Source: Rhodopirellula baltica SH 1
Lineage (GTDB): Bacteria > Planctomycetota > Planctomycetia > Pirellulales > Pirellulaceae
Reading direction: 5' to 3'
Length of the DNA stretch: 64,000 bases
NCBI RefSeq assembly: GCF_000196115.1
Contig: NC_005027.1
Coordinates: 6,568,001 to 6,632,000 of the forward strand
Positions 1-64,000 of this stretch are shown here, one piece after another. The notes beneath the pieces were generated by a model. That model was not told the DNA's origin and searched no databases. It saw only the letters and a program-made list of their open reading frames with translations. The translations under genes were made by a program, and so were the position numbers. The stretch's first letter is position 1; the number at the start of each line of letters is the position of its first letter.

Positions 1-327
1 CTGCGAGTTGTCGTAAGACGGTGCGGGCTGGTTCGGGATGTTGTTGGGATTGTAGGCGTCGTTGGGATACGTTCCCGTGGGAACTCGCTCTGCCATGCCC
101 GGCGGCAGGAACTCCGGCGGCATGACGGCGGCGTCGGGGCCGACCCCGGGAACCGAACGTTGTTGAAGGTTGCTGGCAGGAACCACCGCGCCGGTTGGCC
201 TGGCGGGTGCGTTGGGCATCCATGGAGGAGTGGCGTGCAGCAACGACGAGTTTTGCGCGCTGGCAACACTTCCTGAAAGCATCAACGAGACGGCGATGGT
301 GGCAAACAAACGAGGCATGGATGTCAT
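1..327 (-). CDS. flgH: Flagellar L-ring protein FlgH, N-terminal part
   Basis: The gene is cut by the window edge, so only the first 109 residues are visible. They show a signal peptide (basic start MTSMPR, hydrophobic stretch, then SVASAQ) followed by a Pro/Asn-rich low-complexity stretch. The ATG overlaps the flgA stop as ATGA (324-327), which points to translational coupling; an in-frame ATG at 342 is the alternative. The FlgH call rests mainly on gene order after flgF-flgG-flgA, because the conserved part lies outside the window. No lipobox cysteine is visible, whereas FlgH is normally a lipoprotein of the outer-membrane ring. Confidence 0.55.
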   Translation of the reverse strand, partial: MTSMPRLFATIAVSLMLSGSVASAQNSSLLHATPPWMPNAPARPTGAVVPASNLQQRSVPGVGPDAAVMPPEFLPPGMAERVPTGTYPNDAYNPNNIPNQPAPSYDNSQ

Positions 328-1754
328 GGTTGCGGTTGCCATTTGCGAGTGGGCTTGTTCGCGAGAACGCGGTTGGGTTGTGTCACAATTTCAACGACCG
401 ATGGCTCCACAACTTTGGCCAACAAACGACGTTTGGGCGACAGAGTTTCGATTTCAATCAATTCGTTGTGGGCACCATCCCCCAAAGCTTTCGCGGTGGT
501 CGTCACACGGATGCCGCCACCAGAAACTTGTACCTCGACCAAGTCACCTCGACGAACCAATCGTGGTGCCGCAAAGTCGCTGGGCCGTAGTGGCACGCCG
601 GATCGAATCAGGCCAACGACTTCCATCCCCATCACTTCGTCGACATCCATGACGCGGTCGCCGGATAGTTCATTGACCGGTGAAGGTTGGAAGTGAACAT
701 CGCCTGGGCCAACACGATGGCCTCGTTGCAACGGGCGTCTGGCAACGACGACTGCGGTTTTGGGAGTGAACGTCACTCGCACAATGCCTTCGCACTGATC
801 CGTGCGAGATCTCGCATCGATTTTGATGCGACAGGTAATCGGTTTGGCATCTTCCGCTGACCAGTGAGGCATTGGATCGAGGAAGCGAATGTCTCGTACG
901 CCTTGCATTTCGGCCAACGAACCCAACTCGTGCGAAACGAACGAGGATTCGTAGTCGAACGCGTCCGCCAAATCGCGGTACTGATTTTGAAGACCAAGGT
1001 GAACCCAATGAGAAAGACGTTCTCGCGTTTCGACATCCAGGTCGTCTTCTCGAACCGGTTGATCCAGCATGGCGTGGGCAACGTACGTCGCGTCGACCGA
1101 ATCGGTTTGCGTTGAAACGGATTGAGCTTGGCTGAATTGGCTGGGGTGCGTGTGAGTTGAATTGGACTGACTATGTGCCAACTGGACATTGGCACTCGCC
1201 CCGCCACTTGATTCCTTGAGCGCGTGGACCACGATGGTTTCGTCGCCGTAGATTTTGATTCGCCCCGCGGTGGCTTGGCCGCCGACAATTAAATCTGCCA
1301 ATCGGTCGCGTGAGATCTTGGCCGCAGAACCATCAAGCGGCATCAGACCCACAGTCGCGTCGGCCAATCGCGGCCACGCTGCAAAGTTGGCTTGCAAGGG
1401 ACGGACCACATCGCGAAGCCGAATGATCGGTGAACTGGTGCTGGCGTTTTCGATCGCGGTGAATTGCCAACGAGTGTCAGCGTCGATTGTCTGACTGCGC
1501 GGGCCTTTGGATTGCATCGACTGACCCGAGGTTCGCATCGATGCGGCGGAAACTCGCGGGGTGGGATTCCGATTGAACTTTGGATCGACGCCATAAAACG
1601 GTGTTCGCATGCCGGCACCAGCGATATCGTTGGCGTCGTTTGGTGTTTGTGCGAACAGATTCAACGAAACGAGAATCGAGCACGTCGTCGCGCATGCGAT
1701 GATCCACCCTCTGGTGAAGGCGGATCGCAAAGACGTTTTCGATTTCGGAACCAT
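324..1754 (-). CDS. flgA: Flagellar P-ring assembly chaperone FlgA
   Basis: FlgA is a periplasmic chaperone for assembly of the flagellar P-ring. The protein is about 476 residues, roughly double the usual FlgA. An N-terminal signal segment is followed by a long variable Ser/Gln-rich region. The C-terminal ~150 residues hold the SAF-like FlgA domain (RPLQRGHRVGPGDV, then RRGDLVEVQVSGGGIRVTT). The ATG at 1754 is preferred over a TTG one codon upstream. The gap to flgG is 6 bp and the downstream flgH start overlaps the stop, so this is one operon. Confidence 0.88.
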   Translation of the reverse strand: MVPKSKTSLRSAFTRGWIIACATTCSILVSLNLFAQTPNDANDIAGAGMRTPFYGVDPKFNRNPTPRVSAASMRTSGQSMQSKGPRSQTIDADTRWQFTAIENASTSSPIIRLRDVVRPLQANFAAWPRLADATVGLMPLDGSAAKISRDRLADLIVGGQATAGRIKIYGDETIVVHALKESSGGASANVQLAHSQSNSTHTHPSQFSQAQSVSTQTDSVDATYVAHAMLDQPVREDDLDVETRERLSHWVHLGLQNQYRDLADAFDYESSFVSHELGSLAEMQGVRDIRFLDPMPHWSAEDAKPITCRIKIDARSRTDQCEGIVRVTFTPKTAVVVARRPLQRGHRVGPGDVHFQPSPVNELSGDRVMDVDEVMGMEVVGLIRSGVPLRPSDFAAPRLVRRGDLVEVQVSGGGIRVTTTAKALGDGAHNELIEIETLSPKRRLLAKVVEPSVVEIVTQPNRVLANKPTRKWQPQP

Positions 1755-1760
1755 CAAGGT

Positions 1761-2567
1761 TTAGAACCGTCGAAGTTGAGAGATGTTTTGCATGACTTGA
1801 TCGCCCGCTTGGACCGCTTGGCTGTTCAGTTCGAATGCCCGCTGGGTCGTGATTAGGTCAATCAGTTCCTGGACCGGTTCGACGTTGGATGCTTCCAAGT
1901 TGCCTTGGCGAAGCACACCCATGCCGTCTGTTCCCGGATTGTTGATTTGCTCGGGACCGGATGCATCGGTTTCTGAGTACAGGTTTTCACCGTTTTTCAA
2001 CAATCCGTCGGGGTTGATGAATTGAGCGAGTTGGATTTGGCCTTGGTTGGTTAGTTCGGTTTGCCCTGGTTGTCGGACCATGACTTCGCCGTTGCTGTTG
2101 ATGACAACCGCGGTGGCATCCGGTGGGATGGTGATTGGTGGATCGAGCAATCGACCGACTTGCGCCGATCCCATGACCAACTCGCCGTTGGCGTTGATGT
2201 CCAGGTTGCCCGCTCGGGTGTACATCGTGTCTTGGCTTGACGGGTCAACGACGCGGAAATAGCCGCCGCCTTGGATGGCGACGTCCAAGTCTCGACCGGT
2301 TTGCTGCAGCGTTCCTTGTCGTTGATCGGTTTGGGTGCTGGTCACTCGAACGCCCAAGCCGACTTGAGTGCCGACGGCAGTGGGAGTTTGCGTTGAGTCT
2401 TGTACGCCGGGATAGACTTCGGTTCGATACAAAAGGTCTTCGAAGTTGGCGCGATCTTTTTTGAAACCAGTCGTGTTGATGTTGGCCAGGTTGTTGGCGA
2501 TCACGTCCAGTTTGGTCTGCATCGCCTCCATACCGGTGGCGGCGGTGTACAGCGTTTGAACACTCAT
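1761..2567 (-). CDS. flgG: Flagellar distal rod protein FlgG
   Basis: The product has 268 residues, the usual size for FlgG, which builds the distal rod of the flagellar basal body. The N-terminal rod signature is clear (LYTAATGMEAMQTKLDVIANNLANINTTGFK) when read in parts: residues 6-14 and 20-36. The C-terminal helix ends with ELNSQAVQAGDQVMQNI, typical of axial proteins. The ATG has an AAGGAAAA ribosome site just upstream. It lies 40 bp after flgF. Confidence 0.95.
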   Translation of the reverse strand: MSVQTLYTAATGMEAMQTKLDVIANNLANINTTGFKKDRANFEDLLYRTEVYPGVQDSTQTPTAVGTQVGLGVRVTSTQTDQRQGTLQQTGRDLDVAIQGGGYFRVVDPSSQDTMYTRAGNLDINANGELVMGSAQVGRLLDPPITIPPDATAVVINSNGEVMVRQPGQTELTNQGQIQLAQFINPDGLLKNGENLYSETDASGPEQINNPGTDGMGVLRQGNLEASNVEPVQELIDLITTQRAFELNSQAVQAGDQVMQNISQLRRF

Positions 2568-2607
2568 GCGAAATTTTCCTTGTGAGAGAGCGACGACTGC
2601 ATCGCGG

Positions 2608-3360
2608 TTAGCTCTGTAGGACGCGACCGATCAGGGAACCAAGAACACTGTCTTGGTTCTTGATCATTTGGATGTTGGCTTCGTAAGCACGAGATGTTTC
2701 AATCATCTCCATCATCGTGCCCGTTGGACTGACAGCGGATTGTTCCAACGAACCGGCAACCACGTTGCGGTCGCTGTCGGGGACCAAGCTGAACTCGGCC
2801 AAGGGTCTGAATAAGTTGCCGCCAACGTTGGCGAGGTCGCCGTAGCTGGCCGGTTGAGCAAGCATCAGTTGTTGGGTTTCGCCGGCCTGAGTGATCGTGC
2901 CTTCTGAGCCGACGGTGAACGGACGTCGCGGGTCGATTTGAATCGGCCGGCCGCCTTTTCCAAGCACCGGATCACCACCGGAATTGACCATCGTGCCGGT
3001 GGAATCGAACATGAAATCGCCGGCTCGGGTGAGCAGCTGTTCGTCACCGCGTTGCAGAACAAAGAAGCTCTTTTTGTCGTGCAATGCAAAGTCGGTTTCA
3101 CGACCGGTCGTCCGAATCGCTCCAACACCAAATTGAGTCTGTTCGGGCTGGATGGTCACGCCACCGCCGATATCGTCGGCACCACCGAGTCCGGGGGGAA
3201 CCATGCCTTCTTCGATCAGTTCCGAGAACCGAGCCTGTAAAATCGTTTGGCTGGGTTTGAAGCCCGGCGTATCGACGTTGGCAAGGTTGTGGCTGATCTG
3301 TTGCAGTCGGTGGTTTTGTGCCTGGGCACCCGCTGCTGACAAATAAACTCCGTAGGGCAT
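2608..3360 (-). CDS. flgF: Flagellar rod protein FlgF-like
   Basis: This is a 250-residue hook/basal-body rod protein of the FlgF/FlgG family. It has the N-terminal axial motif (ISHNLANVDTPGFKPSQ) and the C-terminal motif SRAYEANIQMIKNQDSVL. The frame stays open 23 codons further upstream, but those residues are charged and unlike the family, so the ATG at 3360 giving MPYGVYLSAAG is chosen. Position ahead of flgG fits FlgF, a proximal rod subunit. It is the first visible gene of the operon. Confidence 0.9.
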   Translation of the reverse strand: MPYGVYLSAAGAQAQNHRLQQISHNLANVDTPGFKPSQTILQARFSELIEEGMVPPGLGGADDIGGGVTIQPEQTQFGVGAIRTTGRETDFALHDKKSFFVLQRGDEQLLTRAGDFMFDSTGTMVNSGGDPVLGKGGRPIQIDPRRPFTVGSEGTITQAGETQQLMLAQPASYGDLANVGGNLFRPLAEFSLVPDSDRNVVAGSLEQSAVSPTGTMMEMIETSRAYEANIQMIKNQDSVLGSLIGRVLQS

Positions 3361-3798
3361 GGATCGCTCGCTTGGATCGCGTGACTCCGGTTCCGCCGAA
3401 CCGTTCGACGTTCCTTTGGGGGTACGCAATCGGAGGCACGAACCTCAAGGTCAATTCTTGAGCGAAAGTTTGTCGAATCTCGGAATTTGTTCCTGCGAGG
3501 ATGGCTTCCACGCCGGAATCGCTCTGAAAGCTCGAGTCAACCTGCCTCGATGAGACTCGCATTCCGCCTGACAAACGCAAGATTGACCGGACGATTTCGG
3601 TTGCACGCGAGGAACGTTGCGAAGCCTGAGGCACCGCGAATACAGCGATGCCGGGAACATCAGGAATGTTCCGTCGATAGAAATGTCCCGATGATGGTCG
3701 GTGGCCGTTCGATATCGGCAATCGCAATGACGGAGCGGTGACCATTGTCCGCTCCGTGCTTCACATCTGAGCCAATTTTGGTGCCGTTGCGAACCGTG
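3361..3798. other. Intergenic region upstream of the flagellar operon
   Basis: These 438 bp lie between the stop of the GGDEF gene and flgF. Open frames here are antisense or out-of-frame extensions with skewed composition. A promoter for flgF-flgG-flgA-flgH probably sits here. I looked for a sigma-54 type box (TGGCAC plus TTGC) on the minus strand and found no convincing match. Confidence 0.5.
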
Positions 3799-5556
3799 TT
3801 ATGCGGTTGCCATTTGATGCGACAACACCGGCATCTGGTTGTCTTGGCCGCTTTGACGAGCCGCCAATCCCGCGATTGCACAGACTTGTTTTAGCGACTT
3901 CTCATAGGCCGACATCGATTTCACTGAAGGAGCGATTTGCAGGATGCCGATCGACAGCCGTTCGCCTTCGTTTGCTTTCTCAGCAGCTGCCAGTGTCACA
4001 CCAATCGAACCTGCCGCACCGCAAATTTGGTGGGCTCGTTCCATCGCATCGTCTGCTTCCAGGTGAGGCATGCAGATCACCAACGTTGATTGATCGAGGC
4101 AACCGATGTGGTCTTGGTTTCGTGTGGCGGCACGGACCAATTGCAGCAAGGATCGCATGGTCGCTCCGCTGGGTTTGCCCGACAATCGAACGCTCATCAA
4201 TTGGTTGGATGCCTTGCCTCGATTGGGCGACGTTTGCATCTCTTCCACGTAGTCGACCATCGTCGCCATGTCCGGAAGATAGCTCAGTGCCTTGGGACGT
4301 TCACCGGCTGGTTCTTCCAACGTTTCTTGGATTTCTTCCACCACCTCGGGTGCAGCTTTGACTTCTTCGGTCACCACAGTTCGCGGCTCGGGAGCCTGTT
4401 CCAATTCGATCGATGAACGTGTGTCGCGAGCCAACTCTTCCACTTCCGTAGCCAATTCTTCTTCTTGGGCACGAGGTGCGATGGTCGGTTCTTCAATCAG
4501 ATTTGAACTGGATGAAATCGGTTTGATCGGCGTGACGACTTTCGAAGCAGCCTCGGCGGTTGGTTCTTCGGCCGAAGTTTCACTTGGTAGTTCGCCAGCT
4601 CGAACGAATCGTTGTTGATCGATGTAGTGGGCACAGTCGCGGCCGACTTCTTTGGATCGGTAGAGAGCTTCGTCGACTCGTTGCAGCCACTCTTGAGGCG
4701 ATTGTTGCGGCTCGAGTGCCCCGATGCCAACGCTGGCTTTGACCTTCAAGCATTTGCCTTCGAATCGAACTTCGCGTGTTCCGATGGCAACTCGAGTTTG
4801 TTCAATCAGTTCCACTGCCTCGGCCAAAGTCTTGTCGTGCAACAACATCACGAACTCTTCGCCACCGAAACGTGCGACCATCCCGTGCGGCTGCAAGCGA
4901 GCGTCCAGCAACTGCGAAACGACTCGCAAGACTTCATCACCAGCACGGTGACCATGGGTGTCGTTGAACTTCTTGAAGTGATCAACATCGAGAACAGCCA
5001 ACACGCCAGCACGAGTTGGACCGAGGGCATGACGACGAAGCAAATGCTCGTCGAATGCACCACGATTGAAAATTTGTGTCAGTGCATCGGTCTGAGCCTT
5101 TTGCTCGGCCGATTGAAGTTGTTGCGATTGCTCACGGATTTGAGCTTGAGCTTCGGCCAGTTGTGATCGCATGACTTCGTTGGCCGCGATCATTTGATCG
5201 ACGGCGTCCACAATCGCGGGCGGCGAATTGGACAAGTCGCTTTCGTGCAGCGTCGTGCTCAAGTTTTCGACGCGACTTTGGTGTGCATCGACATCGGCTG
5301 CGATGGATTGGGTGTATTGCCGAACGCGATCGGCAACTGCCATCACTTTTTCAGCATCTGGGGAATCTTCGATCGATTCAAGGCTTCCATCAGCCAACGA
5401 AACACCTTCCGACGATTGCGGAGGCGCCGACGACGTTGGGACCTTTTGCGATGGAGAGTCAGATACTTGCCCTTGGTTGTAAAGAGCATGCATCACCCAG
5501 CCACAAGTCATTCCGGCGCCACCGCTACTGGCTGCAATGATGATATCGAGAAGCAC
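3799..5556 (-). CDS. GGDEF-domain diguanylate cyclase
   Basis: The product has 585 residues. A short hydrophobic N-terminus is followed by an acidic linker and a coiled-coil stretch (about 90-165). A GGDEF domain (about 165-320) makes the second messenger c-di-GMP from two GTP. The active loop reads GGEEF at about 231-235, an active-type signature. The four residues where an inhibitory RxxD I-site would be are QPHG, so product inhibition through that site is unlikely. The long acidic tail and a C-terminal ~150-residue region are unassigned. The start is GTG; an ATG at codon 16 is possible. Being next to flagellar genes suggests control of motility, which is inference. Confidence 0.88.
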   Translation of the reverse strand: MLLDIIIAASSGGAGMTCGWVMHALYNQGQVSDSPSQKVPTSSAPPQSSEGVSLADGSLESIEDSPDAEKVMAVADRVRQYTQSIAADVDAHQSRVENLSTTLHESDLSNSPPAIVDAVDQMIAANEVMRSQLAEAQAQIREQSQQLQSAEQKAQTDALTQIFNRGAFDEHLLRRHALGPTRAGVLAVLDVDHFKKFNDTHGHRAGDEVLRVVSQLLDARLQPHGMVARFGGEEFVMLLHDKTLAEAVELIEQTRVAIGTREVRFEGKCLKVKASVGIGALEPQQSPQEWLQRVDEALYRSKEVGRDCAHYIDQQRFVRAGELPSETSAEEPTAEAASKVVTPIKPISSSSNLIEEPTIAPRAQEEELATEVEELARDTRSSIELEQAPEPRTVVTEEVKAAPEVVEEIQETLEEPAGERPKALSYLPDMATMVDYVEEMQTSPNRGKASNQLMSVRLSGKPSGATMRSLLQLVRAATRNQDHIGCLDQSTLVICMPHLEADDAMERAHQICGAAGSIGVTLAAAEKANEGERLSIGILQIAPSVKSMSAYEKSLKQVCAIAGLAARQSGQDNQMPVLSHQMATA

Positions 5557-6069
5557 GTGTCAGTCCCCGCAAAGGATCTTGAAGTTCAATTGGATGAAGA
5601 GTGGGCAATGGAGGCCAACGAGACGTGTCGCTGGTATCTCTCCATCGAATGTTCTCGCCAGCGACGTGGTGGATCAAAGATTTACCGACCCACCCGAATG
5701 CCGTCTGCGAGACACAACACTACGTCACAGTTTGCGGCGAACGGAAAAAACTTCCCCTCTCATGCCCCTCTTTTGGAGATCGGCGAAACTCCGCCATTTG
5801 AAAGCGATCAAGTCGACGACATGTCGCGACAACTCTTCACCTGCACTCGACTTGAGGGAATTTGATCCGAACGAGTGTGTTTTTTTGCGGTCGCGACCTA
5901 TTGCCCCGAGCTTTCCTGGTTTGACAGGCGCGGGTTTGCTCATCGCAACAAAATCGAAGAATTGCCGTGGCCTGAATCGCGAACATCGGAAATATTAGTA
6001 AGGACGGAGTTTGCGCAGGACAAACCTGTTCGGCCCCTTCACGACTTCCTGAAAGGAATTGGGACATAT
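5557..6069. other. Divergent intergenic region
   Basis: These 513 bp separate the divergent GGDEF gene and BON gene. Open frames on the plus strand have no recognisable protein features. Promoters for both genes must lie here, but I see no distinct operator or RNA structure. Confidence 0.4.
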
Positions 6070-6369
6070 ATGCATTCGACCACTCAGCCAAACGACACTG
6101 CTTCCACCCTCTCCGGTGCACCGATCGGTTTTGCCGATCCTGCCGATCTTCGCGTTTCGGAACTCCGTTCCACCGCCGCTATCCGAGCTTTAGCCGACAG
6201 CAACGTCGCTGAATTGCGGTTTTTGCGGGTGGACGAGAGCGAAAACGAAATCTGCCTGACCGGCCGGGTTCGCAGCTTCTATCACAAGCAGCTCGCTCAA
6301 GAAGCGATCCGCCCCGTCGCCGCAGGACGCCAAGTCGTTAACCGCGTCGACGTCTGCATCAGCTCCTGA
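6070..6369 (+). CDS. Small BON-domain protein
   Basis: The product has 99 residues, nearly all a single BON domain (about 35-98: alternating helix and strands, ICLTGRVRSFYHKQLAQEA then VVNRVDV). BON domains bind membranes or ligands. The frame is open upstream to 5875, but the ATG at 6070, about 10 bp after an AAAGGA site, gives the natural start. There is no signal peptide, so a cytoplasmic location is likely. Function unknown. Confidence 0.75.
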   Translation: MHSTTQPNDTASTLSGAPIGFADPADLRVSELRSTAAIRALADSNVAELRFLRVDESENEICLTGRVRSFYHKQLAQEAIRPVAAGRQVVNRVDVCISS

Positions 6370-6496
6370 TTCGCTGCTCCGCTGAGTGACCGGTGACCGC
6401 GCCCGAACCTGGCTTCTATGCCGGGCTTCCAAATCACGCTGGGCTTCCAAATCCGGTGAATCATCGTTAACGCATTCATTCAATGCGTCCCGTGTG

Positions 6497-7870
6497 CTAC
6501 TCAGCGGGAAGACGCTCGGCCAGCTTGCTCGTTGAAAACGCATCGCTGAAGTACTGGCGATATTCGGTTTCTTTTAACGGAAACAGAGCGTCAAACGCAT
6601 CCTTGCCGCCAGCACCGTGTTGGAATCGACGCTTCGGATTGACTGGCATCTTCACGCCGGTCACCGCTTGAATGCCCGCACCAACGATTTGGCCTTTCAG
6701 TGCGTAAAGCTTCTCGTGGTCCCAATCGGTCATCTCGATGAATGGGGTTCCCTCAGCAACCTCGATCACCTCGGGCAACGCCATCGGGCTGAAACCGTGA
6801 AATCCCAACCGACGAGCCGGTGCACTCGTCCGGACATGCCCGCGGCTTTGGCCGCCGCTGTAAACGAGCGAATGCTTCACCGCGTCCACACCCCAACCTT
6901 CTTGGTAGAGCATTTGGTTGTTTAGAACGCTTCGAATGGTCAATTCGGGATTTTCTTCAATCGGATAGTCCTTGAAGTTTTCGTCGCCACCATCTCCGTC
7001 GACCAAGTACTTCCAATCTGGATATTGATCGCGAATGCCTTGGCACAGGGCCAATCCCATGGTGGCACTCTGGATGTCCAGTGGTTTGTAGTCCTCGGTG
7101 ACTTCAATTGCGGATCGCCAATCGATGTGAGACTTCTCAACCGAGATGACTTCCAACAACATCGGCATCCTGATCGCTTCCAAGAAATCACTCGCCTGCG
7201 CAAAATCGGTTTCGCGAGAGTGTGCATTCTCCTTCACCGACAACACAAACGCTTTCAAACGTTGCGGTGTCTGACCACGTTGTTTCAAAGCGTGAATCAT
7301 CGCGATCAACACCGCACCGCTGTCGATGCCGCCGCTGAACATCACGCCGATCGGTGCGTCCTTTTCGATCGTGTCGATCCAATCGGAACACGCGCCGACG
7401 AGTCGTTCGATGTATCGAGTGCCGATCGCTTCGATGCTGGCCGGCAACGTGTTGGATCGTGGATCAAAGAATCGGTGCAGTGTTGGGTTGGGATCGGGAC
7501 AACCGGTCAGTTGCAGCTTCATGACGTGATGCGCCGGCACCATCCGAGTGTAGGAAGGATGAAACTGATCTTCCAAACCTTCCGCTCGCAGTTGTTCGAA
7601 GATCTCGTCGATCCGTTCGGCGACAATCAAGCACGGACCCGCGGCTCGCTTGGCCAGGAAGTAGCGCATCGGCCGCCCGATTGATCGAGCCATGTGCACC
7701 GTCTTGCCTTCCGCTTGCAAAATCGCGAACTGCCCACGGATTTTTCCGACCGCTTCCGCATCTCCGCTTCGCACGGCTGCTTCCGCTGCTTCGCGAGTGG
7801 TTCCCAATAGGATGTCGCCGCTGGGATCCAACAAGTTCACGATGCGTTCGATAACCGGAGACGCGTTCAT
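6497..7870 (-). CDS. Asparagine synthetase-like ATP pyrophosphatase lacking the glutaminase Cys
   Basis: The product has 457 residues. The C-terminal half carries the PP-loop of asparagine synthetase B (FSGGIDSGA, about 180-188) and VDGDGGDENF (about 288-297). The N-terminal ~150 residues look like a degenerate Ntn glutaminase domain (GQFAILQAEG; ARSIGRPMRYFL). However, the protein starts MNASP, so the Cys-2 nucleophile is absent. Beta-lactam and carbapenam synthetases share this loss, so the enzyme may adenylate and cyclise or amidate a substrate without using glutamine. That function is inference. An AGGAA ribosome site precedes the ATG. Confidence 0.78.
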   Translation of the reverse strand: MNASPVIERIVNLLDPSGDILLGTTREAAEAAVRSGDAEAVGKIRGQFAILQAEGKTVHMARSIGRPMRYFLAKRAAGPCLIVAERIDEIFEQLRAEGLEDQFHPSYTRMVPAHHVMKLQLTGCPDPNPTLHRFFDPRSNTLPASIEAIGTRYIERLVGACSDWIDTIEKDAPIGVMFSGGIDSGAVLIAMIHALKQRGQTPQRLKAFVLSVKENAHSRETDFAQASDFLEAIRMPMLLEVISVEKSHIDWRSAIEVTEDYKPLDIQSATMGLALCQGIRDQYPDWKYLVDGDGGDENFKDYPIEENPELTIRSVLNNQMLYQEGWGVDAVKHSLVYSGGQSRGHVRTSAPARRLGFHGFSPMALPEVIEVAEGTPFIEMTDWDHEKLYALKGQIVGAGIQAVTGVKMPVNPKRRFQHGAGGKDAFDALFPLKETEYRQYFSDAFSTSKLAERLPAE

Positions 7871-7973
7871 GGCAATGTTCCTGATGAAGGATATGAATGG
7901 AGATTCAGGGAAGGATGATGGTCGCCAGTGTTCTTCGTTACGTAACCGCTTGATGCGATCGCGATCAATGCGA

Positions 7974-8936
7974 TCACGCGAAGGCTTTACCGACCAACCG
8001 CTCGTAGCCTTCTCGATAGCGATCCGCGGTTTGATGAGCGATCGATTCCGGCAGAGGTGGCGGAGGGCTGTTGCGGTCCCAGTCCGACTCTTGCAAATAC
8101 TCTCGAACGAATTGCTTGTCGAAGGACCGTTGTGAGTGCCCCGGTTCGTATTCGTCCGCTGCCCAAAAACGAGAGCTGTCGGGCGTCAGCACTTCATCGA
8201 TCAGCATCAGCTCACCATCAACGACACCAAACTCAAACTTGGTATCCGCGATCAACAAGCCACGCTCAGCCGCGATCTTCGACGCGTCTTGATAGATCGC
8301 CAAACTCATTCGCCGCAGTTGGCTCGACTGTTCTTCGCCAAGCGATTGACTCATGACTTCGTACGAGACGTTTTCGTCGTGCCCCTCCTCGGCTTTGGTT
8401 GCCGGAGTGAAAATCGCTTCGCTGAGTTGGTCGCATTGCTTCAGCCCCGCGGGCAACGAAACGCCGCAGACTTCACCGGTGGCTTGGTATTCCTTCCAAC
8501 CGCTGCCTTCAAGGTAACCTCGAACAACGCATTCAAACGGAACGACCGAAGCTTTCCGAGTCACCATCACGCGACCTTCGAGCGGCTTTGGATCAACGAC
8601 GGCGGCAACGTCTTCTGGGACGTCGGTGCTGATCAAATGATGGGAAATCGATCGCGGGTTGCTTGAACCGTCGCCGCCAGCCGAGCCAACGTTTTGGCCG
8701 ATTCGCCCTGCATCCATTTGCTCAAACCAGAACCGGCTCATCGCGGTCAGCAAGCGTCCCTTGTCGGGGATGCCGGTGGGCAAAATGTAGTCGAACGCGC
8801 TAATCCGATCGCTGCTGACAATCAGCAGCCGGTCGCCCAAGTCGTACACATCGCGGACTTTACCTTGGCGGCGTGGAAACGGCAGTTGGGTGCTCAGCAA
8901 TGCGCCGGCGGCATCAAATTGGTACGTGTCATTCAT
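7974..8936 (-). CDS. purC: SAICAR synthase PurC
   Basis: Phosphoribosylaminoimidazole-succinocarboxamide synthase joins CAIR with aspartate using ATP in purine synthesis. The protein has 320 residues, the longer yeast-type form. Family motifs include RRQGKVRDVYDLGDRLLIVSSDRISAFD near the N-terminus (read about 22-48), FECVVRGYLEGSGWKEY, and LIDEVLTPDSSRFW near the C-terminus. The frame extends 12 codons upstream to 8972; the start at 8936 (MNDTYQF) is chosen from the family pattern, but no strong ribosome site is visible. It lies downstream of infC on the same strand. Confidence 0.93.
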   Translation of the reverse strand: MNDTYQFDAAGALLSTQLPFPRRQGKVRDVYDLGDRLLIVSSDRISAFDYILPTGIPDKGRLLTAMSRFWFEQMDAGRIGQNVGSAGGDGSSNPRSISHHLISTDVPEDVAAVVDPKPLEGRVMVTRKASVVPFECVVRGYLEGSGWKEYQATGEVCGVSLPAGLKQCDQLSEAIFTPATKAEEGHDENVSYEVMSQSLGEEQSSQLRRMSLAIYQDASKIAAERGLLIADTKFEFGVVDGELMLIDEVLTPDSSRFWAADEYEPGHSQRSFDKQFVREYLQESDWDRNSPPPPLPESIAHQTADRYREGYERLVGKAFA

Positions 8937-9128
8937 GCCGCAAATGGTCGCACACCGACCCGCGGTCGACAAGCATCACCCACTGCAGCTTCGCTTTCGG
9001 GTTCCATCCGTAGCGGATGTCGCCAAGACTTTCGGCAAGTCCAAACGTGCTTCCTGGGACCGCGCCAGCACCAGCCAACGCCGAACAGAATCGGCGTGGA
9101 TAAAAGAGAAAGCGACCCGCGACCGAAG

Positions 9129-9659
9129 TTACTTCGGTGCGATCATGCAGATCATTCGTCGCCCGTGCTGTTGGGGCTTGGTTTCGACCTTGCCCACTTC
9201 GCTGAGGATCTCGATGACCTGTTCCATCACTTTGCGGCCTTCTTCGATGTGGGCCATTTCACGACCACGGAACAGCACGCTGACTTGGACCTTGTCTTTG
9301 TGTTCCAAGAACTTTTCAGCTTGGCGAACCTTGGTGCGAATGTCTTCGTCACCGGTCTTAGGTCGCAAACGGATTTCTTTGGTCTTGGTGTGAGACGAAC
9401 CGCTGTTCTTTTTCTTGTTTTTGTCGTACTTGAATTTGCCGTAATCCATGATTCGGCAAACCGGCGGACGCTCTCCAGGGGCCACTTCGACCAAATCCAA
9501 CCCTGCATCGCGAGCACGCTCGAGAGCCTGTTCGGTTGGGATGATTCCGAGTTGTTCCCCCTCTTCACTGACAACACGCACGGGCGTGATGCGGATTTGG
9601 GCGTTGATGCGAGTTGAATCGCGATTTTCCGGTTGTACGTTTCTGCGTGCCAATGCCAC
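9129..9659 (-). CDS. infC: Translation initiation factor IF-3
   Basis: IF-3 keeps the 30S subunit free and proofreads initiation. Both domains are present: the N-domain ([35 protein letters not shown]) and the C-domain ([26 protein letters not shown]). The product is 176 residues from a GTG at 9659. An in-frame ATT lies three codons upstream (9666-9668), right after GGAGTAG. infC often starts at AUU for self-regulation, so the true start may be that ATT. The usual partners rpmI and rplT are not downstream; purC follows after 193 bp. Confidence 0.95.
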
Positions 9660-10178
9660 TAAAGCAATCTACTCCGGCCGGGGGGCGTTCCGGCGCAAGT
9701 GGAAATCAAATCGATGGAAACGAACGTGTTGCCATCGCAGCGGGCGGACGTGTCGTCCAGTCAAAAACCGCTTCCTAAACAATAGGATAGTCAGCCTGAC
9801 TAGTGGGGAGGAATTCCTGAAATTCGCTCCAACCGCGTCAACCCCAATTTTCTGAAGTATCCGGGGGTGGGTCCGCAGCCGTCAACAGCGAATTGGTGAA
9901 TTCTTTGCGTTTTCGCGGATCTGTGAGTGATTTGGATGCATTTCATGGGCGTCATGGGGCCCGGAACAGTCCGCGAGCTCGCAATCCGGTGGGGATCGAA
10001 AAATGCGTGATCGGGGTGGCTTGACGAACCGTCAGGGTCATCGCAAACTGTGCGACCGCTTTGGAAACGCCGGCACTGGATCTTGTCCCCCAGCCAGCCG
10101 ATTTCCTACCAAAGCACCCGCAAATGAAGCGGAAACCCTCGGGTTGAACCCTGGATATCATCCAGACCAGACCCCGAC
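9660..10178. other. Intergenic region before tRNA-Val
   Basis: These 519 bp lie between divergently read infC and tRNA-Val. No coding region is credible. A short palindrome (CTGGAT, 3-nt loop, ATCCAG) at 10151-10165 sits 13 bp before the tRNA. The infC leader and the tRNA promoter must be here. Confidence 0.4.
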
Positions 10179-10252
10179 GGGCGATTAGCTCAGTTGGTTA
10201 GAGCGCCACGTTGACATCGTGGAGGTCACAGATTCGAGTTCTGTATCGCCCA
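10179..10252 (+). tRNA. tRNA-Val (GAC)
   Basis: A 74-nt cloverleaf. The acceptor arms GGGCGAT and ATCGCCC pair fully and are followed by discriminator A. The D stem is GCTC/GAGC, the anticodon stem is CCACG/CGTGG with loop TTGACAT (anticodon GAC), and the T stem is ACAGA/TCTGT with TTCGAGT. No CCA is encoded. The 3' part, from 10208, is the left copy of the element's attachment repeat, so integration keeps the tRNA whole. The integrase gene ends inside this gene on the opposite strand. Confidence 0.96.
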
Positions 10253-11810
10253 CTCCCAAAAACCCCGCAATGCCTAGTGTTTTGTGGGGTTTTTTCGTGT
10301 TCGCATCGTTTTCAGCATCGTCGTCGGTTTGGTCAGAAAAGGACTCAGATTGACTATTTTTGCTGTCCTGGACTGAATTTGGTGCAAGCATTGGTGCAAG
10401 CTTTCGCGGCTTGGTTTCGTCGTCCGAATCCTCTGATTCGTTGGGAATAGCAGCCGAACGGAACATCGAGAGCGTCTCGATTGCTTCGGCTGTGTCGAGC
10501 AATCGTTCGTCGGTGTAGGTCCCCATCGTCAAGCGAATGTTGCTGTGCCGCATTGCGGCCTGTGCGATGCGAGGGGCAACGCCCGCTTTCGACAGGTGCG
10601 AGGCGAACGAATGTCGCAAGGCATGAACGTGAACCACGCAGCCGTCAGCGTCCTTCTTGGGGATGCCCGCCGCTTTCAAATCGCGGTCCATGATCCGCAG
10701 CAGGCCATCGGGAACAACGAACACTCGGTCGCCGGGTTGCTTGTCCGCAATCCACTCCCGCAGTTCCGTCACCAAATCAGACCGCAGCGGCAGCGTCGAA
10801 CCTTTGCGGCTTTTCTCGTTCGAATGTCGCAGCCGGATGAACCCCAAATCACCCAGCGACAAATCGCGGCATTCGAGTGTTCGCAGTTCATTCAGTCGCA
10901 AACCCGTCAGGACGGCGGTTTTGTAAATCAACGCCCTTTCGTTCCCCAACGCAATCAGCTTTGCCTTTCGTTCGTCGGGAACCTTTGCCAGTAGCTTGCC
11001 TTTGTTCGGTCCGCGGTACACCGTCATCGCATGTTCCAGCGGTCGGCGTCGCGCCGCGTCCAGCAGCCGCGTCAGTTCGGCGTCGGTCAACGCCCGTGCT
11101 CGTCGTCGTCGTTCCGATTCTTCGTCCAGCTTTGCCATTCCATCGAACGGATTGGTCAGCAGACGCTTTTCACCGTTGAAATGCGTCTGCTTTCCGTTGA
11201 CTCGTTTGCCGATGCACCAATTGCCGAATGCGAGCCAGGATTCACGATAGCCGTTGTAAACCGCGGCCCCCATCTTGCGTTCGCTGGTGCGTTGTTCGCC
11301 CAGCCAGCTTTCCAAGCGGTCGACCGACAAATCACGCAACGTTCTGAAATGGCAGGTTGCCGCGGTTTCGTTCAGCTTCGTGTCGTAGTGCTGGACGCGG
11401 TCGGGATGCGTTCCCTTGCGTCGTTGGTATTCCAAAAACGCCTCGATGTGGTCCGTGATCGGGACCGCAGCATGATCCGCGATGCGGTCCTGTTCAGGGG
11501 ACAGAATGTTCGACTTGACGTGTTCGGCTCGTTTCAGCAAATCGGACAACACAGCGTTTGCTGCGTCCTTCTGCCGACATCCCGTCGCAACTTCGCAAAC
11601 CATGCCTTCCCCGTCTCGGTACTTGGCCGTCCAGGTTGTCGCTTCGGCTTTGATGCGTTTGCCGTTTGCGGTCAGTTCCGCGGTTCGTTTCTTGCCGCGG
11701 CGGTCGGTCCATTGTGCGAATTGCTTGGATTCACCTTTCACCGTCCGAGCGATGATTTGTGCGCCGTCGGGAATTGGTTTCGTGTATTGCTTCTTGAAAA
11801 GCGTTGCCAT
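10185..11810 (-). CDS. Tyrosine site-specific integrase
   Basis: This recombinase integrates and excises the element at tRNA-Val. It has 541 residues: an N-terminal arm-binding-like region, a core-binding region (about 115-215) and a catalytic domain (about 240-445). Catalytic residues visible are R305 (TGLRLNEL), H396 and R399 (HALRH), H422 (RHSNI) and Y432 (GTYTDER). After 450 comes an acidic, probably disordered tail. From about residue 518 the frame runs through the attachment core, and the last seven residues (WRSNQLS) come from antisense of the tRNA-Val 5' half. In the excised circle the tail would be different and longer (see 19729-19946). The ATG overlaps the preceding gene's stop (TAATG). 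Confidence 0.95.
   Translation of the reverse strand: MATLFKKQYTKPIPDGAQIIARTVKGESKQFAQWTDRRGKKRTAELTANGKRIKAEATTWTAKYRDGEGMVCEVATGCRQKDAANAVLSDLLKRAEHVKSNILSPEQDRIADHAAVPITDHIEAFLEYQRRKGTHPDRVQHYDTKLNETAATCHFRTLRDLSVDRLESWLGEQRTSERKMGAAVYNGYRESWLAFGNWCIGKRVNGKQTHFNGEKRLLTNPFDGMAKLDEESERRRRARALTDAELTRLLDAARRRPLEHAMTVYRGPNKGKLLAKVPDERKAKLIALGNERALIYKTAVLTGLRLNELRTLECRDLSLGDLGFIRLRHSNEKSRKGSTLPLRSDLVTELREWIADKQPGDRVFVVPDGLLRIMDRDLKAAGIPKKDADGCVVHVHALRHSFASHLSKAGVAPRIAQAAMRHSNIRLTMGTYTDERLLDTAEAIETLSMFRSAAIPNESEDSDDETKPRKLAPMLAPNSVQDSKNSQSESFSDQTDDDAENDANTKKPHKTLGIAGFLGVGDTELESVTSTMSTWRSNQLS
10208..10259. repeat. Left attachment core (52-bp direct repeat)
   Basis: An exact 52-bp match to 19947-19998. 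It begins in the tRNA-Val anticodon stem, covers the anticodon loop through the 3' end, and continues 7 bp past the tRNA. This is the classic attachment site of a tyrosine integrase using the 3' half of a tRNA. The reading frame of the integrase passes through it on the minus strand. Confidence 0.93.
10258..10293 (+). terminator. Rho-independent terminator after tRNA-Val
   Basis: A stem of about 13 bp (AAAAACCCCGCAA with TTGTGGGGTTTTT, one G-T pair) closes a short loop and is followed by a T run at 10288-10293. It would end tRNA-Val transcription. It also lies within the integrase C-terminal coding sequence. The diverged copy at 20000-20036 keeps the pairing by compensating changes. Confidence 0.8.
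10376..10401. promoter_or_regulatory. Putative integrase arm-type sites, inside int
   Basis: The 11-mer TTGGTGCAAGC occurs twice with a 12-bp period (10379-10389 and 10391-10401), 120 bp from the attachment core. The same 26 bp recurs exactly at 19864-19889, on the other side of the core in the circular form. Tandem short repeats on both sides of attP are how arm-type integrase sites usually look. Here they encode APMLAP in the integrase tail. No binding has been shown. Confidence 0.5.
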
Positions 11811-12160
11811 TAAGAATTCCCTCCCATTGACGCTCGATCGAGCTCGCTGCGAGCTTGTTTGGCTTCCAAGACGGAGCTCAAAAGTTCGTTTGCAAGCTCA
11901 ATCGCTTCGTCTAAGGAAACAGTAATCTTTCCGGAATGCTTTTTTTCAGAGCTGGTAACTTGATCCCATGTCAGACAGATTCGTATTTGATCGTGCTTAG
12001 CACTTCCCTTGCTTGGATTGCGTCTGGTTCCTCCGCTCATCGCAGGTAGCACAGTTATGTGACCACACTGCTCTTCTAGTGATTTTCCAAAAAATTCGTA
12101 ATCGGCCGGCTCTTCTCTGCAAATCACAAACATGCCGAAGACTTCGTTTCTCACTGTCAT
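11810..12160 (-). CDS. Hypothetical protein upstream of integrase
   Basis: The product has 116 residues and no family I recognise. It has no signal peptide or membrane segment. Its stop overlaps the integrase ATG by one base (TAATG), so the two are probably translated together and it may modulate recombination; that is inference. The frame also permits a TTG one codon before the ATG. Base composition is more AT-rich than the integrase. Confidence 0.6.
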   Translation of the reverse strand: MTVRNEVFGMFVICREEPADYEFFGKSLEEQCGHITVLPAMSGGTRRNPSKGSAKHDQIRICLTWDQVTSSEKKHSGKITVSLDEAIELANELLSSVLEAKQARSELDRASMGGNS

Positions 12161-12224
12161 CAAATGGCCCAGTTAATTTGATTATTGTTTCGTGATGTGG
12201 TAGCGATGTTTGAAAGCATGGCTT

Positions 12225-12875
12225 TCAGTCAGCAAGATTGCGTTGTCGCTTTATTGCCACCAGCTCGTTTACCTCTTGGTCGCTCCTACTAGTCTCTTCT
12301 TCGATGATTTTCACGACTTCAGGTTGCCGGTCGACGCTACAGTCAATCAGCATCGTGGCTGTGTAAAATGCGTCGATTTTGCTTCGTAGTGCGTCGCCCC
12401 CCTCACCTCTTGCAAGGACTTTGATTCCAACCGCTTTCAATTGCTTTTCAATCCGGTTTAATTCACCGGAGCGAACGGTGTCGTCAATCGCGTATGGGTT
12501 GTTGTTGTAGTAGAGGAGGCAGTCGACTTGCACGATGTGCCAAATTCCTCGACGACTGGAAAAATTGTTCTCGAAGGCGTCCTGTGCGTACCGGTCTGCC
12601 AGTGATTTGGCTTGCTTCTTGTTCATCTTGGTTCTCTTTTCAGTTGATTTTGCTGGCCTGCCTTTCTCAGGAGGCCGCGGAATAAGTGAAACATCGGTGG
12701 TTACGGAGACGCCCAGCACCTTCGCTAGGCGATCCAGCTTTTCCATCGTCAGGCTTCCGTCATTCATGAACCTGGACATCGCCGACTGGTTGATGCCAGC
12801 AGCTTTCGCAATGGCGGACGGCGATGTCTGCGACTGTTGAACAATTTCGCGGACTTGTTGGCTCAGAGGTTTCAT
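12225..12875 (-). CDS. XRE-family transcriptional regulator
   Basis: The product has 216 residues. Residues 1-60 form a helix-turn-helix of the XRE/Cro type (SPSAIAKAAGINQSAMSRFM, then LTMEKLDRLAKVLGVSV). A basic linker (about 68-88) leads to a C-terminal domain (about 90-216) that I cannot assign. It may be the element's repressor. Only 55 bp separate it from the small gene upstream, and an operator could lie there. Confidence 0.85.
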   Translation of the reverse strand: MKPLSQQVREIVQQSQTSPSAIAKAAGINQSAMSRFMNDGSLTMEKLDRLAKVLGVSVTTDVSLIPRPPEKGRPAKSTEKRTKMNKKQAKSLADRYAQDAFENNFSSRRGIWHIVQVDCLLYYNNNPYAIDDTVRSGELNRIEKQLKAVGIKVLARGEGGDALRSKIDAFYTATMLIDCSVDRQPEVVKIIEEETSRSDQEVNELVAIKRQRNLAD

Positions 12876-12930
12876 GGGTCAATCAACATTGCATCGGTAA
12901 AGGTATGCGTCAAGTGAAAAGCAATCCGTT

Positions 12931-13158
12931 TTAGAATATGCTTTTTTGTGCCGTTCGTCGATAGCCGACAAACCCGCCGCATCTCGAACACGTCGTCCGG
13001 ATCCACCCGTGCCGCGAACCGTCCTTCGAATCAATCCACGCAGAGCGGTCAGCGTGATTGCATCGCCGCTTGCGTTCGTCGGTGTCTCGTTGGAATTGCA
13101 TCGTCGCTGGTTGCATCCAGAGCGATTGCAAATCGGTGGTGGTGGGTGCGTTCGTCAT
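12931..13158 (-). CDS. Small zinc-finger-like protein
   Basis: The product has 75 residues with a Cys/His cluster (CNHADRSAWID, then TTCSRCGGFVGYRR) that could bind one zinc ion. Similar C-terminal tails occur in mobile-element proteins of planctomycetes, from memory. The frame is open to 13212, but MTNAPTTTDLQ at 13158 is the likelier start. The 48-bp tandem repeat lies just upstream and may carry its promoter or an origin. Confidence 0.6.
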   Translation of the reverse strand: MTNAPTTTDLQSLWMQPATMQFQRDTDERKRRCNHADRSAWIDSKDGSRHGWIRTTCSRCGGFVGYRRTAQKSIF

Positions 13159-13239
13159 CGTGTCCGCCGTTCGTTGTTGGTTTGCCCCTGTCCAGCGGAC
13201 CAAAAGGGGCAAACCCTTATGGTCCCTTTATGGGATAGA

Positions 13240-13331
13240 GGACATAGCTGTGTCCGCTTGTTTTGACCCGCAGCGTCCGGTTAATGCGGACATAGCTGTG
13301 ACCGCAGCAACCGACCCGCAGCGTCCGGTTA
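13240..13331. repeat. 48-bp tandem repeat, two units, iteron-like
   Basis: Two units with exactly 48-bp period. Each holds GGACATAGCTGTG(T/A)CCGC (13240-13257 and 13288-13305), itself partly palindromic, and 19 identical bases beginning GACCCGCAGCGTCC (13265-13283 and 13313-13331). The second unit ends on the stop codon of the upstream wHTH gene. Position beside primase and helicase genes suggests iterons of a replication origin or regulator sites; this is inference. Confidence 0.75.
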
Positions 13332-13661
13332 GGGAAGTGACTCGAACCGAGCCTGTGACATCGGAAACACTCGATAGGACGATGGTCCCGAGCGAATCCC
13401 GCCGCGATGAACAACCAGCAGCAGCCCGATATCGCTCAGCCGTTTGATGGAACGACGAACGGTTCGTTCGCTGATTCCTGCTCGCTTGGCGATGTCGGTC
13501 TGACCTGTCTTGGCGACTCCGTTTCGGGTGTCGCGATACAGCACCATCCAAACCGCCAAATCAGGCCGCGTCAGTTCACGCAGTGAGAAGTCGACGAACG
13601 CATTCAACACCGCGAAGCGGTCAGCCGTTTGTCGCTTCGGCTTGCGTTGCTTCCGTGTCAT
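13329..13661 (-). CDS. Winged-helix DNA-binding protein
   Basis: The product has 110 residues. A basic N-terminus is followed by a winged helix (about 30-100; TDIAKRAGISERTVRRSIKRLSDIG read as the recognition region at 55-79). It resembles replication-initiator or plasmid-control wHTH domains. Its ATG overlaps the helicase stop (ATGA, 13658-13661) and its stop codon lies in the 48-bp repeat, so it may bind that repeat (inference). Confidence 0.72.
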   Translation of the reverse strand: MTRKQRKPKRQTADRFAVLNAFVDFSLRELTRPDLAVWMVLYRDTRNGVAKTGQTDIAKRAGISERTVRRSIKRLSDIGLLLVVHRGGIRSGPSSYRVFPMSQARFESLP

Positions 13662-14578
13662 TGGTCACCCCACAATCCTGCGATGGAATCACGCAGTCGT
13701 TGGTGTTCTTCTGACATCGGCGGCTCGGTCAGTTCGAACCGTTGCCGTGTTCGGTCGAACGTCAGTTCGATGTCGGTCGGCTTGCCGTAGCGTGATTTCA
13801 GTTGACGTAGTTCAACGTCCACCACGCCATCGTCTGCGTCATCGTCCGAGTTCTTCGCGGGAACAATCAAATAGGCATCGTCCGCGCCGTATTCGAGTTC
13901 GGATGACTCCCGAAACGATGCCAGCGACAAACCGTCGCCCGAGTAGCTGGAACGTCCTTTGGCATCCTTCGAACGCCCCACCGCAGACAACGCAATGACG
14001 CAGCACCCCGCATTGGCAAACCGACGAATCGAATCCATCGTCGCATCGACCGACCCTCGTTTGTCGTCATGCTTGCCGACAGGCCGAATCCGTTGGATGT
14101 AGTCCAACACGATCAAATCCGCGTCGATGGAATCCGCAGCGTCCGCCACGTTTTCGAGCGACATCGGCGAACGAACAAACACCAAACGGTCCGCGATGTC
14201 GTCCAGCGTGTCGAATGCATCCGACAAGCGTTCGCGCTGTCGGTCGTTCAACGTCCGGTCCTGAATGTCAGTCAATGAAACATCGCTCAGGCGGCTCAGT
14301 TGACGTTCTAACAGCCGTTCCGGTGGCATCTCGACATTCGCCACGCAAACCCGCAACGAATCGTCAGCAGACATCGCCGTGACCACGGACTGCATGACGA
14401 ATGCCGTCTTTCCCATCCCAGGCGAACCGCCCAGCAATGCGACCATCCCAGGACCGAATCGGATGTGGTCCAACCCCTCGCCGATGTGGAATCGCCGCGG
14501 CGGTTTGCCGTGCAAGACATCATCGTGCCAGTCATCGAACAATCGGTCGCACCGGACAAATGGTTGTTGCCCCGTCAT
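13658..14578 (-). CDS. DnaB-like replicative helicase (RecA fold)
   Basis: The product has 306 residues. Walker A is GGSPGMGKT (50-58) and Walker B is DLIVLDYIQ (154-162), followed by IRPVGK, in the manner of the DnaB C-terminal ATPase domain. The N-terminal primase-interaction domain of DnaB is missing, so this is a short form as seen in small replicons and satellites. It probably unwinds DNA at the element's origin with the primase encoded just upstream (ATGA overlap at 14575-14578). Confidence 0.88.
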   Translation of the reverse strand: MTGQQPFVRCDRLFDDWHDDVLHGKPPRRFHIGEGLDHIRFGPGMVALLGGSPGMGKTAFVMQSVVTAMSADDSLRVCVANVEMPPERLLERQLSRLSDVSLTDIQDRTLNDRQRERLSDAFDTLDDIADRLVFVRSPMSLENVADAADSIDADLIVLDYIQRIRPVGKHDDKRGSVDATMDSIRRFANAGCCVIALSAVGRSKDAKGRSSYSGDGLSLASFRESSELEYGADDAYLIVPAKNSDDDADDGVVDVELRQLKSRYGKPTDIELTFDRTRQRFELTEPPMSEEHQRLRDSIAGLWGDQ

Positions 14579-15543
14579 ACCGCACCGCCTTTCGACAATG
14601 CGTTGTCGATTGCACGACGAACATCGGTTGGCGTCAGCCCGCTATCCAATGCCGCCTCGGTCAACAACGCATGAGCCAATCGCGATGGACAACCGAATTC
14701 GCCAAGATTGGCCGCGGCGGAATACAGCAACCGATGCCGGTCGCCTTGCTCCGCGCCGTCTTGGATGAATTCCAACGTCGAGCGGTTCAGTTCCGAACGG
14801 TCCGCCGCGATGACTTTCACCGCTTCGGCTTTGCGTTTCATCGCTGCGACCGCGGCGTGCCAGTCGTCAACCGCTCGTTGGTCGATGCCCGGTTCAGTTG
14901 GCAAATCGAATTCCAGCGGCTCAGCCGATGCCGTCACGATGGAGCTCGGTTTGCGATGCATCAATTCGTCGAATGTCAGGATGCGTTTGTGACGCCCTGT
15001 CTTGCCGTGTCGGCTGTTCGGTGCCCGAAGCGGTTGAACCTTGCCGTAGACGGACGGGTCAATGACGACACGAACCGAAGCGGTCAAACCTTCCGCCAAC
15101 TTCCGAACAACCGAGCCGAATTCGATGGACGGTTCCACATCGAACAACGATGTCGGCAAACCAATGTGGAACCCTTTGGATCCCGAGAAGAACAGCAACA
15201 GTTCGGATTCGTCGATGCGATAGCGTTCGACCAGCATCATCGCCAGTCGCCGCGCATCCTGTGTTGCCGAATCAATGTCGCCTTCGCGGTCGATGTCGAA
15301 CCAAATGAACCGCGACCAGCATCGGCCATCAAAACCGCGGACATCCAAGGTTCCCGCCGCGTCAATGCGACGGGTCAAAAATTCGTTGTCGTATTGGAAA
15401 GGCGATAGGAACCCTTCCGAATCAATTTGTGCCAGGTCATCGCAGGCCGCGTAGGCCGCGAACGCTCGGTCGTACTGGACGACTTTGCGTTCGAGGCTAC
15501 ACGGTCCGACAATGCGATACCCGAATGGCATCGCAGCGTTCAC
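14575..15543 (-). CDS. Archaeo-eukaryotic-type (AEP) DNA primase
   Basis: The product has 322 residues and resembles the AEP primase fold. Acidic metal-binding motif FDID is at 82-85, SGSKGFHIGLP at 120-130, and a basic motif (D162, then PLRAPNSRHGKTG at 171-183). It would make primers for element replication. The first codon is GTG in a TAGTG overlap with the DUF669 stop; an ATG at codon 5 is the alternative. It is coupled to the helicase downstream. Confidence 0.82.
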   Translation of the reverse strand: MNAAMPFGYRIVGPCSLERKVVQYDRAFAAYAACDDLAQIDSEGFLSPFQYDNEFLTRRIDAAGTLDVRGFDGRCWSRFIWFDIDREGDIDSATQDARRLAMMLVERYRIDESELLLFFSGSKGFHIGLPTSLFDVEPSIEFGSVVRKLAEGLTASVRVVIDPSVYGKVQPLRAPNSRHGKTGRHKRILTFDELMHRKPSSIVTASAEPLEFDLPTEPGIDQRAVDDWHAAVAAMKRKAEAVKVIAADRSELNRSTLEFIQDGAEQGDRHRLLYSAAANLGEFGCPSRLAHALLTEAALDSGLTPTDVRRAIDNALSKGGAV

Positions 15544-16118
15544 TATGCCGACTCCCTTTCGCTTTGGTCGTCGTCATCGTTCGCGGCATCGTCGAACAAA
15601 TCATTCACCGTCGTGCCGCCATCGTCACCGTTCCCCGAATCACCCGCCGCGGCGGTCATCGGCTCGGAATTCGGCGCGAATGCGTCCGGTGTCGGTTGAA
15701 TCACTTCCATGACATCGAACCGCCGCACCCGGTTGGATTCGTTGCCGTCGTCATCGCGGCGGATGCTCAGTTTGACGTTGCAACGGAACACCGCCGGCAA
15801 CGGTCGTTCCAATTGTTGCAAGTCCGAGACGCCCAGCTTTTCTAAATCGCGTTTAGTGCGAGACATCGCCGCTTCGGTGAACCAGCATTCATGCCAGAAC
15901 CGTGAACCAGCGTGGTCCCCTTCCGCGACTTCGAACGTCAGTCGATAACCTGGGGTCCCTTTCGTTCTCGATTCGATTGCATCGCCTTTCACGATGTCCG
16001 CGATGTACTCGCCTTTCGGCAAGCAATCAAAGTCCCCCGCCGCGGCGGTCGAATCCCAGGCCGATTTAATCGTGTCGAGCGAACCCTGTTCGCGTAGAAT
16101 GTCAGACAGTTTGCCCAT
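15543..16118 (-). CDS. DUF669-like single-strand DNA-binding protein
   Basis: The product has 191 residues. The N-terminal two thirds resemble phage DUF669 proteins, which are thought to bind single-stranded DNA during replication (FDCLPKGEYIADIVKG; GYRLTFEVAEGDHAGSRFWH). The last ~40 residues are a very acidic tail ending DDDDQSERESA, as in SSB proteins whose acidic tails recruit partners. It overlaps the upstream gene by 17 bp and the primase by one base. Confidence 0.75.
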   Translation of the reverse strand: MGKLSDILREQGSLDTIKSAWDSTAAAGDFDCLPKGEYIADIVKGDAIESRTKGTPGYRLTFEVAEGDHAGSRFWHECWFTEAAMSRTKRDLEKLGVSDLQQLERPLPAVFRCNVKLSIRRDDDGNESNRVRRFDVMEVIQPTPDAFAPNSEPMTAAAGDSGNGDDGGTTVNDLFDDAANDDDDQSERESA

Positions 16119-16572
16119 TGCTTGTTTCCCCTTGCTTTGTGGTTGACGTTTTCGATGCCGGTTCAGCCGTTGCCGCGGTTGAATCGGTTTTTTGATGGAA
16201 TGAGAGCGACCGACGCAGCCGCTTCACTTTCAGAATGACCGCTTGGCGGTCGACAATTTCCCAGGTCCAAACCGAACCGCCTTTTCGCGATTTGCGGTCG
16301 CTGCGTTTGGCACCACACTGTCGAATCAATCCATCGCGGGACAATTCGCTGATCTTCGGTCCGAGCCACTTGCCGTCGCCGTCGTAGCGTTTGTTCCGGT
16401 CCCGAACGATGTCGTCGGTGGTGGCTTGGCCGCTTCGGCTTTTCAGCAGCACCGTCAGTAGCGCCAACTGTGCGGCGCGGTTGCGGTCGGCAATGCTCCG
16501 CATCTCAAAGGGGGAGCCAACAAAGAGAGAGCAAACCGACACTCCCGCATCAAATAGTTCTTGCTGAATCAT
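16102..16572 (-). CDS. Winged-helix-like protein of the replication operon
   Basis: The product has 156 residues and no clear family. The middle (about 30-115) looks like a winged helix (ALLTVLLKSRSGQATTDDI; KISELSRDGLIRQCG) followed by a basic patch. The C-terminal ~35 residues are low complexity. The start at 16572 (MIQQELF) forms an ATGA overlap with the excisionase-like gene; the frame is open 13 codons further. It could be a regulator of the operon. Confidence 0.6.
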   Translation of the reverse strand: MIQQELFDAGVSVCSLFVGSPFEMRSIADRNRAAQLALLTVLLKSRSGQATTDDIVRDRNKRYDGDGKWLGPKISELSRDGLIRQCGAKRSDRKSRKGGSVWTWEIVDRQAVILKVKRLRRSLSFHQKTDSTAATAEPASKTSTTKQGETSNGQTV

Positions 16573-16817
16573 GACCGTCGCCCCCTCGATGCAGAACCGA
16601 GATTGGGGCAACCTGCATTCAACCAGTGGTCAAAGTCAGCTCGAAGAATGCGGACCAATGACCCGAGCCGAATGGGGCGCGGAAGTTTTCCGCGGTCAAT
16701 CAACCTTCGGACGTGTCGGGATGAACAACCGAGTTCATTCGCGACATCGTCGACCGACATCATCGCCCGTCGCTTGCCGTCCTGGATGGCGGAAGCGACC
16801 GTTTGAGAAGTGTTCAC
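16569..16817 (-). CDS. Excisionase-like HTH protein
   Basis: The product has 82 residues with a MerR/AlpA-type helix-turn-helix (SVDDVANELGCSSRHVRRLI; then GKLPRPIRLGSLVRI and FDHWLNAGCP), about residues 20-75. Such proteins are excisionases or, like AlpA, activators of element excision. The GTG start has AAGG seven bases upstream. It is the first gene of the overlapping six-gene operon that runs to 13329, directly below a cluster of palindromes. Confidence 0.78.
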   Translation of the reverse strand: MNTSQTVASAIQDGKRRAMMSVDDVANELGCSSRHVRRLIDRGKLPRPIRLGSLVRILRADFDHWLNAGCPNLGSASRGRRS

Positions 16818-16857
16818 GTCTTACCTTTTGAAATGCGTGATTCTGTTCCATTCGTGT

Positions 16858-16952
16858 CCAAGGAACGTCCTTGGTGAACAGCAGAATCATGCCGTGTCCA
16901 AAAGCTTTGTGAAGCTTCTCACAGCATCTCACACGCCGATGTGAGACGCTGT
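16858..16952. promoter_or_regulatory. Palindrome cluster upstream of the replication operon
   Basis: Three dyads lie in the 175-bp gap before the excisionase-like gene. The first is CCAAGGA/TCCTTGG with a 3-bp spacer (16858-16874). The second is a pair of AAGCTT motifs around TGTG near 16902. The third is a 13-bp arm pair, ACAGCATCTCACA and TGTGAGACGCTGT, around CGCCGA (16921-16952, 12 of 13 matching). There is no T run, so these are more like operators or origin elements than terminators. Confidence 0.6.
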
Positions 16953-16992
16953 TTGAAAATCGGTTTCGTTATATTGATAGAATTCGTTCTGC

Positions 16993-18291
16993 TTACTTCG
17001 AATTAAATTTCGAGAAAAAATCTTTCAAACTCTTGTTGTGAGATGCAGTGAGATAGAACCATTGTTCATTGATAAGCTTGAAAACGATTTCCGTTGAGCT
17101 TTTCGGCTTGTACCATCCCCGCTCATCTACCAGCATCTCCCCGAATAATTCGCCTTTCTTTTGATTGCCGCTTCTTAGTCGCCACGCTTTATTGGAGATG
17201 TCAAGGCCGTCCGCAGACTCGCTATCTTTGGCCCAGTCGCCTGGTCCGTAGTTGGATATAGCTTCGTCGTACTGCTGTATTCTCGGGACCTCTGTTTCCG
17301 GCGACTTTTGAACGCTTGTGGTGTTGTTTTCGCCAATTTGGTCAGCTGGGGCGGTTGGCTTTGAGAGCAGCGGCGTTGCTGTCGTGGGACTAATGAATTG
17401 CCAGTTCTTCGCAAAACGAATCCACCGTCTCAGTATTTGCGTAGCGTCTGCTGATCTTTTCTTTCGCGAATCAATGACAGTCCCATCTGCAAAACGTTTA
17501 TAGAGAATTCCCTCAGATCCAGATGGGCTCGATAGGCCGTGGGCGTAGCTCGGTTCAGTCCATTCGAAGAACAGTAGGTATGTTGCGTCTTTGGCCCACC
17601 GTTCAGCCGCCGGTTTGCTAGATGCCAACTGACCAGACCAGAATTCTTCTGTGTTGTCATCTCTAACAAATTCGACAATCGAGAATGCGGGGCTTTCACC
17701 CCAGTTGAGCATTCGCTGTAACTCCGTGAGACGTTTTGCAAGTTGTCCAAGGCCTTTTGTCCAATCTTCAGTCTCGCACTCGTCTATTCGCTCAATCATC
17801 TCAGTAGCGACCACAACAAACTGTTGAACCAATGGGTCTGATGATGTAGGTGGTGCAGTTTGCTGGTCTTGCGGCTCACTGTTCGCGTTTGCATCGAGTT
17901 GTGACGCAATGTCGCGAAGTTTTCTGTCGTTGAACGCACTTATGGGAATGCCAAGCCGCTTGCATTCCCTCGCCCGCCATTGGGTCAAATTGCCGGAAGT
18001 GATTTGCTTCCCATCTGCTTCGAGTTCGAGTTGAATGCGATCAACGTACGGCCATGAGAGGTAGTCGCCTCGCAGCTTGCTAGCTATTTGTGATTCGTGG
18101 ATTGCCCGTCGAGTCGCGTTTTCTGCAAAGCCGCGTCGGGTAGGCGTATCGGGATTTCGCTCTGCTTGTTCATATGCGGCCCTTGCCCGGTCCTCTCCTG
18201 CTTCGACTACTTTCGTTGCGAGCAGTAGGTCGGCGAAGGTGCGTTGTTCAAAGGGGACATCATGGCAGTTGTGAACGACTTCAAGACTCAT
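16993..18291 (-). CDS. Uncharacterised element cargo protein
   Basis: The product has about 432 residues from the ATG at 18291 (MSLEVVHNCHDV); the frame is open to 18411, but those residues look non-coding. It is soluble, with no signal or membrane segment. The first half is helical and charged (EAGEDRARAAYEQAER). The second half holds aromatic-rich stretches (YLLFFEWTEPSYAHG; FKLINEQWFYLTASHN). The gene is noticeably more AT-rich than the replication operon, fitting foreign cargo. I recognise no family. Confidence 0.65.
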   Translation of the reverse strand: MSLEVVHNCHDVPFEQRTFADLLLATKVVEAGEDRARAAYEQAERNPDTPTRRGFAENATRRAIHESQIASKLRGDYLSWPYVDRIQLELEADGKQITSGNLTQWRARECKRLGIPISAFNDRKLRDIASQLDANANSEPQDQQTAPPTSSDPLVQQFVVVATEMIERIDECETEDWTKGLGQLAKRLTELQRMLNWGESPAFSIVEFVRDDNTEEFWSGQLASSKPAAERWAKDATYLLFFEWTEPSYAHGLSSPSGSEGILYKRFADGTVIDSRKKRSADATQILRRWIRFAKNWQFISPTTATPLLSKPTAPADQIGENNTTSVQKSPETEVPRIQQYDEAISNYGPGDWAKDSESADGLDISNKAWRLRSGNQKKGELFGEMLVDERGWYKPKSSTEIVFKLINEQWFYLTASHNKSLKDFFSKFNSK

Positions 18292-18511
18292 TCTCGGTTT
18301 TCCTATCCGTTTGCCAGGCTGGTTCAACCGTGCCACGGGATAGGAATCGTGACATCGGCTGAACCAACAGCGGACGCTATCCGCTTGCCTGTCGATGAAT
18401 CGCGGGACCAACCGCGACTTCGCGTTGTTGGGTGGTTAGTCCAACAGGCGAGATTTTGGCGTGTTTAGTGGGTTTGGCAATCCTTGTTTTACCCGTCGTC
18501 GGCGCAGTCAG

Positions 18512-19027
18512 TCACAACGGTGTCACCCAATCGGGATGGATCGGGGCTGGCACCACGACTTGATGCTTGTCGCTGGTTGGGTTCACTAACGCCGGAGCCA
18601 CAAATAAGTCCTTCCAAAGATCAGCGGGTGCTGGGTATTTGGATCGAAAGAGACTTTTCTGCTGTTCTTCGTGCTCTTCCAGGTCAACTCCCAGCTCTAT
18701 CGCTTGATGTTGCCATTCCACCAATGTCGAACGGGGGAATGTTGGATTTCCGATAATGTGGCACCAAACTGCACTGTCGAGCACAGCGAAAATTGCGTTC
18801 ACAGGGAGGGTGATTTTGTACCCCAGTTCGTCCTGGTTTTTCTGTGTGGCAATGCGGTCATCTGGGTTGGTGTAGCACCAAATCACCTGCTGCATCCCCA
18901 GTTCGTGGCAGAGCTGTTGGACTGCCGGAATGTATGCTTGGTTGCCAATCTGATACTTCGATAGGGACAAGTTCACATTGTCCTTGCTGATATCGAATCC
19001 ATTCGACTGCCAGGTCCAAAGTTCCAT
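18512..19027 (-). CDS. Uncharacterised cargo protein, possibly DUF3841-like
   Basis: The product has 171 residues. It opens MELWTWQSNGF and contains QQVIWCYTNPDDR and LDSAVWCHIIGNP. The spacing of these Trp-rich motifs loosely recalls DUF3841, a family of unknown role, but I could not test this. There is no signal peptide. Composition is lower in GC than the element core. It lies 220 bp upstream of the larger cargo gene and could be in the same transcript. Confidence 0.58.
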   Translation of the reverse strand: MELWTWQSNGFDISKDNVNLSLSKYQIGNQAYIPAVQQLCHELGMQQVIWCYTNPDDRIATQKNQDELGYKITLPVNAIFAVLDSAVWCHIIGNPTFPRSTLVEWQHQAIELGVDLEEHEEQQKSLFRSKYPAPADLWKDLFVAPALVNPTSDKHQVVVPAPIHPDWVTPL

Positions 19028-19728
19028 AGTTTGCTCAGTTGTGAGTCGTTGGAAAAATCATTTTGCTGCATGCTCAGCGTAATTTGGGCAACGATCGGTC
19101 GCCGGGAAACCAGCGTCAGAAAACAGCGGCCCCCCCCTGCATCCGATTGGTCGCTGAAACCTTGCATTTTGCCATGAAACGCGCACGCCTATGGAAGCGG
19201 CAGACGAACAGCATCGGCCGTAGTTTTCGTCCACCCCGCCCCACTAGGACCGGAACAGCGAAGGGAAGTCAGTTTTCAGGTTTTGTGATTAGAGAATGCT
19301 TGCGGACAAGCTACCCGCGGCGCAAATGCGTTCGGAAGGACCCGCGACCGCGCATCGACCCCCTGACCCCCGTAAACATCGACCGGACGGACTGTGTTCA
19401 ACGGTCCCTGGGCTGAATTCTACCGCAATCGAATCGATACGCTCAGAGGGACCCAATGACGGCAGGGGGTGGTGGTGGTGCCTGTTTGCTCCGTGGCTGT
19501 GCGAGAATTCAGCAGCACAGCGGTCGATGCCTTCACAATTCATCCAGGGAAGGACCCGCAGCGGTGTCTGTCCAATCTGTTCCGCATCGCGGCGGTTCCC
19601 TTTGGCATCGCCGTGTCGGCTTGCACAAGTAGTACCTATGCCCTTTGGGTCCTTCCCAGCGTTCGTGGCTCAGCACCGCGATTCAGCAGCCCAGAGTGTC
19701 GAGAGAGAGTTCGTACGTTCCGCCTGTT
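19028..19728. other. Gene-poor right part of the element
   Basis: About 700 bp, GC-rich, with open frames in several phases but no protein-like signature. The 10-mer GGAAGGACCC occurs directly at 19334 and 19548, and inverted at 19647-19656. This could be regulatory or structural DNA, decayed genes, or an unrecognised RNA. Confidence 0.35.
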
Positions 19729-19946
19729 TCATTGCCCCCGTTTGGCGACCGCTTCGGTTTGTTCATTCAGCACCGTCAGCAACCGTTCGACCGCATCCGG
19801 ACCCAACGCACTAGCCACGGCATCGACCAACACCGAAGCGACCGAACGATCGTCGCACTTTTCAATTTGGTGCAAGCATTGGTGCAAGCGTTCCGCATCG
19901 CCGCGTTTCGCTATGGTTTTTTGGGGTTTCTTCGCAACGTGCTCGG
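19729..19946 (-). other. Displaced integrase C-terminal tail (circular form)
   Basis: Reading on the minus strand from the right attachment core, the integrase frame continues without a stop for 72 codons, from SEHVAKKPQK to TEAVAKRGQ, and ends at TGA 19729-19731. The peptide is protein-like, with an amphipathic helix pattern (SVASVLVDAVASALGPDAVE). In the excised circle the integrase gene at 11810-10208 would join it directly, giving about 606 residues. In the integrated state it is separated from the integrase by the whole element. Confidence 0.6.
19864..19889. promoter_or_regulatory. Putative integrase arm-type sites, right arm
   Basis: An exact 26-bp copy of 10376-10401, holding TTGGTGCAAGC twice (19867-19877 and 19879-19889), 57 bp from the right attachment core. 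It is read in a different coding frame (LHQCLHQ instead of LAPMLAP), so selection appears to act on the DNA rather than on the protein. Confidence 0.5.
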
Positions 19947-19998
19947 ACGTTGACATCGTGGAGGTCACAGATTCGAGTTCTGTATCGCCCACTCCCAA
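19947..19998. repeat. Right attachment core (52-bp direct repeat)
   Basis: Exact copy of 10208-10259, holding the 3' part of tRNA-Val from the anticodon stem onward. Only this fragment is present, so no second functional tRNA is made. To its right lies a diverged copy of the integrase tail, not host sequence of another kind. Confidence 0.93.
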
Positions 19999-19999
19999 G

Positions 20000-20036
20000 A
20001 ACCCCGTTAAAACTAGTGTTTTGCGGGGTTTTTTCG
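20000..20036 (+). terminator. Terminator hairpin, diverged copy
   Basis: The stem is AACCCCG with CGGGGTT, plus an inner AAAAC/GTTTT pair around TAGT, followed by TTTTTT. Compared with the copy at 10258-10293 several paired positions differ on both sides, so base pairing has been kept. Confidence 0.7.
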
Positions 20037-20256
20037 TGTCCGCGTCGTTTTCAGCGTCGTCGTCGGTTTGGTCAGAAAGGGACTCAGAAGGACTCAAATT
20101 GCTTTCCTGGACTGAATTGGGTGCAACCGTTGGTGCAACCGCTGAGCCGCGGGACATCGAAGGCGTCTTGTTCGTTGGTTGTGAAATTGTCGTCGGATTT
20201 GGAAGAGGCCGAGTACGCGAACGGCTTTGATGACGCGGCGGGGTGTGATTGCTGTA

Positions 20257-20345
20257 GCCGTCACTGGTCCTGTGACGGCCTGACTGCTCGGGCGTTTCGG
20301 TCGGGGGCTTGGTGTTGGGAACCGACGCTAACGCGTGGCGGCCGA
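20257..20345. repeat. Dispersed hairpin repeat, copy 1
   Basis: It contains GCCGTCAC and GTGACGGC around a 7-nt loop (20257-20279), then ACCGACGCTAACGCGTGGCG (20321-20340). The same two parts recur at 21811-21952 and 22561-22722. They are probably non-coding, REP-like elements of this genome. Confidence 0.7.
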
Positions 20346-20365
20346 GGGGGCGGGATGCCCTTTGG

Positions 20366-20785
20366 TTACGCTTCAGAACGGTCGACAGGGTCCGCCGTAT
20401 TCGAAACCGATTGAGGTGCGAAGGCGAGACGGAACACGGCGGGGTTGCGAAGTCCGAGGGCGACCCAAACAACGATCCCAACGATGATTGGGATGAAGAA
20501 TGGTTCCTCCATTCGAACATGTGTTGCCGTTGCACCGCCCAAGTAGGCCGCCAACAAGATGGCTCCGATGAACGATGTTCGTGGTATCAAAAACAGGACT
20601 GTGACGGTCACTTCGACGATGCCGATCCAGAACATCACGTCTTCGCTCCATCCCATCTTGGCAAACATTTCGGATTTGCCTTCCCAGCTAGTGAGCTTCC
20701 CTGAAGCACTTGCTCCGATCAGCATCAGGGCCAGGAGGCCGCTCAAGATCCAGCCGGCGATTGTCAACTTTTTGTTCGAGTTCAT
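20366..20785 (-). CDS. DoxX-like membrane protein
   Basis: The product has 139 residues and four predicted membrane helices (about 10-30, 50-70, 73-93 and 100-118), matching the DoxX-like family of small integral membrane proteins. Role unknown; relatives are linked to redox or stress responses. The start at 20785 (MNSNKKLTI) is preferred over one seven codons upstream. It lies 54 bp downstream of the DUF1579 gene and is probably co-transcribed with it. Confidence 0.78.
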   Translation of the reverse strand: MNSNKKLTIAGWILSGLLALMLIGASASGKLTSWEGKSEMFAKMGWSEDVMFWIGIVEVTVTVLFLIPRTSFIGAILLAAYLGGATATHVRMEEPFFIPIIVGIVVWVALGLRNPAVFRLAFAPQSVSNTADPVDRSEA

Positions 20786-20839
20786 CTTCAGGTGGTTTGG
20801 GTCCAAGGGAAGGGTTGCATGGTTGGTTGAGTAATCGAT

Positions 20840-21403
20840 TCACTCGGATTTGCTTCGGTTCGCCGTGCCACTCACAAATGTGATCCACTGGCCATCGTCG
20901 GCGAGGATTCGAGATTGGATAGAAAGTTCATTCTCTGATTTGAATTCGTAGATGTCTTCGAACTTCGTTGTCTTTCCATCCGACATGAAATTGGGACCCT
21001 CCGCCTCCAACGTGAGGACTTTGCCAGTGGAATCGACGTGACCTTCATAGTGCCACATGAAGGAGGTCACTGAATCGATCCAAGTGCCCACATACTTCTT
21101 TCTGGATTCATCGAATCCGATCGTTTGTATGCCATTCATGGGCGTTCCGGCGTAGTCTCCTTTCATGTTGTTAATCAACCAAAACCCGCCGAGCATGCGA
21201 GATGTCATGATGCCTTCGCATTGGACGGGCGGTTGATCCGGCCCCATGCTCGATTCTGACTTGGTCGTCCAGTTGCCCGAGAACTGTTGTAACCATTGAT
21301 GCTCCGGTGTCGGCTCGGGCATCGTCGGTTGCTCTTGTGCTACCGCGTCGCCGACGAACAGCAATGCGAACGTCAGTGACAGCAACGGGAGTGGATTTGG
21401 CAT
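20840..21403 (-). CDS. Secreted DUF1579-family protein
   Basis: The product has 187 residues with a signal peptide (MPNPLPLLSLTFALLFVGDAVAQ) of about 23 residues. The rest matches DUF1579: LQQFSGNWTTKSES, then GGFWLINNMKGDYAGTPMNG, IGFDESRKKYVGTWIDS. Function unknown. The frame is open far upstream, but AAGGAACC before the ATG at 21403 and the signal peptide fix the start. Probably exported to the periplasm. Confidence 0.85.
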   Translation of the reverse strand: MPNPLPLLSLTFALLFVGDAVAQEQPTMPEPTPEHQWLQQFSGNWTTKSESSMGPDQPPVQCEGIMTSRMLGGFWLINNMKGDYAGTPMNGIQTIGFDESRKKYVGTWIDSVTSFMWHYEGHVDSTGKVLTLEAEGPNFMSDGKTTKFEDIYEFKSENELSIQSRILADDGQWITFVSGTANRSKSE

Positions 21404-22159
21404 GTTCGGTTCCTTGTCCGTGAAAGGTTTTGGTGGTTCGGTTTCATTCTTGTCGAAAGCGAACAGCCTGGATCGACAAAACGTCGAAAAGTTTTCCAGT
21501 TTGACTTGATCATGGAGAGTGATCGCTCTGCTGTGCAACCGAAATGTTGCATGTGTGTGTCTGGACGAGCAAGTAGGAAGGGAATGAAGGAAGCAACCGA
21601 CCGGATTGAAAAGCAAAATGAAATTAACGCGCCTGTTGCACGGTTTCTCGTCTCGAACGAAACGCGTTGGGATGGACGAGTGTTGGCCATGATAGCCGAG
21701 TGGCTGTACTGATTGCCTTGCTAACGCAGCGGGTTGTGATGATGTAGGCATCGCAGAACTGTGTGACGTTGTGGTTGCCAGGATTTGGTTGGGATTTGAG
21801 AGTTTAAGAACCGGACGCTAACGCGTTGCGGCTGATGAGGTGGTTGCGATGCTGTAGCCGTCACAGGCTCTGTGACGGCCTGGGTGTATAGGGGTTGACC
21901 CGGATCCATGATTGCTAACGACCGGACGCTAGCGTGTTGCGGCTGATAAGGTGTTGGCCCACAACCGAACCCTCTACCCCCGCCAAAGGCATGGGAAAGG
22001 AGGTACGACTGGAACCGGACCAATGCGTGTCGCAAGTGAAGTGCAAAGGGGTGATTTTGCGTTCCGATTCTCGGTGCGTGGTATCATCAGAAGAAAACAA
22101 CAAGTGGCTCATATGACACATCCGTTCAAAATGATGAACAAACCTCCGGGAGGCGTTTG
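21404..22159. other. Intergenic region with dispersed repeats
   Basis: About 750 bp with no credible gene. It holds the hairpin-repeat copies at 21811-21952 and a degraded piece near 21715 (GCCTTGCTAACGC, then a broken hairpin). The DUF1579 promoter must lie at the left edge, and the ribosome site of the next gene (GGGAGG, 22148-22153) is at the right edge. Confidence 0.5.
21811..21952. repeat. Dispersed hairpin repeat, copy 2
   Basis: The order is ACCGGACGCTAACGCGTTGC plus GGCTGATGAG (21811-21840), the perfect hairpin GCCGTCACAG / CTGTGACGGC with 3-nt loop (21858-21880), then a second ACCGGACGCTAGCGTGTTGC unit (21922-21952). Confidence 0.75.
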
Positions 22160-22510
22160 ATGCTTTCTCCCGATCGATCCGGTCTGTTGCATGCTTTGGC
22201 GCAGGTGTATCTCCCGAGCTCGTTCTTCTATCTCATCCTCGCGGGGATGGTGGTCGTTGCGATCCTCGTTGGCTTGTTCATGTTTGTCACGTACAAAGGC
22301 TTCCGAAGACTGAAGTTCTCCGGACGTCGTTCAGGATGTTTGTCTGTCGCGTCCATCTTCCTGGCTGCACTTTTGTTGTGGATATTTTATTCGTCTTGGA
22401 CTCGATCGCATCGGCCTTTCGAGCCAAGTGGAATGCATCAGAATGGCCCTCCCATTGAGGCCTATGAGCGAGAGATGGAAAGGGAGGCAGCACGATCAAT
22501 CAATCGATGA
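22160..22510 (+). CDS. Hypothetical small membrane protein
   Basis: The product has 116 residues with two membrane helices (about 20-45 and 60-80) and a charged tail. No family recognised. GGGAGG seven bases upstream fixes the ATG at 22160; the frame also allows a TTG at 22157. Confidence 0.62.
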   Translation: MLSPDRSGLLHALAQVYLPSSFFYLILAGMVVVAILVGLFMFVTYKGFRRLKFSGRRSGCLSVASIFLAALLLWIFYSSWTRSHRPFEPSGMHQNGPPIEAYEREMEREAARSINR

Positions 22511-22560
22511 TCGGGTATTTCGAACGATACAGTTTGAGAAGCGACCGGTGAGTGGAGGTC

Positions 22561-22722
22561 GCCTTGCTAACGCGGTCAATCGAGATGTAGCCGTCACAGG
22601 CTCTGTGACAGCTTGGTTGTCTGGCATTGATCGGGATTCATGGTTGCTGACAACCGGACGCTAACGCGTTGCGGCTGATGGGGTGGTCGCGATGGAGTAG
22701 GCGTCACAGGCTGTGTGACGTC
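22561..22722. repeat. Dispersed hairpin repeats, copies 3 and 4
   Basis: GCCGTCACAG / CTGTGACAGC at 22590-22612, ACCGGACGCTAACGCGTTGC at 22653-22672, and a further hairpin GCGTCACAGG with CTGTGTGACG at 22701-22720. With 20257 and 21811 this makes at least four hairpins in 2.5 kb. The rest of the 22511-22859 gap holds no gene. Confidence 0.75.
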
Positions 22723-22859
22723 CTGACTGCGTGGATATTGATCGGGATCCATGAATGCTGGAAGCAGCCGTTGATGCATGGCGGCGGGTTTGCTTTTCGG
22801 TATGTGATGTGCATGGGTGTTGGCTGTCGCAACTTCCATCCGTCTCGGAATATTGATTC

Positions 22860-23546
22860 ATGCAAGTCCTGACCGCCCAGTGCCCGTATTGCCAGCACGA
22901 AGTTGATAGCACGATCGAACATCTCGATGGACCGGTGGTGTGCCCAAGTTGCGAGAAACCGTTCGAGATGGAAATGCCGACGGCCGTGGTCACTTCGGTT
23001 CACGAGATCGATGGAAAAACGGCACGCCATACCAAAATGGCATCTGAGCCGGCAGAACGCACTCTGGTCGAAGTTCATCCGGTTGTCTTTCGAGCCCGCC
23101 CCATTGCGTCAATCTTGTTTTTCGTCGTCGGCATTGCTGCGGCCGCACTGATCATCTTGTCAGTCACCGGCATGTCACTGGCCGGCTATTCGTTCGAGGA
23201 AACAACGGTGCTCGGTCCCGCATCCATCGTGGTTTGGTTGGGCGCGGCCGCATTGCTGGTGATTGCGGGCATGGTTGGCTACTGGACGCTATTGAGCCGT
23301 TTTACAACGTTAACCGTCACCGACGACCGCACGATCTATCGCGAAGGCATCGTCTCACGAGACACTTCGGAAGTGCAGCACGATGATGTTCGCAACATTC
23401 AACTCGATCAAACGTTTATGCAGCGGTTGCTCAATGTGGGTGGCATTGGCATTTCCAGTTCCGGCCAAGATGACTTGGAAGTCGTCGCCAAAGGGCTTCC
23501 GCACCCAAAGCAAATCATTGATCTCATTCGCGAAAATCAAGATTGA
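22860..23546 (+). CDS. Zinc-ribbon plus bacterial PH-domain membrane protein
   Basis: The product has 228 residues. An N-terminal zinc ribbon (CPYC at 8-11, CPSC at 28-31) is followed by two membrane helices (about 82-105 and 122-145). A bacterial PH domain of the DUF304/bPH2 type follows (RFTTLTVTDDRTIYREGIVS; DDVRNIQLDQTFMQRLLNVG). Such proteins are thought to act at the membrane; the exact role is unknown. It precedes a secreted BON protein on the same strand by 127 bp. Confidence 0.82.
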   Translation: MQVLTAQCPYCQHEVDSTIEHLDGPVVCPSCEKPFEMEMPTAVVTSVHEIDGKTARHTKMASEPAERTLVEVHPVVFRARPIASILFFVVGIAAAALIILSVTGMSLAGYSFEETTVLGPASIVVWLGAAALLVIAGMVGYWTLLSRFTTLTVTDDRTIYREGIVSRDTSEVQHDDVRNIQLDQTFMQRLLNVGGIGISSSGQDDLEVVAKGLPHPKQIIDLIRENQD

Positions 23547-23673
23547 GTTGTCGTGGTGGAGTTCATCGCTCCGGTGCAGTGGTTGGTTTCTAGTCGGCAC
23601 TTTCAGAAGCAACGGCGCACCGTTTGCGGCCAGAGATGAGCTGGATTTCCGATTGCTCGCACACAGGCCTAGC

Positions 23674-25143
23674 ATGATCTTGCCCAAACAAAGTCTCGCG
23701 GCATCTCTCATCGCCGTGTTTCTGATTTGCTCTCCAACGATCGCCGAATCGTCATCGCCGACTGCCGCCGAAATTCGTTCTGCCATCAAGGCCGATCTGA
23801 AAGACGCTGGGCGACTCAGCGAGAACAAGATCGAGGTGGCGGTTGAGTCGGGCATCATCACGCTGATCGGTACCGTCGTCAGTCTTCAAGACCGCCAAAT
23901 CGCCTCCTCAATCGCAAAGCGAACTCGCGGCGTCGAGGCGGTCCAGAACCGCATCCTCGTCGAGCGATCTGCGAGATCCGACTCCGAAATTCAATCCGAC
24001 GTGCAGAAAGTGTTGCTGATCAACCAAAGTGTTGAGCATCCTCCGATCACAACGGAAGTCTCCGGCGGCACAGTAGGACTTCTTGGCAAGGTTGATTCGT
24101 TGTCGCAGAAGCGGATTGCCGAGTTCGCCGCCGCTGGTGTTCGAGGCGTTTCCGAGGTCGACAATCAGATCACCGTTCGAATGTCTAGCGATCGGTCTGA
24201 TGAAGAATTGCGAGCGGAGATCAGCGCGCTGATCGTTCAGTCGGTCTACTTCGACAATGCCAATATTGACGTTCAGGTCGAAGACCATGTTGCAAAGCTG
24301 AGCGGTGCGGTAGGCTCGGTCACGGCAAAGGAACGGTTGGAGCAAGTTGCTGAAATTTGGGGTGTCGCTGCCGTTGATGTCAGTGGCGTTGAGGTTGACC
24401 CTGATAAGCTCGACGATTCACTACGCAAGCAACGCTATGCCGACGTCAGCGACAAGAGTATCACTGATGCGGTTCGCCGCTCATTTGAAGCGGATCCGTA
24501 TCTCTTCTCACGCGCGACGGGGATCGAAATTGTTGTTGACCAAGCCAAGGTGGAGTTGAGCGGCACCGTGGATCGCAGCTTCATTCGAACGCGTGCTGGT
24601 CAATTGGTTCATGGCGTCGTTGGCGTTCGTCGCATTGCCAACCAGTTGGAAGTTGAATATCCGGAAGAGAAACCATCCGACGAGACTATCATTGAAGAAA
24701 CGCAACAAGCTCTTGCACGCAGCGGTCATCTCGATCGTCGCGAGATTCGGGTCCATTGTGACCGCGCACACGTGAGCCTGTATGGTTTGGTGGATTCCGA
24801 GTTGGAGAAGCGTGTGGCTCACTCGATCGCGGACGGAGTAGCAGGTGTCGTTCACGTCAACAATTCACTTGCGGTCGAAGCCGAACCATCCGGCAAGAGC
24901 GATCAGCAGATCGAGAAAGATCTCAACCGCAAGCTCAAGTACGCTTTGTTGGACCGAAGCGACCAAATTGATGTTGTTGTAGAAGACGGCGTCGCCATCT
25001 TGCGAGGCCATGTCGACACGTGGTTGCAGTGGCAGACTGCGATGGACTTGACCGTCGAGGCGGGAGCTCATCATCCTCACAACATGATCCGAGTTCGCTA
25101 TCACCCGCCCCATTCTGGCATGCGGTACTTCATTCCTCAGTGA
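23674..25143 (+). CDS. Secreted protein with six BON domains
   Basis: The product has 489 residues. A signal peptide (MILPKQSLAASLIAVFLICS) is followed by six BON repeats of about 70-75 residues, each beginning with a helix (AEIRSAIK; SEIQSDVQ; EELRAEIS; KSITDAVR; ETIIEETQ; QQIEKDLN) and ending in a VRRIANQLEVE-like strand. BON domains typically bind membranes or periplasmic partners, as in OsmY, which has two. The frame is open to 23383 in the preceding gene, so the ATG at 23674 before the signal peptide is used. Confidence 0.85.
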   Translation: MILPKQSLAASLIAVFLICSPTIAESSSPTAAEIRSAIKADLKDAGRLSENKIEVAVESGIITLIGTVVSLQDRQIASSIAKRTRGVEAVQNRILVERSARSDSEIQSDVQKVLLINQSVEHPPITTEVSGGTVGLLGKVDSLSQKRIAEFAAAGVRGVSEVDNQITVRMSSDRSDEELRAEISALIVQSVYFDNANIDVQVEDHVAKLSGAVGSVTAKERLEQVAEIWGVAAVDVSGVEVDPDKLDDSLRKQRYADVSDKSITDAVRRSFEADPYLFSRATGIEIVVDQAKVELSGTVDRSFIRTRAGQLVHGVVGVRRIANQLEVEYPEEKPSDETIIEETQQALARSGHLDRREIRVHCDRAHVSLYGLVDSELEKRVAHSIADGVAGVVHVNNSLAVEAEPSGKSDQQIEKDLNRKLKYALLDRSDQIDVVVEDGVAILRGHVDTWLQWQTAMDLTVEAGAHHPHNMIRVRYHPPHSGMRYFIPQ

Positions 25144-25265
25144 GCTTCGCTTTTCGTTGAAGCTTGCCGACATTTTTAGTCGGAGGGAATCGTGGCCAAA
25201 GTCAAAACGGCTGATGAGGTACGCCGTGGTTGGCGGTGAATTTTATTAATATCCACGCTGCTTAG

Positions 25266-26808
25266 TACTACAGCGCTAAATGGTGTTGTAGAGGGCCGGG
25301 CTTTTCGCTGAGAATAGCAGCTGGAGATTTTGTTTGCTGCACGGAGAGCTTGGCATGGATGTCGCTGAACTGGAACAACTCGAAGATCGGTTAAATGCTT
25401 ACTTGGCTCGCTTTGGCGATTGTTTTCGACGAAGCGACACGAGGGCTCATTTGACGACCTATGTCCGTGGTCAACTTTCCGACCTGGACGCCAAGAGTGT
25501 GGAGCCGATTGCGTTGCAAGCCGGTACACCGGTGCGAACCTTGCAGGAATTTATCGCCCAGCATCGGTGGGACGAAGATGGACTTCGCAGGAGGCTGATC
25601 CACATCGTCCGTGATGAGCATGTCAACAAGAACACTGTCGCGATCATTGACGAAACCAGCGACGTCAAGAAGGGCGACAAAACGCCTGGCGTGCAACGAC
25701 AGTGGTGCGGCAAAGTCGGCAAGCAGGAGAACTGTATCGTCACGGTTCATCTGGCTGCGGCGAACGAAGACTTTCACTGCATGGTCGATGGTGAACTGTT
25801 CCTCCCCGAGAGCTGGAGTAACGACCGCGAGCGTTGTGCCGCCGCCGGCATTCCCGATGAGATGGTCTATCGCCCCAAGTGGCAGATCGCGTTGGAATTG
25901 CTTGATCGCAGTAAGGAGGAGGGGATTGAATATCCTTGGCTAACCGCTGACGAAGGCTACGGCGGTAAACCTGGATTCCTGGAAGCTCTTGCCGACCGCG
26001 ATCAGAAGTTTGTGCTTGAAGTGCCGCGAACGTTTTCGGTTTGGGAGAAGCATCCCGAAGTGACCGAGCAGCCCTATCGCAAGGGCGGCCGCGGCCGAGG
26101 TCGCAAGACACCCCGCGTCAAGAGCGGGGAAAGTTCGCCGCGAAGTGTTGAAACAGTGTTCTGGCACGGCGAAGCGATGAAAGCGAAACGCTGGAAACGC
26201 TACCGCGTCAAAGACGGCGAGAAAGGTCCCATCATCTGGGAAGCCAAGCGGGTTCGCGTCACACTCAAAGGCAGCGACGGACTACCGGGGCTGTCTCTGT
26301 GGTTGGTGGTCGCGAGAAACGTGCTTGACGGCGAACTGAAATTCTTCGTCAGCAACGCGAGCGAGTTCGCTTCGATGGCGATGCTGCTACAGGTTGCGTT
26401 TCAGCGATGGCGAGTGGAACGTTGTTTCGAGGATCAGAAACAAGAGGTCGGCTTAGACTGTTACGAGGGGCGCCGATATTTGGGTCTGAAACGCCACTTG
26501 ATCATCACGTCGTTGAGCTATCTGTTTCTTTCGCAAACCTGCCAGCAGGAGCGGGAAAAAAAATCCGGAGTGGACAATTCAGCAAATTCGCGACGCGGTC
26601 GACGCAATCGTTGTCAGCTGGTCACTCCCTCGTGAGAGTCGTCGCATGTTGCTTGATCAGGTCGCCTCACGGATCAACTACCATCAATCACGCAACGTAG
26701 CGGCTCGCATCAGCCATACGCAAACGAAGCTCGACAGATACGCCGAACTCGGTATCGACCCCGAAAGCATCACACGATGCCGATGGCCCAAAACTTAGCG
26801 CTGTAGTA
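25266..26808 (+). mobile_element. IS701-type insertion sequence
   Basis: A 1543-bp element with perfect 14-bp terminal inverted repeats, TACTACAGCGCTAA at 25266-25279 and its complement at 26795-26808. It is flanked by a 4-bp duplication TTAG (25262-25265 and 26809-26812), which fits the YTAR target known for the IS701 family. It holds one transposase gene, broken by a frameshift. It sits between the BON gene and the beta-helix gene, with both left intact. Confidence 0.9.
25355..26798 (+). pseudogene. IS701-family transposase with a frameshift
   Basis: A DDE transposase: first Asp in VAIIDETSDVKKG, second in WLTADEGYGG, and Glu in ERCFEDQKQEVGLDCYEG. The first frame ends at 26635 after an unrelated tail. 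Past a run of eight A (26556-26563) the other frame continues with NPEWTIQQIRDAVDAIVVSW to the stop TAG at 26796-26798 inside the right repeat. Seven A would keep one frame, so this is a 1-nt insertion or a transcriptional slippage site. The start is ATG 25355 after CGGAGAG. Confidence 0.85.
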
Positions 26809-26885
26809 TTAGCTAAGCGGCGGGAATGAAACCGGTGGACTTCGATCTTGCGTTCGGCCGGCTTCGGTTAGTTGGCATCGAGTCG

Positions 26886-28139
26886 CTATTCGGCGATGCC
26901 GTTGAATGCGGCGAGCAATTGATCGCGGTTCAGGTGTCTCCAAACCGGATGTCGTTGGTCGAGGCTTGGGAAACGTTTGAACAGTTCGGCAAGGTCAATG
27001 GAGTCGTTTAGCGTTTGCTGAACTCCGCCTACCCTTCCTTTGCCACGGTTGTTGCTGAACTGCACAAGTGCGTCGACTGGGATGCGAGCTGCCAACGCAC
27101 CGTCGCCGGCAACCATCACATTGTGCTGGATTCGAATCGGACCGCTGATTTGATTCGCACCGGAGCTTTCGCGAGGGTGGATGATCCGTATCGGTGCGGC
27201 CTTCCCGAGAGCCAAAAGAACGTTGCTCGTTATTTCCAGATTGCCAATGACGGCTTCTTGATGGTTTCGGCTGTAAAAACAGTTTGCAGTGCTTGCGATC
27301 CAATTGTTTCGCACGATGCAATCAGCCGCGACTTGCATCGTACAGTCGTTGGAGTCCCAGACAATATTCGATTCGACGTGATTGACCGGTTGTCCGGCAG
27401 TACCGTAGATGGTGATCGCCGGATAGTTGGTGTGATGGATGACGTTGCGTGCGATCAAGTTGCCATAGCTGCCCTGCTTGATCTCGATGCCATCGCCCTG
27501 ACTGATATCTGGGCCGTTCAGATGGTGGATGTAGTTGTCTGTCACTTCTGAATGATGAAAGACAGCCCCGCCGTTGTTCGCTCCCAAATAGAACGCTTCG
27601 CCATGGCCGCTGGTGTGATGGATGTGGTTGAAGCGAAAAATCATCCCACGGTAATCATCTCCAGGATGGTTGCAGGTAACCGCGACGCCACCGATATGGT
27701 GAATGTGAAGACTTTCGATCGCGATCGATTCCGCACGGTGCGAGTCGGAGCTTTGGATTCGGATCGCCGTCGCTCCGCCCGTGATTTCCAAACCTTCCAA
27801 CTTCAGATTCTGCGCTCCTTCCAAGTTGATCGTGTTCTGTTTTGCGTCGGGCCGGTGAAAGATCACTTTGGCTTCGTCTTCCGCACGGATCAAAATGGGT
27901 TGCTCCGCGGTTCCACGATGCGACATCACCAATCGTCGTGAATCGGTGTAGGTGCCATCGACCAAAGTCACAACGTCCCCGGGTCGCAAAGCATCACCGC
28001 TTAGCAGTTCAAACCAATCTTTTTCGGGACCGATGCGGAAGTGTTCGGCAGAGACCGGCATTGAAGACCAAACCATCAGCAGCAATGCGGCTAGCACTGA
28101 AAGCACTCTATCGCTCGGTATCGTTGTCAGACTTCGCAT
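26886..28139 (-). CDS. Secreted right-handed beta-helix protein, polysaccharide lyase-like
   Basis: The product has 417 residues. A signal peptide (to about SMPVSA, residue 31) is followed by a parallel beta-helix with many His/Asn turns (IHHIGGVAVTCNH; RFNHIHHTSGHG; EVTDNYIHHLNG; RNVIHHTNYP). The fold and the opening FRIGPEKDWFELLSGDALRPGD resemble PL6-type alginate lyases or related secreted enzymes, so it may degrade algal polysaccharide. Catalytic residues could not be confirmed. The IS right end is 78 bp past its stop. Confidence 0.75.
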   Translation of the reverse strand: MRSLTTIPSDRVLSVLAALLLMVWSSMPVSAEHFRIGPEKDWFELLSGDALRPGDVVTLVDGTYTDSRRLVMSHRGTAEQPILIRAEDEAKVIFHRPDAKQNTINLEGAQNLKLEGLEITGGATAIRIQSSDSHRAESIAIESLHIHHIGGVAVTCNHPGDDYRGMIFRFNHIHHTSGHGEAFYLGANNGGAVFHHSEVTDNYIHHLNGPDISQGDGIEIKQGSYGNLIARNVIHHTNYPAITIYGTAGQPVNHVESNIVWDSNDCTMQVAADCIVRNNWIASTANCFYSRNHQEAVIGNLEITSNVLLALGKAAPIRIIHPRESSGANQISGPIRIQHNVMVAGDGALAARIPVDALVQFSNNRGKGRVGGVQQTLNDSIDLAELFKRFPSLDQRHPVWRHLNRDQLLAAFNGIAE

Positions 28140-28491
28140 GCGGTTTCAACTCCTAGGAACGCCACGCATATCTTTGGTCCATAGCAATCCGGCTTCGATC
28201 AAGGACGACATTCGAATCGGCATCCGGAAGCGTCGCCTCGGTTGAACGCCACGACGTGTCGCGTGCTGGATACTATATCCAGTTGATCATCACTGCGGCG
28301 TTGCCGGCCAGGGTGGTTGTGATCCTTGGCATCCGACTCAACGTCGAGCGTGCTGGAGCGAAACAAGTCGCGTGCGTGCAGGCCTCGTCTACGAACGATC
28401 AAGGAAGCAAGATGTTCGTTTGAATATGGTGAAATCAAACGTTCTGCAGGTCGTGTTTCCGCACGCGACCCAGACGCGTTCGACGAACAAT
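28140..28491. other. Intergenic region, nothing recognised
   Basis: 352 bp without a credible gene or repeat. The promoter for the beta-helix gene must be near 28140-28200. A short palindrome (CTGGATA, then TATCCAG) occurs at about 28266-28279. Confidence 0.4.
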
Positions 28492-28827
28492 TTAGGTTCG
28501 TTTGAGAATGTATTGCTTCAGCAAGTTCCACCAGTGAATCGAGAGTTTGGCCGGCAGGTTACCTGCGTTGGAAACTCTTGTGATGACATGGTCGTTGTGT
28601 TTGACAATGATGTTTTGCCGAGTTGCGTCTGCTATCGCAACGAGCCCGAATTTGGAGGTTCGGGCATTTTTCAGCGAGACTCGGGGAAGAGACCCGCTGG
28701 ACTCGATCAAAATTGTGTCGCCATCCGTCGTGAACATCTCCACGACTTGAACGACGTGGGATTGATCGAAACGTTCCAGCTTCAAGTCGGCTTCGATCGA
28801 TACGCTTTGACCTGACTTACGAGTCAT
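28492..28827 (-). CDS. Hypothetical protein
   Basis: The product has 111 residues, soluble, with no family recognised. It is a mostly beta-strand-like sequence (TILIESSGSLPRVSL; NIIVKHNDHVITRV). Its ATG overlaps the stop of the gene upstream (ATGA, 28824-28827), so the two are a coupled pair. Confidence 0.55.
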   Translation of the reverse strand: MTRKSGQSVSIEADLKLERFDQSHVVQVVEMFTTDGDTILIESSGSLPRVSLKNARTSKFGLVAIADATRQNIIVKHNDHVITRVSNAGNLPAKLSIHWWNLLKQYILKRT

Positions 28828-29036
28828 TTGCTGCCTGACAGGTCGCGGGTGCGAACCTTCAGGACACCGTTGAGCTTCCAGTGTGCGTGTTCCACGCTGT
28901 CGTTGCCGGTTTTTGCGGGCACAAAGACTTCCATGTTTTCAAAGTCGTAGGAGATCTCTGCATTCCGACCGGTCAAGGCGTCATAAAGTCCGACCGCCAA
29001 CTCCGGCCAAGTGTGTGTTCCTTGTTTGTCAGTCAT
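28824..29036 (-). CDS. Small hypothetical protein
   Basis: The product has 70 residues: TWPELAVGLYDALTGRNAEI then YDFENMEVFVPAKTG. There is no signal or membrane segment and no family recognised. An AGGA site six bases before ATG 29036 supports this start over an ATG four codons upstream. It is coupled to the next gene by ATGA. Confidence 0.6.
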   Translation of the reverse strand: MTDKQGTHTWPELAVGLYDALTGRNAEISYDFENMEVFVPAKTGNDSVEHAHWKLNGVLKVRTRDLSGSK

Positions 29037-29247
29037 TGCATTCCTCATCGTTTGTTGAGTGTGGTGATTTCTAAGCCGACGAACTTTAGAATGGCGGCAA
29101 GCTGCAGGCTGCGGTGGTAGGGCTTTGCAATCTCGTACCCTGCGACAATGGCGACACCCGGTTGCAATGTCTTCACGCGATAAGAAGGCTTATGGCTTCG
29201 TTGTCCACGGCTAAACTTTTTCTGTATGCGCTTCGACGTTCCGAAGC

Positions 29248-29562
29248 TTGACTCTGCTCAGCAAACTCGTGAAGAAGAATACGGACGTGAGACGCGACCC
29301 GAAGGAATTGTCGCGAGCCGAAATCGATCGTGTCATCATGATGGCTTGGGAGGATCGGACGAGCTTCGACGCCATTCAAACACAGTTTTCTCTTTCTCAT
29401 GGCGATGTCATTCGATTGATGCGTCAAGAGATGAAGCCTCGTTCGTTTCGCATGTGGCGAAAGCGGACTGCGGGGCGGGCAACGAAACATGAGGCGACGT
29501 TCTCAAGTCAGCACGGTGAAAATCGTTGTCGACGCTTTCGTGCCAAGTCGCAACGAGGTTAG
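29248..29562 (+). CDS. TIGR03643/DUF2805-family protein
   Basis: About 104 residues. The core (ELSRAEIDRVIMMAWEDRTS, then FSLSHGDVIRLMRQEMKP and SFRMWRKRTAGRATKH) matches a small conserved bacterial family of unknown role with a helix-turn-helix look. The start is uncertain: the frame opens with TTG at 29248, and GTG codons at 29269 and 29290 are alternatives. Its end overlaps by 4 bp the end of the convergent sigma-factor gene. Confidence 0.75.
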   Translation: MTLLSKLVKKNTDVRRDPKELSRAEIDRVIMMAWEDRTSFDAIQTQFSLSHGDVIRLMRQEMKPRSFRMWRKRTAGRATKHEATFSSQHGENRCRRFRAKSQRG

Positions 29563-31262
29563 CGATCAGAGGGCGTTTGTAGTTTGGAAATAGTGATTCG
29601 CGTGACCACCGCGATAACAACCAAGATGATTATCACAAGGACATTGATTTGAAAGGCGAAGTCTGGCGTGTAGCCCTCGGCGATCTTGGTCAACCAGTGC
29701 TGGTTGATCGTTGCAACCGCAGCCTCGCTTGTATCGCCTGAGAAGACGGTGGCTCCCTTTGCGGAACCCATGGACGCTGCGACGCCGCCCGCTGCCATTT
29801 TGATTCCGAATGCCGCACCACCAACCGCATGACCGCCGAGAGCGAGTCCTCCGAGCGACCACCATCCCACTGCGAGTCCACCAAGGCTGATCAGGCCAAT
29901 GGATAGGCCACCCATCGAGATGACACCGATACTCATCGCACCGACAGAGACAATTCCGATTGGGCGACTTCCCATCGCGATCGCGGCAATTGATTTGTCC
30001 CCCATTGCGAAGAACCATCCGTAGGCAACGTCGCCGATGGCAATCCAGCCTCTTGCCACGCCGGGGCGAAGAGCGATTCCACCTGCGTCGCGGGGGCTGA
30101 ACTGGATGTCCAGCAACGGCCGACCAAGCAACCTGCGTCCACTGGTCCATGACCGTCCGCAGCATGATTGCGATTGTTGAAACGCTGCTGCTCTGGGTTC
30201 GAGCTCATCGCCAGCGAGCTTGGCGGCTTCTCCTAATCGCCGGTACTGACGCATCATTAAGATCACGACTCCCATCAGTAACAATTGAAAGCCAACGATG
30301 AGGCTCAGCAAAAACAGGGCGTAGGTGGTGCCAGCAAACGGCGAATCAGAGGTTTGAATCGCGACAAGGTACGATAGCGCCGCAATGAATCCTCCGATCA
30401 ACAACAACGTGACGATGGTCCAACGCACGATCGATCGTTTCTGTGAGGCGTAGGGTGCGTTGCGATGAGTGAAGTAGGTGCCAATGCCACCACCAAGCAA
30501 CCCGCCCAGCGTGCCTAGGACGGCTCCCGACAATCCGGCGGCTGCGGCACCGCCAGCCAGCTTTCCCACCGTCGCGGCCCCGGAAGTTTTGGTGCTGGAT
30601 ATGGCGGCGGTTGCTGCGATTGCCGCGCTCGCGTTGCCTGGCATCGCACCCATGACGCACGCGGTGAATGCCGCCGTCGGAGCGGTCCCCTTGAGCGTTG
30701 ATTCAACCAGTCTCTGCACCTCGTTTCTCAGCATCTGACGACCGCGAGTCAAACGCTGGCGAACGGTCGCTTCCGATTCACCAATCGATTCCGCCACCAT
30801 CGCAACAGATTGTTCGCCACGATAGTACAGCACCATCGTCTCGCGGTATTTCTCCGGCAAGCCATCCAGCGTGGCCCAGACGAGTTGACGCTCTTCTTCT
30901 TGTGCCAATGCGTCCACCGGCAGCGGATCGGTGTCAGTCCCTTCCGTATCGTGTGTTGCGTCAAAATGTTCTTCAAGTCGTTTGCTTTTCCGTACAATGT
31001 CGAGTGCCCGGTGACGAGCGATCGAGCACACCCAGCTTGCAAATTTTGCCGGATCACGGAGCGTGTCCCGCTTCTTCCACGCCTCCAAAAATGCTTCTTG
31101 GCCAGCGTCTTCACTGCGGGCGAAATCCCCAAGCACGCTGTACGCGACACCGGTGACCATTCCGCTGTAGTGTCCAACGAGTTGTCCAAACGCCGCTTGA
31201 TCGCCGCTTAAAGCGAGCCCCACTAATTCATGAACTTCCACATTTTTGACGGTTGGTGTCAC
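29559..31262 (-). CDS. ECF sigma factor fused to a membrane domain
   Basis: The product has 567 residues. Residues 1-185 are an ECF sigma factor: region 2 (GQEAFLEAWKKRDTLRDPAKF) and region 4 (LPEKYRETMVLYYRGEQSVA, then SEATVRQRLTRGRQML). Ala/Gly-rich and hydrophobic segments follow, with two strong membrane helices (about 280-305 and 315-340). Then comes a striking array with repeating Gly, Ser and hydrophobic residues (IGIVSVGAMSIGVISMGGLS and onward, about 405-490), and a final helix near 540-560. The sigma domain is thus probably tethered to the membrane and may be released or gated by a signal. Confidence 0.85.
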   Translation of the reverse strand: MTPTVKNVEVHELVGLALSGDQAAFGQLVGHYSGMVTGVAYSVLGDFARSEDAGQEAFLEAWKKRDTLRDPAKFASWVCSIARHRALDIVRKSKRLEEHFDATHDTEGTDTDPLPVDALAQEEERQLVWATLDGLPEKYRETMVLYYRGEQSVAMVAESIGESEATVRQRLTRGRQMLRNEVQRLVESTLKGTAPTAAFTACVMGAMPGNASAAIAATAAISSTKTSGAATVGKLAGGAAAAGLSGAVLGTLGGLLGGGIGTYFTHRNAPYASQKRSIVRWTIVTLLLIGGFIAALSYLVAIQTSDSPFAGTTYALFLLSLIVGFQLLLMGVVILMMRQYRRLGEAAKLAGDELEPRAAAFQQSQSCCGRSWTSGRRLLGRPLLDIQFSPRDAGGIALRPGVARGWIAIGDVAYGWFFAMGDKSIAAIAMGSRPIGIVSVGAMSIGVISMGGLSIGLISLGGLAVGWWSLGGLALGGHAVGGAAFGIKMAAGGVAASMGSAKGATVFSGDTSEAAVATINQHWLTKIAEGYTPDFAFQINVLVIIILVVIAVVTRITISKLQTPSDR

Positions 31263-31395
31263 GAATTTTTTCCTCGAAGTGATATGAAGCCGAACTGACT
31301 ATCAATTGGTCGAGTCGAGGTGCGCTTCTGTGACGACATTTTCACTCTGCGTTCAAAACTTTTTTTGTTGCATGGATTCGCCCAGCAAATCGACG

Positions 31396-31525
31396 CTAAG
31401 CAGGTAGGCAGGTGTCATCGGGTATGTGAGCCGTTTGGCGTTAGCCACGGTTCCAACGCAAAACCGGGGCTAACGCCCAAACGGCTCACATAGTGAAACC
31501 CAATCATTCCTGCGTACCTGCTTAG
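31396..31525. repeat. 130-bp palindromic MITE-like element
   Basis: Outer arms CTAAGCAGGTAGGCAGG (31396-31412) and CCTGCGTACCTGCTTAG (31509-31525) match in 16 of 17. Inner arms at 31425-31446 and 31468-31490 (TGTGAGCCGTTTGG, then GCGTTAGCC) match except for one extra base. It has no coding capacity. A related half copy is at 39786-39835. The rest of the 31263-31655 gap shows nothing else. Confidence 0.8.
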
Positions 31526-31655
31526 GAGTTTGCTTCCGCTTCGAGTTTGGCACAGCAATGCCGCGTCAGTCCGGGCCGAACCGTATGACTGCAAGTGGAG
31601 GAGGAAACAAGTCAACGGCTGGTTCGTTGGCGACGGTTCAAGCGTTTTGCATTCC

Positions 31656-32402
31656 TCAATTGTCGGGGGCGTCTTGCTCCGTTTCAATCTGACCACTTCG
31701 TTGAAATCGCCGCGCGAGCAACCAACATGAAAGCGCCCAGGTCAAACCTGCAATCCATCCAGCCAGAACATCCGTTGGATAGTGGACACCCAGGTAGACT
31801 CGGCTGACACCGACGATCAACGTCAGAACGCAGGCAACCGCGAGCGTGTAGATTCGTAAAGTCTGGCGAGGCAGAACACTGGCAAGCAAAGAACCGAGCG
31901 TGAGGTAAACGACCGCGGATAGCATGGAGTGTCCGCTGGGAAAGCTGCTTGTGTGGACAATCGACAGATGGGGAACCATGTCCGGACGGGGGCGATCAAA
32001 CAGATGTTTCAGCGAGAGGCTAATGACCAAGCCTCCCAAAGTGGATGCGATCAGAAAGACCGTCATGTGTCGCTTGCGATCGAGCCAAAGGTAGCCGGCG
32101 ATGACGATGGTAAAGAGAGACAGCGCACCGATGCCACCCAAAGCGGTCGCGTCACGTCCCATCTCTTGCAAGAACGGCGGCCCGATGGGTTGAGCCGGGT
32201 TGTCCGGTTGTCGCATCGCTCGCACCGCCCATTCATCGAATGCTTTTGTTTCGCCTTCGATCACCTCACCCGCGATTTGAGCGAACGTCCAGATGCCACC
32301 CACGACCAGCAACACGACGACCAACAGAATCGGTTCACGTCCGCGTAGCCAACGAAGCCACCGCGACAACGTCGTGTAGGCTTTCGTTCGAGCTGTCTTC
32401 AT
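31656..32402 (-). CDS. PAP2-family membrane phosphatase
   Basis: The product has 248 residues with about six membrane helices. The three phosphatase motifs are present: KHLFDRPRP, SSFPSGHS, and SRVYLGVHYPTDVLAG. It probably removes phosphate from a lipid substrate such as phosphatidic acid or undecaprenyl pyrophosphate, at the outer face of the inner membrane. Size is typical. Confidence 0.92.
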   Translation of the reverse strand: MKTARTKAYTTLSRWLRWLRGREPILLVVVLLVVGGIWTFAQIAGEVIEGETKAFDEWAVRAMRQPDNPAQPIGPPFLQEMGRDATALGGIGALSLFTIVIAGYLWLDRKRHMTVFLIASTLGGLVISLSLKHLFDRPRPDMVPHLSIVHTSSFPSGHSMLSAVVYLTLGSLLASVLPRQTLRIYTLAVACVLTLIVGVSRVYLGVHYPTDVLAGWIAGLTWALSCWLLARRFQRSGQIETEQDAPDN

Positions 32403-32736
32403 GACGAATCTTTTGCAGGTGGGATGTGTGTCGCGTCGCCGAGCAAGTTTGAATCGCTCGCGCGGTAAGATTCATACTTTGCAGCACATTGTCTCCGCAA
32501 CCAAGTCCTGTCATCGAAAGACATCGGTGAGTCATTCGATGACGGCGTTGATGTTCTCCGAGTGGCGATCACGGACGCAACTCGAAAGTGTGATTAAGGA
32601 AATTACGGCGGCCGTAAAACGTGCACCTTGACGTGGATGTTTAAATGTGTACCTTTGGGTGATTGTATCAGGGCGACGTTTTTGATGTCGTCCAAGTATT
32701 CCCCACCGCTTGCGTTCCTCTACGAAGGCCCCGCCC
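32403..32736. promoter_or_regulatory. Upstream region of flavohemoglobin gene
   Basis: 334 bp between divergent genes. The pair GTGCACCTT (32622-32630) and GTGTACCTT (32647-32655) forms a 25-bp-spaced direct repeat. Between them GGATGTTTAAATG gives an imperfect AT-centred dyad faintly like NsrR/Rrf2-type operators. This is a weak candidate for nitric-oxide control of hmp. No gene is present. Confidence 0.35.
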
Positions 32737-33963
32737 ATGCTGAGCGAAAAAACGATTCGAATCGTCAAGGAAATCACACCTTTGGTCGCTGCGAACGCGG
32801 AAACGATCACTCGCAGATTTTACGAACGGATGTTCGAAGCCAATCCCGAGGTGAAGGCGTTTTTCAATCAAGCTCACCAGCATTCCGGCGGTCAACAGAA
32901 AGCTCTCGCCGGTGCGATCTGTGCCTACTTCACCCACATCGACAATCCCGCCGTGTTGATGCCGGCTGTTGAATTGATCGCACAAAAGCATGTTTCATTG
33001 GGCATCAAGCCAGAACACTACCCGATCGTCGGCAGCAACTTGCTGGCCGCGATTGGTGACGTCATGGGGGATGCCGCGACACCGGAAATCGTCGAAGCCG
33101 TTTCGGAAGCCTACGGGTTTTTGGCGGATATCTTCATCGGCCGCGAAGGTGCGATCTATGAGGAACAAGCTTCCATGCCGGGCGGATGGAATGGGACGCG
33201 AACATTTGTTGTGACGAAGAAAGTTCGTGAAAGCGAGATCGTCACATCGTTCTATCTCAAACCCGAAGACGAAGGCCCGCTGCCACCGTTCAAACCGGGG
33301 CAATACATCACGGTCCACATGGATCACCCGCACACGCCAACTTCCCCACGCAACTACAGCCTTTCGGATTGTGCCAGCCAACCGCACTATCGAATCAGCG
33401 TCAAACGTGAAGAGCGACTCGTCCCGGATGCGCCCGACGGTTTGATTTCCAATCATTTGCATGATGGCATCGAAGAGGGACACCGCATCGAACTTGGCCC
33501 ACCGTGTGGTGAGTTCACGGTCGATCCAGCAACGATTGCAAAACCGATCGTGCTGATCGCGGGCGGCATTGGTGTGACGCCACTATTGTCGATGGCGAAA
33601 TCAATCGTTCATGCCAATCCCAACGCGGAGCTGCACTTCATTCAAGCGGCTCGGAACAGCAAGGTGCACGCATTCGCCGATGAACTTCGCCGTCTGGCAC
33701 AAGCCGGACCCAATGTTCACACCAAGGTCATCTATGACTCGCCGCTTCCAGGAGACGTGGAAGAAGGCAAGTGCGATGAGGCCGGATTTGTCACGGAAAA
33801 TCAAATACGAGAGTCGACGCCTTTTACCGACGCGGACTTTTACTTTTGCGGTCCCAAGCCGTTCATGAAAAATGTCCATTCCTGCTTGCGGGAGCTTGGT
33901 GTCGACGAGCACCGCGTTCGGTACGAGTTCTTTGGACCCAAAGAAGAATTGGTCGCGGTGTGA
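32737..33963 (+). CDS. hmp: Flavohemoglobin, nitric oxide dioxygenase
   Basis: Hmp turns NO and O2 into nitrate using NAD(P)H. The product has 408 residues with three domains: globin (1-140, proximal His85 in QKHVSLGI), FAD-binding (about 150-260, PRNYSLSD) and NAD-binding (about 265-408, [21 protein letters not shown]). Size is as expected. The start at 32737 (MLSEKTIRI) is chosen over one nine codons upstream. The cupin gene follows after about 100 bp. Confidence 0.96.
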
Positions 33964-34069
33964 AGCGAGCGTGAACATTCGGTTTTGGCTTCAGCGTTGT
34001 GGGCAAGTTCGCGCCGATCCTGTGCTGCTATGACAGCCAATTGTTTCTATCTATGTTGAAAGTGATTTT

Positions 34070-34405
34070 ATGAGCGACTTATTGACAGCCTATGCGGATT
34101 TGGACGCTGAGATCGAAATTCAAAAAGACGGAACGATCAGCAAGACCCTTTACCAGGACGATTCATTGAAAGTCGTTTTGTTTGGTTTCGACGCCGGCCA
34201 AGAGTTGTCCGAACACACCGCGGCAGTTCCTGCGATGCTGCAATTCTTGGATGGAGATGCAACCGTGACGTTGGGTGAGAAAACGATTGACGCTGCGGCA
34301 AACACGTTCGTTCACATGACAGCGAAGTTGCCGCACAGCATCACCGCAAACAAGCCCACCAAAATGTTGTTGATGCTTCTAAAGGGAGCGAAGCCGAATG
34401 GCTAG
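34070..34405 (+). CDS. Small cupin-domain protein
   Basis: The product has 111 residues forming one cupin barrel: GFDAGQELSEHTAAVPAMLQ and DGDATVTLGEKTIDA, then MTAKLPHSITANKPTKMLL. One metal-binding His lies in SEHT and another in LPHSI. The substrate is unknown. Single-domain cupins next to hmp are common in NO-responsive clusters, so a role in nitrosative stress is a fair guess. Confidence 0.85.
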   Translation: MSDLLTAYADLDAEIEIQKDGTISKTLYQDDSLKVVLFGFDAGQELSEHTAAVPAMLQFLDGDATVTLGEKTIDAAANTFVHMTAKLPHSITANKPTKMLLMLLKGAKPNG

Positions 34406-34475
34406 CTGGGCAGCGTCATCTTGTTTTGCTCGCTTGGAGGTCTGCTCGGGTTCGTTCCGTGGGAACCGGGGCTAA

Positions 34476-34591
34476 CAGGCTGTTGATTTATTGAGCCGCA
34501 CCGCGTTAGCGGCGGTTGATTAGACGCCAACCGGGGCCAACGCCCAACGGCTAATGATTGTCATTCGGTATGCGACTAAATCAACAGCCTG
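34476..34591. mobile_element. 116-bp MITE with 15-bp inverted repeats
   Basis: Perfect terminal repeats CAGGCTGTTGATTTA (34476-34490) and its complement (34577-34591), flanked by the 4-bp duplication CTAA (34472-34475 and 34592-34595). Removing it and one CTAA restores CCGGGGCTAACACCCGAACG, a member of the genome's other dispersed repeat family, so it inserted into an existing repeat. The interior contains a GCGTTAGCG-type hairpin and another CCGGGGCCAACGCCC copy. It has no gene. It could be moved by an IS701-like transposase. Confidence 0.8.
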
Positions 34592-34699
34592 CTAACACCC
34601 GAACGGCTCAGATGGCGGAAGCGGTTTTGTGGGATCGTCGATTCTCGTTTGGGGCTAATCAGTTCGCACCATCTTTCTCGCGTTTGAGGGTATCCGTTG

Positions 34700-34951
34700 A
34701 TGACGAAAGCAAACAGCGGCGTCCAGCAACCGATCATCGGTTATCACCTCGATGACGAGAGACACTGGGTTGCGCAATTGGCGTGTGGGCACAACCAGCA
34801 TGTCCGCCATGACCCACCTATGGTACGGCGAGAGTGGGTAACAACATCCGCTGGTCGCGAATCAATGCTGGGCTTTCAGCTCGCATGTAAGAAATGCGCT
34901 GAAGGAGCACCCGCCGACGATCGACCGTTCATTCCTGGAAATGATCAGTGA
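34700..34951 (+). CDS. DUF3565-family small protein
   Basis: The product has 83 residues matching DUF3565: IGYHLDDERHWVAQLACGHN then QHVRHDPPMVRREWV and a C-terminal CKKC. Conserved Cys/His residues (CGH, CKKC) could bind a metal. Function unknown. The ATG at 34700 is chosen; a TTG precedes it. Confidence 0.82.
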   Translation: MTKANSGVQQPIIGYHLDDERHWVAQLACGHNQHVRHDPPMVRREWVTTSAGRESMLGFQLACKKCAEGAPADDRPFIPGNDQ

Positions 34952-35240
34952 AGCGGTCCTGGCTGTGCTTCGTGGCTCGTCGGCTTTTAGCGGGCGTCTC
35001 AAAGCCTACAACCCGCAGATCTGAAATGGTTCTGTGATGGAATTGATCAAGAGCTTTGTCTTTGGCCATCAATTGACTCGTTTTGTCCAGCTCTCTGGGA
35101 AATGAGATCTAGATTTCCTTTGGGATTGGTCGGAAACACCATGCCGAGTGCGTTCCTCTCAAACGGCTCGGGGCACGCCTCTCGAACGGGGCGTCTAGTG
35201 CTTTCTTCCCACCGTTTGCATTCATCCGTGGGAATCCTGC

Positions 35241-36980
35241 ATGATCATCTTGACTGTCATTATGGGCTTCATTGCCTTGATCGCTTTGGCCATGCCGGAT
35301 TTGGTTTTGCTCGGCTTGTTTCTGATTGTGCCGGGCATCATTCTCATGGTTGCTCCGACCGCGTTTCTGTACATGGCGTCCGCGACTGCCATTCGTTGGC
35401 TGCTTCCGGCACGTACCGGAGTCAAGGCCACCGTGCTTGCGTTCTGTACCGCTGGTGTGTTTGCTGCCCTGGTTGCGTATCCATTTCGCTGGATCGGTGA
35501 ACGCGAGTACCGAGCTTCGATCCAGGAAGACGTCGTTTGTGCCTCACCATTGAAATTGGAGGGGAACATTCGACTGGAACGTCGCGATGTTTTGCACTGG
35601 AAGCGAGGGCAGACCGAACAGTGTGATGAATTGTGTGCGGCGTTGTTGCTCGTGCCGGGCGTCAAGAGTGTCACGCTGGCCAATGGCATCGATTGTCAGC
35701 ACGAGACCACGTGGAAACTGGTGCCGCGAGGCAGTGTTCCAAACACGAGACTCAAGCCAATCGACCCGGAACAAATTTTCCAGCACTATCCCGCCGAAGA
35801 GGACGCTGATCGACTCGGCGGAACGCGGATCCACGAGTTTCATCAAGCGAGAAGGGAACAGCTCGCGGCCGAATGGAACCTTCGGCTGGCGACGCGACAG
35901 ACTTTGGTTGCCAGAGACGTGGCGGTGGCCCCACACACAACCATCGTCATCACTCGCTCGAAGCAGGATTCCAAACCCGCGGTTGAACGTATCGAAGTGT
36001 TGGGGCAATCAGGCCGCACGCTGTTCCGTCGATCGTTGGTGGAGCATTCGGTTGTCAACTCGCCGCCGTACATTGCGTTTCATCCGAGCATGAGCAACTC
36101 TCGATTCGCAATTGGTCGGACGAAGTATTCGACCGGTAGTCGACGCGAACGATTCGATCCGATCGCTGAGTTGATAGAGAACGTCGAAGGCCTCCGCCAG
36201 ACACCGTCTGAAGATGCACCTCGTTTGGTAAAGCAGCGTCTCGTTGAAGCCCTGGGCAATGTTGCGAGCGACTCGGATGGTCTCGAACTGGCTGTGCCGT
36301 GGATCGTCGGGTTGGGCTATCAAACGCCGTCCGACAAAGATGCTGAAATTGTTCATCGCATCGTCGCTAATCTTCGAGTTCCCGATGTCGGTGAAGCTCT
36401 GCGTCGCATTTATCCGAAAACGATTCCGCTGCGTTACCGCTCCATTTTGGTGCAGCGGATCATTGCTCAGCAGACCCATGCGGAAGATCGGACCTATTTT
36501 GCCTCGCTGTTGAGCAAGATGCCGCCGGGCACGTTTGCAGACATGACGGCGGAAGAATGGCAAGTCATCAACGATCCATCTCTGCGGGGCGACTCGGCGG
36601 CCTTCATCGAGCGGTTGGCCGATTTAAGGAAGCCTGGAGTTCAGCCGATGCTGGAAATTTTGCAGCATGCGGTGCAAACGATGCCCAAGTGGCATCAACG
36701 AAAGCCGGTGGTTCAGGCTGTGTGCCGCGGGCTGGCGAGATTGGGGCCGGACGCCAACGAAGCCTTGCCAATGATAAGGTCTTCGTTCGAACAGCAACGT
36801 TGTCCGATTACCAACAGTGCCGGCGATGCACTGGCGTGGCGGATCGCTATGGCTCGGATGGGGCTGTCGATCGAGGAGCTTCCTCACCCGCCGAGTTGGA
36901 AAGAACCTGCGATCGCAAAGATGAGAGACCAGGTGAGTCGACGACTCGCGAAATACGATCCCGAAGCAGGTTTGTGGTGA
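35241..36980 (+). CDS. Hypothetical large membrane-anchored protein
   Basis: The product has 579 residues. Three closely spaced membrane helices (about 2-22, 24-52 and 62-82) precede a long soluble part, probably periplasmic or cytosolic. The C-terminal 250 residues are helical with repeat-like stretches (FIERLADLRKPGVQPMLEIL; VVQAVCRGLARLGPDANEAL) somewhat like HEAT repeats. No family recognised. It has no overlapping neighbours, so it is probably monocistronic. Confidence 0.72.
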   Translation: MIILTVIMGFIALIALAMPDLVLLGLFLIVPGIILMVAPTAFLYMASATAIRWLLPARTGVKATVLAFCTAGVFAALVAYPFRWIGEREYRASIQEDVVCASPLKLEGNIRLERRDVLHWKRGQTEQCDELCAALLLVPGVKSVTLANGIDCQHETTWKLVPRGSVPNTRLKPIDPEQIFQHYPAEEDADRLGGTRIHEFHQARREQLAAEWNLRLATRQTLVARDVAVAPHTTIVITRSKQDSKPAVERIEVLGQSGRTLFRRSLVEHSVVNSPPYIAFHPSMSNSRFAIGRTKYSTGSRRERFDPIAELIENVEGLRQTPSEDAPRLVKQRLVEALGNVASDSDGLELAVPWIVGLGYQTPSDKDAEIVHRIVANLRVPDVGEALRRIYPKTIPLRYRSILVQRIIAQQTHAEDRTYFASLLSKMPPGTFADMTAEEWQVINDPSLRGDSAAFIERLADLRKPGVQPMLEILQHAVQTMPKWHQRKPVVQAVCRGLARLGPDANEALPMIRSSFEQQRCPITNSAGDALAWRIAMARMGLSIEELPHPPSWKEPAIAKMRDQVSRRLAKYDPEAGLW

Positions 36981-37111
36981 CGGAAACCATCGGCAGTGGA
37001 TTGCGGGTTTCACTCAATCATACATTCGCAACGGCCACGTGGCATGCAGGTTGCAACTCTGCCTATTCACGGCAACGGGGCCGCATCGACTACTCCAACG
37101 GAGAAAACTGA

Positions 37112-37444
37112 ATGAGTACCGCAACCGCATCAATGCAGGAATGCATCCAAAACTGCCAAGAATGCCAAACGATTTGTGCCGATATGTTGACCAGCCATTG
37201 CCTCGTCGAAGGCGGTGACCATGTCGAGCAAACTCATGTCAAACGAATGCTCGATTGCATCGCCGCATGTGGTGCGTGCATCGATTTCATGAGCCGCAAC
37301 AGTGAAAATCATTCGCTCTACTGCCGCGCATGTGCTGAAATCTGCAAGGCGTGTGCGGAGAGTTGTGAAAAGGTTGGTGGAATGGAAAAGTGCGTCGAGT
37401 GCTGTCGCACATGCGAACAAAGTTGTTCGTCGATGGCCGCATAA
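37112..37444 (+). CDS. Cys-rich four-helix copper-storage-like protein
   Basis: The product has 110 residues with 18 Cys in CxxxC-type spacing along helices (CIQNCQECQTIC; CIAACGACIDF; CRACAEICKACAESCEK; CVECCRTCEQSC). This matches the DUF326/Csp family, in which a four-helix bundle holds many Cu(I) ions. There is no signal peptide, so it would be a cytosolic Csp3-like form. A GGAG site precedes the ATG. A terminator follows. Confidence 0.88.
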   Translation: MSTATASMQECIQNCQECQTICADMLTSHCLVEGGDHVEQTHVKRMLDCIAACGACIDFMSRNSENHSLYCRACAEICKACAESCEKVGGMEKCVECCRTCEQSCSSMAA

Positions 37445-37474
37445 TCGCCAGCTTGTTCGATAAAGTTACATCGA

Positions 37475-37508
37475 CGCCGGGATCACGGTATCTCGGCGTT
37501 CGCTTTTT
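37475..37508 (+). terminator. Rho-independent terminator after the copper-storage gene
   Basis: Stem CGCCG-G-GAT with ATC-T-CGGCG around a CACGGT loop, followed within 5 bp by TTTTT (37504-37508). It ends the Csp-like gene transcript. Confidence 0.65.
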
Positions 37509-37544
37509 GTATGCCGTGAATTGCGGTGTTGCCGTTCGTTGCTA

Positions 37545-38513
37545 CTAAAACGTCACCACAGGTTGCGGGGCTTTCTTGTCGGCTGGCACGTACGGTGATG
37601 TCACCTGGGTCGCTCCCAATTCCGCAATCGCTTCTTTGCCGCGGACGGATAGATCTGTGATGAAGACGAATTGATCGCGCAGATCGAACGGGTAGGCTTT
37701 CACTTGGTAGTGAGTCCCCCATGGTTTCTCACTCATCACCACCAGCACCGGTTTGTCATACTCAAGGTAGGCGCTCGTCATAGCCACGTCTCGCAAGGCA
37801 CCTCTGACTTCCGACGCGTTGTGATCCGGGACCAAATAGAAATCGGCGATGCACATCAACGTGTGTGCTCCGTCGTTGCTGTTACTGATGTTGCCTTGCC
37901 AGCTGACCAGATGCGGAACGGTGATGATGTCGTCCGCAGCGGTCTTCAGACGAATCGCACGCAGTCCGACGGACTGCACCTCTCCATAATCGTCATTGAT
38001 TTCCACCCAGTCACCCGGGCGATACGGTCGTTCGAACACCGCGACGACGCCGGCAATCAGACTGCTGACGTAGTCTTTGAATGCGAAACCAATCGCGACG
38101 CTGGCACCACCAGCGATCACCAAGAAGTTCTCGAAAGTGACGTTGAAGATGATCGGAATGATCCAAAGCACCGCCAACGTCATCAAGAGCAACCGAATGA
38201 TCGGCACGGCGGCGAGCAAATACAACCGCAATTGGCTGGGGCCGCGCTCCGCTAGAAACGGTAGCAACCTCCGTACGATTGCGATCGTGAGCCAAACCGC
38301 GAATGCGATGCCGGCGATTTGCAGCAGGCTGATGTCTTGCCAATCGTTGATCAGCTGGACCGCTTGATCGGATGCTTCTTGGGCCGGTTTGTCGATCTTG
38401 TCGGCCGCCGCTTCGCCAGCGACGGCTGCCTGCGTCGCAGTCTCCGCAGCGAGATCTATTGCTGTTTCGGATGCGTCCTGCTCGATTGCTGAATTGGGAG
38501 CGTCGTTTTGCAT
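37545..38513 (-). CDS. MscS-family mechanosensitive channel
   Basis: The product has 322 residues. After an Ala/Glu-rich N-terminal segment come three membrane helices; the third is Ala/Gly-rich (FLVIAGGASVAIGFAFKDYV), as in MscS pores. The beta domain follows (GDWVEINDDYGEVQSVGLRA; TVPHLVSWQGNISN). It would release solutes on hypo-osmotic shock. The start at 38513 lies 5 bp after the upstream gene's stop, so the two form an operon. Confidence 0.9.
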   Translation of the reverse strand: MQNDAPNSAIEQDASETAIDLAAETATQAAVAGEAAADKIDKPAQEASDQAVQLINDWQDISLLQIAGIAFAVWLTIAIVRRLLPFLAERGPSQLRLYLLAAVPIIRLLLMTLAVLWIIPIIFNVTFENFLVIAGGASVAIGFAFKDYVSSLIAGVVAVFERPYRPGDWVEINDDYGEVQSVGLRAIRLKTAADDIITVPHLVSWQGNISNSNDGAHTLMCIADFYLVPDHNASEVRGALRDVAMTSAYLEYDKPVLVVMSEKPWGTHYQVKAYPFDLRDQFVFITDLSVRGKEAIAELGATQVTSPYVPADKKAPQPVVTF

Positions 38514-38518
38514 CGGTC

Positions 38519-39682
38519 CTACAAACGGTCGAGAGGAAAGCCGGCGTCGTTCAAACACTGCCGAATCGTTGGGTATGCCGTGGGACAGCAGTAGTAGTTG
38601 TCACCATCGCGTTGGACAAACTCAGCTTCTAGCAATGCCACCAGCAAGTTGGATTCATCGACGCTGGGGAGCACGAGGCTCAATTCTTCAGCGGTCAATG
38701 AGTGATGCAGCAGTAAAGCGTGCAACGCGAGCAGTGCGGTCGAGACGTGGTTCTTTGGCAAATGAAAATCATCCAGCTCTGCCACCCACAATGCCTGTTC
38801 ACCGGGGAACTGATCCGCAATTCGATTGTTGTCTTTGGGGGCAAGTCGCAAGCTGCTTCGCCACAAATGCCATGCGACCCAAGGGATCCCCAAGCTACGT
38901 GCGGCCAAGGTCATCAGATAGTCTGATTTGGGTGATCCTTCTTCACCGTTGAGTTGAAAGATGTCTTCGCCATTCTTGTTGAGGCGAAAGACTTTTCCTT
39001 CGGCTTCGCCCGATTCAACCAAGTTGCTGAACCAAGCGTGAAGACGATCTGCATCAAAAGCATGCAAGGTGACTCCGATGGGCAATACCAAATCCGCCCC
39101 AACGGTTTTTTCGAAGAAGCCCCACGCCCAACTGTTGCATCCGATCACACAATGTCGCTGCATCATGGCCAAATGGTCCAGCAGGCGGCGCAACAGTTTC
39201 AGCCCATTTCGATGTCGGATGAACCACTCTTCCAAACGAGGAATGACGATCACACCCTCGCCTGTTGATTCCGGCAAGCTGACATCGGCCGTGCCGTTGA
39301 GAATGGATTGGCGATCCGGCGGTTCGATGATGACGTGATCACCCTCGGTTGCCCACGATCGCACAACGTTGCTGTGGTCACACGGTGGTAAGACGACAAG
39401 TTGCATCCAATGTGCGGGCTCTGGATCTTGCGTCCAATCCGAGAACGTTTCTTTCATCTCCGCGAGCAGTGGCCCGCAGGAAGGCGGCGGTACAATCTTG
39501 TTGAGCTTCCGCGTCGTCGCAATTCGAAGCGAATCATCGGAGATGAATGGATCCTCCTTTTCACGACGGAGTGTCCTCCAAATGTTCTCTGCAAACCGCC
39601 GGATCGTCTCATCCGCGGGGGTCGGTGGAAGCGTGAACTCTCCGAGCGGTTGAAACGTCAACACCTCGGATGGTCGGTTCAT
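38519..39682 (-). CDS. Hypothetical protein paired with MscS
   Basis: The product has 387 residues with no signal or membrane segment. It has PDRQSILNGTADVSLPESTG then GVIVIPRLEEWFIRHRNGL and VIGCNSWAWGFFEK; near the C-terminus AEELSLVLPSVDESN looks helical. No family recognised. It may be an NTPase-like or sensory partner of the channel, but no Walker motif is visible. The start at 39682 (MNRPSEV) is preferred over a TTG 19 codons earlier. Confidence 0.68.
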   Translation of the reverse strand: MNRPSEVLTFQPLGEFTLPPTPADETIRRFAENIWRTLRREKEDPFISDDSLRIATTRKLNKIVPPPSCGPLLAEMKETFSDWTQDPEPAHWMQLVVLPPCDHSNVVRSWATEGDHVIIEPPDRQSILNGTADVSLPESTGEGVIVIPRLEEWFIRHRNGLKLLRRLLDHLAMMQRHCVIGCNSWAWGFFEKTVGADLVLPIGVTLHAFDADRLHAWFSNLVESGEAEGKVFRLNKNGEDIFQLNGEEGSPKSDYLMTLAARSLGIPWVAWHLWRSSLRLAPKDNNRIADQFPGEQALWVAELDDFHLPKNHVSTALLALHALLLHHSLTAEELSLVLPSVDESNLLVALLEAEFVQRDGDNYYCCPTAYPTIRQCLNDAGFPLDRL

Positions 39683-39785
39683 GTTTTGCTCGGATGTGAG
39701 GCTGGTAATAGATTTGGTGCCAGTATAGTTCCCGGACAAACAGGATCTGCGAGAGGGTGGTCGGTTTGTGGGAATAGCCGGTCGT

Positions 39786-39835
39786 TAAGCAGGTGCGCAG
39801 GGCCGATTGAGCTGAACCAAGTGAGCCGTTTGGCG
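39786..39835. repeat. Half copy of the palindromic repeat
   Basis: TTAAGCAGGTGCGCAGG then GTGAGCCGTTTGGCGT match the left arms of the element at 31396-31525. The right half is missing. It lies between the hypothetical gene and the transporter gene. Confidence 0.6.
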
Positions 39836-39883
39836 TCTCCATCGTTGCATTTGGAAGTACGTCGTACTCGCACTGGAGAAGAC

Positions 39884-41191
39884 TTAGACCGGAGAAGCTT
39901 CTGCGATTGGTTTGTGATCTTTGATCGGATCGCATTCTTCGCCGGGTTCGCACGCATCTTCACCGAGCACCACAGCAAGCGGATAGGTCGCTTCAAAGCT
40001 CGCGAAGATTTTTCGCTGGACGATCAGCAATGGCACCGCAAGAAACACACCGGACAATCCCCAAAGGAAGCCCCAGAAGGCAACTGCGATAAGCACCACG
40101 ACTGGTCCAACTTTCAATGTCTTGCCCAAAATGGTCGGGGTAACGAATTGGCCTTCGACCGCGGTGGTCAACCAAAACGCGAACGCTGTTAGGCAGGCAC
40201 GGCTCATCGTGTCGAACGAACTGGCCGCCGCTAAGAAGACAATGGATGTGGCAGCCAACGGGCCGACGTATGGGATGAAATTGAACAATGCGGCCATGAC
40301 TCCCCACAGAACCGGCGTCGGCATCCCGACCAACCACATCACAAAGGTAACCGCCACGCCCAATCCGATGTTGATGCAGGTGATCTGTGCGAGGTAGCGG
40401 CCGACGCTTTGTTGAATGTCGCCGATCTTCTTCAAGACCTCACCACGTGAGCGAGAATTTGGCAGGACTCCGAGCGTTCGGTTCAACAGATCATCGCCCG
40501 TCGACAACATGAAAAATGTCAGCACCGCGATCGCAGCAACGAATGCGAGCATTTGACCGGTCTGATTGATCAGAACGGTTTCGTCGACGATGGACGGCTT
40601 TTGGTAAGCCACTTCGATTCGTGGTTCATCCTCTTTCAATGGAATGGTTGCATCGTCCACGGCGGTGCCCGCTCGATCGACGGCGGTTAGTGGTTCCGCG
40701 ACCGACTGAAATTTGCCTCGGATCGCTGCGAGGCTTTCGGGTGCCGAGGTCAACCACTGCTGAGCCGGTGAGTAAAGCAATGCAATGATCAGGGCGAGCG
40801 AAGAGAACAGTCCGGCGATCAGCATTGCGCTAGCGGCGGCCTGCGGAACACCCCATCGACAGATTTTGGCTTCGATCGGTCGCAGCGACAGATATGCGAG
40901 CGCTGCGATCGCGATTGGGACCAACAGATCGCTGGCGATGTAAAGCATGCCCAATGTCAGGATGGCCGCAATCGCCGTGACCATGCCTCGCATCCAGCGA
41001 TCGTTCCGCTCAAGTAGCCCTGAAGATCGTGACGACAATTCGCGAGGCGGTTGGGTCGTTGATGGTTGAGTTGATGGATGGCTGGCCGGTCGCGGGGCGG
41101 CTGCTTCCGGATCGGAACCAGGATCGATTCGGCGGTCGATCGCTAGAACGCTCGTGGTGGAGGTTTCTCGATCATCGTGAGCGTTCTTCAT
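39884..41191 (-). CDS. AI-2E family transporter (PerM type)
   Basis: The product has 435 residues. A Pro/Ser-rich N-terminal tail (about 70 residues) precedes eight or so membrane helices. Family signatures are VLPNSRSRGEVLKKIGDIQQ with SVGRYLAQ, then NFIPYVGPLAA and GLSGVFLAVPLL. Members export various small molecules, and the substrate here is unknown. The family is usually about 350 residues, so the tail is extra. Confidence 0.87.
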   Translation of the reverse strand: MKNAHDDRETSTTSVLAIDRRIDPGSDPEAAAPRPASHPSTQPSTTQPPRELSSRSSGLLERNDRWMRGMVTAIAAILTLGMLYIASDLLVPIAIAALAYLSLRPIEAKICRWGVPQAAASAMLIAGLFSSLALIIALLYSPAQQWLTSAPESLAAIRGKFQSVAEPLTAVDRAGTAVDDATIPLKEDEPRIEVAYQKPSIVDETVLINQTGQMLAFVAAIAVLTFFMLSTGDDLLNRTLGVLPNSRSRGEVLKKIGDIQQSVGRYLAQITCINIGLGVAVTFVMWLVGMPTPVLWGVMAALFNFIPYVGPLAATSIVFLAAASSFDTMSRACLTAFAFWLTTAVEGQFVTPTILGKTLKVGPVVVLIAVAFWGFLWGLSGVFLAVPLLIVQRKIFASFEATYPLAVVLGEDACEPGEECDPIKDHKPIAEASPV

Positions 41192-41390
41192 CGTCCGTGG
41201 TCCCTACGATTGCGGTTCAATGTTCGGAGATCATCAAAGATCATGCAATCTTCGTACCGACATGGCATGTGGATTGCTTTGTGATGCAAATGCGGTCGAT
41301 GGTCGGCTGCATATCACCCTGCAGAATGAGCGGCAGCATTCGCGGTTCTCAGGCATCAAACCAGTCGAATTCCATTGAGGTTGAAGCAAA

Positions 41391-42065
41391 ATGCATGCGA
41401 TCACTGCAGGGCCTAGTGAAGCGGGTGCCCGGCCAACGTTTGCCAAGCGTGCGTTCTATGTATTGAAGGCGTGGCTGCAGGCTCCCATGGATGTCGCGAC
41501 CCTTTGCCCGAGTTCGCCTTATCTGACACGAAAGCTTGCGAACCGCGACTGTGTGAAGAACGCACGCTGTGTGATCGAATTGGGACCGGGAGCCGGTGGT
41601 ACGACTCAGGCGTTGCTCGAATACATGCGGCCTGACGCAAAGCTTCTGGCGGTTGAGAAATCGACGGTGTTTTCCGAGCCGCTCCATGCGATCCATGATC
41701 CACGACTGGAAGTGGCGATGGATGACGCTTGTGCACTCGCCGAGATTGCTGCGAAACACCAATTTGGATTGGTCGACGCGGTCGTCTCGGGGATACCGTT
41801 TAGCAGCATGCCGCCGGCTGTTGCGAAAACCATCGCTCAGTCGATCCATCAAGTCTTGCGGCCTGGTGGTGTGTTTGTTGCCTACCAGATTCGCGACCAC
41901 GTCAACGAGTTCGCACGTCCGTTGTTCGGGCCTGCTGAGACGGAAGCCATTCCCATGAACTTTCCGCCGTTGACCTTGTACACATGGACCAAAGTGTGTG
42001 TCGCTCAACAGGACGCCGCCGATCGTCGCGGCCAAAACGAAATCGTTCATGACCAATGTGCATAA
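41391..42065 (+). CDS. SAM-dependent methyltransferase, PmtA-like
   Basis: The product has 224 residues. Motif I is VIELGPGAGGTTQ (about 62-74). The N-terminal stretch WLQAPMDVATLCPSSPYLTR resembles phospholipid N-methyltransferases (PmtA), which methylate phosphatidylethanolamine; rRNA-dimethylase-like proteins are the alternative. VDAVVSGIPFSSMP fits the NPP-like active region. It is divergently placed to the transporter over a 199-bp gap. Confidence 0.78.
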   Translation: MHAITAGPSEAGARPTFAKRAFYVLKAWLQAPMDVATLCPSSPYLTRKLANRDCVKNARCVIELGPGAGGTTQALLEYMRPDAKLLAVEKSTVFSEPLHAIHDPRLEVAMDDACALAEIAAKHQFGLVDAVVSGIPFSSMPPAVAKTIAQSIHQVLRPGGVFVAYQIRDHVNEFARPLFGPAETEAIPMNFPPLTLYTWTKVCVAQQDAADRRGQNEIVHDQCA

Positions 42066-42363
42066 GTCGCAACGAGTGGCTGAGGTGCAGGAACTGAGTC
42101 ATCCGCGTAGTGAGCCAAGTCAATTGGCCAGGCAGCAAGTGTCGACATTCACACGTTTGAACTGCCGAAGCGACAATGGTTGTTGGTGCTGATACCCGCA
42201 TGGTTTGCAGATCGAACCGGATTGTGAAATCGAAATTCCATCAGAATCGCGAACGAGTTTGACTGGTCTCCGTTTTGACCTAGGGTTCCTCATGGTGTGG
42301 CTTTCTCGCTTGAGATGTTCGCCACTCTCTCAGCCACATCCTACGTGTCAATAACGTTTTGTT

Positions 42364-43110
42364 ATGAGCAATCAGCCAACCGTCGACGCCGAATCGATTC
42401 CCTACGCGACTGCGGTTGCACCTGCGATGGCGAAACCAAAACGCAGTTGGCTATCGATCATCTTGGGGATCGTAGTGATTGGTCCCATTGTGACCATGGT
42501 TGGCATCGTTGTTTTGCTCGCCTGTGTCGCTGCAATGGGCTCGACGGCTCAAGACGAATATCAAGCCGACGGTGGCATAGAACAATCCACGGATGTGAGT
42601 CGGGTTTCTTATCAACCCCTTCCGCAAGCATCAGCGCAAGGACCCACAATCACCTACCAAGGTCAGCCCTTTGTGCTGAAATATGTGGGGAGTAGCGATG
42701 ATTCGGGTGAGCTCAACGAATACATACTCGTTGGAGAGACGTTGGAGAACTGGACCAAGATGATAGCTGTCCGTCGACAACCCATCGCGATCGAGCCAAT
42801 CGAAGCGGCCCGTGGTGTCGTGGAGTACTTGCAAGAGCAAAACGCTGACACACCGTTCACAATTTGGCCTAGCGATGATGGCGAAAGCTGTGGTGTTGAC
42901 TTCGCCGTCGTGGAAGGCGACGTGGCGGAATTGAATGTCTTTGTCTACCACCGTTCGACCGACGGTGAAAATATGATTTGCTGCCAGTACGCAGAACGTG
43001 CTTACGGCGACGAGCGTCTGCCGTTCGTCGAGGGCTTGGAACATCGCGTCCACGATGTGTCCAAGCAAGTTCTTCAGTTCACATTTCCTGAGTTGATCAA
43101 AAGCAACTGA
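42364..43110 (+). CDS. Hypothetical single-span membrane protein
   Basis: The product has 248 residues. A polar N-terminus is followed by one membrane helix (about 29-58), then an extracytoplasmic domain of ~185 residues with GVVEYLQEQNADTPFTIWPS and NMICCQYAERAYGDE. No family recognised. A terminator follows 80 bp later. Confidence 0.65.
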   Translation: MSNQPTVDAESIPYATAVAPAMAKPKRSWLSIILGIVVIGPIVTMVGIVVLLACVAAMGSTAQDEYQADGGIEQSTDVSRVSYQPLPQASAQGPTITYQGQPFVLKYVGSSDDSGELNEYILVGETLENWTKMIAVRRQPIAIEPIEAARGVVEYLQEQNADTPFTIWPSDDGESCGVDFAVVEGDVAELNVFVYHRSTDGENMICCQYAERAYGDERLPFVEGLEHRVHDVSKQVLQFTFPELIKSN

Positions 43111-43189
43111 GCCAGCTCGCGTTTGAAACGCAACGAGTGATCGATGGTCTTGCCAGCCAGGTTGGGTGAGATTCGCTGAGCAGGCCTCG

Positions 43190-43215
43190 GCGTCTTCACG
43201 TGACGACGCTTTTTT
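43190..43215 (+). terminator. Terminator between convergent genes
   Basis: A near-perfect palindrome GCGTCTTCACGTGACGACGC (43190-43209) followed by TTTTTT (43210-43215). It ends transcription from the plus strand; the T run overlaps the pntB stop codon. Confidence 0.75.
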
Positions 43216-44575
43216 AAGATTTGAATTCGGCGATCACGCTGCTGAGAGATTGCTTGGCGTCACCGAACAGCATTCGTGTGTTCTCGCCAAAGAACAATGG
43301 GTTGTCGACGCCAGAGAACCCCGATGCCATTGATCTTTTCAGAACGAACACGGTTCTCGCGTAATCGACGTTGATGATCGGCATCCCATAGATCGGGCTG
43401 TTCTCGTCTTCTCGTGCGGCAGGGTTCACCACGTCGTTGGCTCCGATCACGATCGCGACGTCGATATTTTCCATTCGCGGATTAATTTCGTCCATTTCAA
43501 TCAATTGGTCGTACGGCACATTCGCCTCGGCTAGCAAGACATTCATGTGCCCCGGCATCCGACCGGCGACCGGATGAATTGCGTAGCTGACGTCGGCTCC
43601 GTTGGCTTCCAGTAGTTCACCCAGTTCACGCACCACGTGTTGGGCTTGGGCGACCGCCATGCCGTAGCCGGGCACCATCACGACCGACGAGGCTGCCTCG
43701 AGGATCAGGTAGGCGTCGTCGGCGGTGATTGGTTTGACTTCGCCTTCGACCTTGGTGGCTTTTGTAGTTGCCGCGAAACCTGAGAACAGCACGTTGCTGA
43801 GCGATCGATTCATCGCTTTGCACATGATGTTGGTCAAAATCAGCCCCGCCGCACCAACCAACGAACCGGCGACGATCAGAATCGTGTTGTTGATCGCAAA
43901 TCCGGCGGCACACGCGGCGAGTCCCGAGTAGCTATTCAGCAACGAAATCACAACCGGCATGTCAGCGCCACCGATTGGGATGACTGCCATCACACCGAGC
44001 AATATTGACAACCCGATCACAACGAAGACGAGTGGAAACGTCAGGCCGGGATCGACGACCATCGTTACCGAACAAGCCAGCAACGCCAGCAACAACAGTA
44101 TGTTGACGACACGTTGGCCGGAGAACGTCATCGCTCCGCTGCCGATGGTTTCTGAAAGCTTTGCCCAGGCGACCAGGGAACCCGAGAAGGTCACGCCACC
44201 GATCAAGATGGATAGCAGGATGGTGATCAGCGTGAAGGACGATGATTCCTGCCCGTAAAGGGCGGCCCAACCAACCAGCAGACTCGCGATACCGCCCGAA
44301 CCATTGAACAGTGCAACCATCTCGGGCATTCCCGTCATGGCAACACGTTGCGCTGCGATCACGCCGACGACCGCACCAAGAATCGCGGCACCAGCCAGGT
44401 AGCGATAGTCGAGGATTTCCTTCGACGTGAGGGTGATCAAGACGGCCATCAGCATTCCAACCGACGAAAGCAAATTACCGCGTACGGCGGTCGCCGGAGA
44501 ACTCATCAGTTTGAGCCCAAAGACAAACAGAATTGCCGAGATAATGTAGACCGAACCCAGAACTTCAATGCTCAT
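43214..44575 (-). CDS. pntB: Transhydrogenase beta subunit PntB
   Basis: The product has 453 residues. About nine membrane helices (1-265) form the proton channel. The C-terminal NADP(H) domain follows (GYGMAVAQAQHVVRELGELL; IGANDVVNPAAREDENSPIY; GMPIINVD). With the two subunits encoded upstream it couples hydride transfer between NADH and NADP+ to the proton gradient. Its ATG overlaps the preceding stop (ATGA, 44572-44575). Confidence 0.96.
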   Translation of the reverse strand: MSIEVLGSVYIISAILFVFGLKLMSSPATAVRGNLLSSVGMLMAVLITLTSKEILDYRYLAGAAILGAVVGVIAAQRVAMTGMPEMVALFNGSGGIASLLVGWAALYGQESSSFTLITILLSILIGGVTFSGSLVAWAKLSETIGSGAMTFSGQRVVNILLLLALLACSVTMVVDPGLTFPLVFVVIGLSILLGVMAVIPIGGADMPVVISLLNSYSGLAACAAGFAINNTILIVAGSLVGAAGLILTNIMCKAMNRSLSNVLFSGFAATTKATKVEGEVKPITADDAYLILEAASSVVMVPGYGMAVAQAQHVVRELGELLEANGADVSYAIHPVAGRMPGHMNVLLAEANVPYDQLIEMDEINPRMENIDVAIVIGANDVVNPAAREDENSPIYGMPIINVDYARTVFVLKRSMASGFSGVDNPLFFGENTRMLFGDAKQSLSSVIAEFKS

Positions 44576-44871
44576 GAGTCACCTCCCGATGGGCTGTCTT
44601 TTTTCTTGAACATGCTCAGCATGCGATCGGTCACCATGTAGCCGCCGACCACGTTGACGGTCGCAAAGAACACCGCCAACGCTCCCAGCCAAGTTGACCA
44701 AGGGCCCAAGTCAGCGCCCGCGGCGATGATCGCACCAACGACAGTGATGCCAGAAATCGCGTTGGCACCGGACATCAGGGGTGTGTGAAGTGTCGCCGGA
44801 ACTTTGGCGATCAATTCGAACCCCAAGAACACGGACAGCGTCAAAATGAAGGCGAGCAGGACGGCTTCCAC
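44572..44871 (-). CDS. pntAB: Transhydrogenase alpha subunit, membrane part
   Basis: The product has 99 residues with three membrane helices, matching the separate membrane segment of the alpha subunit (ILTLSVFLGFELIAKVPATL; HTPLMSGANAISGITVVGA). In enterobacteria this is fused to the NAD domain; here it is its own gene, giving a three-subunit enzyme. Confidence 0.94.
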   Translation of the reverse strand: MEAVLLAFILTLSVFLGFELIAKVPATLHTPLMSGANAISGITVVGAIIAAGADLGPWSTWLGALAVFFATVNVVGGYMVTDRMLSMFKKKDSPSGGDS

Positions 44872-44904
44872 GGGAACCCTCGATTTGAAAGAGTGAAGTG
44901 CGGT

Positions 44905-46038
44905 CTACGAATGAAGCTGGGCGATGGTGTCGTTGACGATCTTGCCACCGCGAGTGATGACGGCGGCTTGAACAATTTCGTCCTCGGGATTGAACTCAAG
45001 GCGTTTGGATTCGGCGTCCCAAAACTCGTCAATCAATGCCGTCAAGTTGTTGGAGTACATTTCGCTCGCGTTGCGGCTAACCTCGGAAGGTAAGTTGCCC
45101 TGGCCGATGATTTTGACGCCTTCCACATCGACGATTTCGTTCAGCACGGAGCCTTCGACGTTGCCGCCCGTTTCCACCGCCATGTCGACGACGACGCTGC
45201 CAGTTTGCATACCTAGCACCATGTCGCGAGTGACAATGCGGGGTGCCGGTCGGCCAAACAATTGCGCGGTGGTGATGACGACATCGGACGCCGCGATGAC
45301 CTTCTTTTGTCCTTCCTTTTGAAGTTCAATTTGTTCTGGTGTCAGAGCCTTGGCGTAGCCTTGCTCCGTTTGTCCGACTTCGCCCAAATCAATTTCGACG
45401 AACTTGGCACCGAGCGATCGCACTTGTTCAGCGACGACAGGTCGGGTGTCGAATGCATCGACTCGGGCACCGAGTCGTTTTGCCGTGGCGATCGCTTGTA
45501 GGCCTGCTACGCCCGCACCAATCACAAACACTCGAGCGGGGCGAATTGTTCCCGATGGAGTCATCATCATCGGGAAAATCTTTTTGCTGTGATAAGCGGC
45601 CTGAATCACCGTGACGTAACCGGCGAGGTTGGCTTGAGACGACAAAGCGTCCATCTTCTGAGCGCGTGTGGACCGTGGGATCATCTCCATCGAAACCGAC
45701 GTCACACCCGACTTTGCCATCTCGCTGACCAATTCTTTTTCATTGAATGGGTCGAGGAAACTGATGTGAATGGCTTCGGGGCGAAGTGTTGACACCTCGT
45801 CAAGTTCGGGGCGACGGACTCGCAGCACGATGTCAGAGCCTGAAAGAACGGTGGCCCTGTCGACTTGCACAGCGGCACCGACATCAGTGTATGCCTCATC
45901 AGGAAATCCTGACGCCAAGCCCGCACCGGATTCGATCCCAACCGAAAAGCCAACCTGAATCAACTTCTTGACGCTTGCCGGAACGAGAGCCACTCTCGCC
46001 TCGCCTGGCCAACGTTCGCGTGGGACGCCAATCTGCAT
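44905..46038 (-). CDS. pntAA: Transhydrogenase alpha subunit, NAD-binding part
   Basis: The product has 377 residues with an alanine-dehydrogenase/PNT fold. It opens MQIGVPRERWPGEARVALVP; the nucleotide-binding motif is FVIGAGVAGLQAIATAKRLG and the PNT C-terminal region has LFGRPAPRIVTRDMVLGM. The ATG at 46038 has AGGAG seven bases upstream; a GTG one codon before is possible. It heads the pnt operon. Confidence 0.95.
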   Translation of the reverse strand: MQIGVPRERWPGEARVALVPASVKKLIQVGFSVGIESGAGLASGFPDEAYTDVGAAVQVDRATVLSGSDIVLRVRRPELDEVSTLRPEAIHISFLDPFNEKELVSEMAKSGVTSVSMEMIPRSTRAQKMDALSSQANLAGYVTVIQAAYHSKKIFPMMMTPSGTIRPARVFVIGAGVAGLQAIATAKRLGARVDAFDTRPVVAEQVRSLGAKFVEIDLGEVGQTEQGYAKALTPEQIELQKEGQKKVIAASDVVITTAQLFGRPAPRIVTRDMVLGMQTGSVVVDMAVETGGNVEGSVLNEIVDVEGVKIIGQGNLPSEVSRNASEMYSNNLTALIDEFWDAESKRLEFNPEDEIVQAAVITRGGKIVNDTIAQLHS

Positions 46039-46402
46039 CACTTCGCTCCTGGTGTGTTGAATCAGCCAGCGGTTCGAGTCGTAGGATCATCGCACTGGCA
46101 CAGCGTTCTGGTTCTATCGTAACCATCTGACACACCCGCGTGCGTGCCGTCGCAACTGAAACGACGATGGAACGGCGAAGTTTAAAACGGTGCCGATCTC
46201 GCTACTTCTGCAAACGGCAGCTTGCACTTGCGATGAAATGCTTTGCGGTGAACCGGGACCGAAGACTGTCAGCCTGAATCTGTTCATGAATCGAAACGGT
46301 CACGGGGCAATCGAAATGATTACCGGGGCACATGGCTTCGCCGTTCCCACTCGGCTCGATCGGATGCGGGCAACCAGTGTGGATTCTCGCCCTGCAAGGA
46401 AC
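46039..46402. other. Intergenic region upstream of pnt
   Basis: 364 bp between the pnt start and the end of the SDR gene. No coding region is credible. The pnt promoter should lie at about 46050-46150. Confidence 0.4.
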
Positions 46403-47422
46403 TCAGATTTGATTGTTCCTGATCGCAGCTTGCTCAGTGAGCGTCGTTAAAACCGATGGGGACCATTCCGATTGGCTTTGATGGCCTTTGGCAGCGGTTC
46501 GACCAATGCCGCCCATTTTTGGCAACACGCTTGCTGCCAACGCCAAAATCTCTTGAGTCAATTCAGGGAAAAGGTTTTGCAGTGCGATCGTCACGTTGAG
46601 GGGACTGCGAATGAAGACTTCGCCACGTCCGTGCTGGCAAGCCGTCAATATTTGTTCGGCCGCGGCTTCCGCGTTCATGGACAGTCCTGGCAATGAGTCG
46701 CCGATGCTGAACCAAGCGTACTCGTCGCGGTGTTGGCCTTTGAAGATTGCATTTCGAGGGCTTCCGGTTCGCATCAAGCTAGGGCACGCGGTGGTGACAA
46801 AGATGTTGTCTGCTTTGAGTTCAGCACGCATCCCATTGGACAGACCCACCAACGCGAATTTGCTAGCAGCGTATGGCAGCATGTGTGGAACCGCTCGTTT
46901 TCCTCCCAGGGAAGCGATGTTGACGATGCGTCCCCAGCCGGCGGCACGCATGTGAGGTAGAACTTCCATCGCAACATGCAATGCTCCCCAGCAATTCGTT
47001 TGCATCGCGGATTGGAAGTCTTCCATCGTCATGGATTCAAAGGGACCGACGGTGATGATTCCCGCGACGTTCAATAGCACGTCAATGCCGTCGAATTGGT
47101 TGGTCACTCGATCGATGAAAGTGGCGACTTGTTCTCGGTCGCGGACATCACAGGGATGTGCGATGACTTCTGCTCCACGTCGACGCAGTTCCGCGGCAGC
47201 CGCACACAAGTCTTCTTCCGTGCGTGCTGTGATTGCGATCCGCGCACCTTGGTCGGCCAACTGCCGGGCGATCACCAACCCTAAACCACGTGATCCGCCC
47301 GTGATAACCACGCGTTTGTTTTGCCAGTCGAAAGTGCGTTTGCGGCGAACGATGGCACGTGTCACGACAATTCCTGCGTATCCAGCAGCAGCTGCCGTCG
47401 CGAATTTGCGAAGCGTTGACAT
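46403..47422 (-). CDS. Membrane-anchored short-chain dehydrogenase
   Basis: The product has 339 residues. An N-terminal hydrophobic segment (about 8-26) is followed by a classical SDR domain: cofactor motif TGGSRGLG (41-48), NVAG near 118-121, and catalytic YAASK (about 185-189). The Rossmann tail suggests an NADP-dependent oxidoreductase of unknown substrate. The C-terminal ~80 residues are extra. AGAGGAA precedes the ATG. Confidence 0.88.
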   Translation of the reverse strand: MSTLRKFATAAAAGYAGIVVTRAIVRRKRTFDWQNKRVVITGGSRGLGLVIARQLADQGARIAITARTEEDLCAAAAELRRRGAEVIAHPCDVRDREQVATFIDRVTNQFDGIDVLLNVAGIITVGPFESMTMEDFQSAMQTNCWGALHVAMEVLPHMRAAGWGRIVNIASLGGKRAVPHMLPYAASKFALVGLSNGMRAELKADNIFVTTACPSLMRTGSPRNAIFKGQHRDEYAWFSIGDSLPGLSMNAEAAAEQILTACQHGRGEVFIRSPLNVTIALQNLFPELTQEILALAASVLPKMGGIGRTAAKGHQSQSEWSPSVLTTLTEQAAIRNNQI

Positions 47423-47597
47423 GATTGATTTCCTCTTTGAATGGGATCACTGACGAAACCGCAATTCTCGCGCCGCTGTTTTCTCAGTGACACTCGAGCG
47501 GCGGCACAGGAAATGCCTGTGATGTGGTCTGCCCTTTCAGGCGGCTAGTGACGCTTTTTGGCGATCGCGGCCATCACTTCTTACGAAGGAAAACACC

Positions 47598-48107
47598 ATG
47601 TCAGTGAAGAGAACAAACGAAGACGAAACGCGTGAAGAATTGCGAAATGAAGATGCGATTACCGGCGAACCGGGGTCTCATCCGGTAGGGACCGGAGTCG
47701 GTGCCGCGCTGGGTGGTGCCGCGGCGGGGGCTGCCGCAGGAACGGTAGCAGGCCCCATCGGAACTGTTGCCGGCGCGATCGTTGGCGGTGTCGCAGGTGG
47801 TTATGCGGGGAAAGCCGTCGCAGAAAACATTGATCCCACAGTCGAATCGGCTTATTGGGAAGAGGAGCATGCCAACCGTCCGTACTACAACAAATCGTAC
47901 GGCTTCGATCAGTACCGGCCGGCGTATCAATCTGGCTGGGAAGCGTTTGATGCCGATGCCAATGACGATTGGAACACACGAGAAGCGATCGCTCGGAAGC
48001 AATGGGAAGATGCGGGCGGTGGAGAGCACATGACTTGGGAAGATGCTCGCCCGGCCGCGTTGGACGCCTACACCCGCGTGCAAAACCGGACCAGCAAGCC
48101 TCGCTGA
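47598..48107 (+). CDS. Glycine-zipper protein
   Basis: The product has 169 residues. A charged N-terminus is followed by a glycine-zipper hydrophobic stretch (about 30-75: AALGGAAAGAAAGTVAGPIG, then AIVGGVAGGYAG) that can insert in membranes. The C-terminal 90 residues are polar with Tyr/Trp/Asp repeats (AYWEEEHANRPYYNKSYG). Such proteins are often stress-induced. AAGGAAAA precedes the ATG. A PRC-barrel gene follows. Confidence 0.72.
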   Translation: MSVKRTNEDETREELRNEDAITGEPGSHPVGTGVGAALGGAAAGAAAGTVAGPIGTVAGAIVGGVAGGYAGKAVAENIDPTVESAYWEEEHANRPYYNKSYGFDQYRPAYQSGWEAFDADANDDWNTREAIARKQWEDAGGGEHMTWEDARPAALDAYTRVQNRTSKPR

Positions 48108-48213
48108 TTCGGAGTCCCCGTCGATCAAGTTCTCGACCATTCATTCGTCTGACGAAACCGATCATCGGTGTCGCCAGCCGCATCCCCATCCCTTTCTAAA
48201 TCGGAGTACCAAC

Positions 48214-48765
48214 ATGGTACGCACAATTCAAACCAGTTTCCTAGTTGCCTTGACCGCTTGTCTCAGCCTGCCATTGGTCTCGGCTCAAACCACATCAGAA
48301 CAATTCGACACACGTTCGCGGCAGGCCGACGCCAGTCGACTCGACGCGAAAATGAGCCACTCCAACGTCCGCGTCAGCCAGTTGATGGGACTCAATTTGC
48401 AAAATTCTCAAGGCGAGAGTGTTGGCGAAATCAAGGACATCGTGCTCAACGCAAAGACCGGCAAGGTTCGTTACGCCGTGGTGACGTACGGCGGGTTCTT
48501 GGGCATGGGCAACAAACTTTTCGCCGTCCCGTTTGAGGCCTTGAAAACGCAGGTCGACCCGGACGAAGTTGGCGACGATGACATCGACGAAGACGATTAC
48601 GTGATGGTTCTCGACGTCACTCAGGAACAACTCGAAGGCCAGGAAGGCTTTGACGAAGACAATTGGCCGAATATGGCTGACAAACAATGGGCGGCTGACT
48701 TGGACAAGCGATACAACGTTGAACGTAGAAACGCGAATCGTTTGCGTCGCAACAACGACCAATAG
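48214..48765 (+). CDS. Secreted PRC-barrel protein
   Basis: The product has 183 residues with a signal peptide (to LSLPLVSAQ, about 25). The PRC-barrel domain is at about 50-115 (VSQLMGLNLQNSQGESVGEI; KVRYAVVTYGGFLGMGNKLF), followed by an acidic tail. The frame is open to 48043, but the signal peptide sets the start. It is probably in the same stress-related group as the upstream glycine-zipper gene. Confidence 0.85.
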   Translation: MVRTIQTSFLVALTACLSLPLVSAQTTSEQFDTRSRQADASRLDAKMSHSNVRVSQLMGLNLQNSQGESVGEIKDIVLNAKTGKVRYAVVTYGGFLGMGNKLFAVPFEALKTQVDPDEVGDDDIDEDDYVMVLDVTQEQLEGQEGFDEDNWPNMADKQWAADLDKRYNVERRNANRLRRNNDQ

Positions 48766-48790
48766 TCTTTGACGAGCACAATTGACGACG

Positions 48791-48829
48791 AACCGCCGCA
48801 AACTTCATGTTCGCGGCGGTTTGTGTTTT
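48791..48829 (+). terminator. Terminator after the PRC-barrel gene
   Basis: Stem AACCGCCGC (48791-48799) with GCGGCGGTT (48813-48821), followed by a T-rich stretch. It lies between convergent genes and may serve both. Confidence 0.6.
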
Positions 48830-48881
48830 GAAGTGTTCGCTCATGTCGCGAGGCATGGGGCGAACGCCGTCTCTTATCGGA

Positions 48882-50759
48882 CTATTTCTTGCTCACGTCA
48901 TAGCAGAGCAGCAAGCCTTGGTCGCGGATGTACAGCTTTCCATTCGCGACAATCGGGTGTGCCCAGGCGGGAACGTCGGAGCGATCGGGTTGATCGAAGC
49001 GACCTCGCTCGATGAACTGATCCGATGATGGTTCCAGCAGGAGGATCTCACCCTCTTCGCCGCGAAGGTACAGTCGACCATCGGCGAGTAGCAAGGATCC
49101 CTTCGGCCCTTCGCGATCTCGCCACAGCGTCTCGCCGGTTTGGAAATCCATGCAGGTCATGATCCCACCGCCGTTTCCACCGTTGGCTCCGTAAAGGCAA
49201 CCGTCGACCACAATCATTCCGCCGTGGTGATTCTGCATGCGAGATGTGAAATAGGCTTCCTCGGCATTGATTTTTCCGTTGGGATCCTTTGTGAGTTTCA
49301 CCGCACCACCTCCGGTTCCATACGCCGAGGCAGCGAACAGCAGACCGTCTTGAAAGATGGGTGTGGAGCAGTTGATTCCCATCGCGTTGGCGGGGGCGGA
49401 GTATTGCCAAAGGATTTCACCATCGGTGGTTGAGACACCGACCAAGGCATTGGCGGTGAATTGCACGTATTGGCGAATACCTTCCCATTCGATCGCAATC
49501 GCGGAGGAGTAAGCCGCACCTGGACGAGGGCCACCGAAGCCGCCGAATCGCCCACGTCCGCCCGATCTACCTGGACTTCCGCCGGAACGGTTGATGAACC
49601 CGGGGCTGGTTCCTCCGCCGGTGAATCCTTGGTCTGCCAACCAGGTGTTTCCATCGGAGTCTTTGAAGGGATTTGACTCTCCCGCTTTGACTCGGACGAT
49701 GCTGGATTGGTCCGCATCATCGCCCTGGGGAATGATCTCGATGGCTTTGATGGCGGGGCTTTGGACTTGTTGTTTAAAGGTGATGTTCAGCTCGCCATCA
49801 TCGACCACGGCGGGAACTGATTCGACGATTGCTTTGCGTGGACCGCCTGCCTTCTTCCAAATGTCGAAATCGGTTGTTTCGTGACCCTCCACATCGAAGG
49901 TGAAAACCCGTTGACCTTCATCGGTGATGCCGTTGTAGGTTTCGGCGAAGTACAGTTTGACCAGGTATTTTCCATTGGGAACTACGTACGAGAATGCGGT
50001 CATTCCCCAATGTTCGCTGACAAACAATTCAGGATTTTTCGAGCCTGTGATTGTTGGTGTCGATCCCTCGCTGGACGCTCGTGGTGGCGGTTGCCGGCGT
50101 GGTTCGTCGCCAGAACGGCCAGGTGCTGTGTCTCCGGGGGCGGAAGCGGCGGTTGGTGGTTTGGTTTTCCAAATGGTTTCGCCAGTGCGTTTGTCCAGTG
50201 CGACCATCAGCGCATCGGCCGCACCGGGAGTGCAGATGACTTGGTCGCCATCAACGAGCGGCGATTCTCGAAAGCTCCACATCGGAGCGACACCGCCAAA
50301 ATCGTCGACCAAACTTCGCTGCCAAATGATTCGTCCATCGCTCGCGTCCAGGCATGCGATGCGTCCGCTCATTCCAATCACGTAAAGCTGATCGTCATTA
50401 AATGACGGAGTGCAACCGGGACCTTCTTTGGATTGTGGTACCCGTTGGTCCGCTGCCTCACCCAGCGACGTAACCCAAATCTCGCCGCCGTTGTCTTCCG
50501 AGCGTGCCCAAACGATCTCTTGGCCATCGCGATTGCTCATTCCAAAGAGCTTGCCTGCGGCAACGGCGGGGGCACTGTCGCCGCCCCCGAGACCATCGAC
50601 TCGCCAAGCCAATGGAGGTCCGGCTTCGGGCCATTGTTGCAGCAGTCCCGTTTCGGCAGATTGGGCGTTTCGTTCCGGGCCTTGCCACTGAGGCCAATCA
50701 GAGGCGCACGCGATTCCAGCGGACGCGATGATCAACGTACCTATCAAGGAACATTTCAT
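48882..50759 (-). CDS. Secreted PQQ-like propeller with inserted malectin domain
   Basis: The product has 625 residues with a signal peptide (to IACAS, about 19). PQQ-type blades surround it ([64 protein letters not shown]). Between them, about 245-400, is a malectin-like carbohydrate-binding domain ([37 protein letters not shown]), a fold often carried in planctomycete secreted proteins. A Gly/Arg-rich linker follows. It probably binds glycans and works with the neighbouring malectin protein. Confidence 0.82.
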
Positions 50760-50855
50760 TTGGTTGTTTCCGATATCGGGGATGGGGCGGAGATTGTGAC
50801 GGCCGAAACGTGAACTTCGGCGGGTTGAGCGAAAGAATTTGTGTTGAAAGCAGAC

Positions 50856-52247
50856 TCAACTGAGCATCGTCGAATCTAAGACGATCCAACGGAAAGTAAC
50901 CAAAGTGCAGACCATGCATGTCCACCAAGACGCCATTTGGGCTCCCTTGAACTTTCGAAGGAAGAACAGCAACGCGAGCGCGGACGCCAAACTGACCACC
51001 TTGAAAGCCGTCAAGGAAGTGCCTTCGAGCAAGAAATGATTTCCCACCGGATTCATCTCTTGGAAATGAATTTCGGTTGACATCGTGGTCGTCCAAAGCA
51101 GATCGACGCAGGAAAGTAAACCTATCAGCACGAGCGATTCAATGACCGTCCGTGTTGCAATTGGTGACGCGTCGATTTGTGTCCATCGTTGGCGACGTGG
51201 TGGATTTGCCGTCAACAGATGGCCAAAGCTGAGAGCAGCAAGCATCATGGCGACCACGGTGAACAGATACGAGCCCCACTCGGCCTGCTTGGCAGTCGAA
51301 AGTTGCACGACGACATCTGCATCGAGTCTGGCCGCCTCCGATTCGAAGGCGTCCAGAGTCTCTCGGAGGCGAGCGATGGTTTGTTCGGTCGGAGCCGTGT
51401 CTTCCGTGAGCGCAGCCTTCAGTTCACTGCCTTGTGGATGGCGAAGTATGAATGCGTCGAACCGAGCCACTTCAACGACCGAAGCGACGCCGTTTTGATC
51501 TTCATCGAGCCTCGGATGGACGAACCGAAGTGCCGCTGGCAATTCTGCTTCTTCCAAGCGGAGGTTCACGTCCTCGTCATGATTCATGAATACCAACGTC
51601 GATTGAGTGGGAGCCCAGCGGAAACCACCGTTGCCAAAGAATCGGTTTCCTGAAATGGTCCGACCGCCCATGAAACCTTGATCCGCCAGCCATTTCCGTC
51701 CGGACGAGTCAATCGCAGTTGCTTGCCCGCCTGCGTTGATTCGGATGATCTCTTCGACGGATGCCGTTTCTTTTTGTGGAATGATTTCAATCGCCTTGAT
51801 CGTGGGGTAATCCATCTCGGATGAAAAGGTTACCCAGAGGATGCCGGAATTGATTTTTACCGGAACGGATTCGACGTAGACGCGATTGCTTCCGCCGGCT
51901 TTCTGCCAGATATCAAATTCATCGAATTCGATTCCGTTGACTCGAAACGAGAAGACTCGTTGGCCGGGGCCAGTTATTCGAGGGAACGTCTCGGCGAAGT
52001 AGAGGTTCACCAAGTAGTCGCCGTCCGCAACGTCCTGAGCGAATGATCGCATTCCCCAATGCTCGCTGTTGACAAGGAATTCATCGAGTGTTGCTGTCGA
52101 GTCCAATTCCTTGTCGGTGTCCAAGCCAGTGAGCTGTGATTTGTCTTGAGTATCTGGCTGCTCCGCGACGTTCAATGGGATGTCCTGTCCACGGATTGCG
52201 GGTGTGGCGATCAGAATGATGCAAAGGCACAAACAGGATGGCTTCAT
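50856..52247 (-). CDS. Secreted malectin-domain protein with membrane tail
   Basis: The product has 463 residues: a signal peptide (MKPSCLCLCIILIATPAIRG), a malectin-like domain (about 60-160, EHWGMRSFAQDVADGDYLVN) and a second part (INAGGQATAIDSSGRKWLAD). A C-terminal membrane region of three or four helices from about 320 follows. The malectin part is a clear paralogue of that in the next gene downstream. The frame is open to 52583, but the ATG at 52247 with GGAG upstream is the start. Confidence 0.8.
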   Translation of the reverse strand: MKPSCLCLCIILIATPAIRGQDIPLNVAEQPDTQDKSQLTGLDTDKELDSTATLDEFLVNSEHWGMRSFAQDVADGDYLVNLYFAETFPRITGPGQRVFSFRVNGIEFDEFDIWQKAGGSNRVYVESVPVKINSGILWVTFSSEMDYPTIKAIEIIPQKETASVEEIIRINAGGQATAIDSSGRKWLADQGFMGGRTISGNRFFGNGGFRWAPTQSTLVFMNHDEDVNLRLEEAELPAALRFVHPRLDEDQNGVASVVEVARFDAFILRHPQGSELKAALTEDTAPTEQTIARLRETLDAFESEAARLDADVVVQLSTAKQAEWGSYLFTVVAMMLAALSFGHLLTANPPRRQRWTQIDASPIATRTVIESLVLIGLLSCVDLLWTTTMSTEIHFQEMNPVGNHFLLEGTSLTAFKVVSLASALALLFFLRKFKGAQMASWWTCMVCTLVTFRWIVLDSTMLS

Positions 52248-52453
52248 TTTCAACTCCAATGAGTTTGTCCGATTTTTGGCGGCCGTTGACAGACATTCGT
52301 TCAGCGATTGGTACGCGGCCGTCTTGTTTCGTGGAATGTTCCATTGGGCAATGCGAAATCTGTTTGTAATCGGGGCCAGAGAAATTCGTCTCGTTAATGG
52401 GAAGGCCCAGAAACGTGGGAAGGCCCAGAAACAAAGTGTGCTTCGAGAAAGAA

Positions 52454-54730
52454 TCACCCGTCGATGGCTGCGTCCGCGAAGACTTGGAGTTGCTGGAACC
52501 GCGGGTCTGCGGCCGGTGTGTGCCCTTTTACGACGATGCTGGCTTCGCGGTGGTGGATCAAAAACTCGATCCAGTCGATCCATGGCATGGACGGCGAACC
52601 CTTTGATCGCTCGATACTTTCATCCAGCATTCGATCCAGGAAGACTTGCGACTCTTCGAAGGATTGAACGGCGTCGTCGGCATTGCCCATTCTGTGATGA
52701 GCAATCGCAATGAGTGGCTTAGCGATCCCACGTCCAAACCAATTCGCGTGATTGGTTTCTTCCAATCGGTGAAGTGCTTGTTGATAGTCGCCCGCTTTCA
52801 GGTGAGCCAAGCCAGCAACATAGAGATTCACGCCGTAGTAAATTTTGGCGTATCGTTGACGCTTGTTTAGCGGCCCCGAGCTTACGTCTGAATCAAACGT
52901 CTTCGAAAGCATTTGTTCCATTTGGTCTGCTAATTCCGCTGCACGATTCGGTGAGAGAGAACCGACCAGTTGCCCTCGAGCTGAAACCGCGAATGGAACC
53001 TCGGTGTCCGATTGCCGGAGTTCCTGCAGCAGGGTTTCGTAAGCGTCGGATCGTCCGGCATAAAGCAAAATCTGAGGGACCCCATTTAGCTCAGCTTGTT
53101 CAATTGGAAAGCCAATTTCGACTGCTTTGACAAAGTCGTTCGCGGATGATTCCCAGCGGCCTAGTTTCGCGTTCAGCCCTCCTCGTTCCAGCCAGACTAA
53201 AAAGGACTTCGGCAAGACTTGAGTTGCTTCTGAATAGGCCTCGTAGGCGTCCGGCCATCTTTGAGCATCCGCATTGGCGCGTCCGGCGGCCAGCAAAACG
53301 GTGGTTGAATTGAGTCGGTCATTGAAGTTCTCCAGTTCCGATCTCGCTGCGTTTGCGGCAACTTCTGCTTCGCGTGCTTCGGCAAGAGCCAACTCTTTCT
53401 CGTCGCGTTCCCGGATGGCTTCGCGAGCCTGCCAAAGACTGGTTGCGGTTCCAATAATCAATGCGATCGCAACGAGAGAGAATGTCGAGATGGCAACTTT
53501 GTTTCGTCGTGCAAAAGTCGTGAATCGATACCAACTCGATGGCGGACGAGCCTCAACAGGTTGGTCTTGCAGGAAACGCAAGATGTCTTCCGCCAGTGCA
53601 CCCGCCGTCGAATAGCGTCGGTTGCGATCTTTGTGCAGTGCCTTCATCACGATCCAGTCGAGATCGCGTTTCATCGCAGTGGATGGCGTGGTCGGTGGTC
53701 CCAGACGTTCGACGTCGCTGGTTCTAGATTCTTCAGAGTTGAGAGTGCTCAGACGCGTGCTCGGACGAGGCGGTTCTTCTTCACGAATGATCCGACGCAA
53801 TTCGTCGAAGCCAGCGGTTTGAAGGCGGTCCGGTGCAAATGGTGTGGATCCGGTCAACAGTTCATACAGCAACACGCCCAGCGAATAGATGTCACTCCGG
53901 GTGTCCACGTCATCGGTGCTCATAGCCGCTTGCTCGGGACTCATGTACGCCGGAGTCCCGACCATCGATGTGAATCGGGTGTAGATCGTTTTGACAGTGA
54001 GGCTTTGCCCGATCGCCTTTGCGACTCCAAAATCGATGACTTTCGCGAGCGGACGACCATCCTGGAGTGTCACAAGAATGTTGGATGGCTTGAGGTCTCG
54101 ATGAATGATTCCTTTTTGGTGAGCATGCTGAACTGCATGACAAATCGTCACAAAGAGTTGCAGTCGATCTGAAATGCGCAGTCGATTGCTGTTGCAGAAA
54201 TCAGTGAGGGGAACGCCCCGAACCAATTCCATCACAAAGTAGGGTTGAGCGGTTTCGGTCACGCCGGCATCGAATACTCTCGCGATGTTCGGGTGGTCCA
54301 TTAACGCAATCGCCTGTCGCTCCGCTTCAAATCGGGCGATGACTTCGCGAGATTCCATTCCCGGTTTGATGATCTTGAGAGCGGCACGACGCTGGACTGG
54401 AGACCGTTGTTGAGCCACGAACACCCATCCAAATCCTCCTTCACCAATTCGTTCCATCAATTGATAAGGGCCGACCATCGCACCGGGGGAGAAACGAGGG
54501 TCCGTGAGTTCGCCTGACATCATCGTCGGGAGCATTTCCGCAGCGACAGGACGGTCGATTGGATTCACTTCCCGATCGTTTTCTCGCAGCAAGGCAGAGA
54601 CCGCTGAAAGTAGTTGTGTGTTGTTCTTGCATGCTTGCCGGACGTATTCTGTCCGTTGCTCGAGAGAATCGATCTCAAGTGCGTGGAAGAAAATGGTCTT
54701 TTCAGATGCAACAGTCATCGAAGCCGACAT
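52454..54730 (-). CDS. Membrane Ser/Thr protein kinase with TPR-like C-terminus
   Basis: The product has 758 residues. Hanks-type kinase domain (about 90-400): glycine loop GEGGFGWVF, AALKIIKPG, catalytic IIHRDLKPSN (about 206-215), DFGVAK and TPAYMSPEQA. A membrane helix (about 415-435) is followed by a coiled coil and TPR-like repeats (AYEAYSEATQVLPKSFLVWL; HLKAGDYQQALHRLEE). This is a typical planctomycete kinase next to an ECF sigma factor; together they may form a signal-transduction unit controlling the malectin genes (inference). Confidence 0.92.
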   Translation of the reverse strand: MSASMTVASEKTIFFHALEIDSLEQRTEYVRQACKNNTQLLSAVSALLRENDREVNPIDRPVAAEMLPTMMSGELTDPRFSPGAMVGPYQLMERIGEGGFGWVFVAQQRSPVQRRAALKIIKPGMESREVIARFEAERQAIALMDHPNIARVFDAGVTETAQPYFVMELVRGVPLTDFCNSNRLRISDRLQLFVTICHAVQHAHQKGIIHRDLKPSNILVTLQDGRPLAKVIDFGVAKAIGQSLTVKTIYTRFTSMVGTPAYMSPEQAAMSTDDVDTRSDIYSLGVLLYELLTGSTPFAPDRLQTAGFDELRRIIREEEPPRPSTRLSTLNSEESRTSDVERLGPPTTPSTAMKRDLDWIVMKALHKDRNRRYSTAGALAEDILRFLQDQPVEARPPSSWYRFTTFARRNKVAISTFSLVAIALIIGTATSLWQAREAIRERDEKELALAEAREAEVAANAARSELENFNDRLNSTTVLLAAGRANADAQRWPDAYEAYSEATQVLPKSFLVWLERGGLNAKLGRWESSANDFVKAVEIGFPIEQAELNGVPQILLYAGRSDAYETLLQELRQSDTEVPFAVSARGQLVGSLSPNRAAELADQMEQMLSKTFDSDVSSGPLNKRQRYAKIYYGVNLYVAGLAHLKAGDYQQALHRLEETNHANWFGRGIAKPLIAIAHHRMGNADDAVQSFEESQVFLDRMLDESIERSKGSPSMPWIDWIEFLIHHREASIVVKGHTPAADPRFQQLQVFADAAIDG

Positions 54731-54845
54731 GTCCAGTTGGAATTGGAAGCGTCACTGATTCGGTCAGTCAGTTCAACCAACGGGATCACACCTTTGATCC
54801 CACAGAGTGCAATGCGAAATCGAAGGCTTTCCGGGGCCATTCGAT

Positions 54846-55412
54846 TTAGAGATCTTTGTCCACATTCAGTTCTCGTCCGAGCCACGCACGAGCAAACGCC
54901 CAGTTTCGTTTGACCGTTCGAGGTGAGATGCCGAGTGCCTCGGCAGACTCGTCCACCGACAGGCCGGCGAAGTACCGCAATTCGACCAGCTTTGCGATTT
55001 CAGGTTCGCTCCGTTCGAACTTGGTAAGTGCGTCGTTCAAGTCGAGTAGTTCTTCCGCGTTGTCGAAATGGATGATCGCGTCGTCTTCGGCGATTTCAAA
55101 CCGCTTGCGATCGCCGCCGCGTTTGAGGCTCTGACGCCGACGGGCGTTCTCAATCAGTATCCGCCGCATCGCCTCCGCGGCAGCGGTGAAGAAGTGGCCG
55201 CGACTATCCCATTGCGGATGGTCCTCCGTTCCCACAAGACGCATGTAGGCTTCGTGAACGAGTGCGGTGGGTTGAAGTGTCTGTCCGACGGCCTCGTTTT
55301 GCATTTTGTGGCGTGCTAAACGCCGCATCTCTTCATACACGAGCGGCAAGAGATCTGATGCGGCGGCGTTACCAGATTGTATCTGATTTATAATTTGCGT
55401 TACTTTGGCCAC
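54846..55412 (-). CDS. ECF sigma factor
   Basis: The product has 188 residues of the small ECF type found beside Ser/Thr kinases in planctomycetes. Region 2 has LVHEAYMRLVG and WDSRGHFFTAAAEAMRRILI; region 4 has ELRYFAGLSVDESAEALGIS and PRTVKRNWAFARAWL. The GTG start at 55412 has GGGGAGG a few bases upstream. It is the first gene of the minus-strand block leading to the kinase and malectin genes. Confidence 0.93.
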   Translation of the reverse strand: MAKVTQIINQIQSGNAAASDLLPLVYEEMRRLARHKMQNEAVGQTLQPTALVHEAYMRLVGTEDHPQWDSRGHFFTAAAEAMRRILIENARRRQSLKRGGDRKRFEIAEDDAIIHFDNAEELLDLNDALTKFERSEPEIAKLVELRYFAGLSVDESAEALGISPRTVKRNWAFARAWLGRELNVDKDL

Positions 55413-55652
55413 TCGGTTGAACCTCCCCTGATCATGTTCGTCGTGCGGATGCGATTGGCGTTGCTATGACCGACGTCCTCGACCATAGACGATACCAGTG
55501 GTGTGTCGTCCAGCCGAGCGAAAAAGATGGAATGGCGTGATCGGTGGTTGTTGCCCGAATACCCCAAGTCGAAAGGCCATGGATGGCCAAATCGACACAA
55601 CTTTGGCAATCAGGACTTCTTCAACAATTTCTAAGGGACGAGGTGGGCTTGG

Positions 55653-56207
55653 ATGGTTACCGAACGAGAAAGAATGTTGGCCGGTGAGTTGTACGACGCG
55701 GGAGACGCGGAGTTGGTCGAGGCGCGGATCATCGCTCGAGAGCGTTGTCAGCAGATCAACGCGAGCTTGCCTCGCGACGAAGCGTTTCGGCGCGTGCTGA
55801 CGAGGAAACTATTCGCCAGCGGTGGAGACTCGGTTCAGTTGGAGTCACCGTTTCGATGCGACTATGGGACGAACATTCACCTCGGCCAAAACGTGTATTT
55901 CAATTTCGACTGTGTGGTTTTGGATGTCTGCGAAGTTCGGATCGGTGATTTTGTGTTTTTTGGACCTGGCGTTCATGTCTACACAGCTTCGCATCCTTTG
56001 GATGCAGGCCCACGGCGGACGCAGGAATTCGGCAAACCAGTCACGATCGGCAGCGATGTTTGGATCGGTGGCAAAGCCGTGATCTGCCCGGGCGTTTCGA
56101 TCGGGCAACGCAGCGTGATTGGCGCTGGAAGCGTGGTTACAAAAGACGTTCCCGATGGAGTGGTGGTGGCCGGCAATCCCGCGAAACTGATTCGCCGAAT
56201 TGACTGA
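55653..56207 (+). CDS. Maltose O-acetyltransferase family protein
   Basis: The product has 184 residues of the left-handed beta-helix acetyltransferase family (Maa/NodL/LacA). N-terminal [18 protein letters not shown] is followed by hexapeptide repeats with catalytic His in [13 protein letters not shown] and [20 protein letters not shown], ending [12 protein letters not shown]. It transfers acetyl from acetyl-CoA to a sugar. Sugar specificity is unknown. Confidence 0.9.
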
Positions 56208-56358
56208 AAGCCCGCGTCATGTCTTCAAAACGACAAAGGCCTTCTTCGTAGACGCTTCTCTCGCATCTCGTTTTGAACGTGGTTGCAACAGGCGAAACGA
56301 GCGAGCAGATGAGCAATGAAGCCTGCGGTTGGCACTCAAACAGGTCACTTCGAATGGC

Positions 56359-57192
56359 TTATTCAGGGATACTCGTGACGGATGGTGCCGTTGATTGTTT
56401 GCTCTTCACCCAGGCCGCTGCTTCCTGAAAGGTTGCCACCCAAACCGAGTCATCGTTTTGTAGAAAGCGAAGCATTTCTTTATGGTCGTCTGTGCTGATC
56501 ACCAGATGGTCGCCTCCCACGCCATGGAACATGAACACCAACCAACCCTGTTTCTCGCGAGCGTTGCGAATTTGATCAAGCTGAAACGCCAGGTCTCGTT
56601 CGTGACCGGCCACGGTCTTGACCTCAAACAGATCGATTTCACCTTGGCTGGGTATTTCGAACCCAAACTGGGTGCCACGGGCGGCAAAGAATCGTTCTTT
56701 GACCAGAGGAACATAGCTGTGGTTGTCCTCTCCGATGGATGTGCTGCCACACGGGTAGGCGAATGTGGCGAGTTCTCGTTTGACGCCATTTTTGATGAGG
56801 TTCGCAAGGTTCTCATCGAGTTCTTTTGCCATGCGAGCATCGTCATAATCTTCTGAAGCGTTGCCCGGCTTCACCCAATCGTTTTTGCGAGCGCAAGGAT
56901 GGAGGATGGTGTGCCCGGCCAATTCATGCCCTTCCTCACGAACCTGGTCAAGGTCTTCTTGCGACCAACGATAGGTGACGCCGCCAGGCGAGAAAAACGT
57001 GCCTTTGAGGTTCGCTGCTTTCAACTGCGGCAAGGCATGAGTGATCTGGCTTGGGATTCCGTCGTCATAGGTCAGAGTGACGCAATAAGTTTTTCCGTCG
57101 GGCCAGTAACCTTCTTCCGCAACGGTTGACGATGGAACTGCAACGGCGGCGGCCAAAAGCAAAAGGCAATGAAGTTGGTTCGAGGAGAACAT
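56359..57192 (-). CDS. Secreted polysaccharide deacetylase
   Basis: The product has 277 residues. Signal peptide (MFSSNQLHCLLLLAAAVAVP; cleavage near residue 25) is followed by a NodB-like domain: LTYDDGIPS, GHELAGHTILHPC with two metal His, and later AYPCGS and FMFHGVGGDH. It removes N- or O-acetyl groups from a polysaccharide. The frame is open 17 codons upstream, but the signal peptide supports 57192. Confidence 0.87.
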   Translation of the reverse strand: MFSSNQLHCLLLLAAAVAVPSSTVAEEGYWPDGKTYCVTLTYDDGIPSQITHALPQLKAANLKGTFFSPGGVTYRWSQEDLDQVREEGHELAGHTILHPCARKNDWVKPGNASEDYDDARMAKELDENLANLIKNGVKRELATFAYPCGSTSIGEDNHSYVPLVKERFFAARGTQFGFEIPSQGEIDLFEVKTVAGHERDLAFQLDQIRNAREKQGWLVFMFHGVGGDHLVISTDDHKEMLRFLQNDDSVWVATFQEAAAWVKSKQSTAPSVTSIPE

Positions 57193-57564
57193 AAAACGAG
57201 CTGGACCCAATCGAAGGTGGTGGGGCAGAATCAATGCCGGCAATCACGGCATTCGCCACAATGATGCAGCGCACGTATGTTAGTGCGGACGCGTACGGAA
57301 GTCGATCAAATCAGAGTAAGTTGCAGTGCGACTCACTCGGTGAGACTCGGTGGTGTCGGGGCACATGTTCGTCGGTGACGCTATCGCTTACCGACGGCTA
57401 CCCTCTGATGTAGAAGAGGCACGATCCATTTGTCGTTCTTAGATGAGTCGGATCCATTCGATCTGGATTGGTATTTGAGGATCCCCCGGATCGCGGTAGA
57501 ATAACACTCGATATCACGTTCTTGCATTTAGCAAGAGACAAACGCAACTTAAAAGGATTGAACA
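57193..57564. other. Divergent intergenic region
   Basis: 372 bp between the divergent deacetylase and small secreted protein genes. A small inverted repeat (CTTGC, then GCAAG) is at 57521-57535. No gene is present; the promoters of both neighbours lie here. Confidence 0.4.
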
Positions 57565-57924
57565 ATGCGTCTGAAGTGCGGTGCCCTGTTGCTGGGTTTG
57601 ATGTTGGCCGGAATGGCAGTGACAACCAATTCGCGAGTGTCGGCGGATGCAGCGGATGGAGAGGTCCTGGTCGATCCAGGAACAACCTTTGCCAATGTCT
57701 ATCGGCTTCATGATTTGCCGGCGTGGTCCAAAGACGGAACCTTTCGACCTGACTTGATCATGCAAACAGTGCAAGATCAGGTCTTGCCAAAGCACTGGGA
57801 AGCTCGCGGTGGAAACGCCACGATGGCTCCCTATCCTCAGGAGGGCGCATTGGTCATTCGGGCGTCGGAGAAAATGCATCAAGAAATCAAGGCGTTTCTC
57901 GACAAGCAGCGTCCGGGCAGATGA
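57565..57924 (+). CDS. Small secreted protein
   Basis: The product has 119 residues with a signal peptide (MRLKCGALLLGLMLAGMAVT; cleavage near SRVSA). The mature part has YRLHDLPAWSKDG then TVQDQVLPKHW and ALVIRASEKMHQEIKAFLD, vaguely like a secretin-associated STN-type domain. Function unknown. AAAAGGA precedes the ATG. Confidence 0.72.
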   Translation: MRLKCGALLLGLMLAGMAVTTNSRVSADAADGEVLVDPGTTFANVYRLHDLPAWSKDGTFRPDLIMQTVQDQVLPKHWEARGGNATMAPYPQEGALVIRASEKMHQEIKAFLDKQRPGR

Positions 57925-58068
57925 TTGTTCGATCCTCGCCGTCAAGGATAGAGAGGCCAACGTTGTTTGACCAACTTCATTGAAAAGTTGGTGTTGGTTT
58001 CGGTGAACGGTTAAACTCGCGGAGCTTCTCTTGGGCAGTCGCCCTTCCTTCTCTCTGCGAGTGGTCCG

Positions 58069-58974
58069 ATGAATCAAAATGCGTGGAAGTTCGCCGGCCG
58101 GAAATTGAAGTCGTCATCCGAACGTGGGGCGTCCTCAATGCAAACCAGTTGGTTTGATGCGGTGACTTCATTGTTGATGGCGGTCTTGCTGATGCTGACC
58201 AGCTTGGTCGGCGTGCTGTTTCTGCTTTGGGTGCTGCTGCCGGAGGATGAGATCGTCTTGAACGAACCGGTGGCGGAGATCACTCGCGTCTCGGCAGGTG
58301 GGACCGCGACCGTTGAATCGCCGTTTGTTGTTCCGACGGATCAGGAAACGGTGGACTTCCGCACCACTGATTTGACGACATCGGTTCAGTCACTTGTGTC
58401 GGCTGCCGAACAGGTGACATTGACCGAGTCAGCTATGAATTCCATGGTTCCATCGGGAGACACTGAATCCGGAACGATTGGCAGAAGCGGTCCGGACGAA
58501 ACCGGAGATTCCGATGCCGACATCATCCCGAGATTCAAACGATGGCAGATAGAATGGAAGGCCAACGATTTGAATGAATACGCCGCGCAGTTGGACCACT
58601 TTGGGATCGAGTTGGGCGTTTTCGGGGGAGCGCGACCGGGAGTTGATTTGGTCAATCAGTTCGCATCGAATCCTCAGGTTCGCTATCTGGATGATCCCAG
58701 CGAAGAGAAACGCTTGTATTTCCTTTGGACTCGCCCCAGTCCACTGCAGCGATTTGAAGAACGTTTGCTGATGCAGGCAGGAATCTCCACTCGCGATCGT
58801 CAGATCCTCAAGTTGATTCCAGAGGCATTGGAAGCGCAACTGGCAACGGTGGAACTTCGTCATGCGGTCTCAAAGGGACATGACTCGGTGGAGGAGATCG
58901 CGCGGACTGTCTTCGACTGCGTTTCGAAAAGTGGCGGGTACGAATTTCGAGTTGTCTCGCAGCGGTATCGCTAG
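58069..58974 (+). CDS. Hypothetical single-span membrane protein
   Basis: The product has 301 residues with one membrane helix (about 32-57) after a basic N-terminus. The remaining ~240 residues, outside or inside, include a Ser/Asp-rich linker and a helical domain (HFGIELGVFGGARPGVDLVN; YFLWTRPSPLQRFEERLL). No family recognised. A hairpin at 57970-57992 (ACCAACTT/AAGTTGGT) lies between it and the gene before. Confidence 0.68.
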   Translation: MNQNAWKFAGRKLKSSSERGASSMQTSWFDAVTSLLMAVLLMLTSLVGVLFLLWVLLPEDEIVLNEPVAEITRVSAGGTATVESPFVVPTDQETVDFRTTDLTTSVQSLVSAAEQVTLTESAMNSMVPSGDTESGTIGRSGPDETGDSDADIIPRFKRWQIEWKANDLNEYAAQLDHFGIELGVFGGARPGVDLVNQFASNPQVRYLDDPSEEKRLYFLWTRPSPLQRFEERLLMQAGISTRDRQILKLIPEALEAQLATVELRHAVSKGHDSVEEIARTVFDCVSKSGGYEFRVVSQRYR

Positions 58975-59057
58975 GCGATCTAGCAATCGGTTTCGGAACA
59001 TTGTTTGCATACGATGTTCACTGCGCAACCCATCCGCCTATTGAGAGGAACCATGTC

Positions 59058-59747
59058 ATGCTGATTTCTACCGAGACCATCTTGGGTACCGAATTGCTTG
59101 GATCCGATCGGAGTGTGGGATCGATTTGTGACCTGTTGTTTGATGACGAGACTTGGGTTGTCAGGCATCTGGTCGTTGACACGGGGCACTGGTTGCCGGG
59201 ACGACAAGTGTTGTTGCCACCGGGTGTGGTCCAAAACGCGGATTGGAATGCCGCGAGTGCCGCCGTTCCGTTGACCAGTCAACAGGTCAGCGACAGCCCA
59301 TCGGTTGAGTCCGATCGCCCGGTTTCGCGACAGATGGAGATCGAGCTCTATCAGCACTTTGATGTGCCGTACTACTGGGGACCGGCTGGAGCAACGTTGG
59401 CAGGTAGCGGTTACACGCCGATGCCGCTGGCAGCGGGATTGGTGCCGATGGACCAAGTCGACACGGACGACGTCAAACGCAATCATCTTCGCAGCGTGAA
59501 CGAAGTTTCCGGCTACACCATCCAGGGCACCGATGACCATGTTGGACACGTCGAAGGGTTGTTGGTCGACGACGAGAATTGGTCCATTCAAAAATTGATC
59601 GTGGACACTCGGAATTGGTGGCCGGGCAAAAAGGTGTTGATCAGTCGTGAACTGATCCGAGAGATTTCTTGGGCGGAAGCGACCGTCTCAGTCGGTTTGA
59701 CGCAGGAGCAAATCAAGGGTTCGCAACTGTTTGAACCGACCTCGTGA
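59058..59747 (+). CDS. Two-domain PRC-barrel protein
   Basis: The product has 229 residues with two PRC-barrel-like halves: residues 1-90 (TILGTELLGSDRSVGSICDL; RHLVVDTGHWLPGRQVLLP) and 145-225 (VSGYTIQGTDDHVGHVEGLL; QKLIVDTRNWWPGKKVLIS). No signal peptide. GAGAGGAACC precedes the ATG at 59058; an ATG at 59053 is out of frame. Confidence 0.85.
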   Translation: MLISTETILGTELLGSDRSVGSICDLLFDDETWVVRHLVVDTGHWLPGRQVLLPPGVVQNADWNAASAAVPLTSQQVSDSPSVESDRPVSRQMEIELYQHFDVPYYWGPAGATLAGSGYTPMPLAAGLVPMDQVDTDDVKRNHLRSVNEVSGYTIQGTDDHVGHVEGLLVDDENWSIQKLIVDTRNWWPGKKVLISRELIREISWAEATVSVGLTQEQIKGSQLFEPTS

Positions 59748-59984
59748 GTGGAATCTGACCACAGCGTGATTCAGGTTGTCGCAATTTGTTTTGCGGCTGT
59801 CGCATTCGCGGGCGAAGTGATGTTTGGTCGCGAGTTTGCGCGTCCTTTCTGAAAAGACGCTTCCATTCTTTGGTAGTTTGTGGGACCTCGCGGGATCTCA
59901 CCGAAAGCTTTGTGCATCAGCGAGCTTCGTATCTAGAATGTGGGATCCCTCTCTCCCCTCCCCACTCTGATTGATTGGCTACTG

Positions 59985-61529
59985 ATGAATTGGTTGCGAT
60001 GGTTTGTTGTTTCCGCGGTTGTTGCTCTGCCCTGTCTGATCGATGTGGGAGCGTCGCGAGTTCACGCGGATGATGTCGCGTCACGTCCGAACATCATTTT
60101 GGTGATGGCGGATGACCTGGGTATCGGTGATGTCTCGCCGACCAATCCGGATTGCAAGATCAAGACGCCTCGGTTGCAGCAAATGGCTGACGAAGGGTTG
60201 ACGTTCTTGGATGCCCACACGCCCAGTTCCGTGTGCACCCCAACTCGCTATGGATTGTTGACCGGTCGTTACAACTGGCGTTCGCGATTGGCCAAGGGTG
60301 TCTTGAGCGGAACCAGTGAGCACTTGATCCCCGGTGACCGAGCGACCTTGGGACACTTGCTTCAAGGTGCCGGCTACCACACGGCGATGATTGGCAAGTG
60401 GCACCTCGGATGGGATTGGCATAAAAATGGCAAAGAGATTGATTTCTCGAAGCCGGTTTTGAATGGACCCGACAACAACGGCTTCGACCAGTATTACGGT
60501 CACTGCGGATCGCTGGACATGCCACCCTACGTTTGGGTCGACACCGGCACGCCGACCAGTGTGCCGACTCGAAAAGAAGGCGTGACGAAGAAACAAAATC
60601 CCTACGGTTGGTATCGCAACGGTCCGATTGGAGATGACTTTGAGATCGAGCAGGTGTTGCCGCACTTGTTCGACAAGTCGATCGCTTACGTGGAAGAACG
60701 TGTGAAAGAAGACAAGCCGTTCTTTTTGTATTTGCCGCTTCCGGCCCCGCACACACCGATCGTTCCGGTACCGCCGTTCAAAGATGCCAGCGGCATGAAT
60801 CCGTACGCGGATTTTGTGATGCAGATGGATCATCACATGGGCCAACTGCTTGATGCGATTTCCAAAGCAGGCATCGACGAAAACACATTGGTGATTTTCA
60901 CCAGTGACAACGGTTGCTCACCGGAAGCCAACTTTGGTGAACTCGCGAAACATGGCCATGATCCGAGTGGCAAGTATCGCGGGCACAAAGCGGACATCTA
61001 CGAAGGCGGTCACCGCGTGCCTTTTATCGTTCGATGGCCGGGAAAGGTCGTCGCGGGCAAGACGACCAATGCGCTTACCTGTTTGACAGATGTGTACGCG
61101 ACATTGCAGTCGATCACGGATCAACCACGGGAAGCGACTGGCGGTGAAGACGGGTTTGATCTGACTGATGTGTTTGGCGGTGACGATTCATCGGATCGCG
61201 AAGCTTTGGTCAGCCACAGCATCGGTGGTTCGTTCGCCATTCGTCGTGACAGTTGGAAGCTGTGCTTGTCGCACGGCAGCGGTGGCTGGAGCAATCCTCG
61301 GGAGCCCAAGGCAAAGCTTCAAGGGCTTCCTCCGATGCAGTTGTTTGACCTGGAGACGGACCCCGCCGAGAAGAACAGCGTCGCGAAGGAGAATCCAGAA
61401 GTCGTCGATTCGTTGTTGCTTTTGCTCAACGAATACGTCGAAACGGGACGCAGCACGGAGGGGCCAAAGGTTGCCAATGATCGCGAGGTCACGTTCTTGC
61501 CCGCCGGTGTTTCGTTGCCGAGTCCATAG
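59985..61529 (+). CDS. Secreted arylsulfatase
   Basis: The product has 514 residues with a signal peptide (to about VHADD). The type I sulfatase signature CTPTRYGLLTGR begins at about residue 84; the Cys is the one converted to formylglycine. Metal-binding ADDLGIGD is at about 42-49, and later KWHLG and FTSDNGC. It would remove sulfate from algal polysaccharides, a hallmark of marine planctomycetes. No maturation enzyme is nearby. A terminator follows. Confidence 0.95.
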   Translation: MNWLRWFVVSAVVALPCLIDVGASRVHADDVASRPNIILVMADDLGIGDVSPTNPDCKIKTPRLQQMADEGLTFLDAHTPSSVCTPTRYGLLTGRYNWRSRLAKGVLSGTSEHLIPGDRATLGHLLQGAGYHTAMIGKWHLGWDWHKNGKEIDFSKPVLNGPDNNGFDQYYGHCGSLDMPPYVWVDTGTPTSVPTRKEGVTKKQNPYGWYRNGPIGDDFEIEQVLPHLFDKSIAYVEERVKEDKPFFLYLPLPAPHTPIVPVPPFKDASGMNPYADFVMQMDHHMGQLLDAISKAGIDENTLVIFTSDNGCSPEANFGELAKHGHDPSGKYRGHKADIYEGGHRVPFIVRWPGKVVAGKTTNALTCLTDVYATLQSITDQPREATGGEDGFDLTDVFGGDDSSDREALVSHSIGGSFAIRRDSWKLCLSHGSGGWSNPREPKAKLQGLPPMQLFDLETDPAEKNSVAKENPEVVDSLLLLLNEYVETGRSTEGPKVANDREVTFLPAGVSLPSP

Positions 61530-61632
61530 GAGGCACACCGGAATCGGCTGAATCGTTCGCCACGCGGGGGAGCCTCGGTTTGCCCCGCGACAAAGTGAAG
61601 GGACACAGTTAAGATCGATGCGGTATGAGTTT

Positions 61633-61666
61633 GGGGGACGTTTCTTGGAACCGTCCCCCTTTTTTT
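61633..61666 (+). terminator. Rho-independent terminator after the sulfatase gene
   Basis: Stem GGGGGACG (61633-61640) with CGTCCCCC (61652-61659) followed directly by TTTTTTT (61660-61666). Confidence 0.85.
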
Positions 61667-61701
61667 GTCAAACGAGACTGCGAATTCCGACGAAAGCATC
61701 G

Positions 61702-63774
61702 ATGAATCGATCCGCTGACCCGATCACAGATCCACTGAGGCTGAAGGCCCTGCGAAGTCTGTCGTTGGTGGACAGTCCCGCCGAAGAGTCGTTCGATCGG
61801 ATCACTCGGTTGGCGGCCCGCTTGCTGAAATGCCCCGCCTCGGTGGTCACCTTGATCGAGGAAGATCGGCAGTTCTTCAAAAGCTGTGTTGGTTTGCCGG
61901 AACCGCTTGCGACGCTACGTGGATCGCCGCTGAGTCACTCGTTTTGCAAGTTGACGGTGCGCGCAGGCGAGCGTTTCTTGATCGAAGACGCTCGCGTCGA
62001 TCCTCGTGTCGTTGCCCATCCGGCGATCGAAGAGTACGGGATCGTTTCTTACGCCGGATTTCCCATTCGAACGCGATCGGGGGAAGTGCTCGGTACGCTT
62101 TGCGTCGTCGATATCGTTCCACGTGAATGGACCGAAGACGAGCTGGAGACGCTGCGAGAGCTGTCGGCATCGGTCGAGTCAGAGATCGAATTGATCGCCG
62201 CGGCGGAGCGGGAACGCGATCACGCTCGCATGTTCCAAACGATGATCCAAGCATCGCCGCTGTCGGTCATCGTCATGGACTACGATGGACGCGTGGAACT
62301 TTGGAATGAAGCATCCGAAGCCATCTTCGGTTGGACCAGTGCCGAGGTGCTTGGGTATCCGTTGCCGATCATTCCCGATCACAAGCTGGACGAGTGCCAG
62401 CGAATTCGAGACGCGGTGGGCGACGGGAGCGTGTTCCGCTGCGTGGACACATACCGTGCCAAGGGCGAGGATGCCAATGGTGAAAGGCGAACGGTGCACG
62501 TCAATGTTTCCGCCGTTTCGTTGCACCGGTACGACGGGCACTCGGATCGAATTCTGCTGATCATCGATGACGTCACGCAGTCACACGCGGACACGCTCGA
62601 ACGCGAGCGACTGTTTCGTGAATTGCAGAAAGAGAAGGCGTTGCTCAGTGAGATGGACGAACGCAAGAATCGTTTCCTCGCTCTGTTGGCTCACGAACTG
62701 CGCAACCCGTTGACGCCGATCGGCAATGCCGTCGATCTGCTGCGTTTCGCGGCAAAGGATCCGAACCAAGTCAACGAGATCAGCACCGTTCTCGAGAGCC
62801 AAGTCCACCAGTTGGTGCGATTGATCGATGACTTGATGGACGTTTCGCGGATCACACGGGGACGCATCGATTTGCAGCGGGAAACGGTTTCGATTCACGA
62901 CATCGTTGCCAATTCTTGCCGAGCGGTGGAATCGTTGTGCAACGAGATGGGACATGAACTGATTCGACGAACCGATCCAGAGCAATCTCTCCACGTGCAT
63001 GGCGACTACGTGCGATTGACTCAGGTGGTGACCAATTTGCTGAACAACGCGTGCAAGTACACACCGCCGAGCGGTCGCATTGAGATCTCATGCGGACAGG
63101 TCGACGGCCAGGTGGAAATCGCGGTCAAGGACAACGGGGTTGGCATCCCACCGGAACACCGCAAGGGCATCTTTGAGATGTTCACTCAGGTGGATGAGAC
63201 GTTGAAGGACAGTCGCGGCGGGCTGGGGATTGGCCTGACCTTAGTCAAGCAATTGGTCGAGCTGCACGGTGGGAGGGTTTCGTTGGTGGACAGCGACGAC
63301 ACGTCGACCGGAAGCGAGTTTCGGATTCACTTGCCGTGTTTGGATGCCAAACCGAACGAGCCAAAAACGATCGTCGAAGAAGACAGGCCGACGCGACGTT
63401 TTCGGGTGTTGGTGGTCGATGATGTCCCCGCGATCGCGAAAATGTTCACGATGTTGGTTGGTGCGATGGGGCACGAGGTGCATTCAGCCCCCAGTGCACC
63501 CGAAGGCATTGAGCTCGCTCGCGAGTTGCGGCCCGACATTGTCTTTTCTGACATCTGCATGCCGGACATGGACGGTTACGAGCTAGCACGACAGTTCCGT
63601 AGCTTGTCGGAATTGGATTCCAGCATGCTGATCGCGATGACCGGCAACGGACAACCCGAAGACATTCGGATGGCCATGGAAGCGGGCTTTGACAGGCACG
63701 TCACAAAACCCGCTTCGGTCCAGCGTTTACGCGAGATCTTTCAAGAGCTGGAATCACGTCGCGAGATGAAGTGA
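61702..63774 (+). CDS. GAF-PAS hybrid histidine kinase
   Basis: The product has 690 residues. An N-terminal GAF domain (about 15-160) precedes a PAS domain (about 180-290) and a histidine kinase: HisKA with phospho-acceptor H331 (LALLAHELRNPLTP), HATPase with NNACKYTPP, DNGVGIP and GGLGIGLTLV, then a receiver domain with D617 (FSDICMPDMDGY). It senses a cytoplasmic signal and passes phosphate internally. The ATG at 61702 is preferred; the frame is open to 61618. No separate response regulator is adjacent. Confidence 0.93.
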   Translation: MNRSADPITDPLRLKALRSLSLVDSPAEESFDRITRLAARLLKCPASVVTLIEEDRQFFKSCVGLPEPLATLRGSPLSHSFCKLTVRAGERFLIEDARVDPRVVAHPAIEEYGIVSYAGFPIRTRSGEVLGTLCVVDIVPREWTEDELETLRELSASVESEIELIAAAERERDHARMFQTMIQASPLSVIVMDYDGRVELWNEASEAIFGWTSAEVLGYPLPIIPDHKLDECQRIRDAVGDGSVFRCVDTYRAKGEDANGERRTVHVNVSAVSLHRYDGHSDRILLIIDDVTQSHADTLERERLFRELQKEKALLSEMDERKNRFLALLAHELRNPLTPIGNAVDLLRFAAKDPNQVNEISTVLESQVHQLVRLIDDLMDVSRITRGRIDLQRETVSIHDIVANSCRAVESLCNEMGHELIRRTDPEQSLHVHGDYVRLTQVVTNLLNNACKYTPPSGRIEISCGQVDGQVEIAVKDNGVGIPPEHRKGIFEMFTQVDETLKDSRGGLGIGLTLVKQLVELHGGRVSLVDSDDTSTGSEFRIHLPCLDAKPNEPKTIVEEDRPTRRFRVLVVDDVPAIAKMFTMLVGAMGHEVHSAPSAPEGIELARELRPDIVFSDICMPDMDGYELARQFRSLSELDSSMLIAMTGNGQPEDIRMAMEAGFDRHVTKPASVQRLREIFQELESRREMK

Positions 63775-63779
63775 TCACC

Positions 63780-63830
63780 GAACAACTCTTCGCCACGGTT
63801 CATTGATTCAAACCGTGGCGAATGCTGTTC
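63780..63830. terminator. Hairpin between convergent genes
   Basis: A 12-bp stem TTCGCCACGGTT (63789-63800) with AACCGTGGCGAA (63811-63822). It is extended by GAACA/TGTTC. There is no clear T run, but its place between two convergent genes suggests a shared terminator. Confidence 0.6.
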
Positions 63831-63857
63831 ATCGATGACGTCGCTCGGACAGCAACC

Positions 63858-64000
63858 TCAAGTTGAGATGGCTTCGTCGGCGAGAGCTTCGGCTTCGTGT
63901 TCAGCGTCTTCTTCGTCTTGGATGTAGGTCTTCTCTTTGTAGAGATAACCGACGGGGACGAACAAGATGGCGGTGACGAAGATGCACGTGGTCCAGAACC
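63858..64000 (-). CDS. C-terminal end of a membrane protein
   Basis: Only the last 47 residues are in the window. They show a membrane helix (CIFVTAILFVPVGYLYKEK) and an acidic tail ending ALADEAIST. It may be a major-facilitator-type transporter, but the visible part is too short to tell. Confidence 0.6.
   Translation of the reverse strand, partial: FWTTCIFVTAILFVPVGYLYKEKTYIQDEEDAEHEAEALADEAIST

Follow-up and report, generated by a model that had tools for sequence, protein, structure and literature searches.

The window, a stretch of 64,000 nucleotides from Rhodopirellula baltica SH 1, is part of a 7,145,576-bp single-contig genome and contains a 9.7-kb putative mobile element inserted at a tRNA-Val(gac) gene (Table 1). 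The element lies between two copies of a 52-bp core, the left one overlapping the 3' part of the tRNA gene, and encodes an integrase, a DUF669 protein, proteins probably involved in replication, regulation and excision, and several proteins of unassigned function. None of ten element proteins compared with PHROGs matched a structural phage family, and the element therefore looks plasmid- or satellite-like.

Table 1. Features of the element at tRNA-Val (window coordinates)
Feature	Coordinates	Strand	Basis
tRNA-Val(gac), integration target	10179..10253	+	ARAGORN
Tyrosine integrase, inserted form, 541 aa, end in tRNA antisense	10185..11810	-	PF00589 E 4.5e-18; 14-relative alignment
Left core, 52 bp, common to tRNA and integrase antisense	10208..10259	.	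exact match to 19947-19998
Terminator-like hairpin just 3' of tRNA, in integrase linker antisense	10258..10294	+	-18.7 kcal/mol, z -5.0
P arm-type repeat, in integrase linker	10376..10401	.	26-nt exact repeat with 19864-19889; arm role inferred
HTH regulator, repressor-like	12225..12875	-	domain and PHROGs matches
DnaB-like helicase	13658..14578	-	PF03796 E 2.2e-25
Primase-like protein	14575..15543	-	PF01896 E 1.3e-8
Excisionase-like HTH protein, 82 aa	16569..16817	-	TIGR01764 E 1.3e-11; phrog_66
Integrase tail, 72 codons + stop, joined to integrase in circle only	19729..19946	-	junction reading, relatives, frame test
P' arm-type repeat, inside tail	19864..19889	.	26-nt exact repeat with 10376-10401; arm role inferred
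Right core, 52 bp	19947..19998	.	exact match to 10208-10259
Related integrase C-terminus remnant, chromosomal side	19999..20138	-	repeat homology; 72% over residues 465-535

The integrase is a tyrosine recombinase by its PF00589 match. The inserted gene retains the catalytic domain (residues 293-435), and R305, K333, H396, R399, H422 and Y432, which we take to be the catalytic residues, are invariant in 14 aligned relatives. The reading frame terminates in STMSTWRSNQLS within the tRNA-Val antisense; the open reading frame and the exact core match confirm the original prediction that this frame runs through the 52-bp core and takes its WRSNQLS end from the antisense of the tRNA. When the ends of the element are joined at the core, the predicted circle junction is in frame and free of stops, giving a single open frame of 606 aa, of which 534 residues run through the core and 72 come from the right end (stop codon at 19729-19731). 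The arithmetic of the prediction thus holds: an offset of 9739 between the cores, 72 further codons, a stop at 19729 and an integrase of about 606 residues.

Beyond the core, repeat homology extends to 192 nt at 89%, because the 140-nt integrase C-terminus remnant adjoins the right core on its chromosomal side. A 268-aa open reading frame (19729-20535) already unites this remnant, the core and the tail. Separate expression of the tail as a protein at attR is not favoured, because in L062, L063 and L086 the open frame ahead of the core comprises a mere 16-17 residues, those coded by the core included. The tRNA-Val site is a hotspot: similar sequence lies past the right core in L061 and L067, and at L163 (G152) and L167 (G153) integrase C-terminus remnants directly adjoin the tRNA. 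Such remnants are perhaps retained for supplying the tRNA 3' end and terminator. Elsewhere in the R. baltica genome, four places (L003-L006) match the integrase with identical scores at 33% identity, each with one in-frame TAA, and represent a repeated integrase-like gene.

The tail recurs in relatives. A single-sequence search with its 72 residues found it in 17 of 241 family genomes (E <= 0.01, own genome counted), and a profile of 16 tails found it in 27 of 241, some of these matches being weak. In 10 of the 17 tail genomes (own counted), an integrase match lies 4-17 kb downstream on the same contig and strand, as would be expected of a tail left at the distal end of an inserted element; a broken integrase lies near the tail in an eleventh genome, G152. 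Second cores were located by direct repeats; L079 lacks a tRNA call, and its longest repeat was chosen by hand. Of the 17 elements with two located ends, 16 have a predicted junction in frame; their tails measure 60-77 aa, and five tRNA species are involved. Ten of the 15 in-frame relatives (L061-L069, L079) were selected because the tail had already been found there; the five picked by integrase alone (L081, L086, L087, L089, L094) are in frame in 5/5 cases. A difference between the integrase encoded by the circle and that of the inserted copy is well supported at the sequence level, by the in-frame 606-aa junction and by the tailed relatives.

The in-frame set includes a 92,217-bp element in G006 (L081 and L137) that has the same type of integrase and tail at its ends as the 9.7-kb element of the window. 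The one junction that is out of frame in its present sequence belongs to an element of about 70 kb in G170 (L085, L131; both ends found), whose far end was reached from a tail match. Its A-run length is unequal between the ends, the core copies differ further, and the integrase frame stops before the tRNA; it may be a decaying element or represent a reading of another kind. No second core was found for L077, L082, L084, L088 and L096 in the DNA stretches examined, nor for L073, L075, L083, L091, L092 and L095 on the available contig stretch. In L078 and L093 no stop occurs before the stretch ends, and 6 of the 36 loci read have no integrase.

Among the integrases with an adjacent tRNA, 24 of 26 stop inside its antisense, one stops just past it and one before it, and three further integrases have no adjacent tRNA call. 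Targets at the located junctions are tRNA-Val(gac), tRNA-Pro(cgg) and tRNA-Pro(ggg), in two frames each, tRNA-Ala(ggc) and tRNA-Gly(ccc). On a 15-row integrase tree the eight (tRNA, frame) labels require 9 changes by parsimony, with the tail in frame in 15/15 rows; shuffled labels require 10.2 changes on average, and 28 of 200 shuffles are as low as 9. In the window the tRNA-Val core is translated as GDTELESVTSTMST, whereas L065 reads it as GRYRTRICDLHDVN, and a related in-frame tail follows each. We take this reading of the same core in two frames, with a related tail each time, as the strongest sign of a selected frame.

The 26-nt repeat pair on both sides of the core resembles integrase arm-type sites, and its copies are read in different frames, the linker copy giving LAPMLAP and the tail copy LHQCLHQ. 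Linker and tail have a common exact repeat of 11-30 nt in 16/16 elements, and in 11 of the 16 it is at least 19 nt long and spans two units. P arm and core are 112-129 bp apart in 14 of 16 elements (61 and 147 bp in the other two), and core and P' arm are separated by 51-74 bp in the 16. The repeat varies between lineages and agrees within each element, as would be expected of arm-type sites read by the integrase. These paired arm-type repeats in linker and tail indicate that attP is situated inside the integrase gene. Although a pattern scan for terminators found none near tRNA-Val, folding gives a strong hairpin there; it lies inside the integrase linker, and the element therefore supplies the tRNA 3' end and a likely terminator together.

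Natural variants of the arrangement were also found. G013 encodes a 582-aa integrase that is uninterrupted through linker, P arm, core, P' arm and tail, and its tail scores 20 bits, around the arm region, against a tail profile built without G013. The gene starts about 250 bp from a contig end, and no tRNA was found in two scanned stretches of the contig. G013 is not claimed as a circle, since no exact overlap of its contig ends was found. L071 (G216) and L070 (G158) have a tRNA at one side and a core and tail at the other, and a profile search of these stretches found no integrase of this family. These may be int-less derivatives mobilised in trans. By eye, L071 carries type I restriction-modification-like genes.

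Searches of other collections returned partial or shorter relatives. Two phage records and 13 plasmid records have partial integrase matches, none of which reaches a coverage of 80%. A single-sequence search of IMG/VR found no integrase relatives; a profile search found six, and three of these (L158-L160) stop shortly past the catalytic domain and lack linker and tail. At the phylum level, a profile search of 392 genomes gave a strong match in 25, own genome counted. The integrase frame overlaps antisense tRNA, as read at the integrase end, in 11 of 29 extra-family loci (L183, L184, L185, L187, L194, L195, L201, L203, L204, L205 and L207). At L185 (G269, 1372-4197), the integrase is part of a 942-codon open frame that crosses antisense tRNA-Pro and continues into a downstream protein, NadC-like by eye.

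Ordinary tRNA-targeting integrases have attP beside the integrase gene, which is whole in both states; the present element resembles them in the restored tRNA 3' half, the core repeat at the far end and the arm-like repeats. The phage Mx8 targets tRNA-Asp, and all but the last 30 residues of its integrase are needed for integration. In this Myxococcus phage, attP lies within the integrase coding sequence and integration gives the gene, now recombinant, a new 3' end, a principle termed a molecular switch (PMC6070905). Tojo et al. 1996, by its title in the references of that paper, supports the arrangement, and Mx9 is described as similar in principle. Mx8 and SSV integrases are named in the Islander paper (PMC4383910) as extending across attP. 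The SSV-type 'suicidal' integrases of archaea have the recombination site inside the gene, which integration alters and splits into two parts regarded as inactive, separating the catalytic domain from the N-terminal portion (PMC8371274). The account of self-disrupting recombinases in that paper states that they are exclusive to archaea and does not mention Mx8, which suggests that bacterial cases are little known. Among the papers found by searches on planctomycete or Rhodopirellula integrases, titles and abstract openings contain no description of such an arrangement in planctomycetes.

In the window, the attP core lies within the integrase reading frame, as in both the Mx8-type swap and the SSV-type. 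The predicted outcome of integration is that of Mx8, in that the C-terminus is exchanged in frame, the gene receives a new 3' end and the catalytic domain is retained. Unlike in the SSV-type, the C-terminal tail alone is exchanged and the catalytic domain keeps its N-terminus. The system differs from Mx8 in that the alignment with its Int, which spans 135 residues, scores a weak 26 bits (E 0.003 in a one-to-one comparison), the tails show no convincing resemblance (4 bits), and a whole family with many tRNA targets and a common tail occurs here, in elements ranging from small and non-phage-like to 92 kb. No match to Mx8 was obtained at 1e-5 in a phage collection that includes the Mx8 record. 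Close sequence kinship with Mx8 Int, and thus membership by descent, was not found; such kinship, or that of the two tails, was dropped because of the weak scores. By these comparisons, the system is best described as Mx8-like, with an integrase family that has no close sequence similarity to Mx8 Int. Systems of this kind are already known from Mx8 and Mx9.

The 606-aa frame might in principle have arisen by chance, since base shuffles of single tails remain open in 2-9% of cases, and in about 4% for a 72-codon frame. Over the 16 junctions, however, the tail frame has no stops, whereas the two alternative forward frames contain 45 and 35 at the same lengths; the tail frame is open for at least 59 codons in 16/16, and each alternative in 1/16. 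By mean pairwise similarity the coding frame ranks first (76 versus 53 and 52), but with a value of 73 in one reverse frame this measure by itself does not decide. Together with the homologous tails in other genomes, the three-frame test makes a chance frame exceedingly improbable, and this explanation was rejected. The tail could instead be a real part of the circle integrase whose loss has no regulatory effect, attP overlapping the gene for compactness and P' arm DNA being read as largely dispensable protein. Its sequence is loose, with a mean column identity of 33% and no invariant columns in the tail alignment; the best-kept motif is encoded by the arm repeat; and in the closest pair, the window and G161, constraint after the arm is not visible (dN 0.118, dS 0.103). 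In 6 of 7 pairs the tail also shows a higher rate of change than the catalytic domain. A largely dispensable tail fits poorly, however, with a frame that was held across the 9 target or frame changes, with the steady tail length, and with the codon-position pattern after the arm site, where three independent pairs pooled have 30, 14 and 50 differences at positions 1, 2 and 3 (p = 3e-5) and two pairs have dN < dS (0.31 versus 0.85 and 0.27 versus 0.93). An AlphaFold2 model from two sequences also predicts three helices (15-31, 36-48 and 50-70; mean pLDDT 78, pTM 0.53). A Foldseek search with the tail model gave no PDB match at E <= 0.001 (36 at E <= 10), the best PDB sequence match had an E of 0.34, and no NCBIfam family matched the tail. 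On this evidence, a tail lost without regulatory effect is unlikely.

Insertion might also inactivate the enzyme outright, with exit depending on help from another copy or on decay. The remnants and the int-less, att-flanked derivatives at these sites would agree with this, but the inserted gene keeps the whole catalytic domain and its presumed catalytic residues, and the element carries an excisionase-like gene. The SSV-type of archaea provides a precedent for inactivation (PMC8371274); in Mx8, however, the swapped enzyme is not inactivated (PMC6070905). Outright inactivation is therefore improbable for the family described here.

The core, the frame, the tail, its conservation and the paired repeats can all be read directly from the DNA. 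We consider it probable that the locus holds a 9.7-kb element with attP in the 3' part of the integrase gene, that the circle encodes 606 aa and the inserted form 541 aa, and that loss of the tail shifts the activity of the enzyme. By analogy with Mx8, it is plausible that the tail swap sets insertion against excision. The circle gene would comprise the catalytic domain, a linker containing the P arms, the tRNA-derived core and a helical tail of about 70 aa containing the P' arms. Crossover at the core would sever the tail, which would remain at the element's distal end, and the inserted gene would close with codons from the tRNA antisense. The long form would carry out integration between attP and attB and would require the tail, which perhaps helps build the attP complex. 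The tail-less form would be altered or weakened, thereby steadying the inserted state; excision would be performed by this form together with the excisionase-like protein of the element, and would restore the long form.

A broader reading, which we put forward tentatively, is that an integrase family throughout the Pirellulaceae, and perhaps in more of the Planctomycetota, stores its integration state in the C-terminus, a dedicated helical domain being attached to the enzyme in the circular state only and physically removed by insertion. The frame would then be re-set at each new tRNA, and the switch itself, not a by-product of a compact attP, would be the object of selection. The family combines a common tail with several tRNA targets and occurs naturally in inserted, int-less and uninterrupted forms, which makes it testable whether the change of C-terminus sets the direction of recombination. 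These observations also suggest that integrases annotated with tRNA-antisense ends may be missing their true C-terminus.
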